From a virus: 59,361 nucleotides of DNA. Of this stretch, positions 1-59,361 are shown one piece after another. Position 1 is the first letter of the stretch, and each line of letters begins with the position of its first letter. The stretch is from the IMG/VR virus record IMGVR_UViG_3300010391_000134, positions 1 through 59,361 of that record. One strand, written 5' to 3'. The notes under the pieces were generated by a model. It ran no database searches. It saw only the letters and a list, made by a program, of their open reading frames with translations, and was not told the DNA's origin. Position numbers and translations under genes: made by a program.

Positions 1-441
1 GGGCCCGTCATCCGGTAGTACGTTGTAGAACATCCGCACCGCCTCTGTCGGCTTCCCATCGACGACCGCAACGAACGTGATGGATCGCAACAGCATCTTC
101 GCTTGCTCGATGCGAAACTGCGCAGCTGCGATCGAATCACGCCACTCGAAATAGCTATAAAACGACGGCGACGACCGGCGAGCCTTCGCCGCCGCCCCAA
201 CGACATCTTCAGGAGCACACTTACCACCGTGCTCCTGCATCAGGACGTAGACGACTGGCCCGAGCGTTCGGGCCAGTCGTCGCGAGATGCGCCGCGTATC
301 GGCGCTATCGAAGTACCCGGGCCCGAGTGTATCTCGGGACCCGGATACCGTGTTCCCCGTCTTGCGTTTTCTCCGCTGCGGCATACGCTTGCTCGCGGCT
401 ATGTGCCGCAGCGCCTTCGCGGAGAACTGATTGGTGACCAT
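1..441 (-). CDS. Conserved phage protein, 3' end cut by window edge
   Basis: The frame is open from an ATG at 441 to base 1 with no stop, so the C-terminus lies outside the window. At least 147 residues are encoded. The middle part (residues about 84-125) holds a Phe-Tyr-rich stretch with a WRDSIAAAQFRIEQAKMLLR helix. It resembles an uncharacterised phage family in which a W-D-S-x-AA-x-x-(Y/F)-R-x-x-QA-x-x-L(I/L)R pattern is conserved. No function is known to me. The first 15 or so residues come from a segment that duplicates part of the upstream gene, and the start codon lies inside that duplicated DNA. No convincing Shine-Dalgarno precedes it, so a later start is possible (ATG near 384). 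It is the last visible gene of the leftward operon. Confidence 0.6.
   Translation of the reverse strand, partial: MVTNQFSAKALRHIAASKRMPQRRKRKTGNTVSGSRDTLGPGYFDSADTRRISRRLARTLGPVVYVLMQEHGGKCAPEDVVGAAAKARRSSPSFYSYFEWRDSIAAAQFRIEQAKMLLRSITFVAVVDGKPTEAVRMFYNVLPDDGP
251..280. repeat. 13-bp perfect inverted repeat inside a coding region
   Basis: Arms at 251-263 (ACGACTGGCCCGA) and 268-280 are perfect reverse complements around a 4-base loop (GCGT). A second, weaker hairpin follows at about 311-341. No T-run follows on either strand, so it is not an ordinary intrinsic terminator. Confidence 0.6.
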
Positions 442-448
442 GTCGACA
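404..448. repeat. 45-bp imperfect direct repeat, copy 1
   Basis: It matches 980-1024 at 42 of 45 positions, with mismatches at 411, 438 and 441. Both copies are read in the same minus-strand frame and encode a TNQFSAKA stretch. In this copy the change at 441 turns a GTG codon into the ATG used as the start of the leftmost gene. Confidence 0.75.
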
Positions 449-459
449 GCCCGGTGTTG

Positions 460-1194
460 TTACGCTGCGGCACGCGCCTGCTCGCGGCTCACCTGCCACG
501 TGCCGTAGATGCCCTTGTGCGGCGGACGCCACTCCCCGATCCCCACACCAAAACCCGCCATCTCCGCCAGGTTGACGAGCATCTCGAGCGAGATCACACG
601 CCGATTGAAGGTGATCGGCACCTGGAGCCGCCAGTCCACGAAGGCGGAGCGGAAGCGGATGCTCGTCGTCCCCTTGTGGCGGACGTAGTCCTGGCGCATG
701 TGCGGGATTGCGGGCCTCCCGGTGTGCTGATCCAGAAACGGAATGAGCACCGTGTAGATCTGTACTGCCCGGAGGATCTTCGCCGGGAAGAAGCGATCGA
801 GATCGCCCGCGGCGGTCGCCATCGCCAGCTTCACCCCGATCGAGCTGAAGCCGAAGATCCCATCGCTCAAGTCCTTCTTGGTCGGCGCCTTGATGAGGTA
901 CATCGACGCCATGTACTCCTCGTAGGGATTGCGAGCCTCCTTGCCGACACCAGGTACCTTCATCTGCGCATCGAGAATCTGCCGCATCGCCTTCGCGGAG
1001 AACTGATTGGTGATCACGTCGACACCCTCACGGCCATCGAGGGTGATCACCACATTCCCGAGATCCATCTTCGGGATCTTCACCGGCGTCAGAAGATCGA
1101 CGCTCTGCATCGTCTTGAGAAGATCCTTCTCTGTGACCGATGTGGATGCCTCGATCCCTTCTCCGGCCCCTTCTTCCTTCCTGTGTTTCGCCAT
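460..1194 (-). CDS. Conserved hypothetical phage protein, 244 aa
   Basis: The ATG at 1194 is preceded by an AAGGGAGGG Shine-Dalgarno. It is a soluble protein of 244 residues with an acidic, charged N-terminus. The C-terminal half has a conserved-looking pattern ending FGVGIGEWRPPHKGIYGTW (residues about 216-235). I recall similar ends in uncharacterised proteins of uncultivated tailed phages, but I cannot name a function. It is the first gene after a 104-base gap that carries a TTGACA promoter-like element, so it may be transcribed separately from the overlapping genes upstream. Its internal segment at residues about 57-71 is duplicated at the head of the next gene. Confidence 0.75.
   Translation of the reverse strand: MAKHRKEEGAGEGIEASTSVTEKDLLKTMQSVDLLTPVKIPKMDLGNVVITLDGREGVDVITNQFSAKAMRQILDAQMKVPGVGKEARNPYEEYMASMYLIKAPTKKDLSDGIFGFSSIGVKLAMATAAGDLDRFFPAKILRAVQIYTVLIPFLDQHTGRPAIPHMRQDYVRHKGTTSIRFRSAFVDWRLQVPITFNRRVISLEMLVNLAEMAGFGVGIGEWRPPHKGIYGTWQVSREQARAAA
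980..1024. repeat. 45-bp imperfect direct repeat, copy 2
   Basis: This copy lies in the middle of the 244-aa gene and is the likely donor of the 404-448 copy, because here the sequence is an internal part of a longer conserved protein. Confidence 0.75.
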
Positions 1195-1249
1195 CTACTG
1201 CCCTCCCTTTGGGTTGAGTGGAGTATCTCAATGACACTCACGGATGCGT

Positions 1250-1277
1250 CGTACGCTATTCCGCGTACACGTGTCAA
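1250..1277 (-). promoter_or_regulatory. Promoter with internal palindrome (P1)
   Basis: Reading leftward from 1277: TTGACA, then CGT, then GTACGC, six bases, GCGTAC and G. The hexamers GTACGC and GCGTAC form a perfect 6-bp palindrome between the -35 box and the likely -10 (TACGAC at 1253-1248, 18-base spacer). The same arrangement recurs at 21954-21982. It lies in the only sizeable gap of this part of the leftward operon, upstream of the 244-aa gene. A regulator binding the palindrome would block or activate the promoter. Confidence 0.5.
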
Positions 1278-1298
1278 GCCCCCCCGCCGCTGCCCAAA

Positions 1299-1754
1299 TC
1301 AGTGTGTCGTCGCATCTCCTCGCGCCGCCAGTACGGCTGCGGCAGCACTGTCCGTTGCCGCGGCCGATCTGCTCACCTCCTGGACCATCTTGCTGACGCT
1401 GACCTCGAAGAGCCGCTGGAAACCTCGATCGTTCCAGCACGACGCCTCCTTATTCGCGCGCGACAGCAGGGCCGCCGCAACCAGCGCGTTGTAGCCAAGC
1501 GTCCCCGCGGTCCCGAGGCTCAGGACCATCCGGATAACGCAATCCGCCGGCAGCGGCGTCGGCTGTGCGGTGAGATCCCGTAGCGCCACGATCGTCGCGT
1601 CGACGAACGTGTGGAGTGCCTCGCGGAGCTCCGACTCCGACATGGGCACCCCGCGAGACATCAACGCCTCGTATGCTTCCCGCACCCCCCAACGTGTAGC
1701 GCCCGAGAGCGCCATCATCACGGCCGTCGCCCTGTGGGCTTCCTCGTCGGTCAC
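1299..1754 (-). CDS. Hypothetical protein, 151 aa
   Basis: The start ATG at 1754 overlaps the stop of the upstream gene (ATGA), so translation is probably coupled. The protein is alpha-helical and alanine-rich in its C-terminal third, with two cysteines and no signal peptide. I do not recognise a family. It ends the run of overlapping genes before the P1 gap. Confidence 0.65.
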   Translation of the reverse strand: MTDEEAHRATAVMMALSGATRWGVREAYEALMSRGVPMSESELREALHTFVDATIVALRDLTAQPTPLPADCVIRMVLSLGTAGTLGYNALVAAALLSRANKEASCWNDRGFQRLFEVSVSKMVQEVSRSAAATDSAAAAVLAARGDATTH

Positions 1755-2053
1755 TGATTCACCACCCGCCCATCGGGAATCGGGATCCGCGCGAGAATCT
1801 CCCGCAACATCCGCGCGTGCTGCCGATTCCGCGCGAACGCTGTCGTCGCAGCCGTGTTGCCTTGCTTCTCGTCCGCTTGTCTCGCCAACAGGAACGCCAT
1901 CACAACCTGCTGCTCGGCGTCGCTGTGGATCACGCCCGTCTCGTGCGAGACCGCCTCGGGCTCGACTTCGCGGAGTTCGCGTTTGTAGATCTGCAGATTC
2001 TTCGTGAAGCCCCGGAAGTCGAAGTGCCGGATATCCCGGACGGGACGGCGCAC
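1751..2053 (-). CDS. Hypothetical protein, 100 aa
   Basis: It starts with GTG at 2053, three bases after the upstream stop. The protein is small, basic at the N-terminus and helical afterwards, with no recognised domain. It is placed by tight packing in the leftward operon. Confidence 0.6.
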   Translation of the reverse strand: MRRPVRDIRHFDFRGFTKNLQIYKRELREVEPEAVSHETGVIHSDAEQQVVMAFLLARQADEKQGNTAATTAFARNRQHARMLREILARIPIPDGRVVNQ

Positions 2054-2056
2054 TAC

Positions 2057-2569
2057 TTACCGATCCGTGCCCTGGAGTTGCTGCTTGACGCGACGAATCT
2101 CGGCCCCGAACGCCTCGAGCTGCTCGCGCTGTTCTGTGAGGGTATCCGACACCTGAAAACTCGACCAGGTATCGAGACGGAACTTCAGGCCGGTGAAGAC
2201 CGCATGCGCACGCGACGCATCCATCTCGATCGGATGGTACTTGCTCCGACGCCAGCCGCGTTTGTCCTTCCCGTCATCGACTTTTTTGAAGCAGAGATCG
2301 TGAATCACCTTGACCGCGATCTTGTCGAGTTCCATGACAAGGCTTCTCGGCTCGCGAGAGCGACCAGGCGGCTCGCCGGGCCCACTCGGCGGAGGCGGGC
2401 CCCCTCCGCCCCTCGACGTCGTCTCGCCGACCGCCCGGACGGAACCTCCCGGAATGCTTCGCAAGGTACGAGCACCTTTGGCACGCCGCGTCCGTGTTGG
2501 ATGGGCTTTTGGTAGCACGGGTGGTGCGGGTGGATCGCCTCCTGGCTGCTGTGTATCGTCGGTACTCAT
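2057..2569 (-). CDS. Hypothetical protein, proline-rich linker plus helical C-terminus, 170 aa
   Basis: The ATG at 2569 is chosen because it overlaps the stop of the upstream gene (ATGA). Residues 1-75 are low-complexity (Pro, Gly, Arg). Residues 80-170 form a compact region rich in Lys, Trp and Asp that ends in a predicted helix. I do not recognise the family. Confidence 0.6.
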   Translation of the reverse strand: MSTDDTQQPGGDPPAPPVLPKAHPTRTRRAKGARTLRSIPGGSVRAVGETTSRGGGGPPPPSGPGEPPGRSREPRSLVMELDKIAVKVIHDLCFKKVDDGKDKRGWRRSKYHPIEMDASRAHAVFTGLKFRLDTWSSFQVSDTLTEQREQLEAFGAEIRRVKQQLQGTDR

Positions 2570-2757
2570 GACTCCTCCGTGTGTTCTTTTTCTACCCATT
2601 CCATGAGGCCCACAATCCCGCCGATGTGCCCGGCGAGACCCGGGCGGATGACGATCGCCAGCGCCTCGGCGTCCCACTGCTGCTTGCATTCGTCGAAGGC
2701 CTCCGAGAGCTCCTTCACGGCCCGCACGAACCGAGACGTCCGCCAACCGTCACTCAC
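2566..2757 (-). CDS. Small acidic protein, 63 aa
   Basis: The only start that fits the neighbours is GTG at 2757, which overlaps the upstream stop in a GTGA arrangement two codons long. The protein is helical, with one Cys and an AIVIRPGLAGHIGGIVGLME stretch of moderate hydrophobicity. Function unknown. Confidence 0.55.
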   Translation of the reverse strand: MSDGWRTSRFVRAVKELSEAFDECKQQWDAEALAIVIRPGLAGHIGGIVGLMEWVEKEHTEES

Positions 2758-3118
2758 GTCGCCTCCGTGACGCCTTCTGTGACCGTGGCTGCACGCGCCA
2801 TGCCTGAAGCGCCTCGAGCGGCCCGAGGATCCCGACGAGCGACCGGCGGAGCGACGCCGGATCGATCTCGAGACGCTCGCAAATCGCGACGTACGAGAAC
2901 TGGTGATCCTCCTCGGCCGACAGCACCCACCGCGCGGCGTCGGCGCGTGCACGTGTCGGCTTCCGATAGCGCAGCAGGAGTAACGCATCCTGCAAGATCG
3001 CGAGCTTCAGCCGATCGGCCGGTAAGACCGTCCTGTGTGCATCGTCGTAGTAGTCGTTGCCGCCGAGATGCGCGGTTAGGAGCGACCAGCGATCCTTGCC
3101 CAACGCTGCTCGCCCCAC
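2750..3118 (-). CDS. Conserved small phage protein (helical, DP motif), 122 aa
   Basis: The GTG at 3118 has a GGAGG Shine-Dalgarno. Residues 35-95 contain a series of helices followed by FSYVAICERLEIDPASLRR. This pattern (aromatic, C-x-x-L, x-(I/L)-DP, RR) is known to me from many unannotated phage proteins. The next gene carries a diverged copy, so the two look paralogous. The helical pattern would suit a DNA-binding or adaptor role, but that is a guess. Confidence 0.65.
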   Translation of the reverse strand: MGRAALGKDRWSLLTAHLGGNDYYDDAHRTVLPADRLKLAILQDALLLLRYRKPTRARADAARWVLSAEEDHQFSYVAICERLEIDPASLRRSLVGILGPLEALQAWRVQPRSQKASRRRRE

Positions 3119-3136
3119 TGCGCCTCCACATTGCCC

Positions 3137-3760
3137 TTAGTCTCCATACCCCGGGACGGAGTACAAGCCCGACGAGACGCGCCGCAGCGGATAGCGGCCG
3201 AGCCGCGTCGCCTGCGCGAAGCGGAACGTGCCCCGCGGGAGAGACGTCATCCGCGAATGAGGACTTTCGCGATGAATCCTCGCCCAGTCCGCAAAGAGCG
3301 TCGCCCTCGCCGGCGTGAGGATGCTCCAGCGACTCCCCTGCTCACGCCGCAACAAGCTCTGCATCTCACAGGGCAGGCTGCGTACCGTCCTGGGTTGCTC
3401 GATCTGGTAGACGCCATCGAGCGCCTCAAGGCGATGACGGACGAGGCGCCGTACCCAGTCCGGATCGAGATCGAGCACGCTACAGCACCAGAGAAAGCCA
3501 CACACACGCATCGCAAATGGATCGTAGAAGAGAAACCAAACATCCTCGCCGGCGTCCTCGAGATCGCAAGCCGTCGTCGCCCCATCGACCGCAGCCATGT
3601 ACAGCGCCTCCGCCCACTGCAAATGCGGACTGAGCCCGCGAGCCGATCGACGTTGCTCCGGCAGGAGCACGTCGGGCGCCAGCGCCGCATAGTCCTCCTT
3701 GTCGAGCTGCTCGTGCACCGCCCAGGGCCCTGCAACGATCGCCTGGTGTCCGCCCCTCAT
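3137..3760 (-). CDS. Hypothetical protein related to its downstream neighbour, 207 aa
   Basis: The ATG at 3760 overlaps the upstream stop (ATGA). Residues about 48-110 include a VCGFLWCCSVLDLDPDWVRR pattern similar in layout to the neighbouring 122-aa protein. This suggests a duplicated domain inside a longer protein. The C-terminal 90 residues are basic. No known function. Confidence 0.6.
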   Translation of the reverse strand: MRGGHQAIVAGPWAVHEQLDKEDYAALAPDVLLPEQRRSARGLSPHLQWAEALYMAAVDGATTACDLEDAGEDVWFLFYDPFAMRVCGFLWCCSVLDLDPDWVRRLVRHRLEALDGVYQIEQPRTVRSLPCEMQSLLRREQGSRWSILTPARATLFADWARIHRESPHSRMTSLPRGTFRFAQATRLGRYPLRRVSSGLYSVPGYGD

Positions 3761-4356
3761 CGCTCTCCGTGCCCCTCCCTCTCCCGTGCCTCCACGTGCA
3801 CCGGGAGCGCGTCACGTCCCTGATCCGCTTGCACCTCGCCACACCGCCCCCGCGTCGCGCCGTGGCCCTTCCAGTGCCAGAGACGTTCCAGCATGCGGCC
3901 GTCGTCCTGGTACTCCTCCTTGTGCACGCGCCACGAGGCGACATCCTGGCCGCAGCCGGCGCACCGATAGGGAATGTTGGGCAACGCCGCCGCATGCGAG
4001 CGATCCTTCCCACGCCGATTGTAACCCGGATCGTATTCGAGCGCCCCGATCTGACGGCCATACAGGACCATCGACTGCAACTTCGTCGTCACGGCGGCGC
4101 TGCGGAAGAAGACGCTTTGCGTCCCGTCATGACGGCGGAGCCACCCCTGCACGGTGCAGGTGTTGAGGCCCAAGCGCGCCGCGAACTGCCTGCAGCTCAA
4201 CCGCATCAAGAGCCGCAAGGCCCGCAGCTCCCCGACGGTGCAGACGCTCACCGAGATGCCAGCGCGCGCGGAGCACTCCTCGGTTACGCCGAACTGTTTC
4301 CGCATCTGATCGGACATCTGCCGCGATGGGAGATGCGGGTTTGGCTTGGACGTCAC
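3757..4356 (-). CDS. HTH plus zinc-ribbon DNA-binding protein, 199 aa
   Basis: It starts with GTG at 4356, just after the upstream stop. Residues about 42-75 fit an XRE-like helix-turn-helix: LRALRLLMRLSCRQFAARLG, then a turn, then a recognition helix ending GWLRR. Residues 130-170 carry CAGC and further Cys/His residues that could bind zinc. It is likely a transcriptional regulator of a phage operon. The target is unknown and I would not call it the CI-type repressor. Confidence 0.6.
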   Translation of the reverse strand: MTSKPNPHLPSRQMSDQMRKQFGVTEECSARAGISVSVCTVGELRALRLLMRLSCRQFAARLGLNTCTVQGWLRRHDGTQSVFFRSAAVTTKLQSMVLYGRQIGALEYDPGYNRRGKDRSHAAALPNIPYRCAGCGQDVASWRVHKEEYQDDGRMLERLWHWKGHGATRGRCGEVQADQGRDALPVHVEAREREGHGER

Positions 4357-4359
4357 GGT

Positions 4360-5034
4360 CTAGAGAACTCCCGGCATCGGCTCGACCGCGAAGTCCGACT
4401 GCATCCCGTAGGCCGATTGGTCGACCTCGACCGTGATGTACGCCTTGTAGAGCCCCGCCTCGCGGCGCACACGTCGCGGAATGGCGATCAGGGCCGTTCC
4501 GTCCCGGTGGAGACACCGGCGCGGCGACACCCATTGCCTGCCGCTCGGGCCGTAGACGATCAGCGTGGCGTGCGCCCGATCGCTTGGCGGTACGCCTCCT
4601 GCCTTCACGAGGATGTTGACGTGCGGCTCCAAGACGACCGGCAGCGGCGGAAACACCGTCGCGGTAACCGGCACCGTCCATGTGGCAGCATCCGCCCGCA
4701 CCTCGGGACAGCCGACGGCACTGGTGAAGCGACAGCCATGCGTGTCGTATTCGCAGCACACCGCAGGCGCGCTCGGCGCGGGACGATAGGCCGCCGCCGC
4801 ACGCATCCGCTTCCCGCACCGCGTGCGGCATCCCGCCACGGCATCGGCGTGCGCCGTAATACAGGTCTGCGCACAACGCACGGCGATGGCATCACCATCG
4901 TGTGAGGGCCACGTCCAGTGAACTCCTCTCCCTCCAGGTGGCAGCGGAAATGGATGGCGAGGGAGGCACCCCGCCAAGAGCGCTCCAACGGTCGCGCCGA
5001 GTAGCGCTCCGACGAAAACGAGATTCCTGTTCAT
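4360..5034 (-). CDS. Cysteine-rich outer-envelope lipoprotein, 224 aa
   Basis: The ATG at 5034 follows an AGGAGAGGAG Shine-Dalgarno. Residues 1-23 form a lipoprotein signal with a hydrophobic core and a LLAGC lipobox. The mature part begins with a proline-rich stretch, then several Cys pairs (around residues 55-115), then a beta-rich domain. Phage lipoproteins of this sort often sit in the host envelope, for example in superinfection exclusion or as outer spanins. It lies far from the lysis genes, so an exclusion or surface role is more likely. That role is inferred from context only. Confidence 0.65.
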   Translation of the reverse strand: MNRNLVFVGALLGATVGALLAGCLPRHPFPLPPGGRGVHWTWPSHDGDAIAVRCAQTCITAHADAVAGCRTRCGKRMRAAAAYRPAPSAPAVCCEYDTHGCRFTSAVGCPEVRADAATWTVPVTATVFPPLPVVLEPHVNILVKAGGVPPSDRAHATLIVYGPSGRQWVSPRRCLHRDGTALIAIPRRVRREAGLYKAYITVEVDQSAYGMQSDFAVEPMPGVL

Positions 5035-5157
5035 ATGCTGCTCCTCTCCTTGTGCCAATAATCGAGACAATGCGTCGTTAAGATCACCAGCGATGGAAGA
5101 ACCACTGTGCTCGCCAACAGGCCCCCAAAAGTACCTGACTGCCTCCCTGCTCATCAC

Positions 5158-5346
5158 TCAAGTCCTACAATGAGCGCAACGCCATTCCTGACGCACGGGA
5201 TCGTACCGAGTTTGTTTCGCTTCACAAACGGCACAGCGCGGTTTCGATCGCGGCATTCGACAAATATGCCCCGCATAATCGGGCGTACCGCAGTCAGCGC
5301 ACGGTTCAATGATTCTCCCGCGAATCGGGCGTTGCTCACTGCTCAT
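5158..5346 (-). CDS. Double zinc-knuckle protein, 62 aa
   Basis: The ATG at 5346 overlaps the upstream gene by 11 bases. The protein has three CxxC-type pairs: CADC, CAVC and CAHC, the last near the C-terminus. This is typical of small zinc-ribbon phage proteins. The following 123 bases (5035-5157) contain no gene I can support. Confidence 0.6.
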   Translation of the reverse strand: MSSEQRPIRGRIIEPCADCGTPDYAGHICRMPRSKPRCAVCEAKQTRYDPVRQEWRCAHCRT

Positions 5347-5575
5347 CACTCGGCTCCTTCTCCGGGGTGAGAGCGGCGCGGGCCTTTCGTATCCTCTGAG
5401 CGCACCGCTCGCAGACGCCGAACAGAGGACAGGAACAGGCGCTCGGCATTAGTAGATCTCGCAGTGCCTCTTCCAGCACCCGCACGCGCGCCTCGGCTCG
5501 ATCGCGTGCTTGCGCTATGATCACAAGCCCCGTTTGCATCTGGTCAGCGGTGAGCGCCTGACGGTCAGTCGGCAT
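5336..5575 (-). CDS. Small helical protein with RAALTPEK tail, 79 aa
   Basis: The protein has a predicted coiled-coil (residues 15-45, RVRVLEEALRDLL), a CxC-x5-C-x2-C cluster, then a C-terminal KARAALTPEK module. The LEEALR and RAALTPEK modules recur in the genes at 5565-6182 and 6498-6749. The gene overlaps both neighbours by 11 bases. Function unknown. Confidence 0.6.
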   Translation of the reverse strand: MPTDRQALTADQMQTGLVIIAQARDRAEARVRVLEEALRDLLMPSACSCPLFGVCERCAQRIRKARAALTPEKEPSDEQ

Positions 5576-6182
5576 CGACCTTCTCCGGGGTGAGGGCGGC
5601 GCGGATGTCCTGTAGAAGATTGAGAATGCTCATATCGGCCTGCAAATAGCGCTCAGGTCTGAGGAAGATTTCCACGCCTCGCAACGCCTCCTCCAAAAGC
5701 CGCACGCGCTCCGCGTAGTGGTGATGCGTCTTGGCTTCCTTGTCGTACGCGAGTTCCCAATTCCGCGCACACAGTTGGGCTCCGTCCACCTCGCTGCGGA
5801 GCTGTGAACACATCGCTACGGTTTCGTCACGACGCAAGGTCAGTGTCTCTACCTGCGCACGGAGGGCGTCGCGCTCGTTGGCTAGCTCGTGGCGTTTCAT
5901 GAACATCCGCTTGATCGCATCGGCAATCGGGAAGTGCCGGAAGTCAATCATGCACGCCGAGCACTGCATCTCGCCGTCGTCGCCGTAGAGCGGGATCGTC
6001 GTCCGATGGTGGCCGAGCCAGAGCTGTTTTACGACTGCACGATGCTCCTCGATGAGCTGGAGCACGTAGGTGGCAAGACTTGTCACGGCACGATCGAGAT
6101 CGAGACGCGAATCCCGTGATCGCAGGAACCTTGGATCGAGCCATTCCTGTGCGTCATTTCGCATCTTGACGTGCTCCGTCAT
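5565..6182 (-). CDS. Coiled-coil protein with RAALTPEK tail, 205 aa
   Basis: The ATG at 6182 lies inside a 38-bp direct repeat that also supplies the Shine-Dalgarno (GGAGGAACGG) and the first residues MTEH. A CSAC pair near residue 75 could bind metal. Residues 95-175 are strongly helical, and the C-terminus repeats the LEEALR and RAALTPEK modules of its neighbours. It is probably a member of a shuffled paralogous set. Function unknown. Confidence 0.6.
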   Translation of the reverse strand: MTEHVKMRNDAQEWLDPRFLRSRDSRLDLDRAVTSLATYVLQLIEEHRAVVKQLWLGHHRTTIPLYGDDGEMQCSACMIDFRHFPIADAIKRMFMKRHELANERDALRAQVETLTLRRDETVAMCSQLRSEVDGAQLCARNWELAYDKEAKTHHHYAERVRLLEEALRGVEIFLRPERYLQADMSILNLLQDIRAALTPEKVDAD

Positions 6183-6207
6183 TCCGTTCCTCCGATTCCC
6201 GGCGTCG
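6170..6207. repeat. 38-bp perfect direct repeat, copy 1
   Basis: Identical to 6737-6774. Each copy spans the last codons of one gene (ending in a PGIGGTE tail), a Shine-Dalgarno, the ATGA stop/start overlap and the first codons (MTEH) of the next gene. A degenerate third piece lies near 6911-6930. Confidence 0.85.
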
Positions 6208-6526
6208 ATGTCGGCTGCCCGCTCCTTGTGCTCACCCAGTCCGTCCCGCTCCGCTTCCAGCTTGCAGCTCGCACCCATTCGTAACATCCCCACAGGATGA
6301 GATCCCCTTTCGCGGCTGCGGCAATCGCGAAACAGTCCATGCACCAGGCGCCATCGTCCGTCCCGCGCACAAATGCCCAGAGTTCGTCAGAAACGTACCA
6401 CGGCAGGATGATCGTAGCGCCACAGCGGTGACAGAACTGGTCGAGCACCATTACCCTCGCCAACCACATCTTCACCTTTGCTCGCATCCAACCCACGTCA
6501 TCTAATCCCATCGCATTGTTCGGCAC
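6179..6526 (-). CDS. Small protein with two CxxC pairs, 115 aa
   Basis: GTG at 6526 is preferred because GGAGGG lies just upstream. ATG at 6511 is an alternative. CHRC near residue 32 and CMDC near residue 63 form a likely zinc-binding pair. The C-terminus carries the PGIGGTE tail encoded by the 38-bp repeat. Function unknown. Confidence 0.55.
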   Translation of the reverse strand: MPNNAMGLDDVGWMRAKVKMWLARVMVLDQFCHRCGATIILPWYVSDELWAFVRGTDDGAWCMDCFAIAAAAKGDLILWGCYEWVRAASWKRSGTDWVSTRSGQPTSTPGIGGTE

Positions 6527-6749
6527 CGATCCCTCCCCGCGTGAGGGCGGCACGAGCCTGTGCAATCAAAGCGAAAGCGTCAGGCATCTCCCAGAAGTCG
6601 GCGCGTTCGGCGGCTTCGAGCCAAGCCCGCAACGCCTCCTCCAGCTCTAGCACGCGGAACTGCGCCTTGATCCGCAACTCCAGTTCCTCGAGATACGCCG
6701 TATGTGCGTACGCGTAGGTCGCCTTGTTGGGACGCTCGTGCTCCGTCAT
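6498..6749 (-). CDS. Small coiled-coil protein, MTEH/RAALT module, 83 aa
   Basis: The start ATG at 6749 is supplied by the second 38-bp repeat. The protein carries the LEEALR and ARAALT modules shared with the genes at 5336 and 5565, so the three are paralogous or recombined. It overlaps the downstream GTG start by 29 bases. Function unknown. Confidence 0.6.
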   Translation of the reverse strand: MTEHERPNKATYAYAHTAYLEELELRIKAQFRVLELEEALRAWLEAAERADFWEMPDAFALIAQARAALTRGGIGAEQCDGIR

Positions 6750-6774
6750 TCCGTTCCTCCGATTCCCGGCGTCG
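6737..6774. repeat. 38-bp perfect direct repeat, copy 2
   Basis: Second copy of the module at 6170-6207, 567 bases away. It again joins a PGIGGTE-ending gene to an MTEH-starting gene. Confidence 0.85.
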
Positions 6775-7195
6775 GCCAGGATGTAGGTAGCGCGCATCCT
6801 GGAGTCGGAAAATCGTCGTCGTAGTGCAACAGGCGGCCATCAACCGACGTCGGACAGGGTGGAAGAGTGAGCGGCGTGCGAGTGCTCTGGGGAACTGGCA
6901 CGATCTCCACCCTTCCGATTCCCGGTGTCCGCTCGCAGTGCGTGCGCAGCTCCTCACACGCCGTATAGCCCACTGCATCGTCTGCGTAGTCCGTGGCGCA
7001 GTCCGTCGCCCCAGCGCAAAAGCCGCGCATTATAGCAGCAGACATGTAGGCTAGTGGCATTGGTGTTGGCTTGCAGTGCGTTGTGCCCTCCACACACGGC
7101 GGCTCGCGCAACGGCCTCTCGGGGGTATGCCCACCGCCAATCAGGAGGGCCACAATGAGCGTCGCGAGCACCAGCGTGTCGAGGAAGGCTCTCAC
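6746..7195 (-). CDS. Membrane-anchored or secreted Cys-rich protein, 149 aa
   Basis: GTG at 7195 overlaps the upstream stop (GTGA). Residues 3-20 form a hydrophobic N-terminal anchor or signal. The remainder has about seven cysteines and many prolines, consistent with an extracytoplasmic location. The C-terminal PGIGGTE tail comes from the 38-bp repeat. Function unknown. Confidence 0.6.
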   Translation of the reverse strand: MRAFLDTLVLATLIVALLIGGGHTPERPLREPPCVEGTTHCKPTPMPLAYMSAAIMRGFCAGATDCATDYADDAVGYTACEELRTHCERTPGIGRVEIVPVPQSTRTPLTLPPCPTSVDGRLLHYDDDFPTPGCALPTSWPTPGIGGTE

Positions 7196-7362
7196 GATTG
7201 CTCCGTGTGGAAATACATCGCCCACCCCGAGGGCACATCGACGGTGAGATCATCGTCCTCGTTACACATACCTGTCTCGAAGAACGGCGTGCATCGTTCG
7301 ATCGGATTCCCGCAGATCGGCTCGCGGACGCACAATGTCCAGAGGAGGAGGAGTGGGAGCAT
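7192..7362 (-). CDS. Small secreted or membrane protein, 56 aa
   Basis: The ATG at 7362 overlaps the upstream stop by one base (TGATG) in a conserved junction repeat. The N-terminus (MLPLLLLWTLC) looks like a short signal peptide or lipobox-like segment. Four Cys follow. Function unknown. Confidence 0.5.
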   Translation of the reverse strand: MLPLLLLWTLCVREPICGNPIERCTPFFETGMCNEDDDLTVDVPSGWAMYFHTEQS

Positions 7363-7371
7363 CACGGCACC
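7359..7371. repeat. Junction repeat, 13-bp copy
   Basis: GCATCACGGCACC on the plus strand. It is a shorter copy of the 16-bp repeat at 7831-7846 and 8082-8097 and spans a TGATG stop/start overlap. Confidence 0.6.
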
Positions 7372-7631
7372 TCCAGTGCCGTTCCGGACGGAACGCACAC
7401 GTGACCGCCGCCGCGTTCGCGTACGAGCTGCTGAGCGCGGCCGATACTGATTGCGAGGGGCTTGTCTACGCCAAGCGTGAACGCGCACGTGGCGCCGACT
7501 GCGTCCTGTCCGATCAGCACGTCCGTCGTGACAATCCATCCGCTCGATTCGCAGCCCACCAGGGCCATCCCCACCAGCAGGACTATCACCATCAGCGCTG
7601 CGAAAATCAGCGTCTCGCAGAATGCCTTCAT
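7362..7631 (-). CDS. Small lipoprotein, 89 aa
   Basis: The ATG at 7631 overlaps the upstream stop (ATGA). Residues 1-27 form a lipoprotein signal with an ALVGC lipobox. The mature 60 residues include two Cys and end in VP, encoded by the junction repeat. It is probably envelope-located. A role in exclusion or host-envelope interaction is possible but unproven. Confidence 0.6.
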   Translation of the reverse strand: MKAFCETLIFAALMVIVLLVGMALVGCESSGWIVTTDVLIGQDAVGATCAFTLGVDKPLAISIGRAQQLVRERGGGHVCVPSGTALEVP

Positions 7632-7834
7632 GCGCCGGATCTCCGTCGCGCGCGGTGCCCGCCGATCGTGAGCTCCCCGGCCCGCCGTGCCTGCGTCAGC
7701 AACCGACTCGCCGTGTCGAAACACACGTTCAGCTCCTCCGCGATCTCCCGCGTCGACAGTCCGTCACGAGCCCACGCGACAGCGCGGCGGTAGCGGGAAG
7801 CAGCAAGCGTGGCTTGTGCAAGGCTCTTCGGCAT
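7628..7834 (-). CDS. Small helix-turn-helix protein, 68 aa
   Basis: The ATG at 7834 is part of a TGATG overlap in the junction repeat. Residues 18-52 fit a resolvase/MarR-like helix-turn-helix: AVAWARDGLSTREIAEELNV, followed by a second helix ending LLTQARRAGEL. At 68 residues it is little more than the DNA-binding domain, so it is likely a small phage regulator. Confidence 0.65.
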   Translation of the reverse strand: MPKSLAQATLAASRYRRAVAWARDGLSTREIAEELNVCFDTASRLLTQARRAGELTIGGHRARRRSGA

Positions 7835-7846
7835 CACGGCACCGTG
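7831..7846. repeat. Junction repeat, 16-bp copy
   Basis: GCATCACGGCACCGTG, identical to 8082-8097. Both copies place a TVP-stop next to the ATG of the next gene. Confidence 0.75.
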
Positions 7847-8085
7847 ACGGAAAATAGTTGGTCCGCTACGATTCGCCGCGCCTGCATCAGGACGCAGTCG
7901 TCTGCGTGGCTCTCCCCATCGTCACCTCCGTCATCACCTCCGTCATCGCCGTTGAAACACAACTGGCAGTCCTCATGTCCCCACCCGTCCACATACGGAG
8001 CGTTCTCGCAGAGGTTCCACGCGAGCGCGAGCAGCCGTGCCAACATCCCCTCGTCACTACATCGCGGCTCGTAGTTTTTCAGCAT
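7834..8085 (-). CDS. Small acidic Cys protein, 83 aa
   Basis: The ATG at 8085 overlaps the upstream stop (TGATG). Residues about 43-59 hold an acidic DDGGDDGGDDGE run next to CQLC, which may bind metal. The protein ends in TVP, like its neighbour. Function unknown. Confidence 0.55.
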   Translation of the reverse strand: MLKNYEPRCSDEGMLARLLALAWNLCENAPYVDGWGHEDCQLCFNGDDGGDDGGDDGESHADDCVLMQARRIVADQLFSVTVP

Positions 8086-8097
8086 CACGGCACCGTG
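8082..8097. repeat. Junction repeat, 16-bp copy
   Basis: Same 16 bases as 7831-7846, again spanning a TGATG stop/start overlap between two small genes. Confidence 0.75.
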
Positions 8098-8219
8098 CGC
8101 ACGTACACAGTGGGATGTCCCACGGGAGCGAGGCCCACGGGGATAATCCCACCGATGACGTAGTCGTCCCATCGATCTGACCACGGTGGCGATGACGTCG
8201 CGCTCGGCATGTCCCTCAC
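8085..8219 (-). CDS. Very small hypothetical protein, 44 aa
   Basis: GTG at 8219 overlaps the stop of the helicase-loader gene (GTGA). An ATG three codons later is an alternative start. The protein has a hydrophobic middle (VIGGIIPVGLAPVG) and a TVP end from the junction repeat. It is supported only by tight packing between its neighbours. Confidence 0.4.
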   Translation of the reverse strand: MRDMPSATSSPPWSDRWDDYVIGGIIPVGLAPVGHPTVYVRTVP

Positions 8220-8731
8220 CGCGCCGCGGCTGCGGGGAGGCGCAACGGCACGTCGCCACCCGGGAGCGGCACCATCTCCGGTCCGAGCCACGCGAGCAGC
8301 TCGCCTCGTGCCGCCGTCTCCCGCACCTCGAGCGTCAAACGCTCGTAGAGCTCGTAGAATCGCATTCTCAGCCACGCAAGCTGCGCGAAGCGCACCTGGT
8401 CCTCTCGGCCAAGTAGCGTGCACGCACGGGCCACGTAGGCGTTCGGCGGGCCATTCTGGTGCGAATGTGAGAGGAGCTTTTGCGCCTGCTGCCACGCTTC
8501 GTCGACTGTCGGCATCGCCGGGAGGCGGAGCTTCGCCTCTTGGATCCGGATTTCTGCGATAGTCGGCAGCCACTTGGATGTGTGAATCAGGCACTTCACC
8601 GCCCGCTGCGCGCTCGAGAGCTCGAGATCGGCAAGATGGAGCGCATAGGCCTTGAGGGTGCCCTTGCTCACGTCCCGTGGGTAGGACTCGATGAGCATGC
8701 TCGCGAGCGCCAGGGATTCTTCTACGGTCAT
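8216..8731 (-). CDS. Helicase loader, phage G39P-like, 171 aa
   Basis: The N-terminal 70 residues follow the G39P helicase-loader pattern: a helical start, a Y-x-x-x-L-x-D-L segment, an alanine-rich helix, and then TSKWLPTIAEIR. In that family the N-terminal domain and disordered tail deliver the replicative helicase to the origin. It is encoded directly after the replication-organiser gene with an ATGA overlap, which is the usual order for an initiator-loader pair. No phage replicative helicase is visible in this window, so the host DnaB or a gene outside the window would be the partner. Confidence 0.7.
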   Translation of the reverse strand: MTVEESLALASMLIESYPRDVSKGTLKAYALHLADLELSSAQRAVKCLIHTSKWLPTIAEIRIQEAKLRLPAMPTVDEAWQQAQKLLSHSHQNGPPNAYVARACTLLGREDQVRFAQLAWLRMRFYELYERLTLEVRETAARGELLAWLGPEMVPLPGGDVPLRLPAAAAR

Positions 8732-9594
8732 CGTGCTACCCCCTTCAGGCCCATCTCCTCGGCGATCTCCCGGGCCATGTCCGTCACGCTCGGCTTGCCT
8801 GGGCGTCCGGAGTTGGATGTGCGTCGTGGTGAGCCATCATACTTACCCTCCAGGACTTTCAACGCATTCTCGTCGTTCGCGATGAACCAGTTGAGATCCG
8901 CGCGCCAGCCACGATCGTTCTCGCCGGCGAGAAATGGTACCTTGGCCGCTCGCACGAATACCCCCTGCCACCACGCGAGCGGATGATCGTGAATCCTTGC
9001 CGCGATCTTGCGCCGCCGGGCACCAGAAAGGGCGACGACACGAGGCAACTGCGGGAGTACCGCGTGGTAGAGCTCGACGAGGCGCTCGATCCCGCGGCGA
9101 CTAGCCTCCGAGGAGAAGCGCGCAGCGCTGATTGGCTCTCTTTCTTCTCCCTTCTGATCTGTATCTTCTTGGGGTACGGGTACGGGTACGGGAGAAGGAG
9201 AACTTCGCGTTGTGTTCTGAGAATGTTCCGAGGCTGTTCTGGTGATGTTCGCGCGAACAGGTCGCGAACGTCCGCGATGGTTCTGCATCCGTTCAGCCGC
9301 AACTTTGCGCTCTCGTTTCACGTGCTTTCCCGAAGGGTTAAACGCGAGATAGTCATGGATGAGATAGCCGCCCGGAGTGGTTTCCCATAGGCCAACTTCA
9401 ACTAAACGTGTCGCAAGAGCCTCCACTTCTACGCCCGGTCCAAGTCGCGCAACGACTTCAAAAGCCAAAAATCCATCGGTGAGCTTTCGTGCGCTGTACG
9501 AGAGTCCAACCGCGAACAATCCGACAGCGGCAAGACCAGCCTGCAGGACCTTTGGGTGGTCGTAGAATTCATCATCGAGCTTCGCCCAGGTCAC
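8728..9594 (-). CDS. Phage replication protein (replisome organiser-like), 288 aa
   Basis: Residues 1-95 look like a winged-helix DNA-binding domain, starting WAKLDDEFYDHPKVLQAG. A charged linker follows with a PVPVPVP run near residue 140. Residues about 180-250 hold the aromatic motif FLAGENDRGWRADLNWFI, common at the C-terminal side of phage O/DnaD-type replication proteins. It probably binds the phage origin and works with the downstream loader. A partial parS-like half site lies inside this gene (9315-9324) but is not a full site. Confidence 0.7.
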   Translation of the reverse strand: MTWAKLDDEFYDHPKVLQAGLAAVGLFAVGLSYSARKLTDGFLAFEVVARLGPGVEVEALATRLVEVGLWETTPGGYLIHDYLAFNPSGKHVKRERKVAAERMQNHRGRSRPVRANITRTASEHSQNTTRSSPSPVPVPVPQEDTDQKGEEREPISAARFSSEASRRGIERLVELYHAVLPQLPRVVALSGARRRKIAARIHDHPLAWWQGVFVRAAKVPFLAGENDRGWRADLNWFIANDENALKVLEGKYDGSPRRTSNSGRPGKPSVTDMAREIAEEMGLKGVAR

Positions 9595-9599
9595 GTCAG

Positions 9600-10064
9600 T
9601 TAATCCTCTTCTGGTTGCCCATCTCCATTCAAGCGCTGACGAGCTCGCTCGCGCAGCGTCTCGTTACTAGGGAAGTGGCGCCATATCTTCTTTGCGATGC
9701 CAACAAAGCGCCTTGCGGCGCGGTCGCCGCGTTCGACGTCCGTATAGAGAACGATTCCGTGTTCTTCGCCGTGCTCCTGTTTCGCGAAGCCGAATTCGAT
9801 TTGGATTCTCCCGTGCGCATCTCGTTCTCCGGTGTGGATCCGTTTCGGTGTCCCATCAGCCTCGTCTTCGCGGAGCATGTCACCGATAGTGCGGGACAGC
9901 GCCCGGTAGAGTGATGTCCGCGCCCACTCTTCGGGGACTACATCATCCTCGAGGATTGCCACGGCCAGCGTTCCCGCGGAACACGCGCGCAGTTGCGGGC
10001 GGGTACGGTACTCCTCAACTACTTCCCTGAGTGTCGGCGCTTCTTGCCGTAGAGTTTCCGCCAT
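9600..10064 (-). CDS. Hypothetical protein of the replication cluster, 154 aa
   Basis: The ATG at 10064 has a perfect GGAGGAGG Shine-Dalgarno, so the 46-base overlap with the upstream gene is real. Mixed alpha/beta composition, acidic, no recognised domain. Its position just ahead of the replication gene suggests an accessory replication role, which is inference only. Confidence 0.6.
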   Translation of the reverse strand: MAETLRQEAPTLREVVEEYRTRPQLRACSAGTLAVAILEDDVVPEEWARTSLYRALSRTIGDMLREDEADGTPKRIHTGERDAHGRIQIEFGFAKQEHGEEHGIVLYTDVERGDRAARRFVGIAKKIWRHFPSNETLRERARQRLNGDGQPEED

Positions 10065-10945
10065 CGTGCCTCCTCCCGCGCCCGTAATGCGTCACATAGG
10101 GCGGCTGCTTTCGCGTTTGCTTTGCCTAGGATTCGTGTCCGTTCGTCAGCGGGGAAATCCTTCAGCGCCTCGGCCTGTATCGCGATGAATATGGCGAGCC
10201 CGTCCCCGGGCGGGCCATCACCGTACAGCATCGCCGCATTGCCTTTCTGGTCACGACTGCCGATCGCGCGGGTCACGGCCTCAGTGACGTACGCGTCCGA
10301 GGCATCCGCGCAATATCGGATCGCGCCCAGGACCTGCTTCGCTGCACAACCCGCCTCGGCAAGTCGCTGCTTGAGGGCCGCGCCCTTGGGGATCGCTCGA
10401 AACCACGTGGTAGCCTCGGTGATCTCTTCGGCGGTCCACGTCCCACGGAACGGCCAGGCGCCCACTTCTCGCTTCCGTTTGGCGGCCAGCTTTGTGGCTC
10501 GCTTCACCACGATCTTGTCGGACAGCTCGCCAGCCTTCTTCGCCTCAGCGACAGCGTGATCGAAATCCCTTGTGGCCGGCTCAGCCAAGCGCTTGGCACG
10601 CGCGGCTTCATCCTTCGAGATACCGAGCGACTTCAAAGTCGCCAAGGTCGATGGTCGCGACTTTGGATCTCCGCCCTTCTTCGCCTTCTCGCCCAGTTGC
10701 TCCATCTCCTCGAGTAGCTGGCCCATGCGCCGTTCGGCGTGAAGCCGCAGCTCAGTCGCGCGGTCGAGGAGCTGGCGATCCTTCGCCAGCTTCGCGTAGG
10801 CACGCACCGCGGCGGCCTTGTTGACGAAGACTTTCACCGCCGCAATCGTCGCTGCCTCTCGCACCTCCTGCTTGGCGCGGTCGAAGTGCGTGAGCATGCC
10901 CTCGGGATCGGGTCCCGAATCCACGGCTGCCGCTGGTGCGCTCAT
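10019..10945 (-). CDS. Conserved phage/plasmid family protein (ParB-context type), 308 aa
   Basis: The ATG at 10945 overlaps the upstream stop (ATGA). Residues 20-80 match a family I know from phages and plasmids: an alpha-helical block with AAAVRAYAKLAKD, followed by a helix like ATELRLHAERRMGQLL. Next come a Lys-Gly-rich loop, a LKSLGISKDEAARAKRLAE helical pair and a basic region. Members are sometimes annotated as ParB-like or DNA-binding. I see no ParB CTPase motif (no GERR-type box), so it is not a true ParB. Confidence 0.55.
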   Translation of the reverse strand: MSAPAAAVDSGPDPEGMLTHFDRAKQEVREAATIAAVKVFVNKAAAVRAYAKLAKDRQLLDRATELRLHAERRMGQLLEEMEQLGEKAKKGGDPKSRPSTLATLKSLGISKDEAARAKRLAEPATRDFDHAVAEAKKAGELSDKIVVKRATKLAAKRKREVGAWPFRGTWTAEEITEATTWFRAIPKGAALKQRLAEAGCAAKQVLGAIRYCADASDAYVTEAVTRAIGSRDQKGNAAMLYGDGPPGDGLAIFIAIQAEALKDFPADERTRILGKANAKAAALCDALRAREEARWRKLYGKKRRHSGK

Positions 10946-11256
10946 GCCCGCGCCTGCTGCAGCCGCGCATAGTAGCGCCGCCACGTCGACCAGTTCAGGC
11001 ACCGCCGGCTACAGTAGAGCCGCGGCCGTCCGCGCGGCTTCTGGCGCAGACGCTTGCCGCACGCCTCGCATTCGGTCGGACGCGGCGCACGCACGCGTCG
11101 TTGCCGGAGCGCCGTCGCGTGACGCCGGTAGTAGTCCTTGGCGCCGCACTGCGGCCCGCAGTACCGCCGGCGCCTCGTTGCTTGCCGCGGGAGCGCCTTG
11201 CTGCATTCGACACACGCCTGGCAGCGAGTTCCTCGAGCGCCGTCCACATCCCCCAT
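10942..11256 (-). CDS. Duplicated zinc-ribbon protein, 104 aa
   Basis: ATG at 11256 is chosen because GAGGAG lies 9 bases upstream. An ATG at 11271 is possible. The protein contains two copies of the same zinc-binding unit: CxxC, basic loop, YC-x3-C (residues about 15-38 and 63-87). The C-terminal Trp-Arg-rich tail could contact DNA. It resembles small phage zinc-finger proteins and may be a regulator. Confidence 0.65.
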   Translation of the reverse strand: MGDVDGARGTRCQACVECSKALPRQATRRRRYCGPQCGAKDYYRRHATALRQRRVRAPRPTECEACGKRLRQKPRGRPRLYCSRRCLNWSTWRRYYARLQQARA

Positions 11257-11334
11257 CGCCCAACTCCTCATCCAATGAGAAAAAGTGTGCTGCGGACACT
11301 ACTCCTCACACGAGACGAGAGTCAAGAAAAAAGA

Positions 11335-12006
11335 TCAGGCGAGCGTCGAGTGGTCCTCGAGGGCGCCTTGCGGCGGGCAATCGATGCGTTCGGACGTCAT
11401 CCACTCCGGCCCTCGGAACTGCTTGATGGCCGCGATGGCGAGGCTCTGGATGAGCTCCCAGGGATTCTCCTCCGTCGCAATCGAGATCGCTGACTCCGCA
11501 CACGCCGCGCGCGATAGCTCGAGCGCCTCGAGCAAGTCCTGGTAGACGTCGGGAGGCACGCGGAACTTCTGCGCGCCGATGCGCACCCTATGCCAATCTT
11601 GCTGGTCCTCGAGCGGGAGATTGCGCTGCTGCTGGCGCTTGCGCCGCGCCTCTTTCCAGCGGCGGATGTCGGCGAGGCCGCACTTGGCGAGCTTGATCGC
11701 CTCCTCGACACTCACCTTGTTCGCGATTGGGAGCGCTTCGGCGAGGGCCGTCCAGCTGACGTCATCGAGGTCGTCACTCTCACGGTAGGGCCCGAACACG
11801 GTGAGGACGCGGACAAGACGACTCGCTCGCGAGCACGAGATGCCGAGGTCCTCTTCGCAGTAAGTCTCGAAATCGGCGAAGTCCCAGGACTCGTATTTCT
11901 TCTTATCCAAGACGTCCTGGAGCAACTCTCCAGCGATCCAACAATCCCTGTGGTACTCCGCGATGACTTTCTTCGCCCTCGAGCGGAGCTGTTCGTACTT
12001 CGGCAT
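11335..12006 (-). CDS. Putative DNA-binding regulator, first gene of leftward operon, 223 aa
   Basis: ATG at 12006 has a GGAGGAGGG Shine-Dalgarno. Residues 12-70 form a helical domain with a FADFETYCEEDLGISCSRAS segment. This resembles proteins in which a short HTH-like domain follows a long helix (E-Y-C-x-x-x-L-G-(I/L)-S pattern). The C-terminal half is helical with basic stretches. Being first after the divergent region fits an early regulator. Exact role unknown. Confidence 0.6.
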   Translation of the reverse strand: MPKYEQLRSRAKKVIAEYHRDCWIAGELLQDVLDKKKYESWDFADFETYCEEDLGISCSRASRLVRVLTVFGPYRESDDLDDVSWTALAEALPIANKVSVEEAIKLAKCGLADIRRWKEARRKRQQQRNLPLEDQQDWHRVRIGAQKFRVPPDVYQDLLEALELSRAACAESAISIATEENPWELIQSLAIAAIKQFRGPEWMTSERIDCPPQGALEDHSTLA

Positions 12007-12323
12007 GCCCACCCTCCTCCGTCCGTTCCCACCGGTGAGCAGGGAGGGACAGCTGTCAAAGGCCATCCCTCCTGCCCGGCCCGTACCTGCCTACTTGGCG
12101 ATCCAGCTCCCAGATACGCCCAGCCGGTGCAGACGGCAAGAGGGAAGTTTCAAAACGCAGTTATTTGCGTGCCGCACAAAGAAAAGGCCGAAAAAACAGC
12201 CAGATGGGGCCATACTGAGGGTTGAAGAAGAGGCCAGATCCTCGTCCAGCTCAATTCGGAGCTGGGCGCGGGATGCTGGCCATTTTTGCGTCTGAGGCCC
12301 AAAAGGCCAGAAGGAGAAGCGCG
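12007..12323. promoter_or_regulatory. Divergent control region between leftward and rightward operons
   Basis: The 317-base gap separates the two main early operons. It holds a perfect 10-bp palindrome (12048-12057, GACAGCTGTC) overlapping a leftward TTGACA box (12059-12054), a 5-bp inverted repeat with a 6-base loop (12155-12159 and 12166-12170), and a 7-bp inverted repeat (12246-12252 and 12259-12265). The segment 12150-12190 is locally AT-richer than its surroundings. I cannot pick a convincing -10 for either direction. It is the obvious place for the early promoters and operators. Confidence 0.55.
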
Positions 12324-12821
12324 ATGGACACGAACACCTACGTAGTGGAGCTCGAAGTGGCAAAGTCGTCTTCCGGATTCGGTGCGGAGCAGCGGTTGTT
12401 CCACGTCGAGGCGGACGACGCCGAGGGGGCCGTGCAGACGGCGAAGCGACTGGCCGACATGTGCAGCGGCTACATCTGGATCACCAAGGTCTGCAGCGTC
12501 CGGAAACTGAACGGTCACGGTGGGAGCTCGAGCATCAACATCGGTTGGGACGGCACCGTCTCGTCGACGACGGGACGCGAGCAGCAGCGGCCGCTCTCCG
12601 AGCGCCTGGCCGAGGCGCAGAAGCTCCTCGAGCGAGTCGGCATCAAGAGCGCGACGGAGCTGCCGCGGATCGTCCGATTGCAGCAGGCCAACGAGGAGCG
12701 CGAGCGCGCCGAGCGCATGAAGGCTGAGTTGACAGTCGCCGGCGTCGGGCTGGGCATCGTGGCGGTGGTGGCGATCTTCCAGAGTCTCTTCTCGGACAAG
12801 AAAGTGAAGGTGGCAGCGTGA
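12324..12821 (+). CDS. C-terminally membrane-anchored protein, 165 aa
   Basis: ATG at 12324 has an AAGGAGAAG Shine-Dalgarno. Residues 1-65 are beta-rich, residues 80-135 are helical and charged (possible coiled coil), and residues about 139-156 form a single TM helix near the C-terminus. Tail-anchored topology puts the bulk in the cytoplasm. It is the first gene of the rightward operon, so it is likely early. It may modify the host membrane or tether a phage complex, but no family is recognised. Confidence 0.6.
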   Translation: MDTNTYVVELEVAKSSSGFGAEQRLFHVEADDAEGAVQTAKRLADMCSGYIWITKVCSVRKLNGHGGSSSINIGWDGTVSSTTGREQQRPLSERLAEAQKLLERVGIKSATELPRIVRLQQANEERERAERMKAELTVAGVGLGIVAVVAIFQSLFSDKKVKVAA

Positions 12822-13012
12822 GCGCCTGCCGCATCAGTTATCGCACCTTCGCCGCAACGCTCGCCGATCTGCGGGAGGTCCACGACAGCACGGAATTCAT
12901 CAACTCCGCCATTCCGCAGGGGCTATGGGACACATTGGCGGACCATCTAGTGGCCGCTGAGCATTTCGCAGCGGCGTTTGAGAACGAAGCAAACACGAAG
13001 GAGCCAGCATGA
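12818..13012 (+). CDS. Small hypothetical protein, 64 aa
   Basis: GTG at 12818 overlaps the upstream stop (GTGA) and the end overlaps the next start (ATGA). Helical, acidic, with two His near the middle. Function unknown. Confidence 0.55.
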   Translation: MSACRISYRTFAATLADLREVHDSTEFINSAIPQGLWDTLADHLVAAEHFAAAFENEANTKEPA

Positions 13013-13179
13013 ACGCACTCAAGCAATTCGATCTCGGGGAGTTTCTCGTGTCGCCGGAGTTCTGGCGATTCAAGCAGCGGCTGCGGGTGGGCGCCGAAGT
13101 CCTGGTGTCCTTCGCGGCGCTCTACGTCGCAGCGACGAACGTGGTGACGTTCGTCAACTTGCTGCGGAAAGGAGAGTGA
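13009..13179 (+). CDS. Small single-TM protein, 56 aa
   Basis: ATG at 13009 overlaps the upstream stop (ATGA). A basic amphipathic N-terminus is followed by one TM helix (residues about 28-50), and the protein ends KGE just before the next gene. The overlaps with both neighbours support expression. Function unknown. Confidence 0.55.
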   Translation: MNALKQFDLGEFLVSPEFWRFKQRLRVGAEVLVSFAALYVAATNVVTFVNLLRKGE

Positions 13180-13180
13180 G

Positions 13181-13483
13181 GTGGCGGTTCGGTTCGTCAC
13201 CGACTGTGTTCATGCGCCCAATGGTGAAGACATCGGGAGCATGGTGGACACAGCACGTCGGATTACCCGCCACTCGTTTTTGCGGGCGGTTGGTCGCCGG
13301 ACAGCGCTGCAGGTTGAGTTAAGGCTCGGCTACGAAGCACACGCAAAGCGCGGCCTCACTATGGCTCGCGATTGGCACGTCTCGTATGCCCGTTCGATCT
13401 ATCGTGGGCGTCCCTGTTGGTACTTCACGTGGAGCGCGATTGAGTACATCTTTCAGGACGACGAGGAAAGGAGAGTGACATGA
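13181..13483 (+). CDS. Hypothetical protein, 100 aa
   Basis: GTG at 13181, with an AAGGAGAG Shine-Dalgarno that is itself the end of the previous gene. A basic, Arg- and Tyr-rich soluble protein. No recognised domain. Confidence 0.55.
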   Translation: MAVRFVTDCVHAPNGEDIGSMVDTARRITRHSFLRAVGRRTALQVELRLGYEAHAKRGLTMARDWHVSYARSIYRGRPCWYFTWSAIEYIFQDDEERRVT

Positions 13484-13662
13484 AGCTGTTCCAAGTTCAG
13501 TGTCAACGCGAGGGCGACATCTTTTACGTCCAACACCAATCTGAAGGCTGGGCGGCGGCGGCCGTGCGCTACTGTCCAGTATGTGGATCTCGGAGAGTGA
13601 GGCCGACAGGCCGTAGCTACCCAGGCGTCAACGAAACAAAGCAGACGCGGAAAGGAGAGTGA
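13480..13662 (+). CDS. Small protein with a CPVCG knuckle, 60 aa
   Basis: It overlaps both neighbours by 4 bases. One CxxCG pair (CPVCGSRR) at residues 32-39 and an early Cys suggest a partial zinc ribbon. It ends with a KGE tail like the 56-aa gene upstream, because both stop codons sit in the same AAAGGAGAGTGA sequence that serves as Shine-Dalgarno for the next gene. Confidence 0.5.
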   Translation: MKLFQVQCQREGDIFYVQHQSEGWAAAAVRYCPVCGSRRVRPTGRSYPGVNETKQTRKGE

Positions 13663-13928
13663 CAACCATGTTCGATACTCCAGGATGCTGCACGATCTGC
13701 GGACGAACGCCGGACTCACCCTACCGCGTGTTCAGCGACAACGGGCGCACCGTCCTGAACGGGTGCGTTGCGAAGATTCACGACGGACACCTGATCGCCG
13801 GCACGAGCAGCGCACGGTTCGCGGATGAGGCAGCAGCAAGGTACCCAGGACGACTGAGCGGAATCGTGGGCGTTGCGCCGATGCCAACGACCACGATCCG
13901 GCGCCGTCGCGCGCAGGCGGCGTCGTGA
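13659..13928 (+). CDS. Small zinc-knuckle protein, 89 aa
   Basis: GTG at 13659 (GTGA overlap), or ATG at 13668. The N-terminus has CCTIC and then a downstream Cys that could complete a metal site. The C-terminus is basic (RRRRAQ). Function unknown. Confidence 0.5.
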   Translation: MTTMFDTPGCCTICGRTPDSPYRVFSDNGRTVLNGCVAKIHDGHLIAGTSSARFADEAAARYPGRLSGIVGVAPMPTTTIRRRRAQAAS

Positions 13929-14161
13929 GTGCCCGGACGCTCCGCGATCCGCTCACCCTCGCAAGCGGGCGCGTGGTTCTGCATCTACCGCTTACGAACG
14001 GCGCGCACGAGGCGGTCATGCAAGACGGCGGCGACATGTCGGAATCGGAATGGGACGAATACTGCCAAGCGATGCGCGTGCGCAACGCGCCTGCCCGGCA
14101 CCAGGCCGACCTGCGAAGACGCCGCGCGCTCGGCGCAGCGATGATGCGCAATAAGCTGTAG
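13925..14161 (+). CDS. Small hypothetical protein, 78 aa
   Basis: GTG at 13925 overlaps the upstream stop. Beta-rich at the N-terminus with a long basic helix at the C-terminus (residues 50-75). Function unknown. Confidence 0.5.
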   Translation: MSARTLRDPLTLASGRVVLHLPLTNGAHEAVMQDGGDMSESEWDEYCQAMRVRNAPARHQADLRRRRALGAAMMRNKL

Positions 14162-14176
14162 GAAAGGAGAGGAGCA

Positions 14177-14608
14177 ATGTTCCACAAACATCGACGTCAC
14201 CAAGTGGTAGACGTCACAGATCTCGAGGAGCTCGCCACGAAGCTGACGGAGCACACATGGTGCACCTGCAACGGCTTTCGACTGCCGTTCGCCGTCTACA
14301 ACGATGAGCCCTGTGCGCTCCTTCTCTTGAACGACAGCACGAGCGCAGATGGGGCGCAGGAGTACGCAGTCGTCATCGACGACGTCGTCTCGGACGGCGG
14401 CATCTCGTTCTCCAGTCCGGACATTCTGTATCTGAACGTCGACGCGTCGCGGCAAGTCGAGAGCGTCACCTTCGGCTGGATGACGCCGGAGCGGGCGTTG
14501 CTCTGGCTGAAGGCGGCCATCAACGGCCAGGGACTCTGCGATGACTGGCCGACGCCGATCCACGTCGAGCGGCCCGAGGCGCACAAGCGCTGCCCGGCAT
14601 GCGCATGA
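14177..14608 (+). CDS. Hypothetical protein, 143 aa
   Basis: ATG at 14177 has an AAGGAGAGG Shine-Dalgarno. A soluble acidic protein, with a CxC pair near residue 30 and CPAC at the very end. The pattern of alternating beta strands suggests a compact domain, but I recognise no family. Confidence 0.6.
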   Translation: MFHKHRRHQVVDVTDLEELATKLTEHTWCTCNGFRLPFAVYNDEPCALLLLNDSTSADGAQEYAVVIDDVVSDGGISFSSPDILYLNVDASRQVESVTFGWMTPERALLWLKAAINGQGLCDDWPTPIHVERPEAHKRCPACA

Positions 14609-14790
14609 TCAATCCACTCTGCGCTTGCACACGATGCTGGCCGCCCGGCTGGGGCTCAGGAGAGAAAACGAAAGAGCGGTGCATCAGCCACCAGTGCTTC
14701 TGCTGCTACCGCGACCACGAAGAAGAGCGGGACGCAGAGGACATGCGTGTCCCGCTGTTCATCTACAACGACAAGGAGGTGCAATCGTGA
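14599..14790 (+). CDS. Cysteine-rich mini-protein, 63 aa
   Basis: The start at 14599 overlaps the upstream gene by 10 bases, and the stop overlaps the GTG of the next (GTGA). The first 40 residues contain six Cys (CACTRC and CFCC clusters) and Trp-Pro-Pro, which suggests a metal-binding fold. Confidence 0.5.
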   Translation: MRMINPLCACTRCWPPGWGSGEKTKERCISHQCFCCYRDHEEERDAEDMRVPLFIYNDKEVQS

Positions 14791-15251
14791 AGCGATTCTT
14801 TCTCCGCACGGACAGCAGCAACGAGAATTACGACGCGGACATCGCCGTCGCCTACGTCGAGATCGGGCTCGAGTTGGCGGCGCTCATCCTGAAACGCCAG
14901 GCGCTCTTCAGCGTAGTGCTGGAAGCCGATCCGCAAGCGATCGACGTGCGCTACTGGGACTACTCCGTAAGCTACCTGAAAAATGAGGCGATTGACGCGG
15001 CACTACTCGGAGACGGTGACGCAACGTGGGGGCAAGTGTGTGACGCCGAAGTCCTCGAAACCGAGTTGCAGTTCACGCCCGAGCAGCGCGAACGGACAGA
15101 GTGTGATCAGATGCTCGTGGACCTCAATGGTGTCCGCTGGAAGACGATCCCGAAGCACACGGACATCTACATCAGCACAGCCGAGATCGGCACGGACATC
15201 ATCCGCGAGATCGCGGCACAAGCCGATGTCGAGAAGGAGGTACGATCGTGA
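14787..15251 (+). CDS. Hypothetical acidic protein, 154 aa
   Basis: GTG at 14787 with an AAGGAGG Shine-Dalgarno. Acidic mixed alpha/beta protein. A YWDYSVSYL stretch sits near residue 55. No known domain recognised. Confidence 0.6.
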   Translation: MKRFFLRTDSSNENYDADIAVAYVEIGLELAALILKRQALFSVVLEADPQAIDVRYWDYSVSYLKNEAIDAALLGDGDATWGQVCDAEVLETELQFTPEQRERTECDQMLVDLNGVRWKTIPKHTDIYISTAEIGTDIIREIAAQADVEKEVRS

Positions 15252-15754
15252 ACTACCAGAACGCGGATCTCCAGATCGACGAGCTCGTGCGCATCTTCGG
15301 ACGGCGCGTGCTGTTCGACGAGCCGATCGAGGGCGCCGAGGCGACGAACACGATTACGCGCGTGGTCCTCGGGGCCATCAAGCGCAACGCCGTGTCGCCC
15401 GAGGTCACGTCGGCCTACGAATGTCCGCAGTGCAGTGAGCGCGGCTCGTTCATCGGATTTGATCACCACGGATGGGCCGGCGTCACCAACTCACGCGCGA
15501 TGATGGTGCCGGGCGGTGAGATCGATCTTCCATGCGACAAATGCTCCGCAGAGAGCGGCGCGGACTGTAGTTGTGAGGAGACCTATCGACAGCCATTCGA
15601 GGTCGACGCCGGCGGCGATGTCGACTACGGCATCTTCACGGGTGGACCGAGACACGCATCGATCGACTCCTATCAGGAGATCCGCTGCGCCGTCTGCGAC
15701 ACGCTCGTCTGGATGGATCCGGCCGAGGCCATCACACGCGCGATGCGGCCATGA
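15248..15754 (+). CDS. Zinc-binding hypothetical protein, 168 aa
   Basis: GTG at 15248 (GTGA overlap, AAGGAGG Shine-Dalgarno). It has four cysteine pairs: CPQC near residue 59, CDKC near residue 96, a CSC cluster near residue 107 and CAVC near residue 147. These suggest two zinc sites. Function unknown. Confidence 0.6.
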   Translation: MNYQNADLQIDELVRIFGRRVLFDEPIEGAEATNTITRVVLGAIKRNAVSPEVTSAYECPQCSERGSFIGFDHHGWAGVTNSRAMMVPGGEIDLPCDKCSAESGADCSCEETYRQPFEVDAGGDVDYGIFTGGPRHASIDSYQEIRCAVCDTLVWMDPAEAITRAMRP

Positions 15755-15966
15755 GCGCCGCGACGCATTATCCCTGCATTAAGTGCGGGCGTGGGATCGA
15801 CAGCCGCTACAACTTCAAGACGTGCACGCGCTGCTCGATTAAGCCCATCGCCCGCGAGAAAGAAAAGGAGCAACGGCGCGTCTCCACGATCCGCCGCAAG
15901 AGCGGACAGCGGCTCGCGCGGCTCCGGGCACGACAGCGTGCCCATGAACGAAAGGAGGACGCATGA
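15751..15966 (+). CDS. Small zinc-ribbon basic protein, 71 aa
   Basis: CIKCG at residues 9-13 and CTRC at about 25-28 make one zinc ribbon. The rest is a long Arg/Lys-rich helix (residues 33-71) that could bind nucleic acid. It overlaps both neighbours (ATGA). Confidence 0.55.
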   Translation: MSAATHYPCIKCGRGIDSRYNFKTCTRCSIKPIAREKEKEQRRVSTIRRKSGQRLARLRARQRAHERKEDA

Positions 15967-16223
15967 TGGAGGACGAGCCACTCACGACAAGTCTCGGGAG
16001 ACTGAGCGAGCATGACTGGCGAGTGTTGAGTAATCGCTGGGCGCGCGGGATCGACTGGGTGGTCCAGAAATGCGGCGCTCGCCATTGGCGGCTTCTCGAG
16101 GATCTTGGGGGCTTCCCGCTTTTCCTCACTAAACGAGCCGCCTATGAAGCAGGCGGGCGATTGATTCTTGCCGAGGCGCAGCACCGCGCATGGCTACGCG
16201 AAAACGAAGGGAGGACCGTATGA
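15963..16223 (+). CDS. Hypothetical protein, 86 aa
   Basis: Start ATG at 15963 or the adjacent ATG at 15966. A helical Trp-rich protein without recognised motifs. The coupled ATGA overlap leads into the next gene. Confidence 0.55.
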   Translation: MMEDEPLTTSLGRLSEHDWRVLSNRWARGIDWVVQKCGARHWRLLEDLGGFPLFLTKRAAYEAGGRLILAEAQHRAWLRENEGRTV

Positions 16224-16612
16224 TGGTCCATCTCGAACCTTCATGGGTGGTGGAGCGGAGCCTCGTGGCACACACGAGCGACGAGCCGTATCACGCAGCC
16301 CTCACGTGGCGGGAGGCGAACAGCACCGCCGAGCGTGTCGTCTGGGAGTCAGCGGAGACGTATCGCACCAGAACTGCGGCAGTCGAGCGGGCGATGACGG
16401 CGTTACGTGAGCTCTGCGCGCTTCACGTGAGGGCGCTACTCTCCGTGACACCGGAGGAGGCCCTCGGGATGCCGCCGAAGTCGCCGTGTCATCCAATGCG
16501 CAAGCTGCGCCTGGGGCAGCAGAGCTACGGGATGGACGATGGTAGCGTCATCATCAGTCGATGGCTCGTCTGCGACTGGTGCGAGGCGATCGCACTCCCG
16601 GAGGAGCCATGA
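16220..16612 (+). CDS. Hypothetical protein with C-terminal CDWC, 130 aa
   Basis: ATG at 16220 (or 16223) with a GGGAGG Shine-Dalgarno. Helical N-terminal half, with a CDWC pair near the C-terminus that could pair with C/H residues near residue 94. Function unknown. Confidence 0.55.
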   Translation: MMVHLEPSWVVERSLVAHTSDEPYHAALTWREANSTAERVVWESAETYRTRTAAVERAMTALRELCALHVRALLSVTPEEALGMPPKSPCHPMRKLRLGQQSYGMDDGSVIISRWLVCDWCEAIALPEEP

Positions 16613-16791
16613 GCCTCAAGGCACTACAGAAGCAATGGCTCGAGCGAGCGGACAGTTACTTCCGAGACGCCGACAAGCTCGACAAGATGGTCGATGAAGC
16701 TGACAACGCCTGGGCGTATCGGGAGATCGCCACGCAGATTCGCCTCTGCGCGAAGGAGCTGTCGGTGTTGGTAGAGAAGCGCGCAAAGTAA
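16609..16791 (+). CDS. Small helical protein, 60 aa
   Basis: ATG at 16609 overlaps the upstream stop (ATGA) and has a GGAGG Shine-Dalgarno. One long amphipathic helix pair, highly charged. It is the last gene before the terminator at 16817. Function unknown. Confidence 0.55.
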   Translation: MSLKALQKQWLERADSYFRDADKLDKMVDEADNAWAYREIATQIRLCAKELSVLVEKRAK

Positions 16792-16816
16792 ACGTAGTCG
16801 AGGTAAGTCCAACCCG

Positions 16817-16855
16817 GCCCGTCGTGCCTTCGTGGCGCGACGGGCTTTTGTGTTT
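16817..16855 (+). terminator. Intrinsic terminator
   Basis: Perfect 8-bp arms (GCCCGTCG at 16817-16824 and CGACGGGC at 16838-16845) with a GCC/GGC inner extension and a TTTTGTGTTT tail. It closes the first block of small rightward genes. Confidence 0.8.
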
Positions 16856-16867
16856 CTGGAGGTCCAC

Positions 16868-17320
16868 ATGACGACGAAAATGCCGTACACCGTCCCACGG
16901 GTGCGTCTGATGCTCGTGCGCGAAGGGGGTGATCCAACCGAGGCTGCGACTATGACAACGGCGACCGAAGTTTACCGAACCTACCGCGAGTACTTCGCCG
17001 GACTCGATCGTGAGGAGATGTGGATTGTTGGACTCGATGGCAAGAATCGAACCCTGTTCGGCAACCGGGTGTCGCAAGGGACCGTGACGGCCTCTCTCGT
17101 ACATCCGCGAGAATTTCTGAAGCCGCTCATCCTCGGCAACGCCACGGCGGTGATCGCGATGCACGTTCATCCGAGCGGCGATCCGGCGCCAAGCGCAGAG
17201 GATAGCGCCATCACGATCCGACTGAAGCAGTGCTGCGAGCTCTTCGGGATCAACTTGCTCGATCATGTCATTTTCGGCGAGGGCCGCTTCTACAGCTTCG
17301 CCAATGAGGGGGCTCTGTGA
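16868..17320 (+). CDS. RadC-like JAB/MPN domain protein, 150 aa
   Basis: ATG at 16868 has a GGAGGTCC Shine-Dalgarno. The JAMM-type metal site is visible: His99-x-His101-PSGDP, followed by Ser109 and Asp112. It is preceded by the REFLKPLILGNATAVIA segment typical of RadC proteins. Full-length RadC is about 220 residues. Here the N-terminal helix-hairpin-helix part is missing and only the MPN domain is kept, as in many phage and plasmid copies. The biochemical role of RadC is not established. In mobile elements a link to DNA repair or anti-restriction is often suspected. It is the first gene after a terminator. Confidence 0.8.
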   Translation: MTTKMPYTVPRVRLMLVREGGDPTEAATMTTATEVYRTYREYFAGLDREEMWIVGLDGKNRTLFGNRVSQGTVTASLVHPREFLKPLILGNATAVIAMHVHPSGDPAPSAEDSAITIRLKQCCELFGINLLDHVIFGEGRFYSFANEGAL

Positions 17321-17610
17321 AGCACTTTCACGTCACCCTCGGTGAACGGGAGGATCCGAACATTGCAGGATCCGGCTGCACCGCGAACGATGAGCCGTTC
17401 GAGAAGCTGGAGGCGGCCAATCAGCGGATGGCGACCCTCGTTCACCGCGTCACGCGCGACCTCGGCATCGCCATGACGCTCGCATGCACGAGCCACGACG
17501 GTACGTGGGGCTACGAGTCCGTGGACACGCAGCGCGCAATTTTCCTCGTGCTAACGGAATGCGAGGAGCACTTGTGCGCGCCGGCGATCCACCGCGGGCC
17601 ATGTCCGTAG
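17317..17610 (+). CDS. Hypothetical protein, 97 aa
   Basis: GTG at 17317 overlaps the radC-like stop (GTGA). Soluble, with five Cys. No known family. A parS-like site starts 16 bases after its stop. Confidence 0.55.
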   Translation: MKHFHVTLGEREDPNIAGSGCTANDEPFEKLEAANQRMATLVHRVTRDLGIAMTLACTSHDGTWGYESVDTQRAIFLVLTECEEHLCAPAIHRGPCP

Positions 17611-17626
17611 CGCGTGGATGCACGAA

Positions 17627-17642
17627 TGTTTCACGTGGAACA
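17627..17642. promoter_or_regulatory. Chromosomal-type parS centromere site
   Basis: TGTTTCACGTGGAACA matches the bacterial parS consensus TGTTNCACGTGNAACA at every fixed position. It lies in a non-coding gap between a stop codon (17610) and a terminator (17706). With 14 fixed positions the chance expectation in 59 kb is roughly 0.0002. ParB would load here as a CTP-dependent clamp. I found no second full site and no true ParB or ParA gene in the window, so the host ParB is the likely partner. Confidence 0.75.
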
Positions 17643-17705
17643 CGGAGGACACAAGTAGGCCCGTAAAAGTTCGAGTTCGGCGCCATACTCCGTAGTGAAG
17701 AGATA

Positions 17706-17742
17706 GCCCGAGGTGCGCCCAGCGTGCCCCGGGCATTTTTTT
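17706..17742 (+). terminator. Intrinsic terminator
   Basis: Arms GCCCG (17706-17710) and CGGGC (17730-17734), partly extended inside the loop, are followed by A and seven T. It separates the RadC pair and parS site from the next transcription unit. Confidence 0.65.
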
Positions 17743-17773
17743 GCCAAACGAACCCAACGAAAGGAGTCAGCAC

Positions 17774-18310
17774 ATGAACACCGAGACATCGAGCAGCTTG
17801 AACGGCACCAAGGCGGACGCGGAGCCTGCACTCCGGCTCCTGGCCGAGTACTACACCGCACGCCGACTCGGCGCGGTCATGGCCCAAGTCGCGAGCGCGA
17901 CGATGACGACGCAGCCGGCGTTCGCGCTCGACTGCCTCACCATCGCAGAAGCATGCGAGCAGACGCAGCTGCAGCACCTCGAGATCATCGACGCCTACGG
18001 GCTCTATCCGAAGGAGGAGCACGTGCAGGACGTCGAGATCGGCGACCGGGTCTTCCAGCTCCCCGACCTGGCGTCCGAGTACACTGGGGAGCTCCTAACA
18101 TCCCTACAGGAGGGCGAAATGGACACCACGAACATCCCACAGATGCCGCGCAAGGTCGTGCCGATCAACGAGGGCAGCACCGAGCCCGGCTTCCTCCGGC
18201 GCACCGTCAGCAAGCTCCGGATGCCGAGCGCGAAGGAGGCGATCGTGACGATCGGACTCGGGTTGCTGAGCCTCGGCGTGTACGTCGTCGCGACCGAAAA
18301 GCGTAGCTAA
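17774..18310 (+). CDS. C-terminally membrane-anchored protein, 178 aa
   Basis: ATG at 17774 with an AAAGGAG Shine-Dalgarno. Residues 20-100 are helical and soluble. Residues 155-172 (IVTIGLGLLSLGVYVVAT) form a C-terminal TM helix followed by a short basic tail. The topology is the same as that of the 165-aa protein at 12324. Function unknown. Confidence 0.6.
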   Translation: MNTETSSSLNGTKADAEPALRLLAEYYTARRLGAVMAQVASATMTTQPAFALDCLTIAEACEQTQLQHLEIIDAYGLYPKEEHVQDVEIGDRVFQLPDLASEYTGELLTSLQEGEMDTTNIPQMPRKVVPINEGSTEPGFLRRTVSKLRMPSAKEAIVTIGLGLLSLGVYVVATEKRS

Positions 18311-18352
18311 ATCACGGCGGGCGCGACGTTGAGGAGGCCTGTTCGCGAAGAT

Positions 18353-18375
18353 TTCGTTCACGTTTGAGGAACGAA
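18353..18375 (+). promoter_or_regulatory. Hairpin next to ribosome binding site
   Basis: Arms TTCGTTC (18353-18359) and GAACGAA (18369-18375) are perfect. The 3' arm ends 4 bases before the strong AGGAGG of the next gene, so folding could influence its translation. Confidence 0.4.
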
Positions 18376-18389
18376 GAAAGGAGGTGCGA

Positions 18390-18704
18390 TTGGCACCGAA
18401 GAACCCGAAGGCACCGAAGGACGAGTTCGCGGAGTGGGTGGAGTGGCTGAAGCGGGAGCTTCTGATTGCTGCGTATGCAGCCGCAGGGCTCACGGCGATG
18501 TTCCTCATCCGGCGGTGGACCGGCTCGCTCCTCGGAGCCGGGCTCCTGAGCTCCGAGATCTTCAGCGGGTCCGGCTCGCTGAACGACATGATCACTCACG
18601 TCGAGGAGTTCGTTGAACGAAAGGAGAAGAAAGATGGAAAACGGCCGCGGCCGCGAGCTGATGGTGCTCGGCCGTCCACGAACGGAGGCTCGGATGATGC
18701 CTAA
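18390..18704 (+). CDS. Small membrane protein, 104 aa
   Basis: TTG at 18390 is preferred. The AAAGGAGG Shine-Dalgarno ends at 18384, leaving 5 bases to TTG, whereas the GTG at 18384 overlaps the Shine-Dalgarno itself. A charged N-terminus is followed by one TM helix (residues about 25-43), then a Ser/Gly-rich stretch and a charged coil. Function unknown. Confidence 0.5.
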   Translation: MAPKNPKAPKDEFAEWVEWLKRELLIAAYAAAGLTAMFLIRRWTGSLLGAGLLSSEIFSGSGSLNDMITHVEEFVERKEKKDGKRPRPRADGARPSTNGGSDDA

Positions 18705-19239
18705 TCCGCAACCGCTCACGCCGCCCGAGCTCTTGCATCTCGGGCGGCCAACCAGGGACACGTTTCGGCGAGGACTCGCGCTGCTCGGGCGCGAGACGCT
18801 CTGGGCCGGTAACCTGTTCGTCTACTTAACGTTGAGTGTCCTGGCCGTCCGCACGATCAGTCAATTCGTGAAGACGCTCCTTCCAGAAGGAGTTTGGGAT
18901 CGTGCACCAGACCTCATGCGCGAACTCACGCCAACAACCCCGAGCACGAACGGAGGTGGAGCAGCATCGCCAGCGATCGAAGTCGAGATCGATGGCGAGA
19001 AGTTCTACAAGCACGAGACGATGTACGACGCGCAGGAGTGGCCTTGCCCGTTACGGAAGTCCACTGCCTGCGCGTCGTGCGAACACTTCGTGCGAGCAGG
19101 GAACGGACGCATCTTCTGCGCCGCGGTGACGAAGATGCGTACGCGGCATCTGGAGCAGTTCCGCAGACTCGATCTCGACGAGATCCGTCAGATGATCCGT
19201 GACGGCAATCGCGCCGAGAGTCGAGAGTGGCACGTGTAG
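18694..19239 (+). CDS. Single-TM protein with C-terminal Cys domain, 181 aa
   Basis: ATG at 18694 has GGAGG 5 bases upstream and overlaps the previous gene by only 11 bases. ATG at 18634 is an alternative with a longer overlap. One TM helix lies at residues about 40-58. The C-terminal domain holds four Cys within about 25 residues (CPLRKSTACASCEHF and IFCAAV), a likely metal site. Function unknown. Confidence 0.55.
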   Translation: MMPNPQPLTPPELLHLGRPTRDTFRRGLALLGRETLWAGNLFVYLTLSVLAVRTISQFVKTLLPEGVWDRAPDLMRELTPTTPSTNGGGAASPAIEVEIDGEKFYKHETMYDAQEWPCPLRKSTACASCEHFVRAGNGRIFCAAVTKMRTRHLEQFRRLDLDEIRQMIRDGNRAESREWHV

Positions 19240-19251
19240 GGTAACAAGCAC

Positions 19252-19303
19252 GACACCCCCGTGCGCGAGGGATGGCCTATCCATCTCCGTACACGGGGGT
19301 GTC
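19252..19303. repeat. 12-bp perfect inverted repeat, possible RNA stem
   Basis: GACACCCCCGTG at 19252-19263 pairs perfectly with 19292-19303 around a 28-base loop that itself contains GGAT/ATCC. There is no T-run, so this is not a standard terminator. It fills the gap between two genes and could be an RNA-processing or protein-binding stem. Confidence 0.6.
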
Positions 19304-19332
19304 TCCCGAGAAAGGAAGGAGAGAGTTTAGCG

Positions 19333-19716
19333 ATGCAACGACGTCGAGGCAATAGCGAAGAGACGTGCCCGTGTTTCTCCCGTGGCTACACCTCCGAATA
19401 CACGGGCACCCACAACGAAGAGGCCCACAACTGGGGCTTCACCGCCGACCAGAAATCGGCGCTCAGTTACAAGTGGACGACAGCGCAGAGCATGGCGCGC
19501 TATCGAGTCGCGCTCATGCGGAGAGTAGGCATCGTGCCCCGGTCCGGCACCCCGACGGTCACGAAGGCGGGGCCACACAGCAACTGCTTCTGCAGCGCGC
19601 TCTGCCGCGCGTACCGACAGAAGATGCTGACGAATCCAATCACGCTGGCAGCGCGACGACAGCGCTGGCAGCAACTCAAAACGGTTGGCACGCTCGCCGC
19701 CATCGGATGGAGGTGA
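19333..19716 (+). CDS. Hypothetical protein, 127 aa
   Basis: ATG at 19333 with AAGGAAGGAGAG upstream. A basic protein with CPC near the N-terminus and CFCSALC near residue 90, possibly metal-binding. It does not match a family I know. Confidence 0.55.
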   Translation: MQRRRGNSEETCPCFSRGYTSEYTGTHNEEAHNWGFTADQKSALSYKWTTAQSMARYRVALMRRVGIVPRSGTPTVTKAGPHSNCFCSALCRAYRQKMLTNPITLAARRQRWQQLKTVGTLAAIGWR

Positions 19717-19721
19717 GACAG

Positions 19722-19931
19722 ATGATGCTCGAAATCGTGCAACGCATCGACTGGCGGCTGTTGCGCGAACAGAAGCAGTGGCTCCTCAATCAGGGCGACA
19801 CACCGGAAGCGCAAGGCCTGGTTGAGCTACTCGATGCTTTCCAGGACGCCGTCGTGGCGGATCACTATGCACGGGAGGATGTCGTGTACGACACGGAGAT
19901 GCCTCCGGGGGTGCCTCATGGGACTCCCTGA
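19722..19931 (+). CDS. Small helical protein, 69 aa
   Basis: The ATG at 19722 is 8 bases after GGAGG. GTG at 19713, overlapping the previous stop, is an alternative. Helical and acidic. Function unknown. Confidence 0.5.
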   Translation: MMLEIVQRIDWRLLREQKQWLLNQGDTPEAQGLVELLDAFQDAVVADHYAREDVVYDTEMPPGVPHGTP

Positions 19932-20439
19932 ACGTGTGAACGAAGATGAGGAGCTCCGCACGATCTGGCGGATCGCGCACGGGCTCGTGACCGGCACCGG
20001 TGTGCCCGAGGAGCTCGAGAACACCGGGACAGCGAGGGGCGTGAAGGGCGCGCGGCGCGCATACGGCCGCACGCAACTCTCCGTCTGCCTCGACGATCAG
20101 CAGTACAAGCCGCTTGCGGCGATGTGTCTCGCCGGATTTTGCATGTACGGGTACGACTTCGAGGTGGCGTACCACGCACTCGACATCACCGGCGACTTGA
20201 TCTTCGAGTACCACAGGCTCACCGAGCGCTTCGATGGCTGTCGTGCGGACCTTGCTGACTGTCCGCATGGTGAGGACGCACTTGGCGGCAAGCCGACAGC
20301 GATGGCAATCGAGGCACCGAAACGGCGAGGGCTCATCGCCATGCGCCCACCGGATCCTCTGCCGGCGAATCCGGTGGCACGAGCACAGCTGGCACAACTC
20401 GCAGCCGGGTCGCGGCGCATCGCGTTACCCGGCAAGTGA
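19918..20439 (+). CDS. Hypothetical protein, 173 aa
   Basis: ATG at 19918 overlaps the upstream gene by 14 bases. Residues 45-110 are helical with a CLAGFCMYGYDFEVAYHALD segment. The basic C-terminus may be disordered. No family recognised. Confidence 0.55.
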   Translation: MGLPERVNEDEELRTIWRIAHGLVTGTGVPEELENTGTARGVKGARRAYGRTQLSVCLDDQQYKPLAAMCLAGFCMYGYDFEVAYHALDITGDLIFEYHRLTERFDGCRADLADCPHGEDALGGKPTAMAIEAPKRRGLIAMRPPDPLPANPVARAQLAQLAAGSRRIALPGK

Positions 20440-20451
20440 AAGGAGCAATCC

Positions 20452-20703
20452 ATGAGCACAACAGTGGCACCCTACGTTCACGACTGCGACGAGTGCGTGT
20501 TCGTCGGATGGCATACCGAGACGGGACGCTCGGGTGGACGCCTAGTCAACATCTACGTGCACCGGCATCCGAGCGGATTCGACAGTCTCTTGATTCGATA
20601 CGGGAATGAGCCGAGTGACTACACGTCCCTCACCATCCCGGCAGCGCATGCGCCCAAGCGAGACGCCCATCCGTTGACGATCGCCGACGGGCGGTTCGGG
20701 TAA
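20452..20703 (+). CDS. Hypothetical protein, 83 aa
   Basis: ATG at 20452 has an AAAGGAG Shine-Dalgarno. Beta-rich, with a CDEC pair near residue 12 and several His. It may be a small metal-binding domain. Function unknown. Confidence 0.55.
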   Translation: MSTTVAPYVHDCDECVFVGWHTETGRSGGRLVNIYVHRHPSGFDSLLIRYGNEPSDYTSLTIPAAHAPKRDAHPLTIADGRFG

Positions 20704-20717
20704 GAGCAACCGGAGGA

Positions 20718-20738
20718 CGCGTCGAGTGGGTCGACGCG
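20718..20738 (+). repeat. 8-bp stem in a short intergenic gap
   Basis: CGCGTCGA (20718-20725) and TCGACGCG (20731-20738) around GTGGG. No T-tract follows. It lies 30 bases ahead of the DUF932-like start. Confidence 0.5.
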
Positions 20739-20767
20739 CCCTCCCACAACCGAGAAGGAGCATCATC

Positions 20768-21880
20768 ATGGAACACACGCAGATTGTGAGCAACGGTCGA
20801 ACGAACTGGAGCGCCAAACTCGCGCATGCGATCGACGCCGGCCGCGCCAGCGCGACTCGCGTCCTCGAGCAGGTCCAGTCGCAGATCCCAAGTGACCGGC
20901 TGATCAAGGCGAAGAGCCTCGCCTTCAACCACGACGAGACCCGCAACGCACTCATCGTCCGCATCCCGACTGTCGAGGCCCAAGTCGTCGAGGAGGAGAC
21001 GATTCACGATCACGCACTCGGGCAATTCGCTGAGCGCGTGCACATTCCGACACCGTACGTCCGCTACCTGTCGAGCCTCGGTGCGGACGGCAACCGCCTC
21101 CTGGCGCACAACCTGGAGGAGCTGAATCACCAGAGCACTAACCGGTACTTGCTGCGCTCGGTCCACTCGCAGGTGCGAGGAGTCCTAAGCGACAAGTACA
21201 AGCCGCTCGACGCACGGCCCTTCCTCGAAGCCTTCACGGTTGCGTGCGGGCAGATCGGTGCGGAGCCGTACTCGGGACACGCGCTCGACACGCAGATTGC
21301 GCTCACGGCAATCGTCCCGACAGTGTACGAGCCGATCCCGGGCGAAGCGATCGCGTTCGGACTACGGTTCCAGACGAGCGACTTCGGCGATGGCGCCCTG
21401 TCGCTCGCGTTCTTCATCCTGCGGCTCGTGTGCCTGAACGGCATGAAGGCCGAGCAGGCATTCCGCGAGGTGCACCGCGGGCCACTCATCGAGGGCGACT
21501 TCGAGCTGTCGGACCGCACGAAGCAGAAGTCGAGCGAGCTCTCGCTCTCACTGGTGCAGGATGTAGTCGAGAACAGGCTCGCCTCGAGCGCCCTGGAGGA
21601 AGCGCAGCAAGTCATCCGCATCGCCCACGAGTGCAAGATCAACGTGAAGGAGGCGCAGGCGGAGCTCAAGAAGCGGCTCGGTGTCGGGCTCGCGCAGGAT
21701 GTCGTCGATGCCTTCAACAGTCCCGACGTCGAGATGATGCCAGCGGGGAACACGAAGTACCGCCTCTCGCAGGCCATCTCATGGGTGGCGGGCCGACAGG
21801 GGGACGGATCGAAACAGCTGGAGCTCGAAGCTGAAGCGGGGCGGGTTCTCACGCAAGCCGCGTACAAGCAAGCGGCGTAG
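20768..21880 (+). CDS. DUF932-type phage/plasmid protein, 370 aa
   Basis: ATG at 20768 has an AAGGAG Shine-Dalgarno. The N-terminal third covers the expected lead-in, and residues about 125-155 carry the family-like VRGVLSDKYKPLDARPFLEA core seen in DUF932 proteins. The middle is alpha/beta, with a helical C-terminus. DUF932 proteins are common on phages and conjugative plasmids and are suspected to act in DNA metabolism, but the mechanism is unknown. A strong hairpin directly follows the stop. Confidence 0.7.
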   Translation: MEHTQIVSNGRTNWSAKLAHAIDAGRASATRVLEQVQSQIPSDRLIKAKSLAFNHDETRNALIVRIPTVEAQVVEEETIHDHALGQFAERVHIPTPYVRYLSSLGADGNRLLAHNLEELNHQSTNRYLLRSVHSQVRGVLSDKYKPLDARPFLEAFTVACGQIGAEPYSGHALDTQIALTAIVPTVYEPIPGEAIAFGLRFQTSDFGDGALSLAFFILRLVCLNGMKAEQAFREVHRGPLIEGDFELSDRTKQKSSELSLSLVQDVVENRLASSALEEAQQVIRIAHECKINVKEAQAELKKRLGVGLAQDVVDAFNSPDVEMMPAGNTKYRLSQAISWVAGRQGDGSKQLELEAEAGRVLTQAAYKQAA

Positions 21881-21887
21881 TTCACCC

Positions 21888-21927
21888 GAGCGCCAGCCTG
21901 GCCCGCCCCTCGGACAGGCTGGCGCTC
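21888..21927 (+). terminator. 13-bp perfect stem after the DUF932 gene
   Basis: GAGCGCCAGCCTG (21888-21900) pairs perfectly with 21915-21927 around a 14-base loop. Only a weak CTT follows, so termination may need a factor. It probably marks the end of the upstream transcript. Confidence 0.6.
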
Positions 21928-21932
21928 CTTAC

Positions 21933-22005
21933 CCGCCGGAGTTCGCATTGCCCTTGACATCGTGTACGCACTGGCGCATACGTGTCGAGCCGCGAACTCC
22001 GGCGG
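21933..22005. repeat. 14-bp perfect inverted repeat flanking a promoter
   Basis: CCGCCGGAGTTCGC (21933-21946) and its exact complement (21992-22005) bracket 45 bases that contain the P2 promoter/palindrome element. Confidence 0.8.
21954..21982 (+). promoter_or_regulatory. Promoter with internal palindrome (P2)
   Basis: TTGACA, T, CGT, GTACGC, six bases, GCATACG. Apart from one extra T and one base of the palindrome, it repeats the fixed bases and spacing of the element at 1250-1277. The -10 would be near TACGTG, a poor match to a standard sigma-70 -10. It precedes the lipoprotein gene and the recombination block. Confidence 0.55.
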
Positions 22006-22027
22006 CCACCAACACAGGAGGGCACCA

Positions 22028-22279
22028 ATGCAGCACCGTGATCTGGTTCAGTTTCTGCTGAGCATTTTCGCCGTCGGCGTGATTGGCGTCGCACTCAGTC
22101 TCCTCATGGGAGGCTGCATCACCATCCAGCCTGGAAGCGGCTGGCATGACTACGAGAGCTCGACGCCCTACGCGCTCGGACTCCCGTTCACCGTTTACGA
22201 TCCCGTCGCCGGCGCCATGCGGCAGGTGCCGGCGCATCCAGTGGCGTGTTGGGGCTGCCGGTACGGAGGCAAGCGGTGA
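22028..22279 (+). CDS. Small lipoprotein, 83 aa
   Basis: ATG at 22028 has a CAGGAGGG Shine-Dalgarno. Residues 1-26 form a lipoprotein signal with an LMGGC lipobox. The mature part is short and beta-rich with a CWGC pair near the end. It is the first gene after P2. It may be an exclusion or outer-membrane protein, by position and topology only. Confidence 0.6.
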   Translation: MQHRDLVQFLLSIFAVGVIGVALSLLMGGCITIQPGSGWHDYESSTPYALGLPFTVYDPVAGAMRQVPAHPVACWGCRYGGKR

Positions 22280-22491
22280 CGATCCCTCGCTGGCTCTTGA
22301 TACTCCTCCCGCTATGGCTAGTCGCAGCTTTTGCGTTCGGCTTTTCTGCGGGCGCGCAGTATTGCCTGCACGAGTTGCAACCAGCGTCCCCGAGCGCGTT
22401 CAACCTCGAGTTGTCGCACCAACATCTGCGTGCAGATCCCGATGAACGAACGCCGCGGGTTCGCGCACGGCACGTTCCGGGAGAACTCTGA
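22276..22491 (+). CDS. Small single-TM protein, 71 aa
   Basis: GTG at 22276 overlaps the lipoprotein stop (GTGA). A hydrophobic N-terminal segment (residues 5-26) is followed by a polar tail. It could act with the lipoprotein as an envelope pair. Function unknown. Confidence 0.55.
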   Translation: MTIPRWLLILLPLWLVAAFAFGFSAGAQYCLHELQPASPSAFNLELSHQHLRADPDERTPRVRARHVPGEL

Positions 22492-22697
22492 TGCCCGGCA
22501 CGGCCATCGCGCTCACGGATCGCGAGCGCGCCACCATCTACATCGCACTCCGCTGCCTAGGAAAACAACTAGGCGTTCGGCATTTCGCATATCTCTCGCG
22601 ACTAAAGATCCGAGCACCTCGATGGATCGGCGACCAAGTCCCACTCAGTGAAAATCAGATCGAAGGACTCTGTCGCATCCTCGCGGAGGCTCCTTGA
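22491..22697 (+). CDS. Small hypothetical protein, 68 aa
   Basis: TGATG overlap with the upstream gene. Helical, basic, single Cys pair. No family recognised. Confidence 0.5.
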   Translation: MPGTAIALTDRERATIYIALRCLGKQLGVRHFAYLSRLKIRAPRWIGDQVPLSENQIEGLCRILAEAP

Positions 22698-22924
22698 GCT
22701 ACGACGAGAGGGACTGGGATCCAGTCGAGATCCCGGACGTCAAGTGCGTGCGCGTTACCCTCGGCGGCGCGCTCGTCTGTCGCACGACACTCGCGAGCGG
22801 CGAGATGCAGCAATTCCTCGTGCCGTTAGGGCTCGTGGACGACGACTCGGAAGTCTACAAGCCACACACCGAAGGAACGCTGATCATCCCGACATTTCTA
22901 GCCATCGAGAAAGGACTTGTATGA
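22694..22924 (+). CDS. Small hypothetical protein, 76 aa
   Basis: TTG at 22694 overlaps the upstream stop (TTGA), and its own stop overlaps the next ATG. Beta-rich. Function unknown. Confidence 0.5.
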   Translation: MSYDERDWDPVEIPDVKCVRVTLGGALVCRTTLASGEMQQFLVPLGLVDDDSEVYKPHTEGTLIIPTFLAIEKGLV

Positions 22925-23067
22925 ACGAGAGCAAGCACATCGAACACACCACCGGCAAGATCGTCAACCTGTTGCAGTACCTGAAAGGCGTGCAGCGATT
23001 CGCCCGGCATACGGAGCGCGTGGCGCACGTGCAGAAGCAACTCGAACGGATCACAAAGCGGCGATGA
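22921..23067 (+). CDS. Mini-protein upstream of exonuclease, 48 aa
   Basis: ATG at 22921 (ATGA overlap at both ends). A single basic helix. It is supported by perfect packing between its neighbours. Confidence 0.5.
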   Translation: MNESKHIEHTTGKIVNLLQYLKGVQRFARHTERVAHVQKQLERITKRR

Positions 23068-24188
23068 GCGACGCTGCTCGCGAAGACTTCCTTGCCACCA
23101 GACGCGCTGGCATCGGTGGCACCGACGTCAGTGCCATGTTCAGCGCCAAGCCTTTCGGCTGCGCGCTCCGTCTCCAGTACGACAAGCTCGGCGTCGCACC
23201 GGACTTCCCACCGAAGGAAACGCCGGCGATGCGTCTCGGACGCCACCTCGAGACGTTCATCGCCGAGGAGTACACACGTACAACGCAGCAGGTGCTGCTG
23301 CCTGCGGATCCCGTCGTCGATGAACGACATCCATGGAAGCGCGCAAGCCCGGATCGGCTCATCCAGGCCACAACGGACAAGCATCTTGGAACGTGGGAGG
23401 CGAAGAGTGTGCCGTCCTGGTGGTGGCAGAAGCTCGCCGGCTCGCAGAAGCGCGGCGAGTCGCCGAAAGAAGAGCACCTCCGCCAGCTCCACTGGACCGC
23501 CGACACGGCGTGCACCACGTGGGGCGTCCTCACGCTCATGAACAAGGAGTCGGGCGAGCTCCTCAACATCACACAGGGCATCGATCGAGACTTCGTCCGT
23601 CAGATGGTCGAGTTCGGCGCAATCTGGTGGCAACGGCACATCGTCGAGCGCGTCCCCGAGAAGCCGCTTCCGGAGATCGACGATCGCTGCCGCGTCTGCG
23701 CCTGGCGTGTCACGTGCCGCGGCACTGCGGATCTTGGTGCGATGGAGCATCCAGACGATCGTGCGCCGATCCCATACCAGACGGCTGAGCTCCGGTATGC
23801 AACGGACATCTACTGGATTGCGAAAGAGGCTCGTGATGGCGCTGAGAAGGAGTTCGCGGCAGCCAAGGACGGCGTAAAGGACGCGCTTGCGACGATCGGG
23901 CCCGATGGAGAACGCGTGTTCGAGCGCGAGGCGGTCGTGCTTGAGGACGGCACCAAGATCTACAACAGGACGGTGGCGCGGACGTCGTTCGATCTCGAGG
24001 CGCTCCGTACTGCACCACCGGTGCTCGAGCTCGGCACCTGGGATCCGATGAAGCTCCACCAGGCTCAGGAGCTTCTGACCACGGCTGGGTTCACGTCACA
24101 CGTCGTCACGATCAAGGGCAAGTACGAACGCACGGATCCCGAAGGCGGCGGAAGGCCGTTACGGCTGTTCCGTCCGAAGACGAAGTAG
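23064..24188 (+). CDS. YqaJ-type phage recombination exonuclease, 374 aa
   Basis: The N-terminal half carries the YqaJ/PD-(D/E)XK landmarks: RRAGIGGTDVSAMF (residues about 13-26), MRLGRHLETFIAEEY (53-67), SPDRLI (94-99), and a GTWEAKS stretch providing the E-x-K catalytic pair. Four cysteines (CRVCAWRVTC and neighbours, about 213-222) may bind a metal cluster. Such nucleases resect double-stranded ends and pair with a RecT-type annealase, which is encoded two genes downstream. This is the phage homologous-recombination module. Confidence 0.85.
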   Translation: MSDAAREDFLATRRAGIGGTDVSAMFSAKPFGCALRLQYDKLGVAPDFPPKETPAMRLGRHLETFIAEEYTRTTQQVLLPADPVVDERHPWKRASPDRLIQATTDKHLGTWEAKSVPSWWWQKLAGSQKRGESPKEEHLRQLHWTADTACTTWGVLTLMNKESGELLNITQGIDRDFVRQMVEFGAIWWQRHIVERVPEKPLPEIDDRCRVCAWRVTCRGTADLGAMEHPDDRAPIPYQTAELRYATDIYWIAKEARDGAEKEFAAAKDGVKDALATIGPDGERVFEREAVVLEDGTKIYNRTVARTSFDLEALRTAPPVLELGTWDPMKLHQAQELLTTAGFTSHVVTIKGKYERTDPEGGGRPLRLFRPKTK

Positions 24189-24201
24189 GAGGGGGGGAAC
24201 T

Positions 24202-25146
24202 ATGATTGTCTGGGAGTACGGATGGAGAATCGTCCTCATCGCGATCTTCTTGTGGATTGGGTGGTCGGTCGCCTCGAGCATCTTCAAGGTCGAGCAGCAG
24301 AGCGTCACCGTCATCGAGCGCTTCGGGAAATTCCTACGGATGGCGCACCCGGGCCTGCACTGGAAGATCCCGTTCGCCGATCAGTTCGCCGACGAGCTCG
24401 ATCTGAAGCTCAAGCAAGTTGACATCGAAGTGAAGGTGAAGACGCGCGACAACAACTTCATCGCCGTGAAGCTCGCGGTGCAGATCCAGCCCGACGTCGC
24501 GAAGCTCTACGAAGCCGCGTACTCGCTCGAGGACTCCGAAGAGCAACTCGAGTCCTGGAGCAAGTCCATCCTGATCTCCGAGTGCTCCAAGATGGATCTG
24601 AACGAGGTGTTCGCCAAGCGCGACGACACCGCCAACCTGATCGGCATCAGCCTCACGAAGGACATGGAGCCTTACGGCTGGAAGGTGCCGGCGACGCAGA
24701 TCATCGACATCATCCCGGACGGTAAGGTGATCGAAGCGATGAACTCGATCGTTGCGTCGCAGCGGAAGATGGAGGCCGCCAAGAACGAGGGCGAGGCAGC
24801 GAAGATCCGCAAGGTGAAGGACGCCGAAGCCGAGATGCAGTCAAACATCCTCCACGGGCAAGGCGTTGCCGGCCAGCGGAAGGCGATCATCGACGGGCTG
24901 AAAGACTCGATTCAAGAGTTCAAGGAGGCAGTCGGCGAGGAGATGACCGAAGTGCAGATCATCGGCCTCGTGACGACGATCCAGTACTTCGACGCGCTGC
25001 GCGCCATCGGGACGTCGCCGAACAGCACCATCCTGAGCACCATCCTGTTCATGGAGAACAACGCCGGCGCCGTGAGCACGACGCTCGGGCAGATCATGGG
25101 CGCATTGGCCGGATTCAAAGACACGAAGGAGAAGGCGAATGGCTGA
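24202..25146 (+). CDS. SPFH/band-7 (stomatin-like) membrane protein, 314 aa
   Basis: ATG at 24202 has a strong GGAGGGGG Shine-Dalgarno. Residues 8-27 are an N-terminal TM or re-entrant segment. Residues 30-200 fit the SPFH core: KVEQQSVTVIERFGKFLRM, then HPGLHWKIPF, an LDLKLKQVDIEVKVKTRDN strand pair and a VKLAVQIQPD segment. A long coiled-coil with alternating EA and K residues follows (residues 190-230). SPFH proteins oligomerise into membrane microdomains. Finding one between the exonuclease and recT, overlapping recT by 8 bases, is unusual. It could tether recombination or replication to the membrane, but that is inference. Confidence 0.8.
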   Translation: MIVWEYGWRIVLIAIFLWIGWSVASSIFKVEQQSVTVIERFGKFLRMAHPGLHWKIPFADQFADELDLKLKQVDIEVKVKTRDNNFIAVKLAVQIQPDVAKLYEAAYSLEDSEEQLESWSKSILISECSKMDLNEVFAKRDDTANLIGISLTKDMEPYGWKVPATQIIDIIPDGKVIEAMNSIVASQRKMEAAKNEGEAAKIRKVKDAEAEMQSNILHGQGVAGQRKAIIDGLKDSIQEFKEAVGEEMTEVQIIGLVTTIQYFDALRAIGTSPNSTILSTILFMENNAGAVSTTLGQIMGALAGFKDTKEKANG

Positions 25147-26080
25147 CGAGAAGAAGACAAACGGACAGACACCGGGCACGGACGTCACGAAGCCCGATCC
25201 ACGCTGGACAAGCATGAGCGGCATGCTCGTCAAGATGACGAAGCAGTTTCAACTCGCAATCCCGAAGAATCTCACCCTCGACGCCGAGCGCCTGGTGCGT
25301 GTCGCCCTCACGTCGATTCAACGTAATCCGGATCTCCTCGACTGCGATCCGCGCACCATGCTCGCCGCCGTCATGGAGTGCGCGCAGCTCGGCATCGTCC
25401 CGGACGGCATCCTTGGACACTGCTACCTGGTGCCGTACAACAACACGCAGAAGCGCCGGCAAGAAGTGCAGTTCCTGATGGGCTACAAGGGTTACATCGA
25501 GCTCGGGCATCGCAGCGGGAAGATCGATGCGATCGATGGCTTCGCGGTGTACGAGAAAGACAGCTACGACGTCGAGCTCGGAACGCATCCGCTCGTCCGG
25601 CACACGCCTTACGGCGGCGACGATCCCGGTCCGCTCGTGGCCGCCTACGGACTCGTCCGCATGAAGGGCGGCATCCCGCACTTCCGCTGGCTCTGGCCGC
25701 GAGACATCGCCCGCTCGCGGAAGGCATCGAAGACGGCCGACAAGAGTTGGAGCCCGTGGCAGACGCATCCAGAGGCCATGTGGATCAAAACGGCCATCCG
25801 AATGACGGCCAAGTTCATCCGGCTCTCGCCCGAGATGCAACGAGCCGTCGCGCTCGACGAACGCGCCGACGAGGGACTCGCGCAGCATCTCGGCGACGAC
25901 GACGCGATCGATATCACGCCGATGAGCACGCTGCAGCGCGGCGCGTCCGACAGCATCGAGCGCATGAAGGCCGCTGATGCAGAGCGGCTGAAGGCGGAGA
26001 AGGAGACGAAGCCGGAGACGCCAGCGCCACCGGCGCCACCAAAGGACAGCGGTGACGCGGGCGGTGGAGTGATGGATTGA
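25139..26080 (+). CDS. recT: RecT-type single-strand annealing protein, 313 aa
   Basis: The N-terminal two thirds follow RecT: RTMLAAVMECAQLGIVPDG (residues about 69-87), GHCYLVPY, and FLMGYKGYIELGHRSG (about 111-126), then further conserved helices. The C-terminal 60 residues are a Pro/Glu-rich tail, as is common in phage RecT proteins. It anneals complementary single strands produced by the YqaJ nuclease. Its start lies inside the SPFH gene, so their translation is coupled. Confidence 0.85.
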   Translation: MADEKKTNGQTPGTDVTKPDPRWTSMSGMLVKMTKQFQLAIPKNLTLDAERLVRVALTSIQRNPDLLDCDPRTMLAAVMECAQLGIVPDGILGHCYLVPYNNTQKRRQEVQFLMGYKGYIELGHRSGKIDAIDGFAVYEKDSYDVELGTHPLVRHTPYGGDDPGPLVAAYGLVRMKGGIPHFRWLWPRDIARSRKASKTADKSWSPWQTHPEAMWIKTAIRMTAKFIRLSPEMQRAVALDERADEGLAQHLGDDDAIDITPMSTLQRGASDSIERMKAADAERLKAEKETKPETPAPPAPPKDSGDAGGGVMD

Positions 26081-26082
26081 CG

Positions 26083-26304
26083 ATGAAGACCATACCTTTC
26101 CGTTTCGAGATCGGCGCCCAGGTAGCATCAATTTACTACCCCAAGGACGCTCTTGGCATAATCACCACGCGCTTCTTTGCCGATTTCACCAGCGGCGAGG
26201 AGATTTCTTATCGACTACTGACGACCGTTGGAGGCTGGAGCGACCACAGGGAAGCAACTTTAATTCCCTGGGAAGACCCAACAGTGAGGAGGATTCAAGA
26301 ATGA
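26083..26304 (+). CDS. Small hypothetical protein, 73 aa
   Basis: ATG at 26083 lies 2 bases after the recT stop. TTG at 26077 is an alternative overlapping start. Beta-rich, Trp/Tyr-containing. It sits between recT and the ATPase gene. Function unknown. Confidence 0.5.
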   Translation: MKTIPFRFEIGAQVASIYYPKDALGIITTRFFADFTSGEEISYRLLTTVGGWSDHREATLIPWEDPTVRRIQE

Positions 26305-28670
26305 TCACTGTCAGCATGAAGGGCCTGAAGGCGCGAGAGCAAACTGTCGCGCTCAACGCCCTGAATCTCCACTACGGCCCAAACGAAAGCGGCAAGAGTT
26401 CCATCAACGAGGCTCTGCGCATTCTCGCCCTCGGGAACGTCCCTGCGCTCGGCCGCGGCCGCAAGAATCTCCAGGCGCTCGCGCCACTCCTGAACGGCCG
26501 GGAACTCCTCGTTGAAGCGACGCTCGCTGACGGCCGCACGTTCACGCGGCAGATCGTGAACAATGGGCGGGGGCTCTCGTCCGATGTCAGTTGCTCCTGG
26601 CTCGATGCCAAGGCCAAGCAAGACGATCATCACGCCGCAATCCTCTCGTTGTTCAGCGCGAAGGGTGACGAGCGCGACGTCGAGGAGGCGGTCGACATCC
26701 GGTCCATCCTGAATGCCTCGCCGAACGAGCGTGCAGCGCGCATCGAGCCACTTGCCGCGATGGGCTCGCAAACGCCCGAAGAGAAACTGAACACGTTCCG
26801 CATGCTGCTCCTCTCCCGGCTCACCGGTCGCCCGCTCGACCAGCTCCCACCCGTCTGGACCGAAGGCGCGAAGCTCCTAAAGCTGCCGCAGACAGCCGCA
26901 CTCCGCGACGTCTGGCCGGGCTTGAAGGCGCAGTTTCTCGCCCAGCCGCTCCCGAGTGTGCTGGCGTGGGCGAACGAGAAGAAGCGCGCCGCCAACCAGA
27001 GCCTGCAGAAGAAGACGCAGGCACGGAAGGAGCTCGAGGCCCGCGTCGGGTCGCTGCCGAAGGAGTCGGTAGCCGAGTGCGAGCGGCTCGAAGCCGAGCG
27101 CTCCCGACTCGAGCGCGAATTCGGCGCGCTCGCAGAACGCACCGCAGAGGCAGAGAAACGACTCGGGCCGCGGCTCGATGCACAGCAGCAGTTGCGTGTC
27201 GCACGGCAGCGGCTCGCTGCGGCAGACGAGAGTGTCGCCGCCCTCGAGCTCCGGGATCGGGCGGGAATCATCCCGCCTACCGAGGATGAGCTTGCCACGA
27301 TGCGCATACTCCTCGATACCCGCTGCGACCAGTTGGCAGATCTCGTGGTGCCAATGGCGCCGAACTCCACCGATTTGGAGGAGATGAACTTTCAGGCCGA
27401 TCGACTCCGGCGGGACGCGGACGCCATCGTCCTCCCGCCGGCGCTCGACTACATCGACGAGGAGCGCGCCGTTCTTGTGCTCGAAAAGCAGCACGCCGAA
27501 ATGCTCGGCTCCGCCTGGAGGATCGTACGCCAGCAAGCGGAGATCCTTGCGGACAAGGCCGGGAACTTGAAGTCGGCGCTCGCCGAAGTCGCTCGGGTGG
27601 CATCCGCAGAGCTGATGGAGGTCGCGGACCAGCACAGTGTCGCGCCCGCCCTGCTGACCGCCGAGCTCAAGACTGCTCGCCGGCTCCTCGAGGAAGTCCA
27701 AGCCGCCTTTCACGAACGAGAAGAGGAACGGGCCCGACTCGACGCCGACTGCATATCCCTGCGCGAGAAGGCCCAACGGCTGCGCCAGGAGGCCGCCCAG
27801 CAGCACCAGGAGCGTCAGGAGGCATACCAGGAGGCCCGGGAGGAGTACGTGTCTCTGCAGGGCAATCTGACGCTTGCCGTACAGGAACTGGAGGCGGCGC
27901 TGCGGGCGGCCTCGACACCGGCCGTGGAGGACCAGGAGGCCGTTGACGCGACCGTCGAATGGGCCTCGGCACGAGACGCACTAGCCGCCGCCGAGCAGCG
28001 AATTCAGGACCTTGGCGATACGCCAGGAGAGGAGCCGGTTTTCGATCGCGGTCTGGCCGAGAAACAGGCGCTCGAGGTCCATCTCACGACCGTCACCGGG
28101 CAGCTCCAGCAGCACATCGACGCGGCGGCGATGCGGACGCAGCTCCAGAGCATCATCGAGGAGATACAGGCACTCAGCGTCTTGCGAGACGTGCTGACGG
28201 CGATCGAAGACGCCCTCCAGGGACTCCGGGCACAGGAGATCAACGAATCCGGTGGCGCATTGCGTCAGCACATGCAGACGTTCATCGACGGGACGGGCCT
28301 CAAGCGGACGCCCTACATCCGGGCCAAGGCCGGCGCGTTTGAGCTCGGGTGGATCAAGGAGGATGGCACCGAGGTGGCCGCACAAGTGCAAAGCGGGGGG
28401 GAGTGGATACTTTTCACCGCGGCGCTCGCGACCGCGGTGATCGCGCTCCGCGGAGGGCCGCTCAAGGTCCTCCTCGTCGAGGCCGCGGAAGCAGCGCCGT
28501 CGCACCTCCAGTACCTCCTACGTGGAATCCAGACAGCCGTAGCGCACCAACTCCTCACCTGCGCCATCGTCTCGACGTGGTACCAACCGGAGCCGTCCCT
28601 CGTGCCAGAAGGCTGGCGCGTGCGGCAGTTTCCGCTCACAGGAAAGGAGCCAAGCAATGGAGCAGACTGA
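26301..28670 (+). CDS. SMC/RecF/SbcC-like coiled-coil ATPase, 789 aa
   Basis: Walker A GPNESGKS sits at residues 26-33, the usual N-terminal position for RecF/SbcC-type enzymes. Residues about 230-600 are long coiled coil. The signature-like SGGE is at about 698-701. The Walker B position reads VLLVEAAEAA (about 723-732), so the usual aspartate is replaced by glutamate and the D-E-P triad is missing. At 789 residues it is shorter than typical Rad50/SbcC. It probably processes DNA ends with the recombination genes. No partner nuclease of the SbcD/Mre11 type is visible. YqaJ may fill that role. Confidence 0.7.
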   Translation: MITVSMKGLKAREQTVALNALNLHYGPNESGKSSINEALRILALGNVPALGRGRKNLQALAPLLNGRELLVEATLADGRTFTRQIVNNGRGLSSDVSCSWLDAKAKQDDHHAAILSLFSAKGDERDVEEAVDIRSILNASPNERAARIEPLAAMGSQTPEEKLNTFRMLLLSRLTGRPLDQLPPVWTEGAKLLKLPQTAALRDVWPGLKAQFLAQPLPSVLAWANEKKRAANQSLQKKTQARKELEARVGSLPKESVAECERLEAERSRLEREFGALAERTAEAEKRLGPRLDAQQQLRVARQRLAAADESVAALELRDRAGIIPPTEDELATMRILLDTRCDQLADLVVPMAPNSTDLEEMNFQADRLRRDADAIVLPPALDYIDEERAVLVLEKQHAEMLGSAWRIVRQQAEILADKAGNLKSALAEVARVASAELMEVADQHSVAPALLTAELKTARRLLEEVQAAFHEREEERARLDADCISLREKAQRLRQEAAQQHQERQEAYQEAREEYVSLQGNLTLAVQELEAALRAASTPAVEDQEAVDATVEWASARDALAAAEQRIQDLGDTPGEEPVFDRGLAEKQALEVHLTTVTGQLQQHIDAAAMRTQLQSIIEEIQALSVLRDVLTAIEDALQGLRAQEINESGGALRQHMQTFIDGTGLKRTPYIRAKAGAFELGWIKEDGTEVAAQVQSGGEWILFTAALATAVIALRGGPLKVLLVEAAEAAPSHLQYLLRGIQTAVAHQLLTCAIVSTWYQPEPSLVPEGWRVRQFPLTGKEPSNGAD

Positions 28671-28932
28671 CGTCCTCTTTCTCGATGCCTCGGCCACCGA
28701 GTGCGAGCATCCAGGCAGTGACGGGCAACGCCTCAAGTGGAAGACGGCCGAGGTGGATATCCAGTGTCCGCAACTCAATCGCGACCCCGACCAAGTGAAA
28801 GATCGCCATGTCGTGATGCGGCTCCGATCGGCGCGTGGCGTGCATGTACCGCAGGCCGCGCTCGCGGAGCTCGAGACGAGTCTCGATGGCCTCGGCGCGC
28901 TATCCGTCAAGATCTCACGGACGCGCGCGTGA
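28657..28932 (+). CDS. Hypothetical protein, 91 aa
   Basis: ATG at 28657 has an AAAGGAG Shine-Dalgarno and overlaps the ATPase gene by 14 bases. Acidic, beta-rich. A terminator-like stem follows 62 bases downstream. Function unknown. Confidence 0.55.
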   Translation: MEQTDVLFLDASATECEHPGSDGQRLKWKTAEVDIQCPQLNRDPDQVKDRHVVMRLRSARGVHVPQAALAELETSLDGLGALSVKISRTRA

Positions 28933-28994
28933 TCACGCATTGTGTCGTCGCCGGTTAACTAACCCGGAAGAACGTTGGTGGATTCCGGCGGCGA

Positions 28995-29039
28995 GCCCCG
29001 GTCCCGAGAATTCGCTCGGGCCGGGGCGTTTCCCTACTT
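28995..29039 (+). terminator. Stem with T-rich tail
   Basis: GCCCCGG-t-CCCGAG (28995-29008) pairs with CTCGGG-CCGGGGC (29015-29027) with only one bulged base. GTTTCCCTACTTT follows. It separates the recombination block from the next genes. Confidence 0.65.
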
Positions 29040-29064
29040 TCGGCGATTCGGAAAGGAAGAGCGG

Positions 29065-29310
29065 ATGGACAAGTTGGAGCCGACGAAGCGTGCCCGCGCG
29101 GCACGGGTAAAGACGGAGTACGTCGCCATGCGGATCGTCGAGACGAAGGATGGGTCGAGACTCGCACTTCTCTCGCCTACATACCCGAAACGGGCGCCGA
29201 TGCTTCGGTGGGTGGGTCGTGGTGCGTGCAGCAACGTCTTCGAGCTCCGATTCCAGAACGGTGAGCTCAACGAAGCCATCGAGATCAGCGTTGTCCCGGT
29301 GGAGGCGTGA
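29065..29310 (+). CDS. Hypothetical protein, 81 aa
   Basis: ATG at 29065 is preceded by GGAAAGGAAGAG. Basic N-terminus and beta-rich C-terminus. It overlaps the next GTG (GTGA). Function unknown. Confidence 0.55.
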   Translation: MDKLEPTKRARAARVKTEYVAMRIVETKDGSRLALLSPTYPKRAPMLRWVGRGACSNVFELRFQNGELNEAIEISVVPVEA

Positions 29311-29630
29311 AAACAACACAAGCAACCCTCCAAGCACTGCGGGTGAAGCTGACGCCACGGGAAGCCTGGACGCAGCATGCGCGAGCCCGCGACCGGCGTG
29401 GGCTTCCCTGTCCGGCCACCGCTTCGCAAGCGACTTGCTGGTGCATCTCGGGCGCACTCGAGACGGTTGTCTCGCCCGATTTAGACGATCCGCGGTGGGC
29501 GGCCGCTGCGTTGCGGTTGTTGGTGGCTGTGCCGGGCTCCTACACGACGTTCAACGATAGGCCGACGACGTCTCATGAGGACGTGCTCGCCCTGATAGAC
29601 AAAGCACTCGCGCTCCCGGATCCGACATGA
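29307..29630 (+). CDS. DUF6197-like protein, 107 aa
   Basis: The pattern W-x6-(Y/A)RD-x-x-G, then a WC-x-x-GAL segment, a helical middle, and a C-terminal ND-x-x-(T/S)-HEDVLAL-(I/L)-DKAL is what I remember of DUF6197 proteins from actinobacteria and phages. No function is established. GTG start at 29307. Confidence 0.55.
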   Translation: MKTTQATLQALRVKLTPREAWTQHARARDRRGLPCPATASQATCWCISGALETVVSPDLDDPRWAAAALRLLVAVPGSYTTFNDRPTTSHEDVLALIDKALALPDPT

Positions 29631-30103
29631 GGATCGTCTTCACCGTTCTCGGCACACCACAGCCAGGCGGCTCGAAGCGCGGCTTTCACATCAAGGCGCT
29701 GAATCGTGTCGTCATCACTGATGCCAACCCGCGAGCGAAGGACTGGAAGGCCGAGGTGCGGAGCACTGCCAGAGAAGCCGCTTCCGGGCTGTCCATGGAC
29801 GCGGATCGTCTGGCGCTCCTTGGCGACCCGCTCGCCCTCGACGTTCGTTTCTACTTCGTCCGGCCCAAGAGCCACTACGGCTCGGGACGCAACTCCACGG
29901 TGCTAAAGAAGGGGGCGCCACGACACCATATTCAGAGGCCCGACGTGTTGAAATGCACCAGATTGATCGAGGACGCACTCTCGAAAGTCATCTATGTCGA
30001 CGACGCGCAGATCGTGACGGAGTGCCTCTGTAAACTCTGGGCGGAGCCGGGTGAGCCGGCACGCGTGGAAGTCGTCGTCAGCACGCTAGAGGAGAACTCA
30101 TGA
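29627..30103 (+). CDS. rusA: RusA-type Holliday junction resolvase, 158 aa
   Basis: The RusA pattern is clear: an N-terminal strand with PQPGGSKRG, then RPDVLKCTRLIEDALSKV and VDDAQIV (residues about 104-132). RusA homodimers cut four-way junctions. The second aspartate of the classical PDxDN motif is Leu/Lys here, as in a subset of phage RusA proteins with an RPDxxK-EDAL pattern. It ends the recombination set and overlaps its neighbours by ATGA. Confidence 0.75.
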   Translation: MRIVFTVLGTPQPGGSKRGFHIKALNRVVITDANPRAKDWKAEVRSTAREAASGLSMDADRLALLGDPLALDVRFYFVRPKSHYGSGRNSTVLKKGAPRHHIQRPDVLKCTRLIEDALSKVIYVDDAQIVTECLCKLWAEPGEPARVEVVVSTLEENS

Positions 30104-30300
30104 CAGCGAAAGAACTGGGTGAAGAGTCCGCATTTCCCTCAATCTTCGACGACATTCGTCACAACACGCGCGAAGTGAAGCTCGGCCTCACGAAGCGCGA
30201 GTTCTTCGCCGCCTTGGCGCTCCTGGGTCGTTGGAATTCGACGGCCCGCGATGCAGTAGTAGATGCCGATGCACTCCTTGAGGAGCTGGCGAAGTCATGA
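30100..30300 (+). CDS. Small hypothetical protein, 66 aa
   Basis: ATG at 30100 overlaps the rusA stop. Helical. Overlap with the next gene (ATGA) supports expression. Function unknown. Confidence 0.55.
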   Translation: MTAKELGEESAFPSIFDDIRHNTREVKLGLTKREFFAALALLGRWNSTARDAVVDADALLEELAKS

Positions 30301-30473
30301 AGCTCAAGTCCAGCGTCCTCGTGACACTGGCTATCCTGGCGGGAGTTGTCGCGGGTTGGGTGCTGGAGGAGCTGGAGATGCTACGCGACGATCCCCGCCA
30401 GGATCCTGATCCTCGACGCCACTTCGGCGTCAGTGCACCAAGTACACCGCGAACGCGGCGCCTCCCGCCGTGA
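30297..30473 (+). CDS. Small membrane or secreted protein, 58 aa
   Basis: ATG at 30297 overlaps the previous stop (ATGA). Residues 6-21 are hydrophobic (a TM helix or an uncleaved signal), and the remainder is proline- and arginine-rich. It is the last rightward gene. Its 3' end overlaps the convergent minus-strand lipoprotein by 44 bases. Confidence 0.5.
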   Translation: MKLKSSVLVTLAILAGVVAGWVLEELEMLRDDPRQDPDPRRHFGVSAPSTPRTRRLPP

Positions 30474-30706
30474 TCAATCCGCTCGCCACACCTGCCCACG
30501 TTGTTTCTGCTACGACTCCATCGACGTGCACCGTCCCATCCGCCGTGCGCTCGCAGCGCGCATTGCCGAAGACCGAAACAGTCGACGTCTCCCTGCGGCC
30601 GAATGTGCGCGATCGCGCAACCACTCAGCAGCGTCGCGGCGAGTACCAGCACGCCGAGCATGGCGACGAGCGAACCAACCAAGCGATCGTGTAACTCAGG
30701 CGTCAT
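30430..30706 (-). pseudogene. Lipoprotein split across two frames (frameshift)
   Basis: The ATG at 30706 starts a lipoprotein signal of 29 residues with an LLSGC lipobox. After about residue 40 that frame degenerates into Arg/Ser-rich sequence that runs through two opposite-strand genes. The +1 frame instead carries a sensible continuation: STVSVFGNARC, then a VHVDG strand, and a C-terminal hydrophobic segment (GLITAGGAAFAVYLV), ending at 30430. Joining the frames with one skipped base gives about 91 residues. It may be a real one-base insertion, a sequencing error or programmed recoding. By position in the lysis cassette it is an o-spanin candidate. Confidence 0.5.
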
Positions 30707-30909
30707 TTCGTCGATCCAGACGCGCCCACCCTCCCGCTCGCCGGCACGGCGCTGCCCGCGATCGGCGTCGGACAGGCCGCTGGGGGTATGGTTGTGAACA
30801 CTGATCCCACCAGCGAGTCGTAGTGCAACGTACAGCCGCTGACAGCCGCGCAGAGCGCGAGCAGAACAATGCTGGTTGACAGAACCGATCCCGGTTGACG
30901 GATGGTCAA
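30703..30909 (-). CDS. Small lipoprotein, o-spanin candidate, 68 aa
   Basis: The stop overlaps the next ATG (ATGA). The most plausible start is TTG at 30909, giving a 27-residue lipoprotein signal with an AVSGC lipobox. The mature part is proline- and glycine-rich and ends GSTK. Short proline-rich lipoproteins at the end of lysis cassettes are often Rz1-like outer spanins. The start codon lies within a cluster of GGTTGAC repeats. Confidence 0.5.
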   Translation of the reverse strand: MTIRQPGSVLSTSIVLLALCAAVSGCTLHYDSLVGSVFTTIPPAACPTPIAGSAVPASGRVGASGSTK

Positions 30910-30932
30910 CCAGGTTGACAAATCCGTCAACC
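30874..30932. repeat. Cluster of five alternating GGTTGAC heptamers
   Basis: GGTTGAC at 30874, 30893 and 30913, and its complement GTCAACC at 30905 and 30926. Two nested palindromes result: an 11-bp perfect pair (30893-30903 with 30922-30932) and, inside it, GTCAACC-A-GGTTGAC (30905-30919). Confidence 0.75.
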
Positions 30933-30934
30933 AG

Positions 30935-31045
30935 CTACTCCTCGCCCACCGCCTCCTTCCCGGCGTGCGTAAGGTCCGAAGGCGGCCGTCCCGGACGCGG
31001 CTCCGTGAGTCGCCGCCACACCCATGCGAGGACACGGCGGATCAC
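30935..31045 (-). CDS. Very small basic protein, 36 aa
   Basis: GTG at 31045 overlaps the previous stop (GTGA). An amphipathic Arg/Trp-rich start and a polar tail. Supported by packing only. Confidence 0.35.
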   Translation of the reverse strand: MIRRVLAWVWRRLTEPRPGRPPSDLTHAGKEAVGEE

Positions 31046-31209
31046 GGGATGGTGACCGGCTGCGTGGTGATCGCTCGCAGCAGGATGTTGAGAATACCCA
31101 TCGCCGGCACGCCGTACGTGGGCGGCAAGTAGCCACTCATCATGAGGGCGGTGCCGAGGATGTTCGCCCAGAACACCTTCGATTGCCATATGGGCTTGCT
31201 TGGATTCAT
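31042..31209 (-). CDS. Small membrane protein of the lysis cassette, 55 aa
   Basis: ATG at 31209 has a GGGAG Shine-Dalgarno. A short polar start leads to a hydrophobic segment (FWANILGTALMMSGYLPPTYG), then a second moderately hydrophobic helix. Similar tiny proteins ending in (I/V)LR-x-(I/V)TTQP are familiar from phage lysis regions, but the role is not established. Confidence 0.55.
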   Translation of the reverse strand: MNPSKPIWQSKVFWANILGTALMMSGYLPPTYGVPAMGILNILLRAITTQPVTIP

Positions 31210-31233
31210 TGTCGTTCTCCCTTCTTCGTTGTG

Positions 31234-31464
31234 TTACGACGCGTTCCGTGAGAGCGCGAAGTGCCCCGCCAGAATCATCAAGATCACGTCCTTCAAATTC
31301 GCGATGACCGTTGAGACGATTTGCCATTCCTGCGGCGGATGAAAGAGGCACGCCACCGCCAGCCCACTCATTGCGCCGATAGCCGCCATCAAGACGTAGC
31401 CCATCAGCCGGTCGCGGACCATGGAGCCGTTTTTCACGGGAGCGAGAGCGGCATCGGTGGTCAT
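31234..31464 (-). CDS. Holin candidate, two TM helices, 76 aa
   Basis: ATG at 31464 overlaps the upstream stop (ATGA). TM helices lie at residues about 19-42 and 52-72, with a short basic tail. Size, topology and neighbourhood fit a class II holin. No sequence family match is claimed. Confidence 0.55.
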   Translation of the reverse strand: MTTDAALAPVKNGSMVRDRLMGYVLMAAIGAMSGLAVACLFHPPQEWQIVSTVIANLKDVILMILAGHFALSRNAS

Positions 31465-31766
31465 TGATCGCCCCTGTCCGGAAGCCGTGACGCGTCAATC
31501 CGTTCCTGCCTTGCCGCCTCTATTCGTTCCACGCGGGCGCGGAGTGCCTCACGCTCAGCCGTCGCCGCCGTGAATTGTTTCTCCATGTACGCGACCCAGC
31601 CACCTGCGGGCTCCTGCGCGCTCGGCATCTTCGCCGAGATACCCACCATGCCGATCGCGAGCAGGGAGCCCACCATCACGAAGATGCCGAGCGCCCACCG
31701 GAAGCGGTGATTGGTGATCGGAAATGGCGGCGGCAAAGATGCCAAGAGCGGGCATCCGATCGGCAC
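31461..31766 (-). CDS. TM plus coiled-coil protein, i-spanin candidate, 101 aa
   Basis: GTG at 31766 lies 2 bases after the upstream stop. A cytoplasmic N-terminus is followed by a TM helix (residues about 24-44) and a coiled coil (residues about 60-95, with EREALRARVERIEAARQER). This is the topology of inner-membrane spanins (Rz). The lipoproteins downstream would be the partners. Confidence 0.55.
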   Translation of the reverse strand: MPIGCPLLASLPPPFPITNHRFRWALGIFVMVGSLLAIGMVGISAKMPSAQEPAGGWVAYMEKQFTAATAEREALRARVERIEAARQERIDASRLPDRGDQ

Positions 31767-31768
31767 GC

Positions 31769-31984
31769 CTACCGGCGGCTCCGTGGAGATGTCCGGAATT
31801 CCAGCTGCGAGAGCCGCTTCTCGTGGAGGTCGAGTACGGACTCGAGATGGCGGAGCACAACCGTCAGCTCGCCGAGTCGATCGCCGAGGTACTTGATTTG
31901 CGTGCGCATCACCGCCACCGCCGCGAGACCTCCGGCGACGACGACGAGGAGCTGGATCAGGCTGGCGAGTTCTGCGGTCGTCAT
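31769..31984 (-). CDS. Small TM plus coiled-coil protein, 71 aa
   Basis: ATG at 31984. N-terminal TM helix (residues 8-26), then a coiled coil (residues 28-62). It is another spanin- or holin-like shape just after the endolysin. It could be the true i-spanin instead of its downstream neighbour. Confidence 0.5.
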   Translation of the reverse strand: MTTAELASLIQLLVVVAGGLAAVAVMRTQIKYLGDRLGELTVVLRHLESVLDLHEKRLSQLEFRTSPRSRR

Positions 31985-32003
31985 GCATCGTTATCGCAGT
32001 TGA

Positions 32004-32540
32004 TCAGATCCCGAGTTTTCGCTGGAGCTCGGGCACGAGTTCCGTCGTGACCTGCATGTGGGACCGCTCAATATGCTGGAGATACTGTTGCGTCTCGAGG
32101 GGCAGGAGCGATCGCCAGGTAATCCCCTGTATGCCAAATGTCCGTTGGATGTTTCCCAATCCCCAGTTGTAGGCCGCGAAGGCATGCGGCATGTCGGACA
32201 CACCGGGCTGCCGCAACAGCCACGCCATGTAGTCGCAGTGCCGGCGCGTCGCCTGGACTGGATCGCGACGTCCCGCGAGCACCGCCGCCGTGTCCTTGAT
32301 GTTCTGCCACTGGATCCCCGGTGTTCCGTCGAACCACTCGAGCCAAGTCCTACTCATAAATTGGGTCAGGCCAACCGCACCGGCACCACTCGCCGCGTCC
32401 GGATTGCCCGCCGACTCTGCGATCATCTGCGCCAGCATCCAGCGCCAGTCGAGACCGACGCGTGGCGCGTAGTCGAGGTAGAACCCCACCCAGTGATAGC
32501 CCGGTTGCCAGTCCATGCCGAACCGTGGCCTATCAAACAT
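32004..32540 (-). CDS. Lytic transglycosylase endolysin (SLT fold), 178 aa
   Basis: The core AQMIAESAGNPDAASGAGAV (residues about 37-56), then GLTQFMSRTW, is the soluble lytic transglycosylase signature, with Glu in IAES as the catalytic acid. Downstream AYNWGLGNI fits the AYN-x-G motif III. There is no signal peptide, so it needs the holin to reach the wall. It cleaves the glycan strand to release progeny. Confidence 0.85.
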   Translation of the reverse strand: MFDRPRFGMDWQPGYHWVGFYLDYAPRVGLDWRWMLAQMIAESAGNPDAASGAGAVGLTQFMSRTWLEWFDGTPGIQWQNIKDTAAVLAGRRDPVQATRRHCDYMAWLLRQPGVSDMPHAFAAYNWGLGNIQRTFGIQGITWRSLLPLETQQYLQHIERSHMQVTTELVPELQRKLGI

Positions 32541-32570
32541 CTACGCCCCCAACAACGCTTTTTCTGTGTC

Positions 32571-35500
32571 TCAATCCGGTGTCCCCTCCACGATGACTGG
32601 GATACTCAACAGCCCAAATTCGTTCCGCGAGCGGATCTCGAATTCAAACGTCGGGATCTGATCTCCGGTCGTGGGCGGAAGGCCCGTGACAACGACATAG
32701 GTCTTGTTGGGCCCCGAGAAGACCGATCCGGCAAAGAGCGCGATCTGATCTGGCGGGGGCTGGCGCCGCCACTCCACGCGACCCTCGAAGTAGTTCTGGC
32801 CGGCGGGCGGCGTCCAAGACACCGTAGCGAGTCGATCCGCATCGAAGGCGACTGCCGCGAGCGACACGGGATTCGGTGGCGTCGAGCGGAAATCCGGCTT
32901 GTTCTCCGGCACCACCACGATCTCCGCCTCGACGACTTCGATCTGCGGATTCACCAGCGACGCGGCTGGCGTGTAGGTATAGATCGCCGGATCGAGAGCC
33001 GCTGTGTCGAAATCCACCGTCTGTCCGCTATCCGTGTAGCCGGTGATGAGTCGCGTCGTATCCGACGCTCCCGCCGTCGGGTCGATGAGACGCGCAACGG
33101 CGCTGATGACGACGATCGACCACGCATCATGGATCTCCGCCGAGAAGGCGCACGCGGAGTCGATCGCACGCATCCACTTCGTCGTGTAGTCGGCCACGAG
33201 ATCCGCCGTCGCAGGCTCACGCAGTGCCGGGAACTCGAGCGGCGTGATCTCAAGCGGCTCCGAGCTTGGGAGGACGAGGACGTCGCGCGGATTCGTGTGC
33301 TGGAGATATGCGACCGGATCGCCGGCGCCGCCACGGGTGCGTCGAAAGTTCACTCGGGCTCGATGAATCGCCTCCTTGAGATTGCCCTGGCTCCAGGCCG
33401 GACGGGCGAGGAGATTCGAGAACACTGCCTCCCACCGGAACGTCGCCGCAACGGCGGCGAGCTGGTCGACGACGATGCTCCACGTGCCGGCTGCCGTGAA
33501 TCCAATCCGCGCGCCGCGGAGCCGCAGCAGTTCGCCGATGTGAAGACGCAGCGCATTCGGCTCGACCATCGCGAAATCCGACTTGATGATATTCGTGTTG
33601 TCGGCGGTATCCATCACCGCCGCGAAGGCGTTTTCGGCGAGGTCCCAGCTCTTGGGATTGTTCGCAACGAGTTCCACGCCGGTCGCAGCATCGAGCGGCG
33701 CGTTGACGTTGTGGCTCTGGAGGATGGAACGGAGCTGGCGGATGCCGTTCCGCATGCCCATGAACCAGCAATGCCGGTGCGTGAAAAGCCCGCGCGCGTT
33801 GAAATCCGTCGCGTCAGTGTCGATGCCGGTCGAAATGCCCACCTCGAGGTGAAACTCGTCGATGCGACCGTCGAATTGGCACGCCCCAGTCGCGGCGTTG
33901 AGGGCGCCCACGATGAGCGGCGCGGCACAGGCAATCGCGCCCGAGCTCGGGATGGCGACCGACGCCCCGAGTGTCCCGTTGACGTAGAGCGACGCGAGGG
34001 TCCCGACGCGACTGATCCGCAGCGCCATGAGATTCCAGGCGCGAAGCACGATCGGCGTCGTACCCGTGAGTGTGTACGCCGTTCCCGCCAGATGCACATG
34101 CGCACTCGCCTTCACGATCCCACCCACCGTCTGAATTGCAAGATCCCACCCGTTCACGAAATCCGTTTTGGAGAGCAGCACTTGCCCGCCCGCGATGGGC
34201 GTGCTGTTCGGGTAGAACCAGACAGCGAACTGTGCGTCCTGCGTTCCCGGATCCGCCCCGGACGGCGCCGAGCACCACGGGACCTCCCACATCTGTCCCG
34301 TGTCGATGCTGTTGATGCCCGAGTCGGCCTTTCCTTGGCCGAACGTCCAAGGACTCCCGAATCCCGTCAGGACCTCCACGCGATCGATCTGCCCGTCGAA
34401 GTTCGCGTCTTCCGATTCGCCGACACCGATGCGGAAGATCCCCCAGAGCTGCACCGGTGGGTCGAGCGCGACAGTGGGATCCGTGACCAGGGATCCGCAT
34501 GCCCTGATGTCGCGTTCCGCCTCCAGCACGTCGTCGACAAAGACGCGTGCTATGCCGTTGACGCGATCGACCTCGCCCGCAATCGTGTGGAAGCCGCCCG
34601 TGATGACGATCGTGCCGCGGACGAGGAAGCTCTCCGCGCCGTCGCAGAGCAGCAGCGCTGCGGCACCACGATCGACGAGCAGCGCCCAGCCGGGCTTCCC
34701 CACGTGAGTGAACAGCGGATTGGCACCCTTCCCGCAGACAAACATCGTCCGATCATCCGTGTACGGAGTCGGGCGGAGATCCGCGCTCACCCGAAACGAC
34801 GTCGTCGCCAGGTACTCCATATCGGACGAGTCAGCGCGCAAGAGGTAAGGACCTCTACCGTACGCAGCGTAAGACCCACTCCCGGCAAGATCGAATTGGA
34901 AGAAATTGATCGCCTGATTGCCGACGTGCGCACCCGCCACGAGGTTCGCCTCGAGAAGCACGTTGCTCGTGAGCGTGTACGTGCCGATCGAATCCTCGAG
35001 ATACTGGCCGCTCGCGAACGTCCCCTCGAACGTCCAGAGGTGCACGTGACGTGAGGTACGCAGGATGTTCTGCCGCTGGACGGTGGTGCCCGCAGCGTAG
35101 TTCCGCATGTCGCCTCGAAAGAGGCAGAGCATCGTCGTGAACGCCGACGGCCCGAGCTCCGAGAGCTCGAGATCGGCGAGAACAGGCAGGCCCTGCGGGC
35201 GACGCATGATCACCGAGACAAAATTCGGCTGCGATGGCCAGTTGGTCCCGAACGAATTGTAGCTCCAGTTGGGAACGCGGAGACTCGGAAGCGGGAGTGG
35301 GCCGCTGTCGGGCGTGACCGTGTCGCTCAGAATGAACGGCGTGCGCGTACCTGTGTCGCGCCACCAGAGAAACTCCGACGTGTCCGTCGCCAGGGAGTCG
35401 CTGTGATCGAGATTGTCGATCGGCGGCGTCACATGCGTGTCGGCACCCGGCGGGCCTCCGTAGAGCGTCGCCAGGATGCCCATGGTGCCGCCATCCTCGC

Positions 35501-36467
35501 CGCGCCAGACGCGATAGAAGCTCGCGCCGTGACACCTGCCCCAGCGGAGCCCAAAACTCACGCCAGCCGCATACGGCCCCGGGATCCCCTGAATCGGCGA
35601 CACTGCGATCTGTCCGTACCCGTTGTAGGCAACGACCTGATACTGCCATGTGTGATCGGTGGTAAAGAAATCGCTGCCGGTCCCGGCCTCTGGAGTCGTC
35701 TGGAGTGGGCCGCCACCAAGCGCGAGTGTCGTCGCGGCATCCGGCACAAGGATTGGCAGGAGCGAGTCCCACTCCTGCTCGTACTCGGCGGGACTGATGA
35801 ACTGCGCGCCACCGTCGACGCCAGCGTAGACGACATTCACATAAGGACGGATGAGCGGCGGGAATCGGCCGCTCGCGCTGAGCGGACTGAAGTCCCGACA
35901 CGCGAGGAAACGGTAGTAGCGCGAGGCTTCGGTCGCCTCGACGAATCGACACGGGACGTGCTCCCGCACGGCACCGACGACCGTTGAGACCGTCGTACCG
36001 ACCGCGAAGAGATCCGTAATCACACCCACGAGATCCACGCCAATCCGATCCCGCGGATACTGCGTGTTGAGCACATCCGTCGCCATGTCTCCGGCCGTCA
36101 CGACCACGTTGCCGTCCGCCGCGAAGCCGACCGACTGCACGATGGCGACGGTCCGGATCACCACGTCACCCGTATCGAGTCGCTTGCGGCGCACCAGCAC
36201 TCGGACGCCACGCGGATCCGGACTGCGGAACATCGCCCCCACCGCCTGATCCAGATTGGCAATCGTGATCGTGATGTCGCTGATCTGAATGACGCCGTAG
36301 AAGCGATCCGAAAGGGAGGCCTGCACGATCGGGTGCCCGACGAGCTTCTTCCGGTACGGCTTCCCGTTCTCGTCGGTGACTTCGTGGCCGGTCGCGTCGG
36401 TCATGGTCGCGACGCGCAGCCACGGCTGCGTCGGGAACTGAATCTCGACGAGAGAGACGATCTCCAC
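32571..36467 (-). CDS. Tail-tip/central fibre protein with LamG-like and FN3 domains, 1298 aa
   Basis: It is at the end of the tail operon, where the central tail-tip (gpJ-like) protein is expected. Residues 1-450 form the tail-hub-like region. Residues about 470-740 and 760-900 look like two concanavalin/LamG folds, the second containing a DLAIQT strand and a GRIDEFHLEVG end. Residues 950-1180 are hub-like again. Residues about 1190-1290 look like a fibronectin type III domain (VSWTPPAGQNYFEGRVEWRR). The LamG-like parts probably bind host surface glycans. Assignments of fold are by eye. Confidence 0.6.
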   Translation of the reverse strand: MEIVSLVEIQFPTQPWLRVATMTDATGHEVTDENGKPYRKKLVGHPIVQASLSDRFYGVIQISDITITIANLDQAVGAMFRSPDPRGVRVLVRRKRLDTGDVVIRTVAIVQSVGFAADGNVVVTAGDMATDVLNTQYPRDRIGVDLVGVITDLFAVGTTVSTVVGAVREHVPCRFVEATEASRYYRFLACRDFSPLSASGRFPPLIRPYVNVVYAGVDGGAQFISPAEYEQEWDSLLPILVPDAATTLALGGGPLQTTPEAGTGSDFFTTDHTWQYQVVAYNGYGQIAVSPIQGIPGPYAAGVSFGLRWGRCHGASFYRVWRGEDGGTMGILATLYGGPPGADTHVTPPIDNLDHSDSLATDTSEFLWWRDTGTRTPFILSDTVTPDSGPLPLPSLRVPNWSYNSFGTNWPSQPNFVSVIMRRPQGLPVLADLELSELGPSAFTTMLCLFRGDMRNYAAGTTVQRQNILRTSRHVHLWTFEGTFASGQYLEDSIGTYTLTSNVLLEANLVAGAHVGNQAINFFQFDLAGSGSYAAYGRGPYLLRADSSDMEYLATTSFRVSADLRPTPYTDDRTMFVCGKGANPLFTHVGKPGWALLVDRGAAALLLCDGAESFLVRGTIVITGGFHTIAGEVDRVNGIARVFVDDVLEAERDIRACGSLVTDPTVALDPPVQLWGIFRIGVGESEDANFDGQIDRVEVLTGFGSPWTFGQGKADSGINSIDTGQMWEVPWCSAPSGADPGTQDAQFAVWFYPNSTPIAGGQVLLSKTDFVNGWDLAIQTVGGIVKASAHVHLAGTAYTLTGTTPIVLRAWNLMALRISRVGTLASLYVNGTLGASVAIPSSGAIACAAPLIVGALNAATGACQFDGRIDEFHLEVGISTGIDTDATDFNARGLFTHRHCWFMGMRNGIRQLRSILQSHNVNAPLDAATGVELVANNPKSWDLAENAFAAVMDTADNTNIIKSDFAMVEPNALRLHIGELLRLRGARIGFTAAGTWSIVVDQLAAVAATFRWEAVFSNLLARPAWSQGNLKEAIHRARVNFRRTRGGAGDPVAYLQHTNPRDVLVLPSSEPLEITPLEFPALREPATADLVADYTTKWMRAIDSACAFSAEIHDAWSIVVISAVARLIDPTAGASDTTRLITGYTDSGQTVDFDTAALDPAIYTYTPAASLVNPQIEVVEAEIVVVPENKPDFRSTPPNPVSLAAVAFDADRLATVSWTPPAGQNYFEGRVEWRRQPPPDQIALFAGSVFSGPNKTYVVVTGLPPTTGDQIPTFEFEIRSRNEFGLLSIPVIVEGTPD

Positions 36468-36470
36468 GGC

Positions 36471-37268
36471 TCAGACGACCTCGGTGAACTCGATGCCGCT
36501 CACCTCGACGGCTTGTGGCGTGCCCTGCGAGCTCATTTTCATGAGCGCCGTGCGGCGTACGTGGTAGCCGTAATTCACACCACGGTACTCCTCCCACCAG
36601 AGAAACGTCCGCCCATCGGGCAGGAGGGAGAGCTCCTCCCACTGCGCTTGCGCCGTCGCATCCGGACTCTGATCGAACCAGAACGCACCGCCGCCGAGCG
36701 CGATCTGCGCGAAGAAGGAGCCGGGCACGCCGTACTCGACCGTGCCACCTCCGAGCTTGACGGATTCCGTCTCCGCAAGCGGGCTCCGATCGTAGGGCAA
36801 TCTGAACTGCCCGTTCAGCACTTTCAGGTCGAGCCACGGTGCCACAGCGGCGAGCTCGAAGTACATCGCACCGGCGTCCGGGCTCGATGGCGTAAGCCGC
36901 ACGTAGCGATAGCTCCCAAGAAACGGTGCGGTTGGGAGACACAACCGGAAGCGGTGGCCGACGGACGTGTTCACGCCAGTCGTATTGAAGCTCTGCGAGA
37001 AGCTCGGCGATCCCCAGCTATCCGTCACGTTCCCTTCGATCAGGAGCGACCCGAAGTTCGCGCCGTAGAGCGAGAACGCCCCGATGCCCGTATGTGTCCC
37101 GAGGTAGAGCAGGATGGGCGCACTCGTGAGCGTGAGGCTTCGGGCGACACGTGAGGGCGCTTCGATTGCCTGGATGTTCGTCACCGGAAAGTCCGGCTGG
37201 TACTGCGCAGCCGGATCTGTCGCGGAGTAGGCTTGGGATCGTGGCGAATACCGCCAGTATGTGCTCAT
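36471..37268 (-). CDS. Tail protein (distal-tail-like), 265 aa
   Basis: ATG at 37268 overlaps the upstream stop (ATGA), and three bases separate it from the tip gene. Beta-rich protein with many aromatic residues. Its position between the tape-measure side and the tip fits a distal tail or tip-adaptor protein. No specific family signature is claimed. Confidence 0.55.
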   Translation of the reverse strand: MSTYWRYSPRSQAYSATDPAAQYQPDFPVTNIQAIEAPSRVARSLTLTSAPILLYLGTHTGIGAFSLYGANFGSLLIEGNVTDSWGSPSFSQSFNTTGVNTSVGHRFRLCLPTAPFLGSYRYVRLTPSSPDAGAMYFELAAVAPWLDLKVLNGQFRLPYDRSPLAETESVKLGGGTVEYGVPGSFFAQIALGGGAFWFDQSPDATAQAQWEELSLLPDGRTFLWWEEYRGVNYGYHVRRTALMKMSSQGTPQAVEVSGIEFTEVV

Positions 37269-40200
37269 GGGGTACTCGTCACCGTCGGCGTCGGCGTCAA
37301 GGTTGGCGTGGCGGTCAGGGTCGGCGTCGGGGTGACGGTCGGCGTCGGCGTGGGCGTTGGAGTCACGGTGGCTGTTGGAGTCGGCGTGATAGTTGGTCCC
37401 GTCGCCGTCGGGCCGGGCGCGATCTCCAGATCGGCTGCCAGCGACGCGTTGCTGTCAGTCGTTACTGGTTGGAGTCGCACCTGTAACAAGTCCCCCTCGT
37501 TCACGGCTTCGTCAATGTTCGTCACCGAGATCAACGAGTGCGAGGAGTCCATCGAGAGATGGAGATCCGACGAACAGGTAGGCGTCGTTCCGAATGCCCC
37601 ATGGCATATCGTGAAGTTGTCGACGTCGGCAGGCGGAGTGAGGACGCCCGTCGACGTACTGACTCGCGCTGCATAAAAACGCCGCAGGATACCCGTGCGT
37701 GGCACGCGAATCGCACAGGTGCGGTCCCCGCTCCCGCAATAACTCCAGGCATCATGTGTCCCGGCGAAGAATCCTGCGTTGCCTCCTGTTCCTGTCCCTT
37801 GGGCGTTTCCACGAAACGCCATGTGGTAGACCTGGCCGCCACCTGTACACGTGAATCGGTGATGCACCACGAGGGTAAAGCCTGTACCGGACAAGATATC
37901 GTAGCGAACCGTGAGACGGTCACCCGCGCTGACCGCGCACCCCTCGGTGCAGGTTTGCGTCAATGCGCCCCGGTCCCCGGCAGAGAGATCAACACGGAGT
38001 CCCACATCAAGTCCGGTGGTGATATTGGCAACGGTAAATGCGATGGGGCCTTTATCCGAGGCGATCGTTCCGCTCAATCCGATGGCCAAGCCATTGAGCG
38101 TGCAGGCGGTGGGGACGATGTACTGAGCCTCGCCCGCAAATATCGCGCTGCAATGAAGACCAAGCCCGCCCTCATCCCCACAAAACGATGGCGCGTTGGG
38201 GTTACTATTCGAGGCCGGCCCGGCACCGAGTACCGATGGATAGGCACTTCCGTCTGGCTTCGTAAGGGCGGCAGTCATATAGCAAGTGCCGGTGCTCACG
38301 GCTGGACACGTTCCACTAGGACATTGACTCGCCACTGTACAGACGGCTCGGTCGTTAGCCCCTCCGCGACAGCGTTGCGTTGGTACGGAACGCAACACAA
38401 GTTCCTGGCCAGCAAGGAAGTCCACAACACCGGACATGTTTGTATCGCTGCAGCTCAGCGCCCCATCGCGCAATGAGCAGGTGAGTTCGGGTTGGGCAAC
38501 GCTGTTCTTCAAGAACGAATACGCCTGCTCGCCGTTGATGATTGGTCCCGTTGGACAATTCACGTAGAGGTTAACAATCCGACCATCGTACGGGAGGATG
38601 AACTCCTGCCGCGCCAACACCTGCTGCGCGTCCTCCACCGCATCGTAGTATGTCGTAGTGGTAGTCGACGCCCCCCTGAACGTCAGGAAGCCCCCATTCG
38701 TTACGGGGGGCGCCGTTGGCGCGGCGCTGGGGGATACGGTCGGCGTCGCGGTGGGTGTCGGTCCCGAGCACGGCGCATTGCACGCCGGCAACGTACAGAG
38801 CTGACATCCGAGTGAGGAGCCGGGACAATCCGTTCCCTGCGTCGCGACACGACATGCGTCTCCGCCGTTTGCCCCGCCCACACACGTCCCATAGTCGAGA
38901 CCGCTACACGTGCCCTTGGTGCAGAGGGCAACACCGCCACAGTCCGCGTTGCCGGAACACGGCAGATAGCGCGTGGGATTGAGGCCGTTACAGGCACACG
39001 CCGCCCGGTCGGGCCCGCACCGGATGGTCGCGCAGAGGTCCGTGGCTGACTGTGCCACGCGCGGATCGATGATGCAGAGATCGAGATCGCCATCGATCGA
39101 ATGCGCCGCAGCCGGGTCGCCGAGCGCGAAGATGTTGCCCACCGGCGCCGGCGCGTAGGGGGAGAGGCTGCTCACCGTCTTCGATCCATCGAGATGGCCG
39201 TTCAGGTACGTCTTGAGATGCCGACTGCTGTCATAGGTCATCGCCAGCGAGGCGTACGATCCGGTCCGACTAGTACCGGTCGATTCGGCCCTGCTCGACG
39301 TCCCCCCGCTCGAGATCACCGTCCCTTCCGCCGAGCCGCCCGAGGTCGGACTGTCGGTGTGGACGATCCACTGAAGTCGGAATCCCCCCTGTGAGCTGTC
39401 GTTTGCAATCGTCTCCCCGATCACCATGCTCCGATTCGTGGACGAATCGAGAAAGCACGCGAACGTGAATGGGCCCGGCGGATTCGTATTGACACACGTA
39501 CCCAGGGAGCAGGAGGCGTAGTGGCCCGAAGCGAGCGCAAACGCCATCGCATGCGAGCCTTCGACCTTGGGACTCGTGATGAACGTCGGCCCACCATTGT
39601 TCGTGGTGAGATTATTGGCGCCGCCACCGAGTCCGCTATTCGTGAGATTGTTGTTGCCTCGGTGGATCACCATCTGCGCGGCGCAACCGGGCGGCGGCGA
39701 CGCGAAGGGGGTTGGCGTTATGGTGGCCGTCGCGCCCGTGGCCGTTGGTGTCAAGGTGCCAGGGAACGTCCTCGTCGGCGGCGCCGGGGTTGGCGTGTGC
39801 GTCACGCAATCGCGACACTCGGAGTTGATGGGCGTCGGGGTGAGTGTTCCCGTCGGCGTGAACGTCTTCGTCGGCGTCGGCGTCACGGTCTTCGTCGGCG
39901 TCGGGCCACTCGGCGTGGGTGTGGGGGTACGTGTCCGCGTCGGCGTCACGGTCTTCGTCGGCGTCGGCGTCTTGGTCTTCGTCGGCGTCGGCGTGCGTGT
40001 GGGCGTCGGCGTCGCGGCACAGGCGCACGACGGACCGCAGACTCCGAGTGCCTGCTCGACGCATCCCTCGCCCCAATGGGCGGAACAGCACAGATCGTCG
40101 CCGAACGTCACGCAGACGCAGTTGGCGCAGGTCGCATCGGTACAGCCGGCGGCCTCGCTCGCGATACAGCAGTCGCCCGGCGTCGGCGTGACCGTCGGCG

Positions 40201-40288
40201 TGGGCGTCGGTGTCGCCTGCGCGATCGTCGCCAGGCCCGTCAGCAACAACACGAGACCCAGGACGACGCGCGACCGATGCAGCGTCAT
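37265..40288 (-). CDS. Secreted-type Cys-rich protein with TP repeats and LamG-like domain, 1007 aa
   Basis: ATG at 40288 overlaps the tape-measure stop (ATGA). Residues 1-25 form a Sec signal peptide (VVLGLVLLLTGLATIAQA, cleavage after AQA). Thr-Pro repeats follow at about 26-37 and 93-165, with Cys-rich blocks around 40-90. A LamG-like region covers about 250-370 (including YASLAMTYDSSRHLKTYLNG). More Cys clusters lie at 400-620, a beta-rich region follows, and a final TP repeat ends at residue 1007. A phage tail protein with a signal peptide is odd. The pattern is that of host surface proteins, so it was probably acquired from a bacterial genome. It may coat the tail tip or act on the host surface. 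Confidence 0.65.
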   Translation of the reverse strand: MTLHRSRVVLGLVLLLTGLATIAQATPTPTPTVTPTPGDCCIASEAAGCTDATCANCVCVTFGDDLCCSAHWGEGCVEQALGVCGPSCACAATPTPTRTPTPTKTKTPTPTKTVTPTRTRTPTPTPSGPTPTKTVTPTPTKTFTPTGTLTPTPINSECRDCVTHTPTPAPPTRTFPGTLTPTATGATATITPTPFASPPPGCAAQMVIHRGNNNLTNSGLGGGANNLTTNNGGPTFITSPKVEGSHAMAFALASGHYASCSLGTCVNTNPPGPFTFACFLDSSTNRSMVIGETIANDSSQGGFRLQWIVHTDSPTSGGSAEGTVISSGGTSSRAESTGTSRTGSYASLAMTYDSSRHLKTYLNGHLDGSKTVSSLSPYAPAPVGNIFALGDPAAAHSIDGDLDLCIIDPRVAQSATDLCATIRCGPDRAACACNGLNPTRYLPCSGNADCGGVALCTKGTCSGLDYGTCVGGANGGDACRVATQGTDCPGSSLGCQLCTLPACNAPCSGPTPTATPTVSPSAAPTAPPVTNGGFLTFRGASTTTTTYYDAVEDAQQVLARQEFILPYDGRIVNLYVNCPTGPIINGEQAYSFLKNSVAQPELTCSLRDGALSCSDTNMSGVVDFLAGQELVLRSVPTQRCRGGANDRAVCTVASQCPSGTCPAVSTGTCYMTAALTKPDGSAYPSVLGAGPASNSNPNAPSFCGDEGGLGLHCSAIFAGEAQYIVPTACTLNGLAIGLSGTIASDKGPIAFTVANITTGLDVGLRVDLSAGDRGALTQTCTEGCAVSAGDRLTVRYDILSGTGFTLVVHHRFTCTGGGQVYHMAFRGNAQGTGTGGNAGFFAGTHDAWSYCGSGDRTCAIRVPRTGILRRFYAARVSTSTGVLTPPADVDNFTICHGAFGTTPTCSSDLHLSMDSSHSLISVTNIDEAVNEGDLLQVRLQPVTTDSNASLAADLEIAPGPTATGPTITPTPTATVTPTPTPTPTVTPTPTLTATPTLTPTPTVTSTP
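37268..37401. repeat. TP-coding tandem repeat, C-terminal
   Basis: Short repeats based on GTCGGCGTCGG (plus strand) encode the Thr-Pro tail of the 1007-aa protein. They are GC-rich and slippery, so copy number may vary between isolates. Confidence 0.6.
39720..40010. repeat. TP-coding tandem repeats, N-terminal
   Basis: Irregular repeats of the GTCGGCGTCG type encode several Thr-Pro blocks in the N-terminal third of the same protein. The boundaries are approximate. Confidence 0.6.
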
Positions 40289-43200
40289 AGTGACCTCGGC
40301 GTTGAAGCGATCGCACCGCGGAGCTTCCGTGCGAGCTCCGCCACGACACGATCGCTCACGATCCCGCGGTTCGCCGCCGCCTCCATCTGCGGCTGCAGAC
40401 GCGCCGCCAGCGTCTGTACGTCGTCGAGATTGATCCGTCCGTTCACCTCGATCGGGATCGTGATCGCGTTGTGCATCGCGACGAGGATGTTGCCGACGCC
40501 ACCACTCCGTGCCGGCGGTGGCATCATGATGAGCGGCTCGGGCCGCAGCGGGCGATAGGCCTCGAGCGCACCCGCGCGCGTCGTCCCACCTTCGGCCGCG
40601 AGCAGGCGGCGCATCGCCTCCAAGAAAATCCGCGGCAGATCGGCGATCGGCGCGATCACCTCCGGCTGTTGCTCCGCCACCCACGCCAGTGTCTTCTTCT
40701 CCGCCACGCCTCCCGTCTTGAAGCCGAGAATCTGCTGCACAAGACCGGGATTCGCGATCTTGGCGGCCAGCGCCCCCACCACCTCGTTGAAGACTTCGGC
40801 GTTGGACAGCGCCTCTGGGAAGTTCGTCTGCACGGCCGCCACGAGCCGCTGGAGGAACGCCTGATGCGGATCGGGCTTCTGAATAGACTTGAGTGTCGCC
40901 AGGCCCGCTGCGTCGAGGAATCCGAGCTCCGAGAGGCCCTTGAATGTCTCGCCGGTCGTCTTCAGGCCCGCCAAGTTCACCTGGATGCCTGCCTGCGATG
41001 CGGGCGTGAGCCCGAACATGCCGGGTCCCGTGGCACCCGTGGCACCGGTTGGTGGTGGTGGTGGCGGCGTGACGGTACTGCCCTGCCCCCGGAGCAAGCC
41101 GACAATCGTTTGGAGTTCTGTGAGGCTCAGGGCCGCGATGTCCGCGAGGTTTACCTCGGTGGCGCTCATGGCGCCGAGTTTCGTCGTGAGCTCCATGTGC
41201 CGCGCTTCGAGCAGCGCGTTCCCTTCGCCCTTGATCCACCGAAGATACGCCCCGAGCTGCTCGTTGACCTCATCGATCTGTCTCTCGGCACGCCGGTCGG
41301 TCCTGCGGATGGCGTCGTTGTTGTCGAGTATGCTCTGGTTGATGACGTCGAGCCGGACGTTGGCATCGGCTTGGAGCTTCCGAATCGCCTCCTGATCCGC
41401 AGTCGCCTGCGTCTGCAGATCGACGATCTGCTGCGTCAGCGCCGGGAGGTCTGCCGTCTTGGTCGTCGCCGTGCCGACGATCCGATTGAGGGCGCCGGTC
41501 ACGCGATCGTACAGTGCGCGGAAGGCGTCGCTCGAGGGCAGCATCCCGGCCGCCTGTCCTGCGCCGAGCAGCGCCGGCCCGAGTTGATTCAGCTGCGCCA
41601 CGGCGTCGGCACGTTGCTGCTCGGCAATCGGTCCCTCGCCAGTCGGGAAGCCCTTCGTCTGTATCTCCGCCGCGGCGTTGAAGAGCGCGATCTGCTTGTC
41701 GAACTTGGCCTGAATAAGCGCGAACTGTTCGCCGGGTAGGAGCGGACTCCCAGAGCCGAGTTGAATCGACTCGAGTGTCGACTTCGTCTGATCGAGGATG
41801 CTCTTCCACGACTGCGCGATGGTGTTCTGCTTCTGCAGGATGTTGAGTTGATCGCCGATCCGTTCGATGTCTCGCTGGCGGACGAGGATCGCCTTGTTTT
41901 CCACCTCGTCGATGAGATGCGCTTCGTCTTGGAGTTTCTCGATGCGGCGTTGGTGCACCAGATCGTGTACCGCCGCCTCCGCCTTGATCGCCTCGATCTG
42001 CGTCGTGGCATAGTTCTGCGCGAGGGTCTGAATCTCGGCGAGAGACGCGAACTGCTGGGCGAAAGTGATCGGCTGGCCGGTGATGCCACCAACGGCCGGT
42101 GTCTCGCCTGTGGGCTTGCCCATCATGGCCGTAAGATCCGCGAGGCTCGTCGGCGCCGCGCCCACCGGAAGCATCGTTGGGAAGTTCTCTTGGATCGTCT
42201 TCGTGAGCTCGCCCAGAATCAGTGGCTCGGATCGGGCGATCACCGACGGACTGGAGAGGCCGCGATGCGTAGATTGGAAGATGCTTTGATCGATCGATCG
42301 ATTAAAGGTGAGTGTCGCTTCGTTCAATCTTGCGATCTGTGTCGCGAGACCGAGTACGGTATTGTCCGTTGTGGCGAACGTGCTCGATAGATCGCGTCCC
42401 GCCTGAATCAGCTCCCGCATGAACGGTGCAAGCGTCGCCAGGGCCTCCTTCGCTTGCGACAGTGCACCCCCGATGATCGTGGTAGCTTCGGCGGTAGTGA
42501 TCTTCTTGTCGGCGAGATCGGCGATCGTCTTGTTCATCGTCGCGATGAACGGCTGCAGGACCGTCGCGTCGGCGCCAGCCTGGATGATGCCATCCCCGAA
42601 CGCCTTTGCCGTCGCGCTCTCGAGGTTGGCGAGCAGCGTGTTCTGCACATCGGTAATGAGGTTCGTCGCGGCGAGTGTTGGGTTCGTCTCGAACGGCGCA
42701 CCGCTCAGGTTTGCGAACGCGTTTTTTTGAGTGTCTGACGGCGTGAGTGCCTTGGCGAAGACGTCTTCGAGACCCGGCGCGATGATCTGCGCAGACGCCG
42801 AGACATCCGCGATGTCCTTCTTGATCTTTTCAAATAAGCGTTCGGCGTTGAATTTCCCTGATTCCATCGCGGCGTTGAAATCCTTGAGCGCAATCTCACC
42901 GGGGCGTACGCCGAGCGGCACCTGCGTATTGATGAGCTCCGTCAGACTGACGATCGTGTTCTTTAGATTGTCGGCGGAGAGCGTGCCCGCCTCGAACGCA
43001 CCGCCAAGCGACTTGAACACCAAGATCGGCGGGCCGAGATTCTCCATGGCCTTGCCGATGGCCGCCATCGTATCGGCGGCATCGAGACCACGATTCGTGA
43101 TGTTGCGCAGGAGATTGTCGAGGTTGCCGAACAGGTGCTCGTCGATCGAGGCGAGGCCCTTCTTCCCTTGCGTCTCGAAGGAAAGCAGCGCCACCTCGAA

Positions 43201-46200
43201 GGCTTTGATCTGATCGGCTTGGCGCCCCGTGAGATCTGCGATCATCGATTCTTGCGAGGCGACATCCGCTTGCGCACTCGCCTGGAACTGCTGATCGGGC
43301 GAGAGGTCCGGGAAGTTCGCCATCCCGGCGCGAATTTCCGTCTGGCCAAACGCGCGATCGTACGGCGGCGTGCCGGGACCGAAGAACGGGATGCCAGCCT
43401 TCTCGTCCATGAAGACGCGTCGCTGTTGCTGACGGAGCGCGGTGCCCTGACTCGGGATGTTGATAAGAAGCGACAGGAGCAATGGCAGGAGATCGAAGAC
43501 CGACTGGACAACCCCCAATGCACTGCCCTGTCCGTGCGTCAGTTTGTATGCGTTGTTGATTTCACCGGTGAACGAACTCCCCGTGAACATCGAACCGGGT
43601 GTCAAGTAGCCGATGGCATTCAGGGACTTGGAGCTACTAGAAAGCGCCTTGTCGAACTGATCGATGTTGAGGAACGTCTTCTGCTTGTTGAGTTGAAGAA
43701 TGTTGTTGAGATTGCCCAACACGAGTGTGAGTCCCAACAAGATCCCGGCTGTCGCTGCACCGCCGGCGACACCCGCCCCAGCTCCCGCCGCCGCTCCCAC
43801 CTCAGACGCCGGTGCGGTGACCGCCGCACCAGCGCCCGCAGCGCCCTCAAGTCCAATGGTCGCCCCGGTCAACGCCGCCTCTGCGGCGGGGATCCCTCCA
43901 GAAACAATCGAGAGGCCTGCCGCGCCTGGACCTGCCAACGCTCCGGCACTCCCAGCGAAGAACGATCCAAGCCCAGCAGCCGATCCGAATGAGGTAATCG
44001 GCACGCCGGCCGAGACTCCACCGATCGTTCCCGCTACAAGCGGTACGCCACCAAGTGTGCCTATCGCACCGGGTGCCAAGCCCCCGACACCGGCTGCGCC
44101 TGCTCCACCGAATCCAAACGACGATCCAAGAGAAGAAGTTGTCGGTCCACCGAAGAAGCCGGATACCGATGAGAGAGTCTGGCCGGTACTCAGGGCCTGC
44201 TGCCCTAGCCCAAGCAGACTCGAAGCTGCGCTTCCCGACTGTGCGGGATTGGCCGTTGCCGCGGCCTGTCCGCTTACTGAACCGAAGAGCGAACTAAAGA
44301 GCCCACCGATCGCGCTGATGCCGGCACCGGCGATCCGCGGTAAGTCTTCGAGGAAGTTCGTCTTGAACTTCAGATCGAAGTTCAGCTTGGACGCGAGCGC
44401 GTTGGCGAAGGCCTGTTGGAACGCACCCGTGATGTCAGTCACGATGGCGTGCGCGACATCCTCTCCTGTGACCTTCGCACCGGTGAGCGCCTGAGCGATC
44501 GTCTGAAAGGTCCCGCTGAAGATGTCGCCGAGATTCTTGACGGTCTTCCCGACGTTCTCGTAGGCTTTCCCGAGTGCAATCGCCGATGCGACATTCTGCT
44601 GTGCAGCGACGTTGGTCGCTTCGAGGCTCGCCTCCATCGCCTTGACTTGCTCATCCGCCGCCGCGAGATCACGAGCAGCCTTCGGCCCCTGCTCTGGGGT
44701 GGCTTCTTCAAACGTCGCTTGCGCCTCGGCTCGGATCGCCTTCAGCTTCGCGAGCTGCAGTCTGAGACTCTCGGCGGCCGCCTCGTTCGCCCGCTGTTTG
44801 CTCACGAGCAGATCGAGCTCGAGTTTGATGAGCGTCCGATCACGCGCGGCGCTTTCATCTTGCGCGCCGACGATGGTGCGCTGCGCCTCGATTAGTCCGG
44901 CTTGGTTATCGAAGTGTCGCTGTTCGGTAGTCCCCTGAGCCTGGATGATGGCGAGCTGGTCTCGCAACTGGGCAGTGACGATCGGCTCCTTGTGGGCCTG
45001 GTCCTGCGTCAGATTGATGAGCGTCTTCTTACCCGAGAGGATCGCGGTCAGCGCGGCGTACTGGCCCTGGAGCTCCTCCCTGATCTGATGCTCACGCGGA
45101 CTGATTTCATCGAGCATGCGCACCAGCGCGGGATCACGCGCCTTGCCTTGCTGATCAAGGATGCCCTGAATCGCCTTGCGCTGCGCCTCGAGGTTGCGGG
45201 CCTCTTCTTCGTTTGTCGCTATCGCAAGCCGCTGGCGATCGGCGAGAATCTCGATGTCCTTCTTGTCGAGATCGTTCTTCCGGTTCTGGAGATCGATGCC
45301 TTCCTTCTGGTTGGTAAGAGTCGGGCCTTCGACGTCAAGTCTCCGCTGCAGGAGTACGTTGGCTTTCTCGAGTTCGTTGCGTTCTGTCGTTACCGCCGCG
45401 ACACGCTTCTCGATGTTGCCCTGCATCTCTTGCGAGAGGGCGTTGAATTCCGACTGCTTGCGATTGAAGTCAGTCTGGGCCCTGTCGGCGGCCAACAGGA
45501 ACTCGCGATGTTTTTTGTACTCCTCGTTGGCTGCCCTCGCGGTGTTGAGTGCGCTTTGCGCTTGCTCGACGAGGCGGCGCGCAGGACCGCGTACGGTTCG
45601 GGAGAGGACGTCGTACTCTGCGTCCTTCGCCGTTAACATCTTCGCGTCGATGTCGGCGAGCCGCTCGCGCGCGGCCACGAGCTTCTGGTTGGCAGCCGTG
45701 ACGGCGTCCGCAAGCGCCACCGCGTGAGTCCGGTCTTCCCGATCAGCCAGTCGTTTCCGGAGCTCCGCGATCTTGCCGTACGCGCTCGACTGTTGCGTCA
45801 GGATGTCGAGTACTTGCCGTTCGGCATCGACACGCCCCTGCATGATCGTGACAGTCGACGCGACGGCGGCATGAATCGCGTCTTGCTTGCCCTGCTCGAT
45901 GACGAGGAGATCGTTGAGCGTTCGCTGGCTAACCTCGAGATCCTTGGAGGCCTTATCCTCCTTCGTTAGGTTCTCAAGTGCGGCCTTAATGAGCTCAAGC
46001 CGTCGTACCTCCGCATCGTTGCCCTCACGCGTGCGTGCAACGATCCGCTGATTGATCTGCTCAATCTGCTCATCGGTGACTCGTTGTCGTTCGCTCGCTG
46101 CGATGTCGACAACAGTGCCGACGCGACCGAGCTGCGCGGCGCGTAACTGCTTCTGTGCGGCGACTTGACCGAAGATCGCATCGGTCAACTGCTTGGTGTC

Positions 46201-48111
46201 CTGGATGGCCTGCTGCTCAGCCGGCGAGAACTCTTCAAGATGCTTCGTGAGCGCATCGATCTCGTCTCGTACGTCGCCGGCGGGCGCAGCAAGAGCAGCC
46301 ATCGCTTGGCGATGCGCAACGAGCTGCCCATGGAAAGTGTCCGCTTGCTTGATGTACGCAGCGATGCCGAGGGTGATGAGCGCGAGCCATGGGGCGACGG
46401 GCGTCTGCGCCAGCGCGAATGCGGCACCCGCTGCCGCGTCAAAGCCGGCAGCGAGTTTGATGCCGAGCGCCGTGCCCAGCGCAGCCGTTGTGCCAATCGA
46501 TGCACCAGTCAGCGCACTCGCCGCCTTGAGGCCGGCGATATAGTTCGTGATCGCACTCAGTGCCGCGGTGAACTGGACCGCGACGAGTGCCTTCAGGCCC
46601 CTCGTGAGATCGATGACTGCTTCAAGCGCCGACGCCGCACCGGCCGTCACGGAGCCTTTCAGCACGCTCGCGAGCGCACGCAGGATCGTGATTTCGACGC
46701 CGGCAACGGCACTCGCGGACTGCAGGCCTTCAACGAACTTCGAGACAAACGGGATCGCCAAGGCGAGTTTGAACGTCCCGAGGACGCCAGCGAGAATTGT
46801 GAGGCGGCTAATCCAGGTAGCAAGGAAGCCCGCCGCACTAAAGACGACGCTGCCGTAGGCACCGACCTGCGCGGTCGCGGCGATCAGTGCGCTCGTGCCC
46901 GGGCCGATGGCCGGCACCAAGCCAAGGAGGAAATCGCGGAAGGGCCCGAAGGCGCGATTCTGTCCCGCCTGGATGGCGGTCGCGATCTGGACGATCTTAC
47001 CCTGAAAGTCGAGCATCGCCGTCGACGTCCGCCCGAAGTTCGTTGCGAGTCCCGCCATGTCGGGTGCGAGCTTCGTCGTAATCGTATTCGCGAGTCTCGC
47101 GACGGAAGACAGCACGAAGGTCGCGAGAATGAGGTAGAGTTCCTTACTCGCGACGCCAGCCAATTTCGTATTGGCAGCCAAGCCCGCCAGTGAGAATCCC
47201 GCCTTGCCACTCTCGGCACTAACGCCACCGAGGACGCCCGGCAGTCCGCGCCATTCCGTCGCGAAGACGCTTGTCGCAGCACCGGCAGTGCGTGCCGTTT
47301 CCCCCAGCGTGCCGAGGGCGGTCTTCGCAGCACTCGAGATACCAGCGCCGGCGCGAAGAGCCTCGAATGCGGCCACCGCCGCTGCGCCGAGACCGCGGAG
47401 TCCCGTCATCACCGCGCTGGCCGCGAGGCCGAGTACCCGGAGGGTGCCGGCAGGATCGGCGAGCGCCTTGTTCAGGACGGCGAACGAGAGGACGGTGGCA
47501 CCGGCCGCCGTAGCGAGACCGCGGATTGAGAGTGTCCCGGCCGACCATCCGCGCACGAGGGCCACTGTCGACGCCACCGCCGCCGTCGCGGCGACACCGA
47601 TCAGGCCGAGGCTCTTGGCGGTCCCGCCTACCTCGATGCCGAGCCCCTTCGCGACAGTGCTGAGCGCCTGGAATCGCGCACCGACAGAGGCCGCTGCTTC
47701 GCGTGTCGTGCCCCAGAGCGAGGGCAGCTGCCGCCAGGCGGCGGTGAACGCCCCGACATCGGCTGTCACGGCCAGCGTGACGCCCTTCAGGCCGCTCAGG
47801 GCCGTCGTGGCGGCGGCGGCGGCACCCTCACCCCGGCGGAGTGCCGTGAAGCTCGCTGTCGCGACGGTGGCCAGTCCCTTGAGGTCGCTACCGACGGCCC
47901 CAGCGGCCGCCCGCAGCATCGCTAGCGTCGCGGTCGGCGCCGCAAGGGCCTTGTTGAGTACGGCGAGCGAGGCCACCGTCGCCGTCGCGACAGCGGCCAT
48001 CTCGCCGATGGTCTTGATCGTCGAGCGGAAGTTGCGGTCGAAGTCCTGGGTGTTCAGGGTGAGGCGGACCGCTACCTGATCGACGACCGCTGGGTTGCCG
48101 CCGGGATCCAC
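40285..48111 (-). CDS. Tape measure protein, 2608 aa
   Basis: GTG at 48111 is directly adjacent to the stop of the chaperone fusion. Very long, alanine-rich, with TM-like hydrophobic patches at about 330-480 and 1400-1600 and extensive coiled coil in between, as usual for tape measures. An N-terminal segment is duplicated: AVLNKALAAP near residue 50 and AVLNKALADP near residue 211 begin two similar stretches of about 100 residues. At roughly 0.15 nm per residue, the known rule for siphoviruses, the tail would be near 390 nm, which is exceptionally long. Confidence 0.85.
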   Translation of the reverse strand: MDPGGNPAVVDQVAVRLTLNTQDFDRNFRSTIKTIGEMAAVATATVASLAVLNKALAAPTATLAMLRAAAGAVGSDLKGLATVATASFTALRRGEGAAAAATTALSGLKGVTLAVTADVGAFTAAWRQLPSLWGTTREAAASVGARFQALSTVAKGLGIEVGGTAKSLGLIGVAATAAVASTVALVRGWSAGTLSIRGLATAAGATVLSFAVLNKALADPAGTLRVLGLAASAVMTGLRGLGAAAVAAFEALRAGAGISSAAKTALGTLGETARTAGAATSVFATEWRGLPGVLGGVSAESGKAGFSLAGLAANTKLAGVASKELYLILATFVLSSVARLANTITTKLAPDMAGLATNFGRTSTAMLDFQGKIVQIATAIQAGQNRAFGPFRDFLLGLVPAIGPGTSALIAATAQVGAYGSVVFSAAGFLATWISRLTILAGVLGTFKLALAIPFVSKFVEGLQSASAVAGVEITILRALASVLKGSVTAGAASALEAVIDLTRGLKALVAVQFTAALSAITNYIAGLKAASALTGASIGTTAALGTALGIKLAAGFDAAAGAAFALAQTPVAPWLALITLGIAAYIKQADTFHGQLVAHRQAMAALAAPAGDVRDEIDALTKHLEEFSPAEQQAIQDTKQLTDAIFGQVAAQKQLRAAQLGRVGTVVDIAASERQRVTDEQIEQINQRIVARTREGNDAEVRRLELIKAALENLTKEDKASKDLEVSQRTLNDLLVIEQGKQDAIHAAVASTVTIMQGRVDAERQVLDILTQQSSAYGKIAELRKRLADREDRTHAVALADAVTAANQKLVAARERLADIDAKMLTAKDAEYDVLSRTVRGPARRLVEQAQSALNTARAANEEYKKHREFLLAADRAQTDFNRKQSEFNALSQEMQGNIEKRVAAVTTERNELEKANVLLQRRLDVEGPTLTNQKEGIDLQNRKNDLDKKDIEILADRQRLAIATNEEEARNLEAQRKAIQGILDQQGKARDPALVRMLDEISPREHQIREELQGQYAALTAILSGKKTLINLTQDQAHKEPIVTAQLRDQLAIIQAQGTTEQRHFDNQAGLIEAQRTIVGAQDESAARDRTLIKLELDLLVSKQRANEAAAESLRLQLAKLKAIRAEAQATFEEATPEQGPKAARDLAAADEQVKAMEASLEATNVAAQQNVASAIALGKAYENVGKTVKNLGDIFSGTFQTIAQALTGAKVTGEDVAHAIVTDITGAFQQAFANALASKLNFDLKFKTNFLEDLPRIAGAGISAIGGLFSSLFGSVSGQAAATANPAQSGSAASSLLGLGQQALSTGQTLSSVSGFFGGPTTSSLGSSFGFGGAGAAGVGGLAPGAIGTLGGVPLVAGTIGGVSAGVPITSFGSAAGLGSFFAGSAGALAGPGAAGLSIVSGGIPAAEAALTGATIGLEGAAGAGAAVTAPASEVGAAAGAGAGVAGGAATAGILLGLTLVLGNLNNILQLNKQKTFLNIDQFDKALSSSSKSLNAIGYLTPGSMFTGSSFTGEINNAYKLTHGQGSALGVVQSVFDLLPLLLSLLINIPSQGTALRQQQRRVFMDEKAGIPFFGPGTPPYDRAFGQTEIRAGMANFPDLSPDQQFQASAQADVASQESMIADLTGRQADQIKAFEVALLSFETQGKKGLASIDEHLFGNLDNLLRNITNRGLDAADTMAAIGKAMENLGPPILVFKSLGGAFEAGTLSADNLKNTIVSLTELINTQVPLGVRPGEIALKDFNAAMESGKFNAERLFEKIKKDIADVSASAQIIAPGLEDVFAKALTPSDTQKNAFANLSGAPFETNPTLAATNLITDVQNTLLANLESATAKAFGDGIIQAGADATVLQPFIATMNKTIADLADKKITTAEATTIIGGALSQAKEALATLAPFMRELIQAGRDLSSTFATTDNTVLGLATQIARLNEATLTFNRSIDQSIFQSTHRGLSSPSVIARSEPLILGELTKTIQENFPTMLPVGAAPTSLADLTAMMGKPTGETPAVGGITGQPITFAQQFASLAEIQTLAQNYATTQIEAIKAEAAVHDLVHQRRIEKLQDEAHLIDEVENKAILVRQRDIERIGDQLNILQKQNTIAQSWKSILDQTKSTLESIQLGSGSPLLPGEQFALIQAKFDKQIALFNAAAEIQTKGFPTGEGPIAEQQRADAVAQLNQLGPALLGAGQAAGMLPSSDAFRALYDRVTGALNRIVGTATTKTADLPALTQQIVDLQTQATADQEAIRKLQADANVRLDVINQSILDNNDAIRRTDRRAERQIDEVNEQLGAYLRWIKGEGNALLEARHMELTTKLGAMSATEVNLADIAALSLTELQTIVGLLRGQGSTVTPPPPPPTGATGATGPGMFGLTPASQAGIQVNLAGLKTTGETFKGLSELGFLDAAGLATLKSIQKPDPHQAFLQRLVAAVQTNFPEALSNAEVFNEVVGALAAKIANPGLVQQILGFKTGGVAEKKTLAWVAEQQPEVIAPIADLPRIFLEAMRRLLAAEGGTTRAGALEAYRPLRPEPLIMMPPPARSGGVGNILVAMHNAITIPIEVNGRINLDDVQTLAARLQPQMEAAANRGIVSDRVVAELARKLRGAIASTPRSL

Positions 48112-48926
48112 CTAAGCAAACCCCGGCGTCGGAATCCGCATGTACTCTTCGGACGTCATGTCACGCCACGACCGCCGCGCCCGCTGGCCGCCTATCGTCT
48201 GCGTCTCCCGCACAATCTCCCCGCTCCCGGTGCCTAATTGTCGGGCCGTTGCTAACGCCGCCGAACGTGCTGGCGCTGCCCGCCCCGCCGGCCGGTGCAT
48301 CTCGGCTTCCATGCGGTCGCGCTCCTCTTCGGCGCGGACGTTCGAGACGGCCGCGAAGTAGATGAGCTGGCCCCATGTGTGCCGGCTTAGGAGCTCGTCG
48401 AGGATGCAGTGCCAGGCGTCACAGAAGCTGGCGTAGACACCGGCGTCTCCGAGATCGATGGCAGCGCGGCTACTCCCGTGGCGGCTTGCGTGGTCGCCGC
48501 GGCGAACAACGCCAAGAGTCCCCGCAAGCCGAGCTGCAAAGAGCTGTTCTTCTGTGTCTGACTGAGCTGCAATTCGATGACCTCCGTCACCTCGTGCTCC
48601 TGGAGATGCTCCTCGACCCAGTCCTCCGAACAGTCCTTCAGCCCGTAGCACTGTGCGATGTAGCAGTACGCCTTCACGAGCGGGGCGAAGAGCTCAGGGA
48701 GCGTCTCGGTCAACGGATCATTCGCGCGTTCCCGAATCGCCTTGAAGGCTGGATCACAGAGCGCCGTCAGTCGCTTCGATTGCTTGATCACGAGCGGCCG
48801 GAGCTGCACCGACTTGCCCATGATCGTGGCCGTGACGGTGTCCGTCGCGGGAAACGTGATGCGGTCCACGCCGTTGGCCTGGTCCTCGTCTGTAAGCTGC
48901 TGCTTCTCTCCTGCTGCGCTCTGCAT
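48112..48926 (-). CDS. Tail assembly chaperone gpGT-like, -1 frameshift product, about 271 aa
   Basis: The G frame (48926-48387) and the downstream frame (from about 48560 to 48112) overlap by up to 270 bases. In the downstream frame no ATG, GTG or TTG occurs before an internal ATG at about 48314, so this frame cannot be entered by a normal start upstream of its conserved-looking middle. The offset is -1, as in lambda gpG-gpGT. The T part has an EEERDRMEAEMHR helix and an MTSEEYMRI end, typical of tail chaperone T regions. I could not identify a canonical slippery heptamer. Confidence 0.6.
48387..48926 (-). CDS. Tail assembly chaperone gpG-like, 179 aa
   Basis: ATG at 48926 has a GGAGGAGAGG Shine-Dalgarno. 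A soluble helical protein followed by a low-complexity Ala/Thr/Ser tail. It sits between the major tail protein and the tape measure, the canonical place for the chaperone that coats the tape measure during tail assembly. See the companion frameshift product. Confidence 0.7.
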   Translation of the reverse strand: MQSAAGEKQQLTDEDQANGVDRITFPATDTVTATIMGKSVQLRPLVIKQSKRLTALCDPAFKAIRERANDPLTETLPELFAPLVKAYCYIAQCYGLKDCSEDWVEEHLQEHEVTEVIELQLSQTQKNSSLQLGLRGLLALFAAATTQAATGVAALPSISETPVSTPASVTPGTASSTSS

Positions 48927-48993
48927 ACAATCCTCTCCTCCGACCGGTTCGACCGGAAAGGTGGGCGAGCGCGACATGGCGCGTGGGGGTGGG

Positions 48994-49022
48994 CCGCGGA
49001 CCGGAGTTGCACCGGCCCGCGG
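48994..49022 (-). repeat. 11-bp stem between major tail protein and chaperone genes
   Basis: Arms 48994-49004 and 49012-49022 pair with one mismatch. No T-run follows on the minus strand. It may reduce readthrough or stabilise the major tail protein transcript. Confidence 0.5.
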
Positions 49023-49040
49023 GTGATTGACTGCGTCGCC

Positions 49041-49889
49041 TTACTGCAGACGGATGCCGTTGAAGAGGACGCGCTCCCCGACGACGATCTCTCCCCCGCT
49101 CGAATGCGGGCTCGTGATCGTGTAGCCGAAGAGATCGAACGTGCAGGAGACGTCGATGATGCCTCCGGCGCGCAGCGTTTCTGTCCACTGGCCCTTCGCC
49201 TGGACGTTCGGCATGTCGTGGATGACTTGCCCCCCGTTCAGGAAGTCGGCGACGCCGAGCAAATGGAAGCGCGGCGACTGCGAGGTGCCGAGGGCGTAGC
49301 GGGAGTAGAGCACCTTGACGATCGGATTCCCCGTCGTCGGCAGTGTCTTCCAGCCCTCACCCGAGAGCACGATCGACGTGCCGTCCGGGACGGAGCTGAT
49401 CCACGCGTAGTTGAGCGTGGTGTTGAGTGCCGCCGTGGTGTCCGAGATGACCATGTCGTTCACGGACCAGTTGGCGTTCGACGTGACCGCCGACTGCGTG
49501 CGTGAATTGGCCGACGACGCGACGATGGCATAGAACGCCTGCGCGGCAGTCGCCGGGACGTTGTACGGCGGGATGCCGCCGAGACCGAGATACGCGGCGA
49601 GCGGTGAATAGGAGTGCAGCATGACACCGAACTCCCCGGCGAGTGTCGTGACGGCCTGGTACTGCAGGACCGATGGGATGCCGCCCGTCAGCCGGAAGAA
49701 GTCCTTCGTCACGCTGATCGATGGCGAATCGTCGGCAACGGCTCCCATGTGGCTGAAGCCCGCCGGCGGCGACCCGACGTCGATCCGCACTGTGGGAGTC
49801 CAGGCGGTCCCAGCCGGCGCGTACAGCAGATGCTCCAGCGCCATCGTCACTTCCTCTGGCTGGATGGCGTTTACGATTGTGTTGCTCAT
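49041..49889 (-). CDS. Major tail protein, 282 aa
   Basis: ATG at 49889 has a GGAGGA Shine-Dalgarno. The size and beta-rich composition fit a tail-tube protein, and so does its place immediately upstream of the chaperone pair and tape measure. N-terminal MALEHLLYAPAGTAW is near the start, and the C-terminal half alternates strands. It forms the stacked tail tube. Confidence 0.7.
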   Translation of the reverse strand: MSNTIVNAIQPEEVTMALEHLLYAPAGTAWTPTVRIDVGSPPAGFSHMGAVADDSPSISVTKDFFRLTGGIPSVLQYQAVTTLAGEFGVMLHSYSPLAAYLGLGGIPPYNVPATAAQAFYAIVASSANSRTQSAVTSNANWSVNDMVISDTTAALNTTLNYAWISSVPDGTSIVLSGEGWKTLPTTGNPIVKVLYSRYALGTSQSPRFHLLGVADFLNGGQVIHDMPNVQAKGQWTETLRAGGIIDVSCTFDLFGYTITSPHSSGGEIVVGERVLFNGIRLQ

Positions 49890-49924
49890 GAAGGTAGTCC
49901 TCCTCTAGGGCGCGTCGTGAGCGC

Positions 49925-50341
49925 TCACGCGCGCCGCACCATGCCGAATGTCGAGAAGCCGATGAAAAACACCGGCTGTTCGTTGGCGTTGTAGTAGTGT
50001 CCGGGCTCGTGATTCGCGGTCACGAACGTGTCGTAACTGGGCAGCGGGATCGTTTGATGGTGCAGCAGCTCCATCGCCAGCGAGGCGCGATGTGCGGCAC
50101 TGCTGACAACGGTGTCGCGGAGCAAGATGCGGAAGCTCGGATGCGATGCCGGATCGCGGGAATCGATGGGAATCGAGTCGCTCACGTAGAGCGTCGCGAC
50201 TGCGGGCGTCGCTGGCAGGCGATCGAAGAAGAGCGAGCGACGTTGCGTGCCCATCCCGTGACTCTCGAGATAGGCGATCATCTCCTGACCAAAGAGCCAG
50301 GGACGGATACGGCTTTGTGGACCCGTGGGTGCGGCCGACAC
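49925..50341 (-). CDS. Tail terminator protein, 138 aa
   Basis: GTG at 50341. The layout of an initial helix, MIAYLESHGMGT, LFFDRLPATP, strand-rich middle and FRILLRDT resembles phage tail-terminator/minor capsid proteins that cap the tail tube. It lies between head-joining genes and the major tail protein, as expected. Confidence 0.6.
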   Translation of the reverse strand: MSAAPTGPQSRIRPWLFGQEMIAYLESHGMGTQRRSLFFDRLPATPAVATLYVSDSIPIDSRDPASHPSFRILLRDTVVSSAAHRASLAMELLHHQTIPLPSYDTFVTANHEPGHYYNANEQPVFFIGFSTFGMVRRA

Positions 50342-50347
50342 GGTCGA

Positions 50348-50560
50348 TCACCGGTTCTGCCCGACCAGGATCTCGTCGATCCGTGGCGACGGACAGGGAT
50401 GGAGGTCGTGCTCGTTGGCGAGCTTCCGTGACTGGCGTGTGTGCAACATAATCGGGTAGCCGTCCTGCCATGTGATCTCGACGGTCCCGAAGAAGCTCTG
50501 ATCAGAGAGTTGAATGATCTCCCTAATCGCTCGCCTGAGCAGCTGCTCCCGCGAGAGCAT
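50348..50560 (-). CDS. Small DUF2292-like protein, 70 aa
   Basis: ATG at 50560 with a GGAGAGGAG Shine-Dalgarno. It overlaps the glycosyltransferase gene by 38 bases. Residues 10-40 (REIIQLSDQSFFGTVEITWQ, then DG-x-P) resemble the DUF2292 pattern of small strand-rich proteins. Function unknown. Confidence 0.55.
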   Translation of the reverse strand: MLSREQLLRRAIREIIQLSDQSFFGTVEITWQDGYPIMLHTRQSRKLANEHDLHPCPSPRIDEILVGQNR

Positions 50561-53500
50561 CGCCGGGACACTCCTCTCCTGCTGGTATTCTGGAGCTGCC
50601 CAGCGCAAAAAGCGCGGCGCCGTTCGCCTGCCCGGTCGCTACCGATGTCGCCGTCGCATCGGGCAAGACCGTATGCCGCTGCCGTACCCCGGCGAGAGGA
50701 TCGAGTCGTTCGTACATGAGGATGCCGGCTCGCGCCATGTAATCTTTCACCTCGCCGCGGTGGGCGAACCAGCGCCGTTCGGGCTCCCGCTCCACCCGTC
50801 CGAGCCCGAGCGGGCTGCGGCTGTACTCGGCCACCCAGGCCATCTCAAACGGCAGTGCCCATCCCGGCTGCACCTCGAGGCCCTTGCTGGCGAGCCAGCG
50901 GAGCGCGTCCTGGTAGATCCGGAACGCATCGTCGTGCCAGGGCGCCTTCGCGTCCGCGTAGCGCTCCAAGTAGAGCATGCAGCCGTTCCGAATGTGGGCG
51001 AGCGCCTTTCCGTCGAGCTCGCCGCTATTCCGCTCCGCTCGCCACATGGCGAGATTGAGATAGTCCCGCATGACGAGGAACGGGCCCTTCAGGCGCTCGG
51101 GATGCTCACGGCGATCCTGATTCAAGAGTGGCAAGTTGCGCCGCACCGCCTTCGCGCGGCGGATCTCCTCGTCCTCGTAGCCGTAGTGCGCGATCTGTGA
51201 TTCGTGGAGTCGGTAGACGGGCTCGATGTTGACGTTCAGCTCGACGCCGGGATCTTCGTGCAGCTTGCCCCACCACCGGTAGCCGCGATCGGCGCGGAAG
51301 AGCCGAACCGGGTACTCCGGCTCGACCTTGCGCGCCTGATCAATCACGAGCTGATTCTGCGGGATGGAGTAGCCGTTGAAGAACGACGATTCGAGGTAGC
51401 GACGGAGGAACAGGGCTTTGCTCATACGCTCATCAGCGTCAAGCGTCAGCACCCACTCTGCATCCACACCTTCGAGGGAGAGGTTGCGCGCCTCGCCGAA
51501 GCCGATCTCCCCCTCGCCGACGCCGATACCGGGATGCTCTGAGATGACGAGCCGCGGCCAGTACTGGCCCGCGAATTCCTTCAGAATGTCGCGCGTCGTG
51601 TCGGTCGTGTTCTTGTCGACGCAGATGTGGATCTCGTCGACGACGCCGACCACCGACTGCAGGCACTTCCGGATGTCGTTCGCCGCGTCCTTCACGATCA
51701 TGCAGAGGGCGATCCGCTGAAACGGCCGCTCAGTCATCCAACGACGACGATAGTTGAGAGTGCCCGTCGCATGGTTCGGGCGCTTCGTGTAGCTCACGAC
51801 CCACCAGCCGATGATCTCATTCCGTGGCGTCACCTGGTGGAGCATGAACTCGAGCTTCAAGTCTTCCTTGGCCCCGAAGAGCTCGCGCAGATCACGATAC
51901 TTGAAATCCTGAATGTGATGCCGGACGGTGGCGAGCGATGGCGTCGTGCCGTAGGACAGCGATTCCCAGGGCCCAGAAGGCACCGACAGGATGACGCGGC
52001 CGCCGTTTCGTACGCGCGCCTCGAGGCCGTCGATGAACGCAGTCGGATCGAGTTGGTGCTCGAGGATCTCGCCGGCGAAGATCGCATCGTAGTCGCGATG
52101 ACCTCGGTGAACAGCCATTGGATTAAAATCAGTTGTAGCGTCCGCAATCCAACAGCTCGCGCGTTCGCTCCACCCTTGCTTGTCAAGAAACGCGTTCGCG
52201 TTGCCGACGAGCGCGGGCGAGAAATCGACACCGTGAACGTGGAGATCCTCCTCGCGGTACTTGAGCACGTGGCCCATGAGGCCGCCGGCGCCGCAGCCGA
52301 CGTCGAGGACGCGACGCATGCCTGGACCCGGCGGCGGCAGGTGGCGCGCCATCTGTGCCCATCGACCGGTGCGGGCCTCCCACCCAGTCCGCTGGGCAGC
52401 GTCCTTGATGAAGTAGTCGTCGGGATCCTCGTGATGATGAAGGAGGTAGTCGGCGGACTGCTTCTCGAGATCCTCGTAATGCTCCGCCTTCGCCATTTCG
52501 TGTGCCGCGACGATCGCCGAGTTGTAGATCAGCCCTTCACAGATCCGGTGCCCTTTCGTCCTCACCCGCTCCTCGAGTTGCGCGTACGCCCGCGCTTCCC
52601 ACTCGAGCGCGATGTCCTTCCATTGGTGGTGCTCCTCGACGTGCGCCTCGCCCATGCGGATCAGCCGGGCGCGCTCGAACTCGTTCGCCAGTACTTCGAC
52701 TGTCCGATCGACGAAGGCCCGCGTGTAGAGCGGATCGTGCGGCAAGCGATGATCCAGGACGTCGATGCCACCATAGGGAATCGCCTCGGGCAGCGCGAAG
52801 TCGTGTGTCGTGATGACGGGCACACCAAGCGCCATGGCCTCCATACCGGCGATGAATCCCACCTCGGGAAAACGCGTCGGATAGAGCATCAGCGTCGATG
52901 ACTTGAGCGCCTTCGCGAATCCCGCCTTCGTGAGCGCGCCGAGGTTCGTGACACCCTCCGTCTGCTCCATCAGCTGATCGAGTCGCTCGTAGTACGCGGC
53001 GAGCTCGCGATTCACTTGTGGAATCTTCGAGGAGTCGTAGCCACAGACGACGAGCTCGAGCGCGGGATCGATCGCGCGGAGCTTCGGCCACACCTCCATG
53101 AGAAGAAAATCGAGACCGCGCTCCGGTCGCGAGGCGTAGATCATCCGTTTCGGATTGCGCGTGATCCCTTGCGCGTGATGGCGGAGCAGGCTCAGGTCGA
53201 CGCCGTTGCGTGTCGGCCACAGGATCTGATCGAGACGCTCGTTCCAATCCTGCTGCCGGTGCGCGGGTGGCTTGAGGGCGCGGATGAGCGCTGCCTGGTA
53301 CGCCGAGACGGGCATGACCTGATCAGAGAATGCGCCGAAGAACGCGATGAACTCCGCCGAGGGTTCCGTCGGGACGTCGTGGCACCAGAGCCAGCGGAGA
53401 CTCGCGCGGAGCGGCAGCCCGAGCGCCTGGTAGGCTCGCGAGACGATGAAGAGATCGAACTGCTGGCGTGGTGCCGTCGCGTAGAGTGTCTGCACGTCGC

Positions 53501-53699
53501 GGTACTCGACGTTGTCGTAGGTGCCGGGCTTGTCACACACGCAGTAGAGGGTGACTCGGTTCCCTAGCCGCGCGAGCTCGCGCGACATGAACCAGGCGGC
53601 GCTTTCGGAGCCGCCGAGCGACTTATCGGCGATCGGCCGGCCGTCGAAGCTCATCCCTTGGCAGAAAAAGGCAATGTCCAATTTGAACGATTCGCTCAT
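50523..53699 (-). CDS. Three-domain glycosyltransferase-methyltransferase-glycosyltransferase, 1058 aa
   Basis: Residues 1-400 fit a GT-B enzyme of the GT4 type: SLGGSESAAW at 27-36, RPERGLDFLL at 191-200 and a PEVGFIAGMEAMALGVPVIT donor-binding stretch at 278-297. Residues 440-640 fit a class I SAM methyltransferase with VLDVGCGAGG at 464-473 and GEILEHQLDP at 543-552. Residues 660-960 fit a GT-A family 2 enzyme: CMIVKDAAN near 666 and a LDADER metal-binding motif near 753-758. It is encoded between the head-neck and tail-terminator genes, so it may glycosylate a virion protein and methylate the glycan. I recall no well-known phage protein with this exact architecture. Confidence 0.8.
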   Translation of the reverse strand: MSESFKLDIAFFCQGMSFDGRPIADKSLGGSESAAWFMSRELARLGNRVTLYCVCDKPGTYDNVEYRDVQTLYATAPRQQFDLFIVSRAYQALGLPLRASLRWLWCHDVPTEPSAEFIAFFGAFSDQVMPVSAYQAALIRALKPPAHRQQDWNERLDQILWPTRNGVDLSLLRHHAQGITRNPKRMIYASRPERGLDFLLMEVWPKLRAIDPALELVVCGYDSSKIPQVNRELAAYYERLDQLMEQTEGVTNLGALTKAGFAKALKSSTLMLYPTRFPEVGFIAGMEAMALGVPVITTHDFALPEAIPYGGIDVLDHRLPHDPLYTRAFVDRTVEVLANEFERARLIRMGEAHVEEHHQWKDIALEWEARAYAQLEERVRTKGHRICEGLIYNSAIVAAHEMAKAEHYEDLEKQSADYLLHHHEDPDDYFIKDAAQRTGWEARTGRWAQMARHLPPPGPGMRRVLDVGCGAGGLMGHVLKYREEDLHVHGVDFSPALVGNANAFLDKQGWSERASCWIADATTDFNPMAVHRGHRDYDAIFAGEILEHQLDPTAFIDGLEARVRNGGRVILSVPSGPWESLSYGTTPSLATVRHHIQDFKYRDLRELFGAKEDLKLEFMLHQVTPRNEIIGWWVVSYTKRPNHATGTLNYRRRWMTERPFQRIALCMIVKDAANDIRKCLQSVVGVVDEIHICVDKNTTDTTRDILKEFAGQYWPRLVISEHPGIGVGEGEIGFGEARNLSLEGVDAEWVLTLDADERMSKALFLRRYLESSFFNGYSIPQNQLVIDQARKVEPEYPVRLFRADRGYRWWGKLHEDPGVELNVNIEPVYRLHESQIAHYGYEDEEIRRAKAVRRNLPLLNQDRREHPERLKGPFLVMRDYLNLAMWRAERNSGELDGKALAHIRNGCMLYLERYADAKAPWHDDAFRIYQDALRWLASKGLEVQPGWALPFEMAWVAEYSRSPLGLGRVEREPERRWFAHRGEVKDYMARAGILMYERLDPLAGVRQRHTVLPDATATSVATGQANGAALFALGSSRIPAGEECPGDALAGAAAQASD

Positions 53700-53701
53700 C
53701 C

Positions 53702-54115
53702 CTACCCCTTCAACGCTTCACGCGTCGCAACCTGGACTCGCTCAGGCAGCACGCTGTGGTTGAACCGCGCTGCGCGCGAGAGAAATCGCGATCCGCGCGC
53801 CCCCTCCGGCGTGGTCTCGGCGCCCGGCTGATCCTCATTCGGCGGCCGCTCGTGCACCTGGACGGCGTAGGGAGCAGTCGGGCCGCCCGCGACGACGAGC
53901 ACGGACGTCGCGCCATCCGTCGTTCCGTCGTCGACGACGCTGGTCGTGCGCTGGAGATTGCCGGTGATGACCGGCACGTTGGCGCGGCCACGATCGGCGA
54001 TGGCCTCGGCAGCGTCGTGCACGGCGCCAGGCTGTGCGGCCAGCACCGCCCGCCGACGCATCTCGAGCCGGCTGGCGAGATCGGCGAACGCGGCGTTGAA
54101 AGGGCGATCCGCCAC
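53702..54115 (-). CDS. HK97 gp10-like neck/tail-completion protein, 137 aa
   Basis: ATG at 54115. The VPVITGNLQR motif (residues about 47-56), the PYAVQVHE stretch and the C-terminal GSRFLSRAAR segment are the signature of HK97 gp10-like proteins, which join the neck and tail. Confidence 0.75.
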   Translation of the reverse strand: MADRPFNAAFADLASRLEMRRRAVLAAQPGAVHDAAEAIADRGRANVPVITGNLQRTTSVVDDGTTDGATSVLVVAGGPTAPYAVQVHERPPNEDQPGAETTPEGARGSRFLSRAARFNHSVLPERVQVATREALKG

Positions 54116-54118
54116 GGC

Positions 54119-54505
54119 TCAAATCCCGTCGACGATGTACGCGGTGTAGAGCACGATGCCCGCGTCGGCGTCGATTTCGGGCTCGAAACGATTCACGCGG
54201 CCGCCCTCGAGAATGAGAACGCCCTGTGCGGTCACGCCGTGCTCCAGGCGGTCGTCGATCTTGACCCCGCAGTCTGGAGGCAAGTTCACTGCCCAGTTGG
54301 CTTGTTGCTCGCGACTGGTCGCCGTGATGAGGCGCGCCCGGGATACGGTGATGTAGCACGGCACGTTCTCCACGACTTCGCCGTCGGTCGGATTGCCCTC
54401 GAGCGTCGGTGTCGCGCCAGCCCGCACGAGACGGATCCGATGGACGAGCGTATCCTCAAGAAAGGCGCGCCACTCCGGCGGCAGGATCTTGCGCGTTGCC
54501 TCCAT
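54119..54505 (-). CDS. Head closure protein candidate, 128 aa
   Basis: ATG at 54505 overlaps the upstream stop by one base (TGATG). Beta-rich, Gly- and Asp-rich. In siphovirus order, the position between adaptor and neck protein is that of the head-closure (stopper) protein. Assignment is by gene order and composition. Confidence 0.55.
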   Translation of the reverse strand: MEATRKILPPEWRAFLEDTLVHRIRLVRAGATPTLEGNPTDGEVVENVPCYITVSRARLITATSREQQANWAVNLPPDCGVKIDDRLEHGVTAQGVLILEGGRVNRFEPEIDADAGIVLYTAYIVDGI

Positions 54506-55095
54506 CAGCCCGAGACATTCCCGCGGATGAGGCGCCGCGCGCCCTTGTAGCTTCCAAGCTCGTCCCAGACCGCTGGTGCGAGATCCATGTGGACATCCGC
54601 GTATCCGCTCGATTGCGAGAGCCGCGTCCCACTCGAGGAGCCACGAATGCCTCGGTACTGCTCGTCACGCGAGCGATCGAAAGGACGACTGAGGAGATAG
54701 GCTGCCTGAATACAGACGGCCTTGCGGACGTGTAGCCGCTGCTGGCGGAGGTACACGTCGGTCTCGAGCCAAGTAAGGTATGCCGGATCAGTTCTCACCG
54801 ACTCGCTCCAGCCGAGGCTCTGTGCACGGGGGAATTCGAGGAGCTGCTCGATGAAGATCTTCGATCCGAGCCAATTCTGCGCATCGATCAGCCGTGTCGC
54901 CTCGAGCAGCGCACGTTGCCGTTGCTCGATACCCGCGACCTCCCATGCCGCGACGTCCTGGATGTGGAAACGGACGAGCGAGTCGGCTCCCGGCGTCAGC
55001 GGGTCGGTCGTCGTATCGTCGGCGTGCGTGATGTAGCAGTTGGCAGTGGAGCCACCCCACGTCGCATCGAGGGTGAGCTCAGGCGGTGTGCTCAC
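54505..55095 (-). CDS. Head-tail adaptor (DnaT-like domain), 196 aa
   Basis: GTG at 55095, overlapping the previous gene by 17 bases. The N-terminal NCYITHADD pattern with an AT-(R/W)-x-(I/L)-D helix, then a LLEFPRA segment, fits the putative DnaT-like/adaptor family common in tailed phages. It connects portal to neck. Confidence 0.65.
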   Translation of the reverse strand: MSTPPELTLDATWGGSTANCYITHADDTTTDPLTPGADSLVRFHIQDVAAWEVAGIEQRQRALLEATRLIDAQNWLGSKIFIEQLLEFPRAQSLGWSESVRTDPAYLTWLETDVYLRQQRLHVRKAVCIQAAYLLSRPFDRSRDEQYRGIRGSSSGTRLSQSSGYADVHMDLAPAVWDELGSYKGARRLIRGNVSG

Positions 55096-55375
55096 GGGTG
55101 GCTAACTCGGCAAGCAGGGCAGTTAAGTCCCGCCAGACAATCTGGATCTCCTCGGACCAGCGGTTCTTCGTCCAGAACTTGATCGGGATGCGATTCGGAT
55201 TCGTGTTGTCGATGTCGACGCGCGTCCGAGAGAGCTGCTCGGCGGCCAACCGTAAGCGAGCCTGCAGCGCCATCTCGTGTGCCATCTCGATGCCACGAGA
55301 GTCCTGCGGATGTGCATCTGCACGCTCCGCAGGACCCCCCCCGCGTTGCTTTTGGGCCTCTCCCCGCACACTCAC
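55079..55375 (-). CDS. Hypothetical protein of the head operon, 98 aa
   Basis: GTG at 55375 has AAGGGAG upstream. Helical, basic N-terminus, C-terminal helix with WRDLTALLAEL. It sits between capsid and adaptor genes. The role is unknown. An internal ATG near 55285 is an alternative start. Confidence 0.5.
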   Translation of the reverse strand: MSVRGEAQKQRGGGPAERADAHPQDSRGIEMAHEMALQARLRLAAEQLSRTRVDIDNTNPNRIPIKFWTKNRWSEEIQIVWRDLTALLAELATREHTA

Positions 55376-55405
55376 CGTAAATGACTCCCTTGCGACGCCG
55401 ACGGA

Positions 55406-56599
55406 TTACGGCGTGTTGAGCTGGGCCAACTGCGACCAGCGCGTCTGGGCCATGCCCTTTTCGTTCCGGAGCTCCATCGTGTAGGTCCCTGCGACGAAGC
55501 CCTTCTGCGCCATGCCGGTCCTCGCGACGTCTTCGTAGTGGAACGAGGACGCCGTGAGCGGAGCCATGGCGATACGTCCCGAGGCGATCATCACGGCACG
55601 ATTGCCCGGCATCCACGGATTCAACTGAATCCGATAGGTGCCGTACGTGCCGTCGTAGATGTCGACCCGGTTGGTGAACACCCGATCATCGGGCACGCTG
55701 CGGGCGCGGCTCGAGTTGAGCTGATCGATTCGCTTCTTCACCTGCGAGCCGCAGATGATGGCATCGCAGTCCGTGCCGCCGAACTTCCAAGCCTTCTCGA
55801 CCATGTTCCCGAGCTCGGCCTCGAAATCGCCGATCGGTGAGCCCGCACTTGAGGGCGCCGAGATGTTGTTGGTGGAGATCCACTGGATGAGGCCGCGCAT
55901 GGTGCGCACGACACTCGAACTCGCCATGGTGCTGCCGGAGATGCGGCCGCGAATCGCTGCCTTCTCGAGATCGCGGAGTGCTTCCTTCAGCTTCTTCCCG
56001 AGCTGGTAGTCCTTCTCGGACACGATCCCGCCGAGCTTGCGTGTCGCTTCGGCGATGTCCGAGATGATGATGTCCTTCTTGAACGTCTGGACGATGTTGT
56101 TGAGGCGGCTCCGGGTCTTGCTGGTGTCGATCACGACGTCGGCACCTTCGAGCGCGGCATCGGAGATCACGACGATCTCTTGTCCGGACGCGAAGGAGCT
56201 AGCGCTCGTGGCGGCAAACGCCCGGCTGATGGTGATGTCGTTGCCGCTGATCGCCGTGATCTGGAACTGCTCCGGGACGGTATCGGCGACATTGATGGAG
56301 GCGTCGGGCGCTTCGAGGATCATCCCGACTTGGAGGTAGGCGGCCTGCCCGCCCGTGATGGTGATCGTGTCCGTACCCGTCGCGTTGGAGGCGACGTTGG
56401 TGCTGCTCGTGATGAGGTTCGGGCCGAGCTCGTCCTCGAGGAATTCGTGGAGTGTGCTCGTCGCGGCGTCCATCGAGTCGCCGACGAGATCGAGGAACGG
56501 TGTCTCGTACCGCGAGATCATCGTGACGGTGCCGGAGACGTCTTCTGCCGTCTCCGCCATCACGCCGTTGGTGTATTGTGCGAGTCCCGTGAATGGCAT
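55406..56599 (-). CDS. Major capsid protein (DUF5309 family, HK97 fold), 397 aa
   Basis: ATG at 56599 with an AGGGGG Shine-Dalgarno. The start AQYTNGVMAETAEDVSGTV, then TPFLDLVGD and LHEFLEDELGPN (residues about 7-60), is the DUF5309 major capsid signature. The C-terminal part contains the long beta and P-domain regions typical of HK97-fold capsids. Scaffold and cysteine-rich genes lie upstream and joining genes downstream. Confidence 0.85.
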   Translation of the reverse strand: MPFTGLAQYTNGVMAETAEDVSGTVTMISRYETPFLDLVGDSMDAATSTLHEFLEDELGPNLITSSTNVASNATGTDTITITGGQAAYLQVGMILEAPDASINVADTVPEQFQITAISGNDITISRAFAATSASSFASGQEIVVISDAALEGADVVIDTSKTRSRLNNIVQTFKKDIIISDIAEATRKLGGIVSEKDYQLGKKLKEALRDLEKAAIRGRISGSTMASSSVVRTMRGLIQWISTNNISAPSSAGSPIGDFEAELGNMVEKAWKFGGTDCDAIICGSQVKKRIDQLNSSRARSVPDDRVFTNRVDIYDGTYGTYRIQLNPWMPGNRAVMIASGRIAMAPLTASSFHYEDVARTGMAQKGFVAGTYTMELRNEKGMAQTRWSQLAQLNTP

Positions 56600-56695
56600 T
56601 GCTTGGTTCCCCCTGCGTTTTAGGGCGGCGGTCCGTGAAGGCTATCCGTCATGCCCCGCGTCGGGGTGGGCGCGTGATGCAGCATTCATCCCCCG
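56600..56695. other. Gap between scaffold and capsid genes
   Basis: The 96-base gap holds a short hairpin (CCCCG/CGGGG) and the capsid Shine-Dalgarno. I see no gene or promoter that I can support. Confidence 0.4.
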
Positions 56696-57751
56696 TCAGG
56701 CGCTCGGTTGACTCGCCCGTTTGGCTTCGTTCAGCTGACGTTCCAGCCGCAGTCGTTCTGCTGCGTCTCGGGGTTGGGCATGTCCCTGCCGCGCAACGCG
56801 GTCGTCGACCGCCTTGAGCTCACCCTCGAGTCGTTGGACCTTGCGGTCGCGCGGCTCGGCGGGCACCGTTCCCCGTGCTCCCTGCGCCCCGGACCCACCA
56901 TTCGGCGACAGCGGCTTCACGAAGTCGGCGGGAAACTCCGCCTTCAGCGCCGCGTCGATGTCGGTGGTTAGCTCACCTTCCCGAGTCCGGTACCGGAAGG
57001 TGTCGCTCTCCGCGTCGTATTCGAGCCGCGACTCGTAGACGGGGAGATGGTAGGCGGGATTGATCACGCCGAGCTTCGTCAACGCGCCTAGAAGCACGTT
57101 GCGCTTCGAGGTCATGATCGCCCGTGTCTCAGCGGCCTCGCGTTTCTCGCGTTCGGCCTTGATCTCTGTCGTCAGCTGCTCAGTGCTCTTGGCCTGATCA
57201 GCTACTTGCTTCTCGAGTGTGCTGACCTTCTGATTGTGCGAGTAGCCTTCCCGGCTCATGCGTCGCCATAGGGCGGCCGCGAGCTCGTTCTTGGCGTACT
57301 CCTCGGGCACCTCGTCGATGCGCGCCACCGTCTTGAAGGGATCGTCTGGGTCCCCATCGGGGCCCTGGGGCTTGGTCAGCTTCTCGATGACCGACTTGAT
57401 CGGCTCGAATTCGCTGCGGAGCCGAGCGTTCTCATCCTCGGCTTTCTTGAGGCGCCCCTCGGAAGCGGCGAGCTTGCCGTCGTACTTCTTCTCGAGCTCG
57501 AGCTTGATGTCCTTTGCCTTCGCGTTCAGGCGTTCCTGATCCGCGGCGGAGAATGGTGCTGGCGATCCCGGTGGAGGTGGATCCCCTGGCGCCGGTGAAG
57601 GCGGCACTGGTGCAGGCGCTGGCGGATCGTCGCCTTCGCCGCCCGAGGGAATCGCAAGGCGTTTGCCCACGGGGCCCTCGAGGTACGGCGTGCCGTGCGT
57701 GGGTCGGCTGACTATCCAGCCGCTCGGAAGCTCACTCGTGATCGTGTGCAT
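56696..57751 (-). CDS. Scaffolding protein, 351 aa
   Basis: ATG at 57751. Residues 40-70 are a proline-rich linker, residues 75-200 a long coiled coil rich in Lys and Glu, and the C-terminus a charged helical region. The profile and location next to the capsid gene fit a capsid scaffold. Its ribosome binding site lies in an arm of a 13-bp inverted repeat. Confidence 0.7.
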   Translation of the reverse strand: MHTITSELPSGWIVSRPTHGTPYLEGPVGKRLAIPSGGEGDDPPAPAPVPPSPAPGDPPPPGSPAPFSAADQERLNAKAKDIKLELEKKYDGKLAASEGRLKKAEDENARLRSEFEPIKSVIEKLTKPQGPDGDPDDPFKTVARIDEVPEEYAKNELAAALWRRMSREGYSHNQKVSTLEKQVADQAKSTEQLTTEIKAEREKREAAETRAIMTSKRNVLLGALTKLGVINPAYHLPVYESRLEYDAESDTFRYRTREGELTTDIDAALKAEFPADFVKPLSPNGGSGAQGARGTVPAEPRDRKVQRLEGELKAVDDRVARQGHAQPRDAAERLRLERQLNEAKRASQPSA

Positions 57752-57815
57752 CGTCTCGCCCTCTTCCCCGTCAGGTACCGGCGACGGTTCCCGAGCATGG
57801 CCAGAGGGCGAGACG
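57752..57815 (-). promoter_or_regulatory. 13-bp inverted repeat covering the scaffold ribosome binding site
   Basis: CGTCTCGCCCTCT (57752-57764) and its exact complement (57803-57815) enclose 38 bases. On the minus strand the arm next to the ATG includes the only Shine-Dalgarno-like sequence (GAGGGCGAG), so folding would hide it. Confidence 0.6.
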
Positions 57816-57843
57816 GCCCGATCATTGGCGCGATGTTGACGTC

Positions 57844-57871
57844 ACCTTACGTGCGGTGGCCCCCTTGTCAA
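57844..57871 (-). promoter_or_regulatory. Promoter candidate for the scaffold-capsid genes
   Basis: TTGACA (57871-57866), a 16-base spacer and TAAGGT (57849-57844). The -35 is perfect, the -10 poor. It lies between the right-edge gene and the scaffold gene. Confidence 0.45.
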
Positions 57872-57875
57872 GAAG

Positions 57876-59361
57876 CTAGAATCGCCCGTTGCTCGATTGG
57901 CCGCCGCCGGTGAGGTTCCCCGGCACCGCCGGCAGCCCCCGCATCAACCCGTCCATCGTGATCCGGCCAATGCCCGGCAGACCGGCCGTGCTGTTGATCG
58001 ACGCCGACGCCGTCGGCGCCACGCAGAAAATCGTCCCAAAGCGCACGGCAACAAGCGGCGCCGCCGGGCCGTGGGAGCCGTCCGCCGTGACCGTGCTGCC
58101 TCCGCAGAAGCCGCCCGGGCACTCGGACTGCGCGGTGCAGCTCGCATTGGGATTGCTGCCGCCGAAGCACTGCAGCGCCGTCACGCCGTTGTCGGGATAG
58201 CACGAACGAAACGCAGAGGCGCTGCATGTCTCGCCGTACGGATCGCACTCGCTGTCGATCGTACAGGACGCGAAGGTCGCCGTCGGGCCGCAGAAGGTCT
58301 CGAACGGCCCGGCGAGGCACGTGCCCGTCGGGGTGGCGCATGCCCCGCCGGGGCACTCGGAGCTGACGACGCATAGAGTGCCAGCGTTGGCACCACTGAT
58401 ACAGCGATCGCTCCCGGATGGCGTGCAGATGTTATCGCTGCACTGATTCGGCCTGGTCTCCGCTCCCGGTATGCCACAGGCTGACGTGGGACACATCGAC
58501 GTTGCTCCCGCCGTTGGGCACGACGCACCAGCATTCGCACCGCTGAGACACCGGAGGCCGCCGCAGATAGTTCCACTCGTACAGTCCGCGTTGGTCGCGC
58601 ACGGTTCTCTCGCCGCGCTCGCACAGGTACTGCAAAAACATCGTGCCGTCCCGTAATTCAGGCTGGAGGGATCGGTACACAAGGGATTGGCCGTCGACAG
58701 CGTGCGCGTCTGATCGTGGGTCGCGAGCGTCATCGGCATGCGCATCGTCGCGATGAGCGCGTTCGCGAGCGGTGGACAATCCAAGGACACCGAGCCGAAC
58801 CAGCTGTTCGGATGCGTACCTTGCGTGTCGCAGGCGAGCGTGTCGCGTGCACCGCCGCTGCATGTCCCACCCTGCACGCCGTCGTTTCCAGCAACGTCCC
58901 CCACGCATTGCGGACAGGGCGCGCTGACGGTGAGGCCGTTATAGACACGCGCCGTGATGCTGCCCGTCAGCGTCGCGTCTGCGGTGTTGAGGTCCGCTGA
59001 TCCAATCAACGGCGGCTCGATGTTGACCGTCACACACGCTGGCACGCCGCCAGCCGAGAACGGCACCGGCGCGGAAAAGTACCAGGCACAGCGATCGCCA
59101 CTCGCGCAGAAGCTGTCCGAGGTGCAGCGCGTGGCGGGATTGGCAAAGCACCGTTGACTGTCGATTTGGCCAATCCCTGCATGGAGATTCGCGATCGGTC
59201 CTGAGAGCTCGCAGAGTCCGCAGGGCACTTGCGTCGTTGTAACGCAACTTCCGCCGAAGCATTCGCTGTCAACGGCGCACGACAGCCCCGCTGCCGGTGC
59301 CATGCAGGCATGGCAGCGATTCACCGTCATCGAAAGCGAGGCGTCGGACGGGATCGTGACC
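57876..59361 (-). CDS. Cysteine-rich secreted-type protein, 5' end cut by window edge
   Basis: The frame is open to the right edge. An internal ATG lies at 59330, but the codons before it (a PSDASLS stretch) read on as coding sequence, so the true start is probably outside. The visible about 495 residues are full of CxxC- and C-x5-C-type spacing with repeated units such as SECPGG and GGANAG. The C-terminal 70 residues form a distinct conserved-looking end (AGLPGIGRITMDG). I associate such repeats with secreted proteins of Deltaproteobacteria-related genomes. In this operon it would be a virion or surface component, or a cargo gene. Confidence 0.6.
   Translation of the reverse strand, partial: VTIPSDASLSMTVNRCHACMAPAAGLSCAVDSECFGGSCVTTTQVPCGLCELSGPIANLHAGIGQIDSQRCFANPATRCTSDSFCASGDRCAWYFSAPVPFSAGGVPACVTVNIEPPLIGSADLNTADATLTGSITARVYNGLTVSAPCPQCVGDVAGNDGVQGGTCSGGARDTLACDTQGTHPNSWFGSVSLDCPPLANALIATMRMPMTLATHDQTRTLSTANPLCTDPSSLNYGTARCFCSTCASAAREPCATNADCTSGTICGGLRCLSGANAGASCPTAGATSMCPTSACGIPGAETRPNQCSDNICTPSGSDRCISGANAGTLCVVSSECPGGACATPTGTCLAGPFETFCGPTATFASCTIDSECDPYGETCSASAFRSCYPDNGVTALQCFGGSNPNASCTAQSECPGGFCGGSTVTADGSHGPAAPLVAVRFGTIFCVAPTASASINSTAGLPGIGRITMDGLMRGLPAVPGNLTGGGQSSNGRF

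Follow-up and report, generated by a model that had tools for sequence, protein, structure and literature searches.

The window, meaning the whole stretch of DNA analysed here, comprises 59361 bases and is a virus record. At 50523–53699 its minus strand carries one open reading frame, with the ATG at 53699 and a stop codon ending at 50523, whereas the plus-strand reading of the same interval is interrupted by stops. The encoded protein of 1058 aa is a fusion of three enzyme domains. A GT-B glycosyltransferase (GT) domain of the GT4-like type takes up residues ~1–390 (52530–53699), a class I SAM methyltransferase domain residues ~441–640 (51780–52379) and a GT-A domain of family GT2 residues ~655–880 (51060–51737), all on the minus strand. 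They are followed by a C-terminal region (50526–51059, minus strand) that is helical up to residue ~1000 and ends in a low-confidence tail at residues 1001–1058.

All three domains matched Pfam families above the curated cut-offs: Glyco_trans_1_4/Glycos_transf_1 at residues 188–310, Methyltransf_23/12/31 at residues 442–609 (PF13489, E=2e-14) and Glycos_transf_2 at residues 666–771. The GT-B domain holds the motifs GGSE (29–32), SRPERG (190–195) and EX7E (E279...E287). The methyltransferase has an intact glycine-rich motif I, VLDVGCGAGG (464–473), and the GT-A domain has DADER (754–758) and HE (814–815). An AlphaFold2 model computed with 38 window and locus family sequences reached a pLDDT of 83.2 and a pTM of 0.84; values below 50 lay mostly past residue 1000. 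The model contains all three domains. Foldseek searches against the PDB returned PimA/tll1591/HepE for the GT-B part, RebM/AtmM/MitM for the methyltransferase part (RebM and AtmM are sugar O-methyltransferases) and SunS/ThuS for the GT-A part. Motif, model and Foldseek matches place the middle domain among the class I SAM methyltransferases, with a Rossmann fold and the glycine-rich motif I. The sequence-only reading had described a 1058-aa protein with three such domains, including the VLDVGCGAGG and DADER motifs, and Pfam, AlphaFold2 and Foldseek agree on it. Barnase-like matches in the linker (residues 416–451, E ~0.013) were dismissed as chance, since they were weak and the linkers of homologues do not conserve them.

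Profile searches matched the GT-A domain to GmaR (5e-40), SunS (1e-27) and ThuS-like proteins (5e-26). With these significant matches over the catalytic domain, a DxD motif and the HE motif, it is a GmaR/SunS-like GT2 domain. GmaR transfers GlcNAc to flagellin (PMC9638930), and the PDB titles of SunS and ThuS name them glycosin S-glycosyltransferases. Because these nearest solved relatives are directed at proteins or peptides, the kinship of the GT-A domain favours a protein acceptor. The relatives have neither a GT-B nor a methyltransferase domain, and GmaR carries TPR, linker and antirepressor domains, unlike the phage fusion.

The genes around the fusion are all on the minus strand. Directly upstream lies a gene for an HK97-gp10-like neck/tail-completion protein (53702–54115); its PF04883 match (E=0.003) falls below the gathering score, and homologous genes stand in the neck position before the fusion in loci L009, L010, L039, L175 and others. 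Further upstream are a connector-region protein common to L009 (54119–54505, cluster c145), a head-tail adaptor of the Ad1-like type (54505–55095, phrog_477, E=3e-5), an SU10-type major capsid protein (55406–56599, PF17236, E=5e-63; phrog_1328) and, in scaffold position upstream of the capsid gene, a coiled-coil protein assigned by position and with no confident family (56696–57751). Downstream, a small reading frame of ~70–86 aa (50348–50560 or 50348–50608) with a weak resemblance to DUF2292 (E=0.03) separates the fusion from the tail terminator (49925–50341, PF12691, E=9e-8). The next gene probably encodes the major tail protein (49041–49889); it was assigned by its position after the terminator with no confident family match, and is conserved as cluster c44 in L009, L010, L039 and L040. 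A very long reading frame of 2608 aa (40285–48111) occupies the tape-measure position, an assignment by length and position only. The fusion in this lineage therefore sits at the boundary of neck and terminator, the location given by the sequence-only reading, and does not adjoin the capsid gene. The capsid protein and the probable major tail protein are candidate acceptors; no Ser/Thr-rich acceptor tail was evident at the ends of capsid or tail proteins.

An alignment of the GT-B domain was scanned against IMG/VR, and most of the best 80 loci had the whole three-domain order in a single reading frame. A second scan with an alignment of the whole family brought the retrieved loci with all three domains in one gene to at least 142, of which 100 were non-redundant at 90% identity. 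Loci were ranked for retrieval by how closely they resembled the window or the family, each list being the best 80. Scans of viral and genome contigs for exact 8-mer patterns gave no match, as the patterns were too specific. The domain order predicted from the window alone is thus found in many other phage loci, and because it is conserved in 100 non-redundant loci, it is not due to chance. A frame error or a spurious joining of neighbouring genes was likewise rejected, since all 100 keep a single open frame.

The catalytic motifs are strongly conserved among the 98 aligned homologues. All 98 have DxDE and HE in the GT-A domain and R191 and E287 in the GT-B domain; position 279 is Glu in 88 and Asp in 10. 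Methyltransferase motif I, whole in the window protein, is eroded in many relatives, so methylation may be lost or altered in some lineages.

A virion structural gene lies at most five genes from the fusion in 93 of the 100 non-redundant loci, which extends the structural-gene context of the window to the homologues. A recognised capsid gene is on the same piece in 76 (73 on the same strand, three on the opposite strand). Genes in the loci were called by a simple script rather than a standard gene finder, and PHROG and Pfam labels were passed within neighbour clusters by HMM. The typical site is after the major capsid gene and before the head-tail connector genes, and it recurs alongside capsids from two families, in no fewer than four gene orders. 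The first order, from PHROG and Pfam labels, is terminase, portal, head protease, cement, capsid, fusion, head-tail adaptor, Neck1, minor tail and tape measure. The second is portal, scaffold, SU10-type capsid and fusion. The third, which includes the window, is gp10-like neck, fusion, tail terminator and probable major tail protein. In the fourth, found in large phages, the fusion is near tail-sheath and tail-fibre genes. A gene for a TylF-like O-methyltransferase adjoins the fusion in some loci of the fourth order.

A reciprocal census was started from the capsid proteins; contigs were deduplicated and counted if they extended at least 5 kb downstream of that gene. The whole fusion was present in 30 of 31 and 16 of 16 contigs (46 of 47); the capsid alignments were built from the capsids of fusion carriers, so this count covers near relatives only. 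The lone exception, L280, has the same domains in split pieces. The fusion tree (FastTree) sorts by head-module type, with seven Fitch changes compared with a shuffled minimum of 28. Pairwise distances of the fusion and the capsid protein were correlated (Spearman 0.63–0.71; 0 of 499 permutations). This is about the strength seen for other head genes: the capsid protein against adaptor, Neck1, cement or protease gave 0.22–0.65, and the SU10 capsid against the portal 0.80. Because the comparison genes were structural only, the co-inheritance of fusion and capsid may partly reflect whole-genome phylogeny. The fusion behaves as a stable gene of the head module and not as sporadic cargo, which alone is no proof of its target: co-location and co-inheritance are coupling to the head module, not evidence of chemistry.

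We propose that the fusion is probably a soluble enzyme that uses three activities to assemble a short, methylated glycan on one of the phage's virion proteins. The first sugar would be attached by the GT-A domain to a head, neck or tail protein, at the side chain of Ser, Thr, Cys or another residue. The GT-B domain would then add the next sugar or sugars, and the methyltransferase would O-methylate the terminal sugar and so cap the chain. The most likely acceptor would be the capsid protein, followed by a cement, neck or tail-tube protein. The order of steps and the nature of the sugars are likewise inferred, and the benefit could lie in particle stability, masking or adhesion. Decoration of a virion protein had been suggested from the window alone. 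The recurrent location of the gene and the kinship of its GT-A domain with protein and peptide GTs support that suggestion, with the acceptor still putative.

The strongest rival account takes the gene for moron-type cargo at a head/tail insertion hot spot, with a product that acts on the host surface to mask receptors or exclude superinfection; the place of the gene would then be uninformative on its target. The near-universal presence in the sampled capsid clades and the co-inheritance with the capsid are unlike such cargo. The loci do show signs of insertion: NUMOD4-HNH homing-endonuclease genes stand directly upstream of the fusion in ~15 loci, and other cargo genes occur nearby in sampled loci. 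The fusion is also inverted in three loci (L037, L054 and L185), yet still lies between capsid and connector genes there. Distant isolate relatives without the gene at that place would fit cargo as well. RDJL Phi 1, KPP23, CRP-6, Vibrio 1.022.O and Lietuvens have related but distant capsids (~27–31% identity) and no annotated gene of fusion size at the site. An enzyme for the host surface agrees poorly with the protein itself, in which no membrane segment was predicted (maximum KD19 1.56) and whose GT-A relatives act on proteins. Nor did a flippase or lipid-carrier partner appear among the 25 families covered, out of 37 assigned to 68 neighbouring cargo proteins. We regard the cargo account as unlikely.

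Genes of a late operon do not have to act on virions, and the position might bring no more than late expression; the fusion could instead modify a host protein or make a free or stored glycan late in infection. The GT-B part resembles GT4 enzymes with small or lipid acceptors (PimA, tll1591), as such a role would have it. Set against this are the fixed position and the co-inheritance with the capsid across lineages, and those GT-A relatives whose acceptors are known act on proteins, which leaves this second alternative with a low probability, below that of cargo. Glycosylation of the phage DNA is very improbable: base modification of DNA by phage GTs is an established activity (discussed in PMC12619734), but the gene is placed with virion genes and not with replication genes, and the window genes tested (Band_7, RecT, AAA, YqaJ, SLT, Laminin_G) include none recognised as base-modifying, many genes in the left half matching no family.

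Returning to a glycan on the particle itself, the closest described systems share parts of the arrangement. In Corndog (cluster O), an O-methyltransferase, two GTs and a GlcNAc-transferase are separate genes between portal and protease (gp35–gp38), and capsid modification was proposed by the authors (PMC4351075). As in the phage fusion, a methyltransferase and several GTs are encoded among head genes. Compared by description, the fusion differs in being one polypeptide instead of four separate genes and in its place in the head module. According to the accounts of Freeman et al. (2023) in PMC12363180 and PMC12619734, phage-encoded GTs glycosylate mycobacteriophage capsid and tail-tube proteins, and glycosylated virions were reported for Che8, Corndog and Myrna.

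The chlorovirus protein A064R of PBCV-1 is a GT-GT-MT fusion (MT, methyltransferase) whose methyltransferase caps the terminal sugar of the major capsid glycan, as verified biochemically (PMC7019647, PMC9614988). Both enzymes have two GT domains and one methyltransferase in a single polypeptide. The order in the window is GT-B, MT, GT-A, so the phage enzyme works like A064R without being a member of its kind. A064R is also shorter (638 aa), has a distinct middle GT family, builds on an N-glycan core that other enzymes supply and comes from a virus of eukaryotic algae whose capsid is unrelated. The phage fusion is probably an independent parallel to it. WsaE of Geobacillus stearothermophilus is a soluble trifunctional enzyme with one methyltransferase and two GT domains, in which methylation caps the chain (PMC2943079). 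The phage protein has the same kinds of domains and is predicted to be soluble. WsaE differs in its MT-GT-GT order, in serving an S-layer glycan on a lipid carrier and in its cell-surface gene cluster. A podovirus of the ctKR88 type (MW202524) likewise has a GT-A and a GT-B in one protein (gene 3147–5432), one small gene after the capsid gene and followed by further GT and methyltransferase genes. Here the domain order is reversed, a TPR-like spacer is present and the fusion has no methyltransferase domain.

The enzyme thus works like the Corndog, A064R and WsaE systems and matches none of them in domain order, single gene and fixed place in the head module. No description of a GT-B/MT/GT-A phage enzyme was found in the open-licence literature searched. 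The sequence-only reading had called the arrangement not a described phage system. This was too strong, as Corndog, the glycosylated mycobacteriophage virions and A064R precede it. GTs in structural operons (Corndog) and a GT-GT-MT enzyme acting on a capsid glycan (A064R) are known; the widespread one-gene variant is new.

To our knowledge, virion glycosylation is documented in few cultured phages only. The present data suggest that isolates understate how often tailed phages cover their own virions with a methylated sugar chain. We lean slightly towards a broader reading, in which the trifunctional enzyme belongs to the core of the head module in several large lineages of uncultivated tailed phages. 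It would add sugars, and often methyl groups, to the phages' own capsid or connector proteins during normal assembly, sometimes with radical-SAM, sulfotransferase or other sugar-modifying partners. Virion glycosylation would then be old, common and almost entirely missed by isolate collections. If confirmed, glycosylated capsids would be common in environmental phages and affect particle stability, adsorption and recognition, and the fusion would offer a ready-made one-gene system that places a methylated glycan on a protein. Given a single-gene enzyme, the question of capsid glycosylation becomes directly testable by co-expression.

Isolate phages and bacterial genomes were searched as well. 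In tblastn searches of diverse fusion members against 50,697 phage records, no isolate record covered 80% of any query, and no mycobacteriophage was among the matches listed, the record set being one without Corndog. Arthrobacter phage Ottawa has a 767-aa gene in the same slot (gp102), which is not a GT by Pfam. In the bacterial-genome collection, five of the best 80 loci held the whole fusion, and none of these five was found in a surface-polysaccharide (LPS or wall) locus. Where their context is readable, the carriers look viral, with phage-like head modules: capsid and portal or protease genes adjoin the fusion in L089, L090 and L091, and L094 has downstream genes common to phage loci. L091 lies on a 982-kb contig of a Deltaproteobacteria MAG. 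The context of the fifth, L102, was not readable. GT-B/GT-A fusions without a methyltransferase do occur in bacteria (e.g. L092 and L093) and are a possible source of the phage enzyme.

Radical-SAM-like proteins were found close to the fusion, in head modules, in 18 of the 100 non-redundant loci; the retrieved loci L044, L061, L183, L191, L204, L226 and L236, among others, encode such a protein. Many of them carry a CxxxCxxC motif, and PF04055 was matched by 11 of the 68 cargo proteins (sampled neighbours of the fusion). The radical-SAM-like proteins are possibly a second protein-modifying enzyme of these particles. In one lineage of large phages, the fusion is directly preceded by a TylF-like O-methyltransferase gene (L015:9375-9986 and close copies).

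L280 and L281, as well as L065 and L067, hold rearranged relatives, with the glycosyltransferase and methyltransferase domains on separate or reordered genes adjoining the capsid gene. In Arthrobacter phage Ottawa, the slot where the fusion sits in other viruses, between the capsid and head-tail stopper genes, is filled by gp102 (767 aa; L173:7339-9642), which had no significant family match.

NUMOD4/HNH homing-endonuclease genes lie directly upstream of the fusion in L033 (9474-10004), L068 (9387-10010) and about 13 further loci, and in L037 the whole cassette is inverted as one unit. This hints at a route by which the fusion gene can spread. L091 is probably a prophage, because its complete head module with the fusion sits inside a long bacterial contig (982 kb, from a Deltaproteobacteria MAG). 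It may thus offer a host lead.

Elsewhere in the window, a cysteine-rich ORF of 484 aa at the contig end (57876-59330) was without a Pfam match and had a poor coding score in a codon-usage script. Two large proteins of the tail-tip region (1298 and 1007 aa; 32571-40288) both carry concanavalin-A-like lectin domains (Laminin_G_3).
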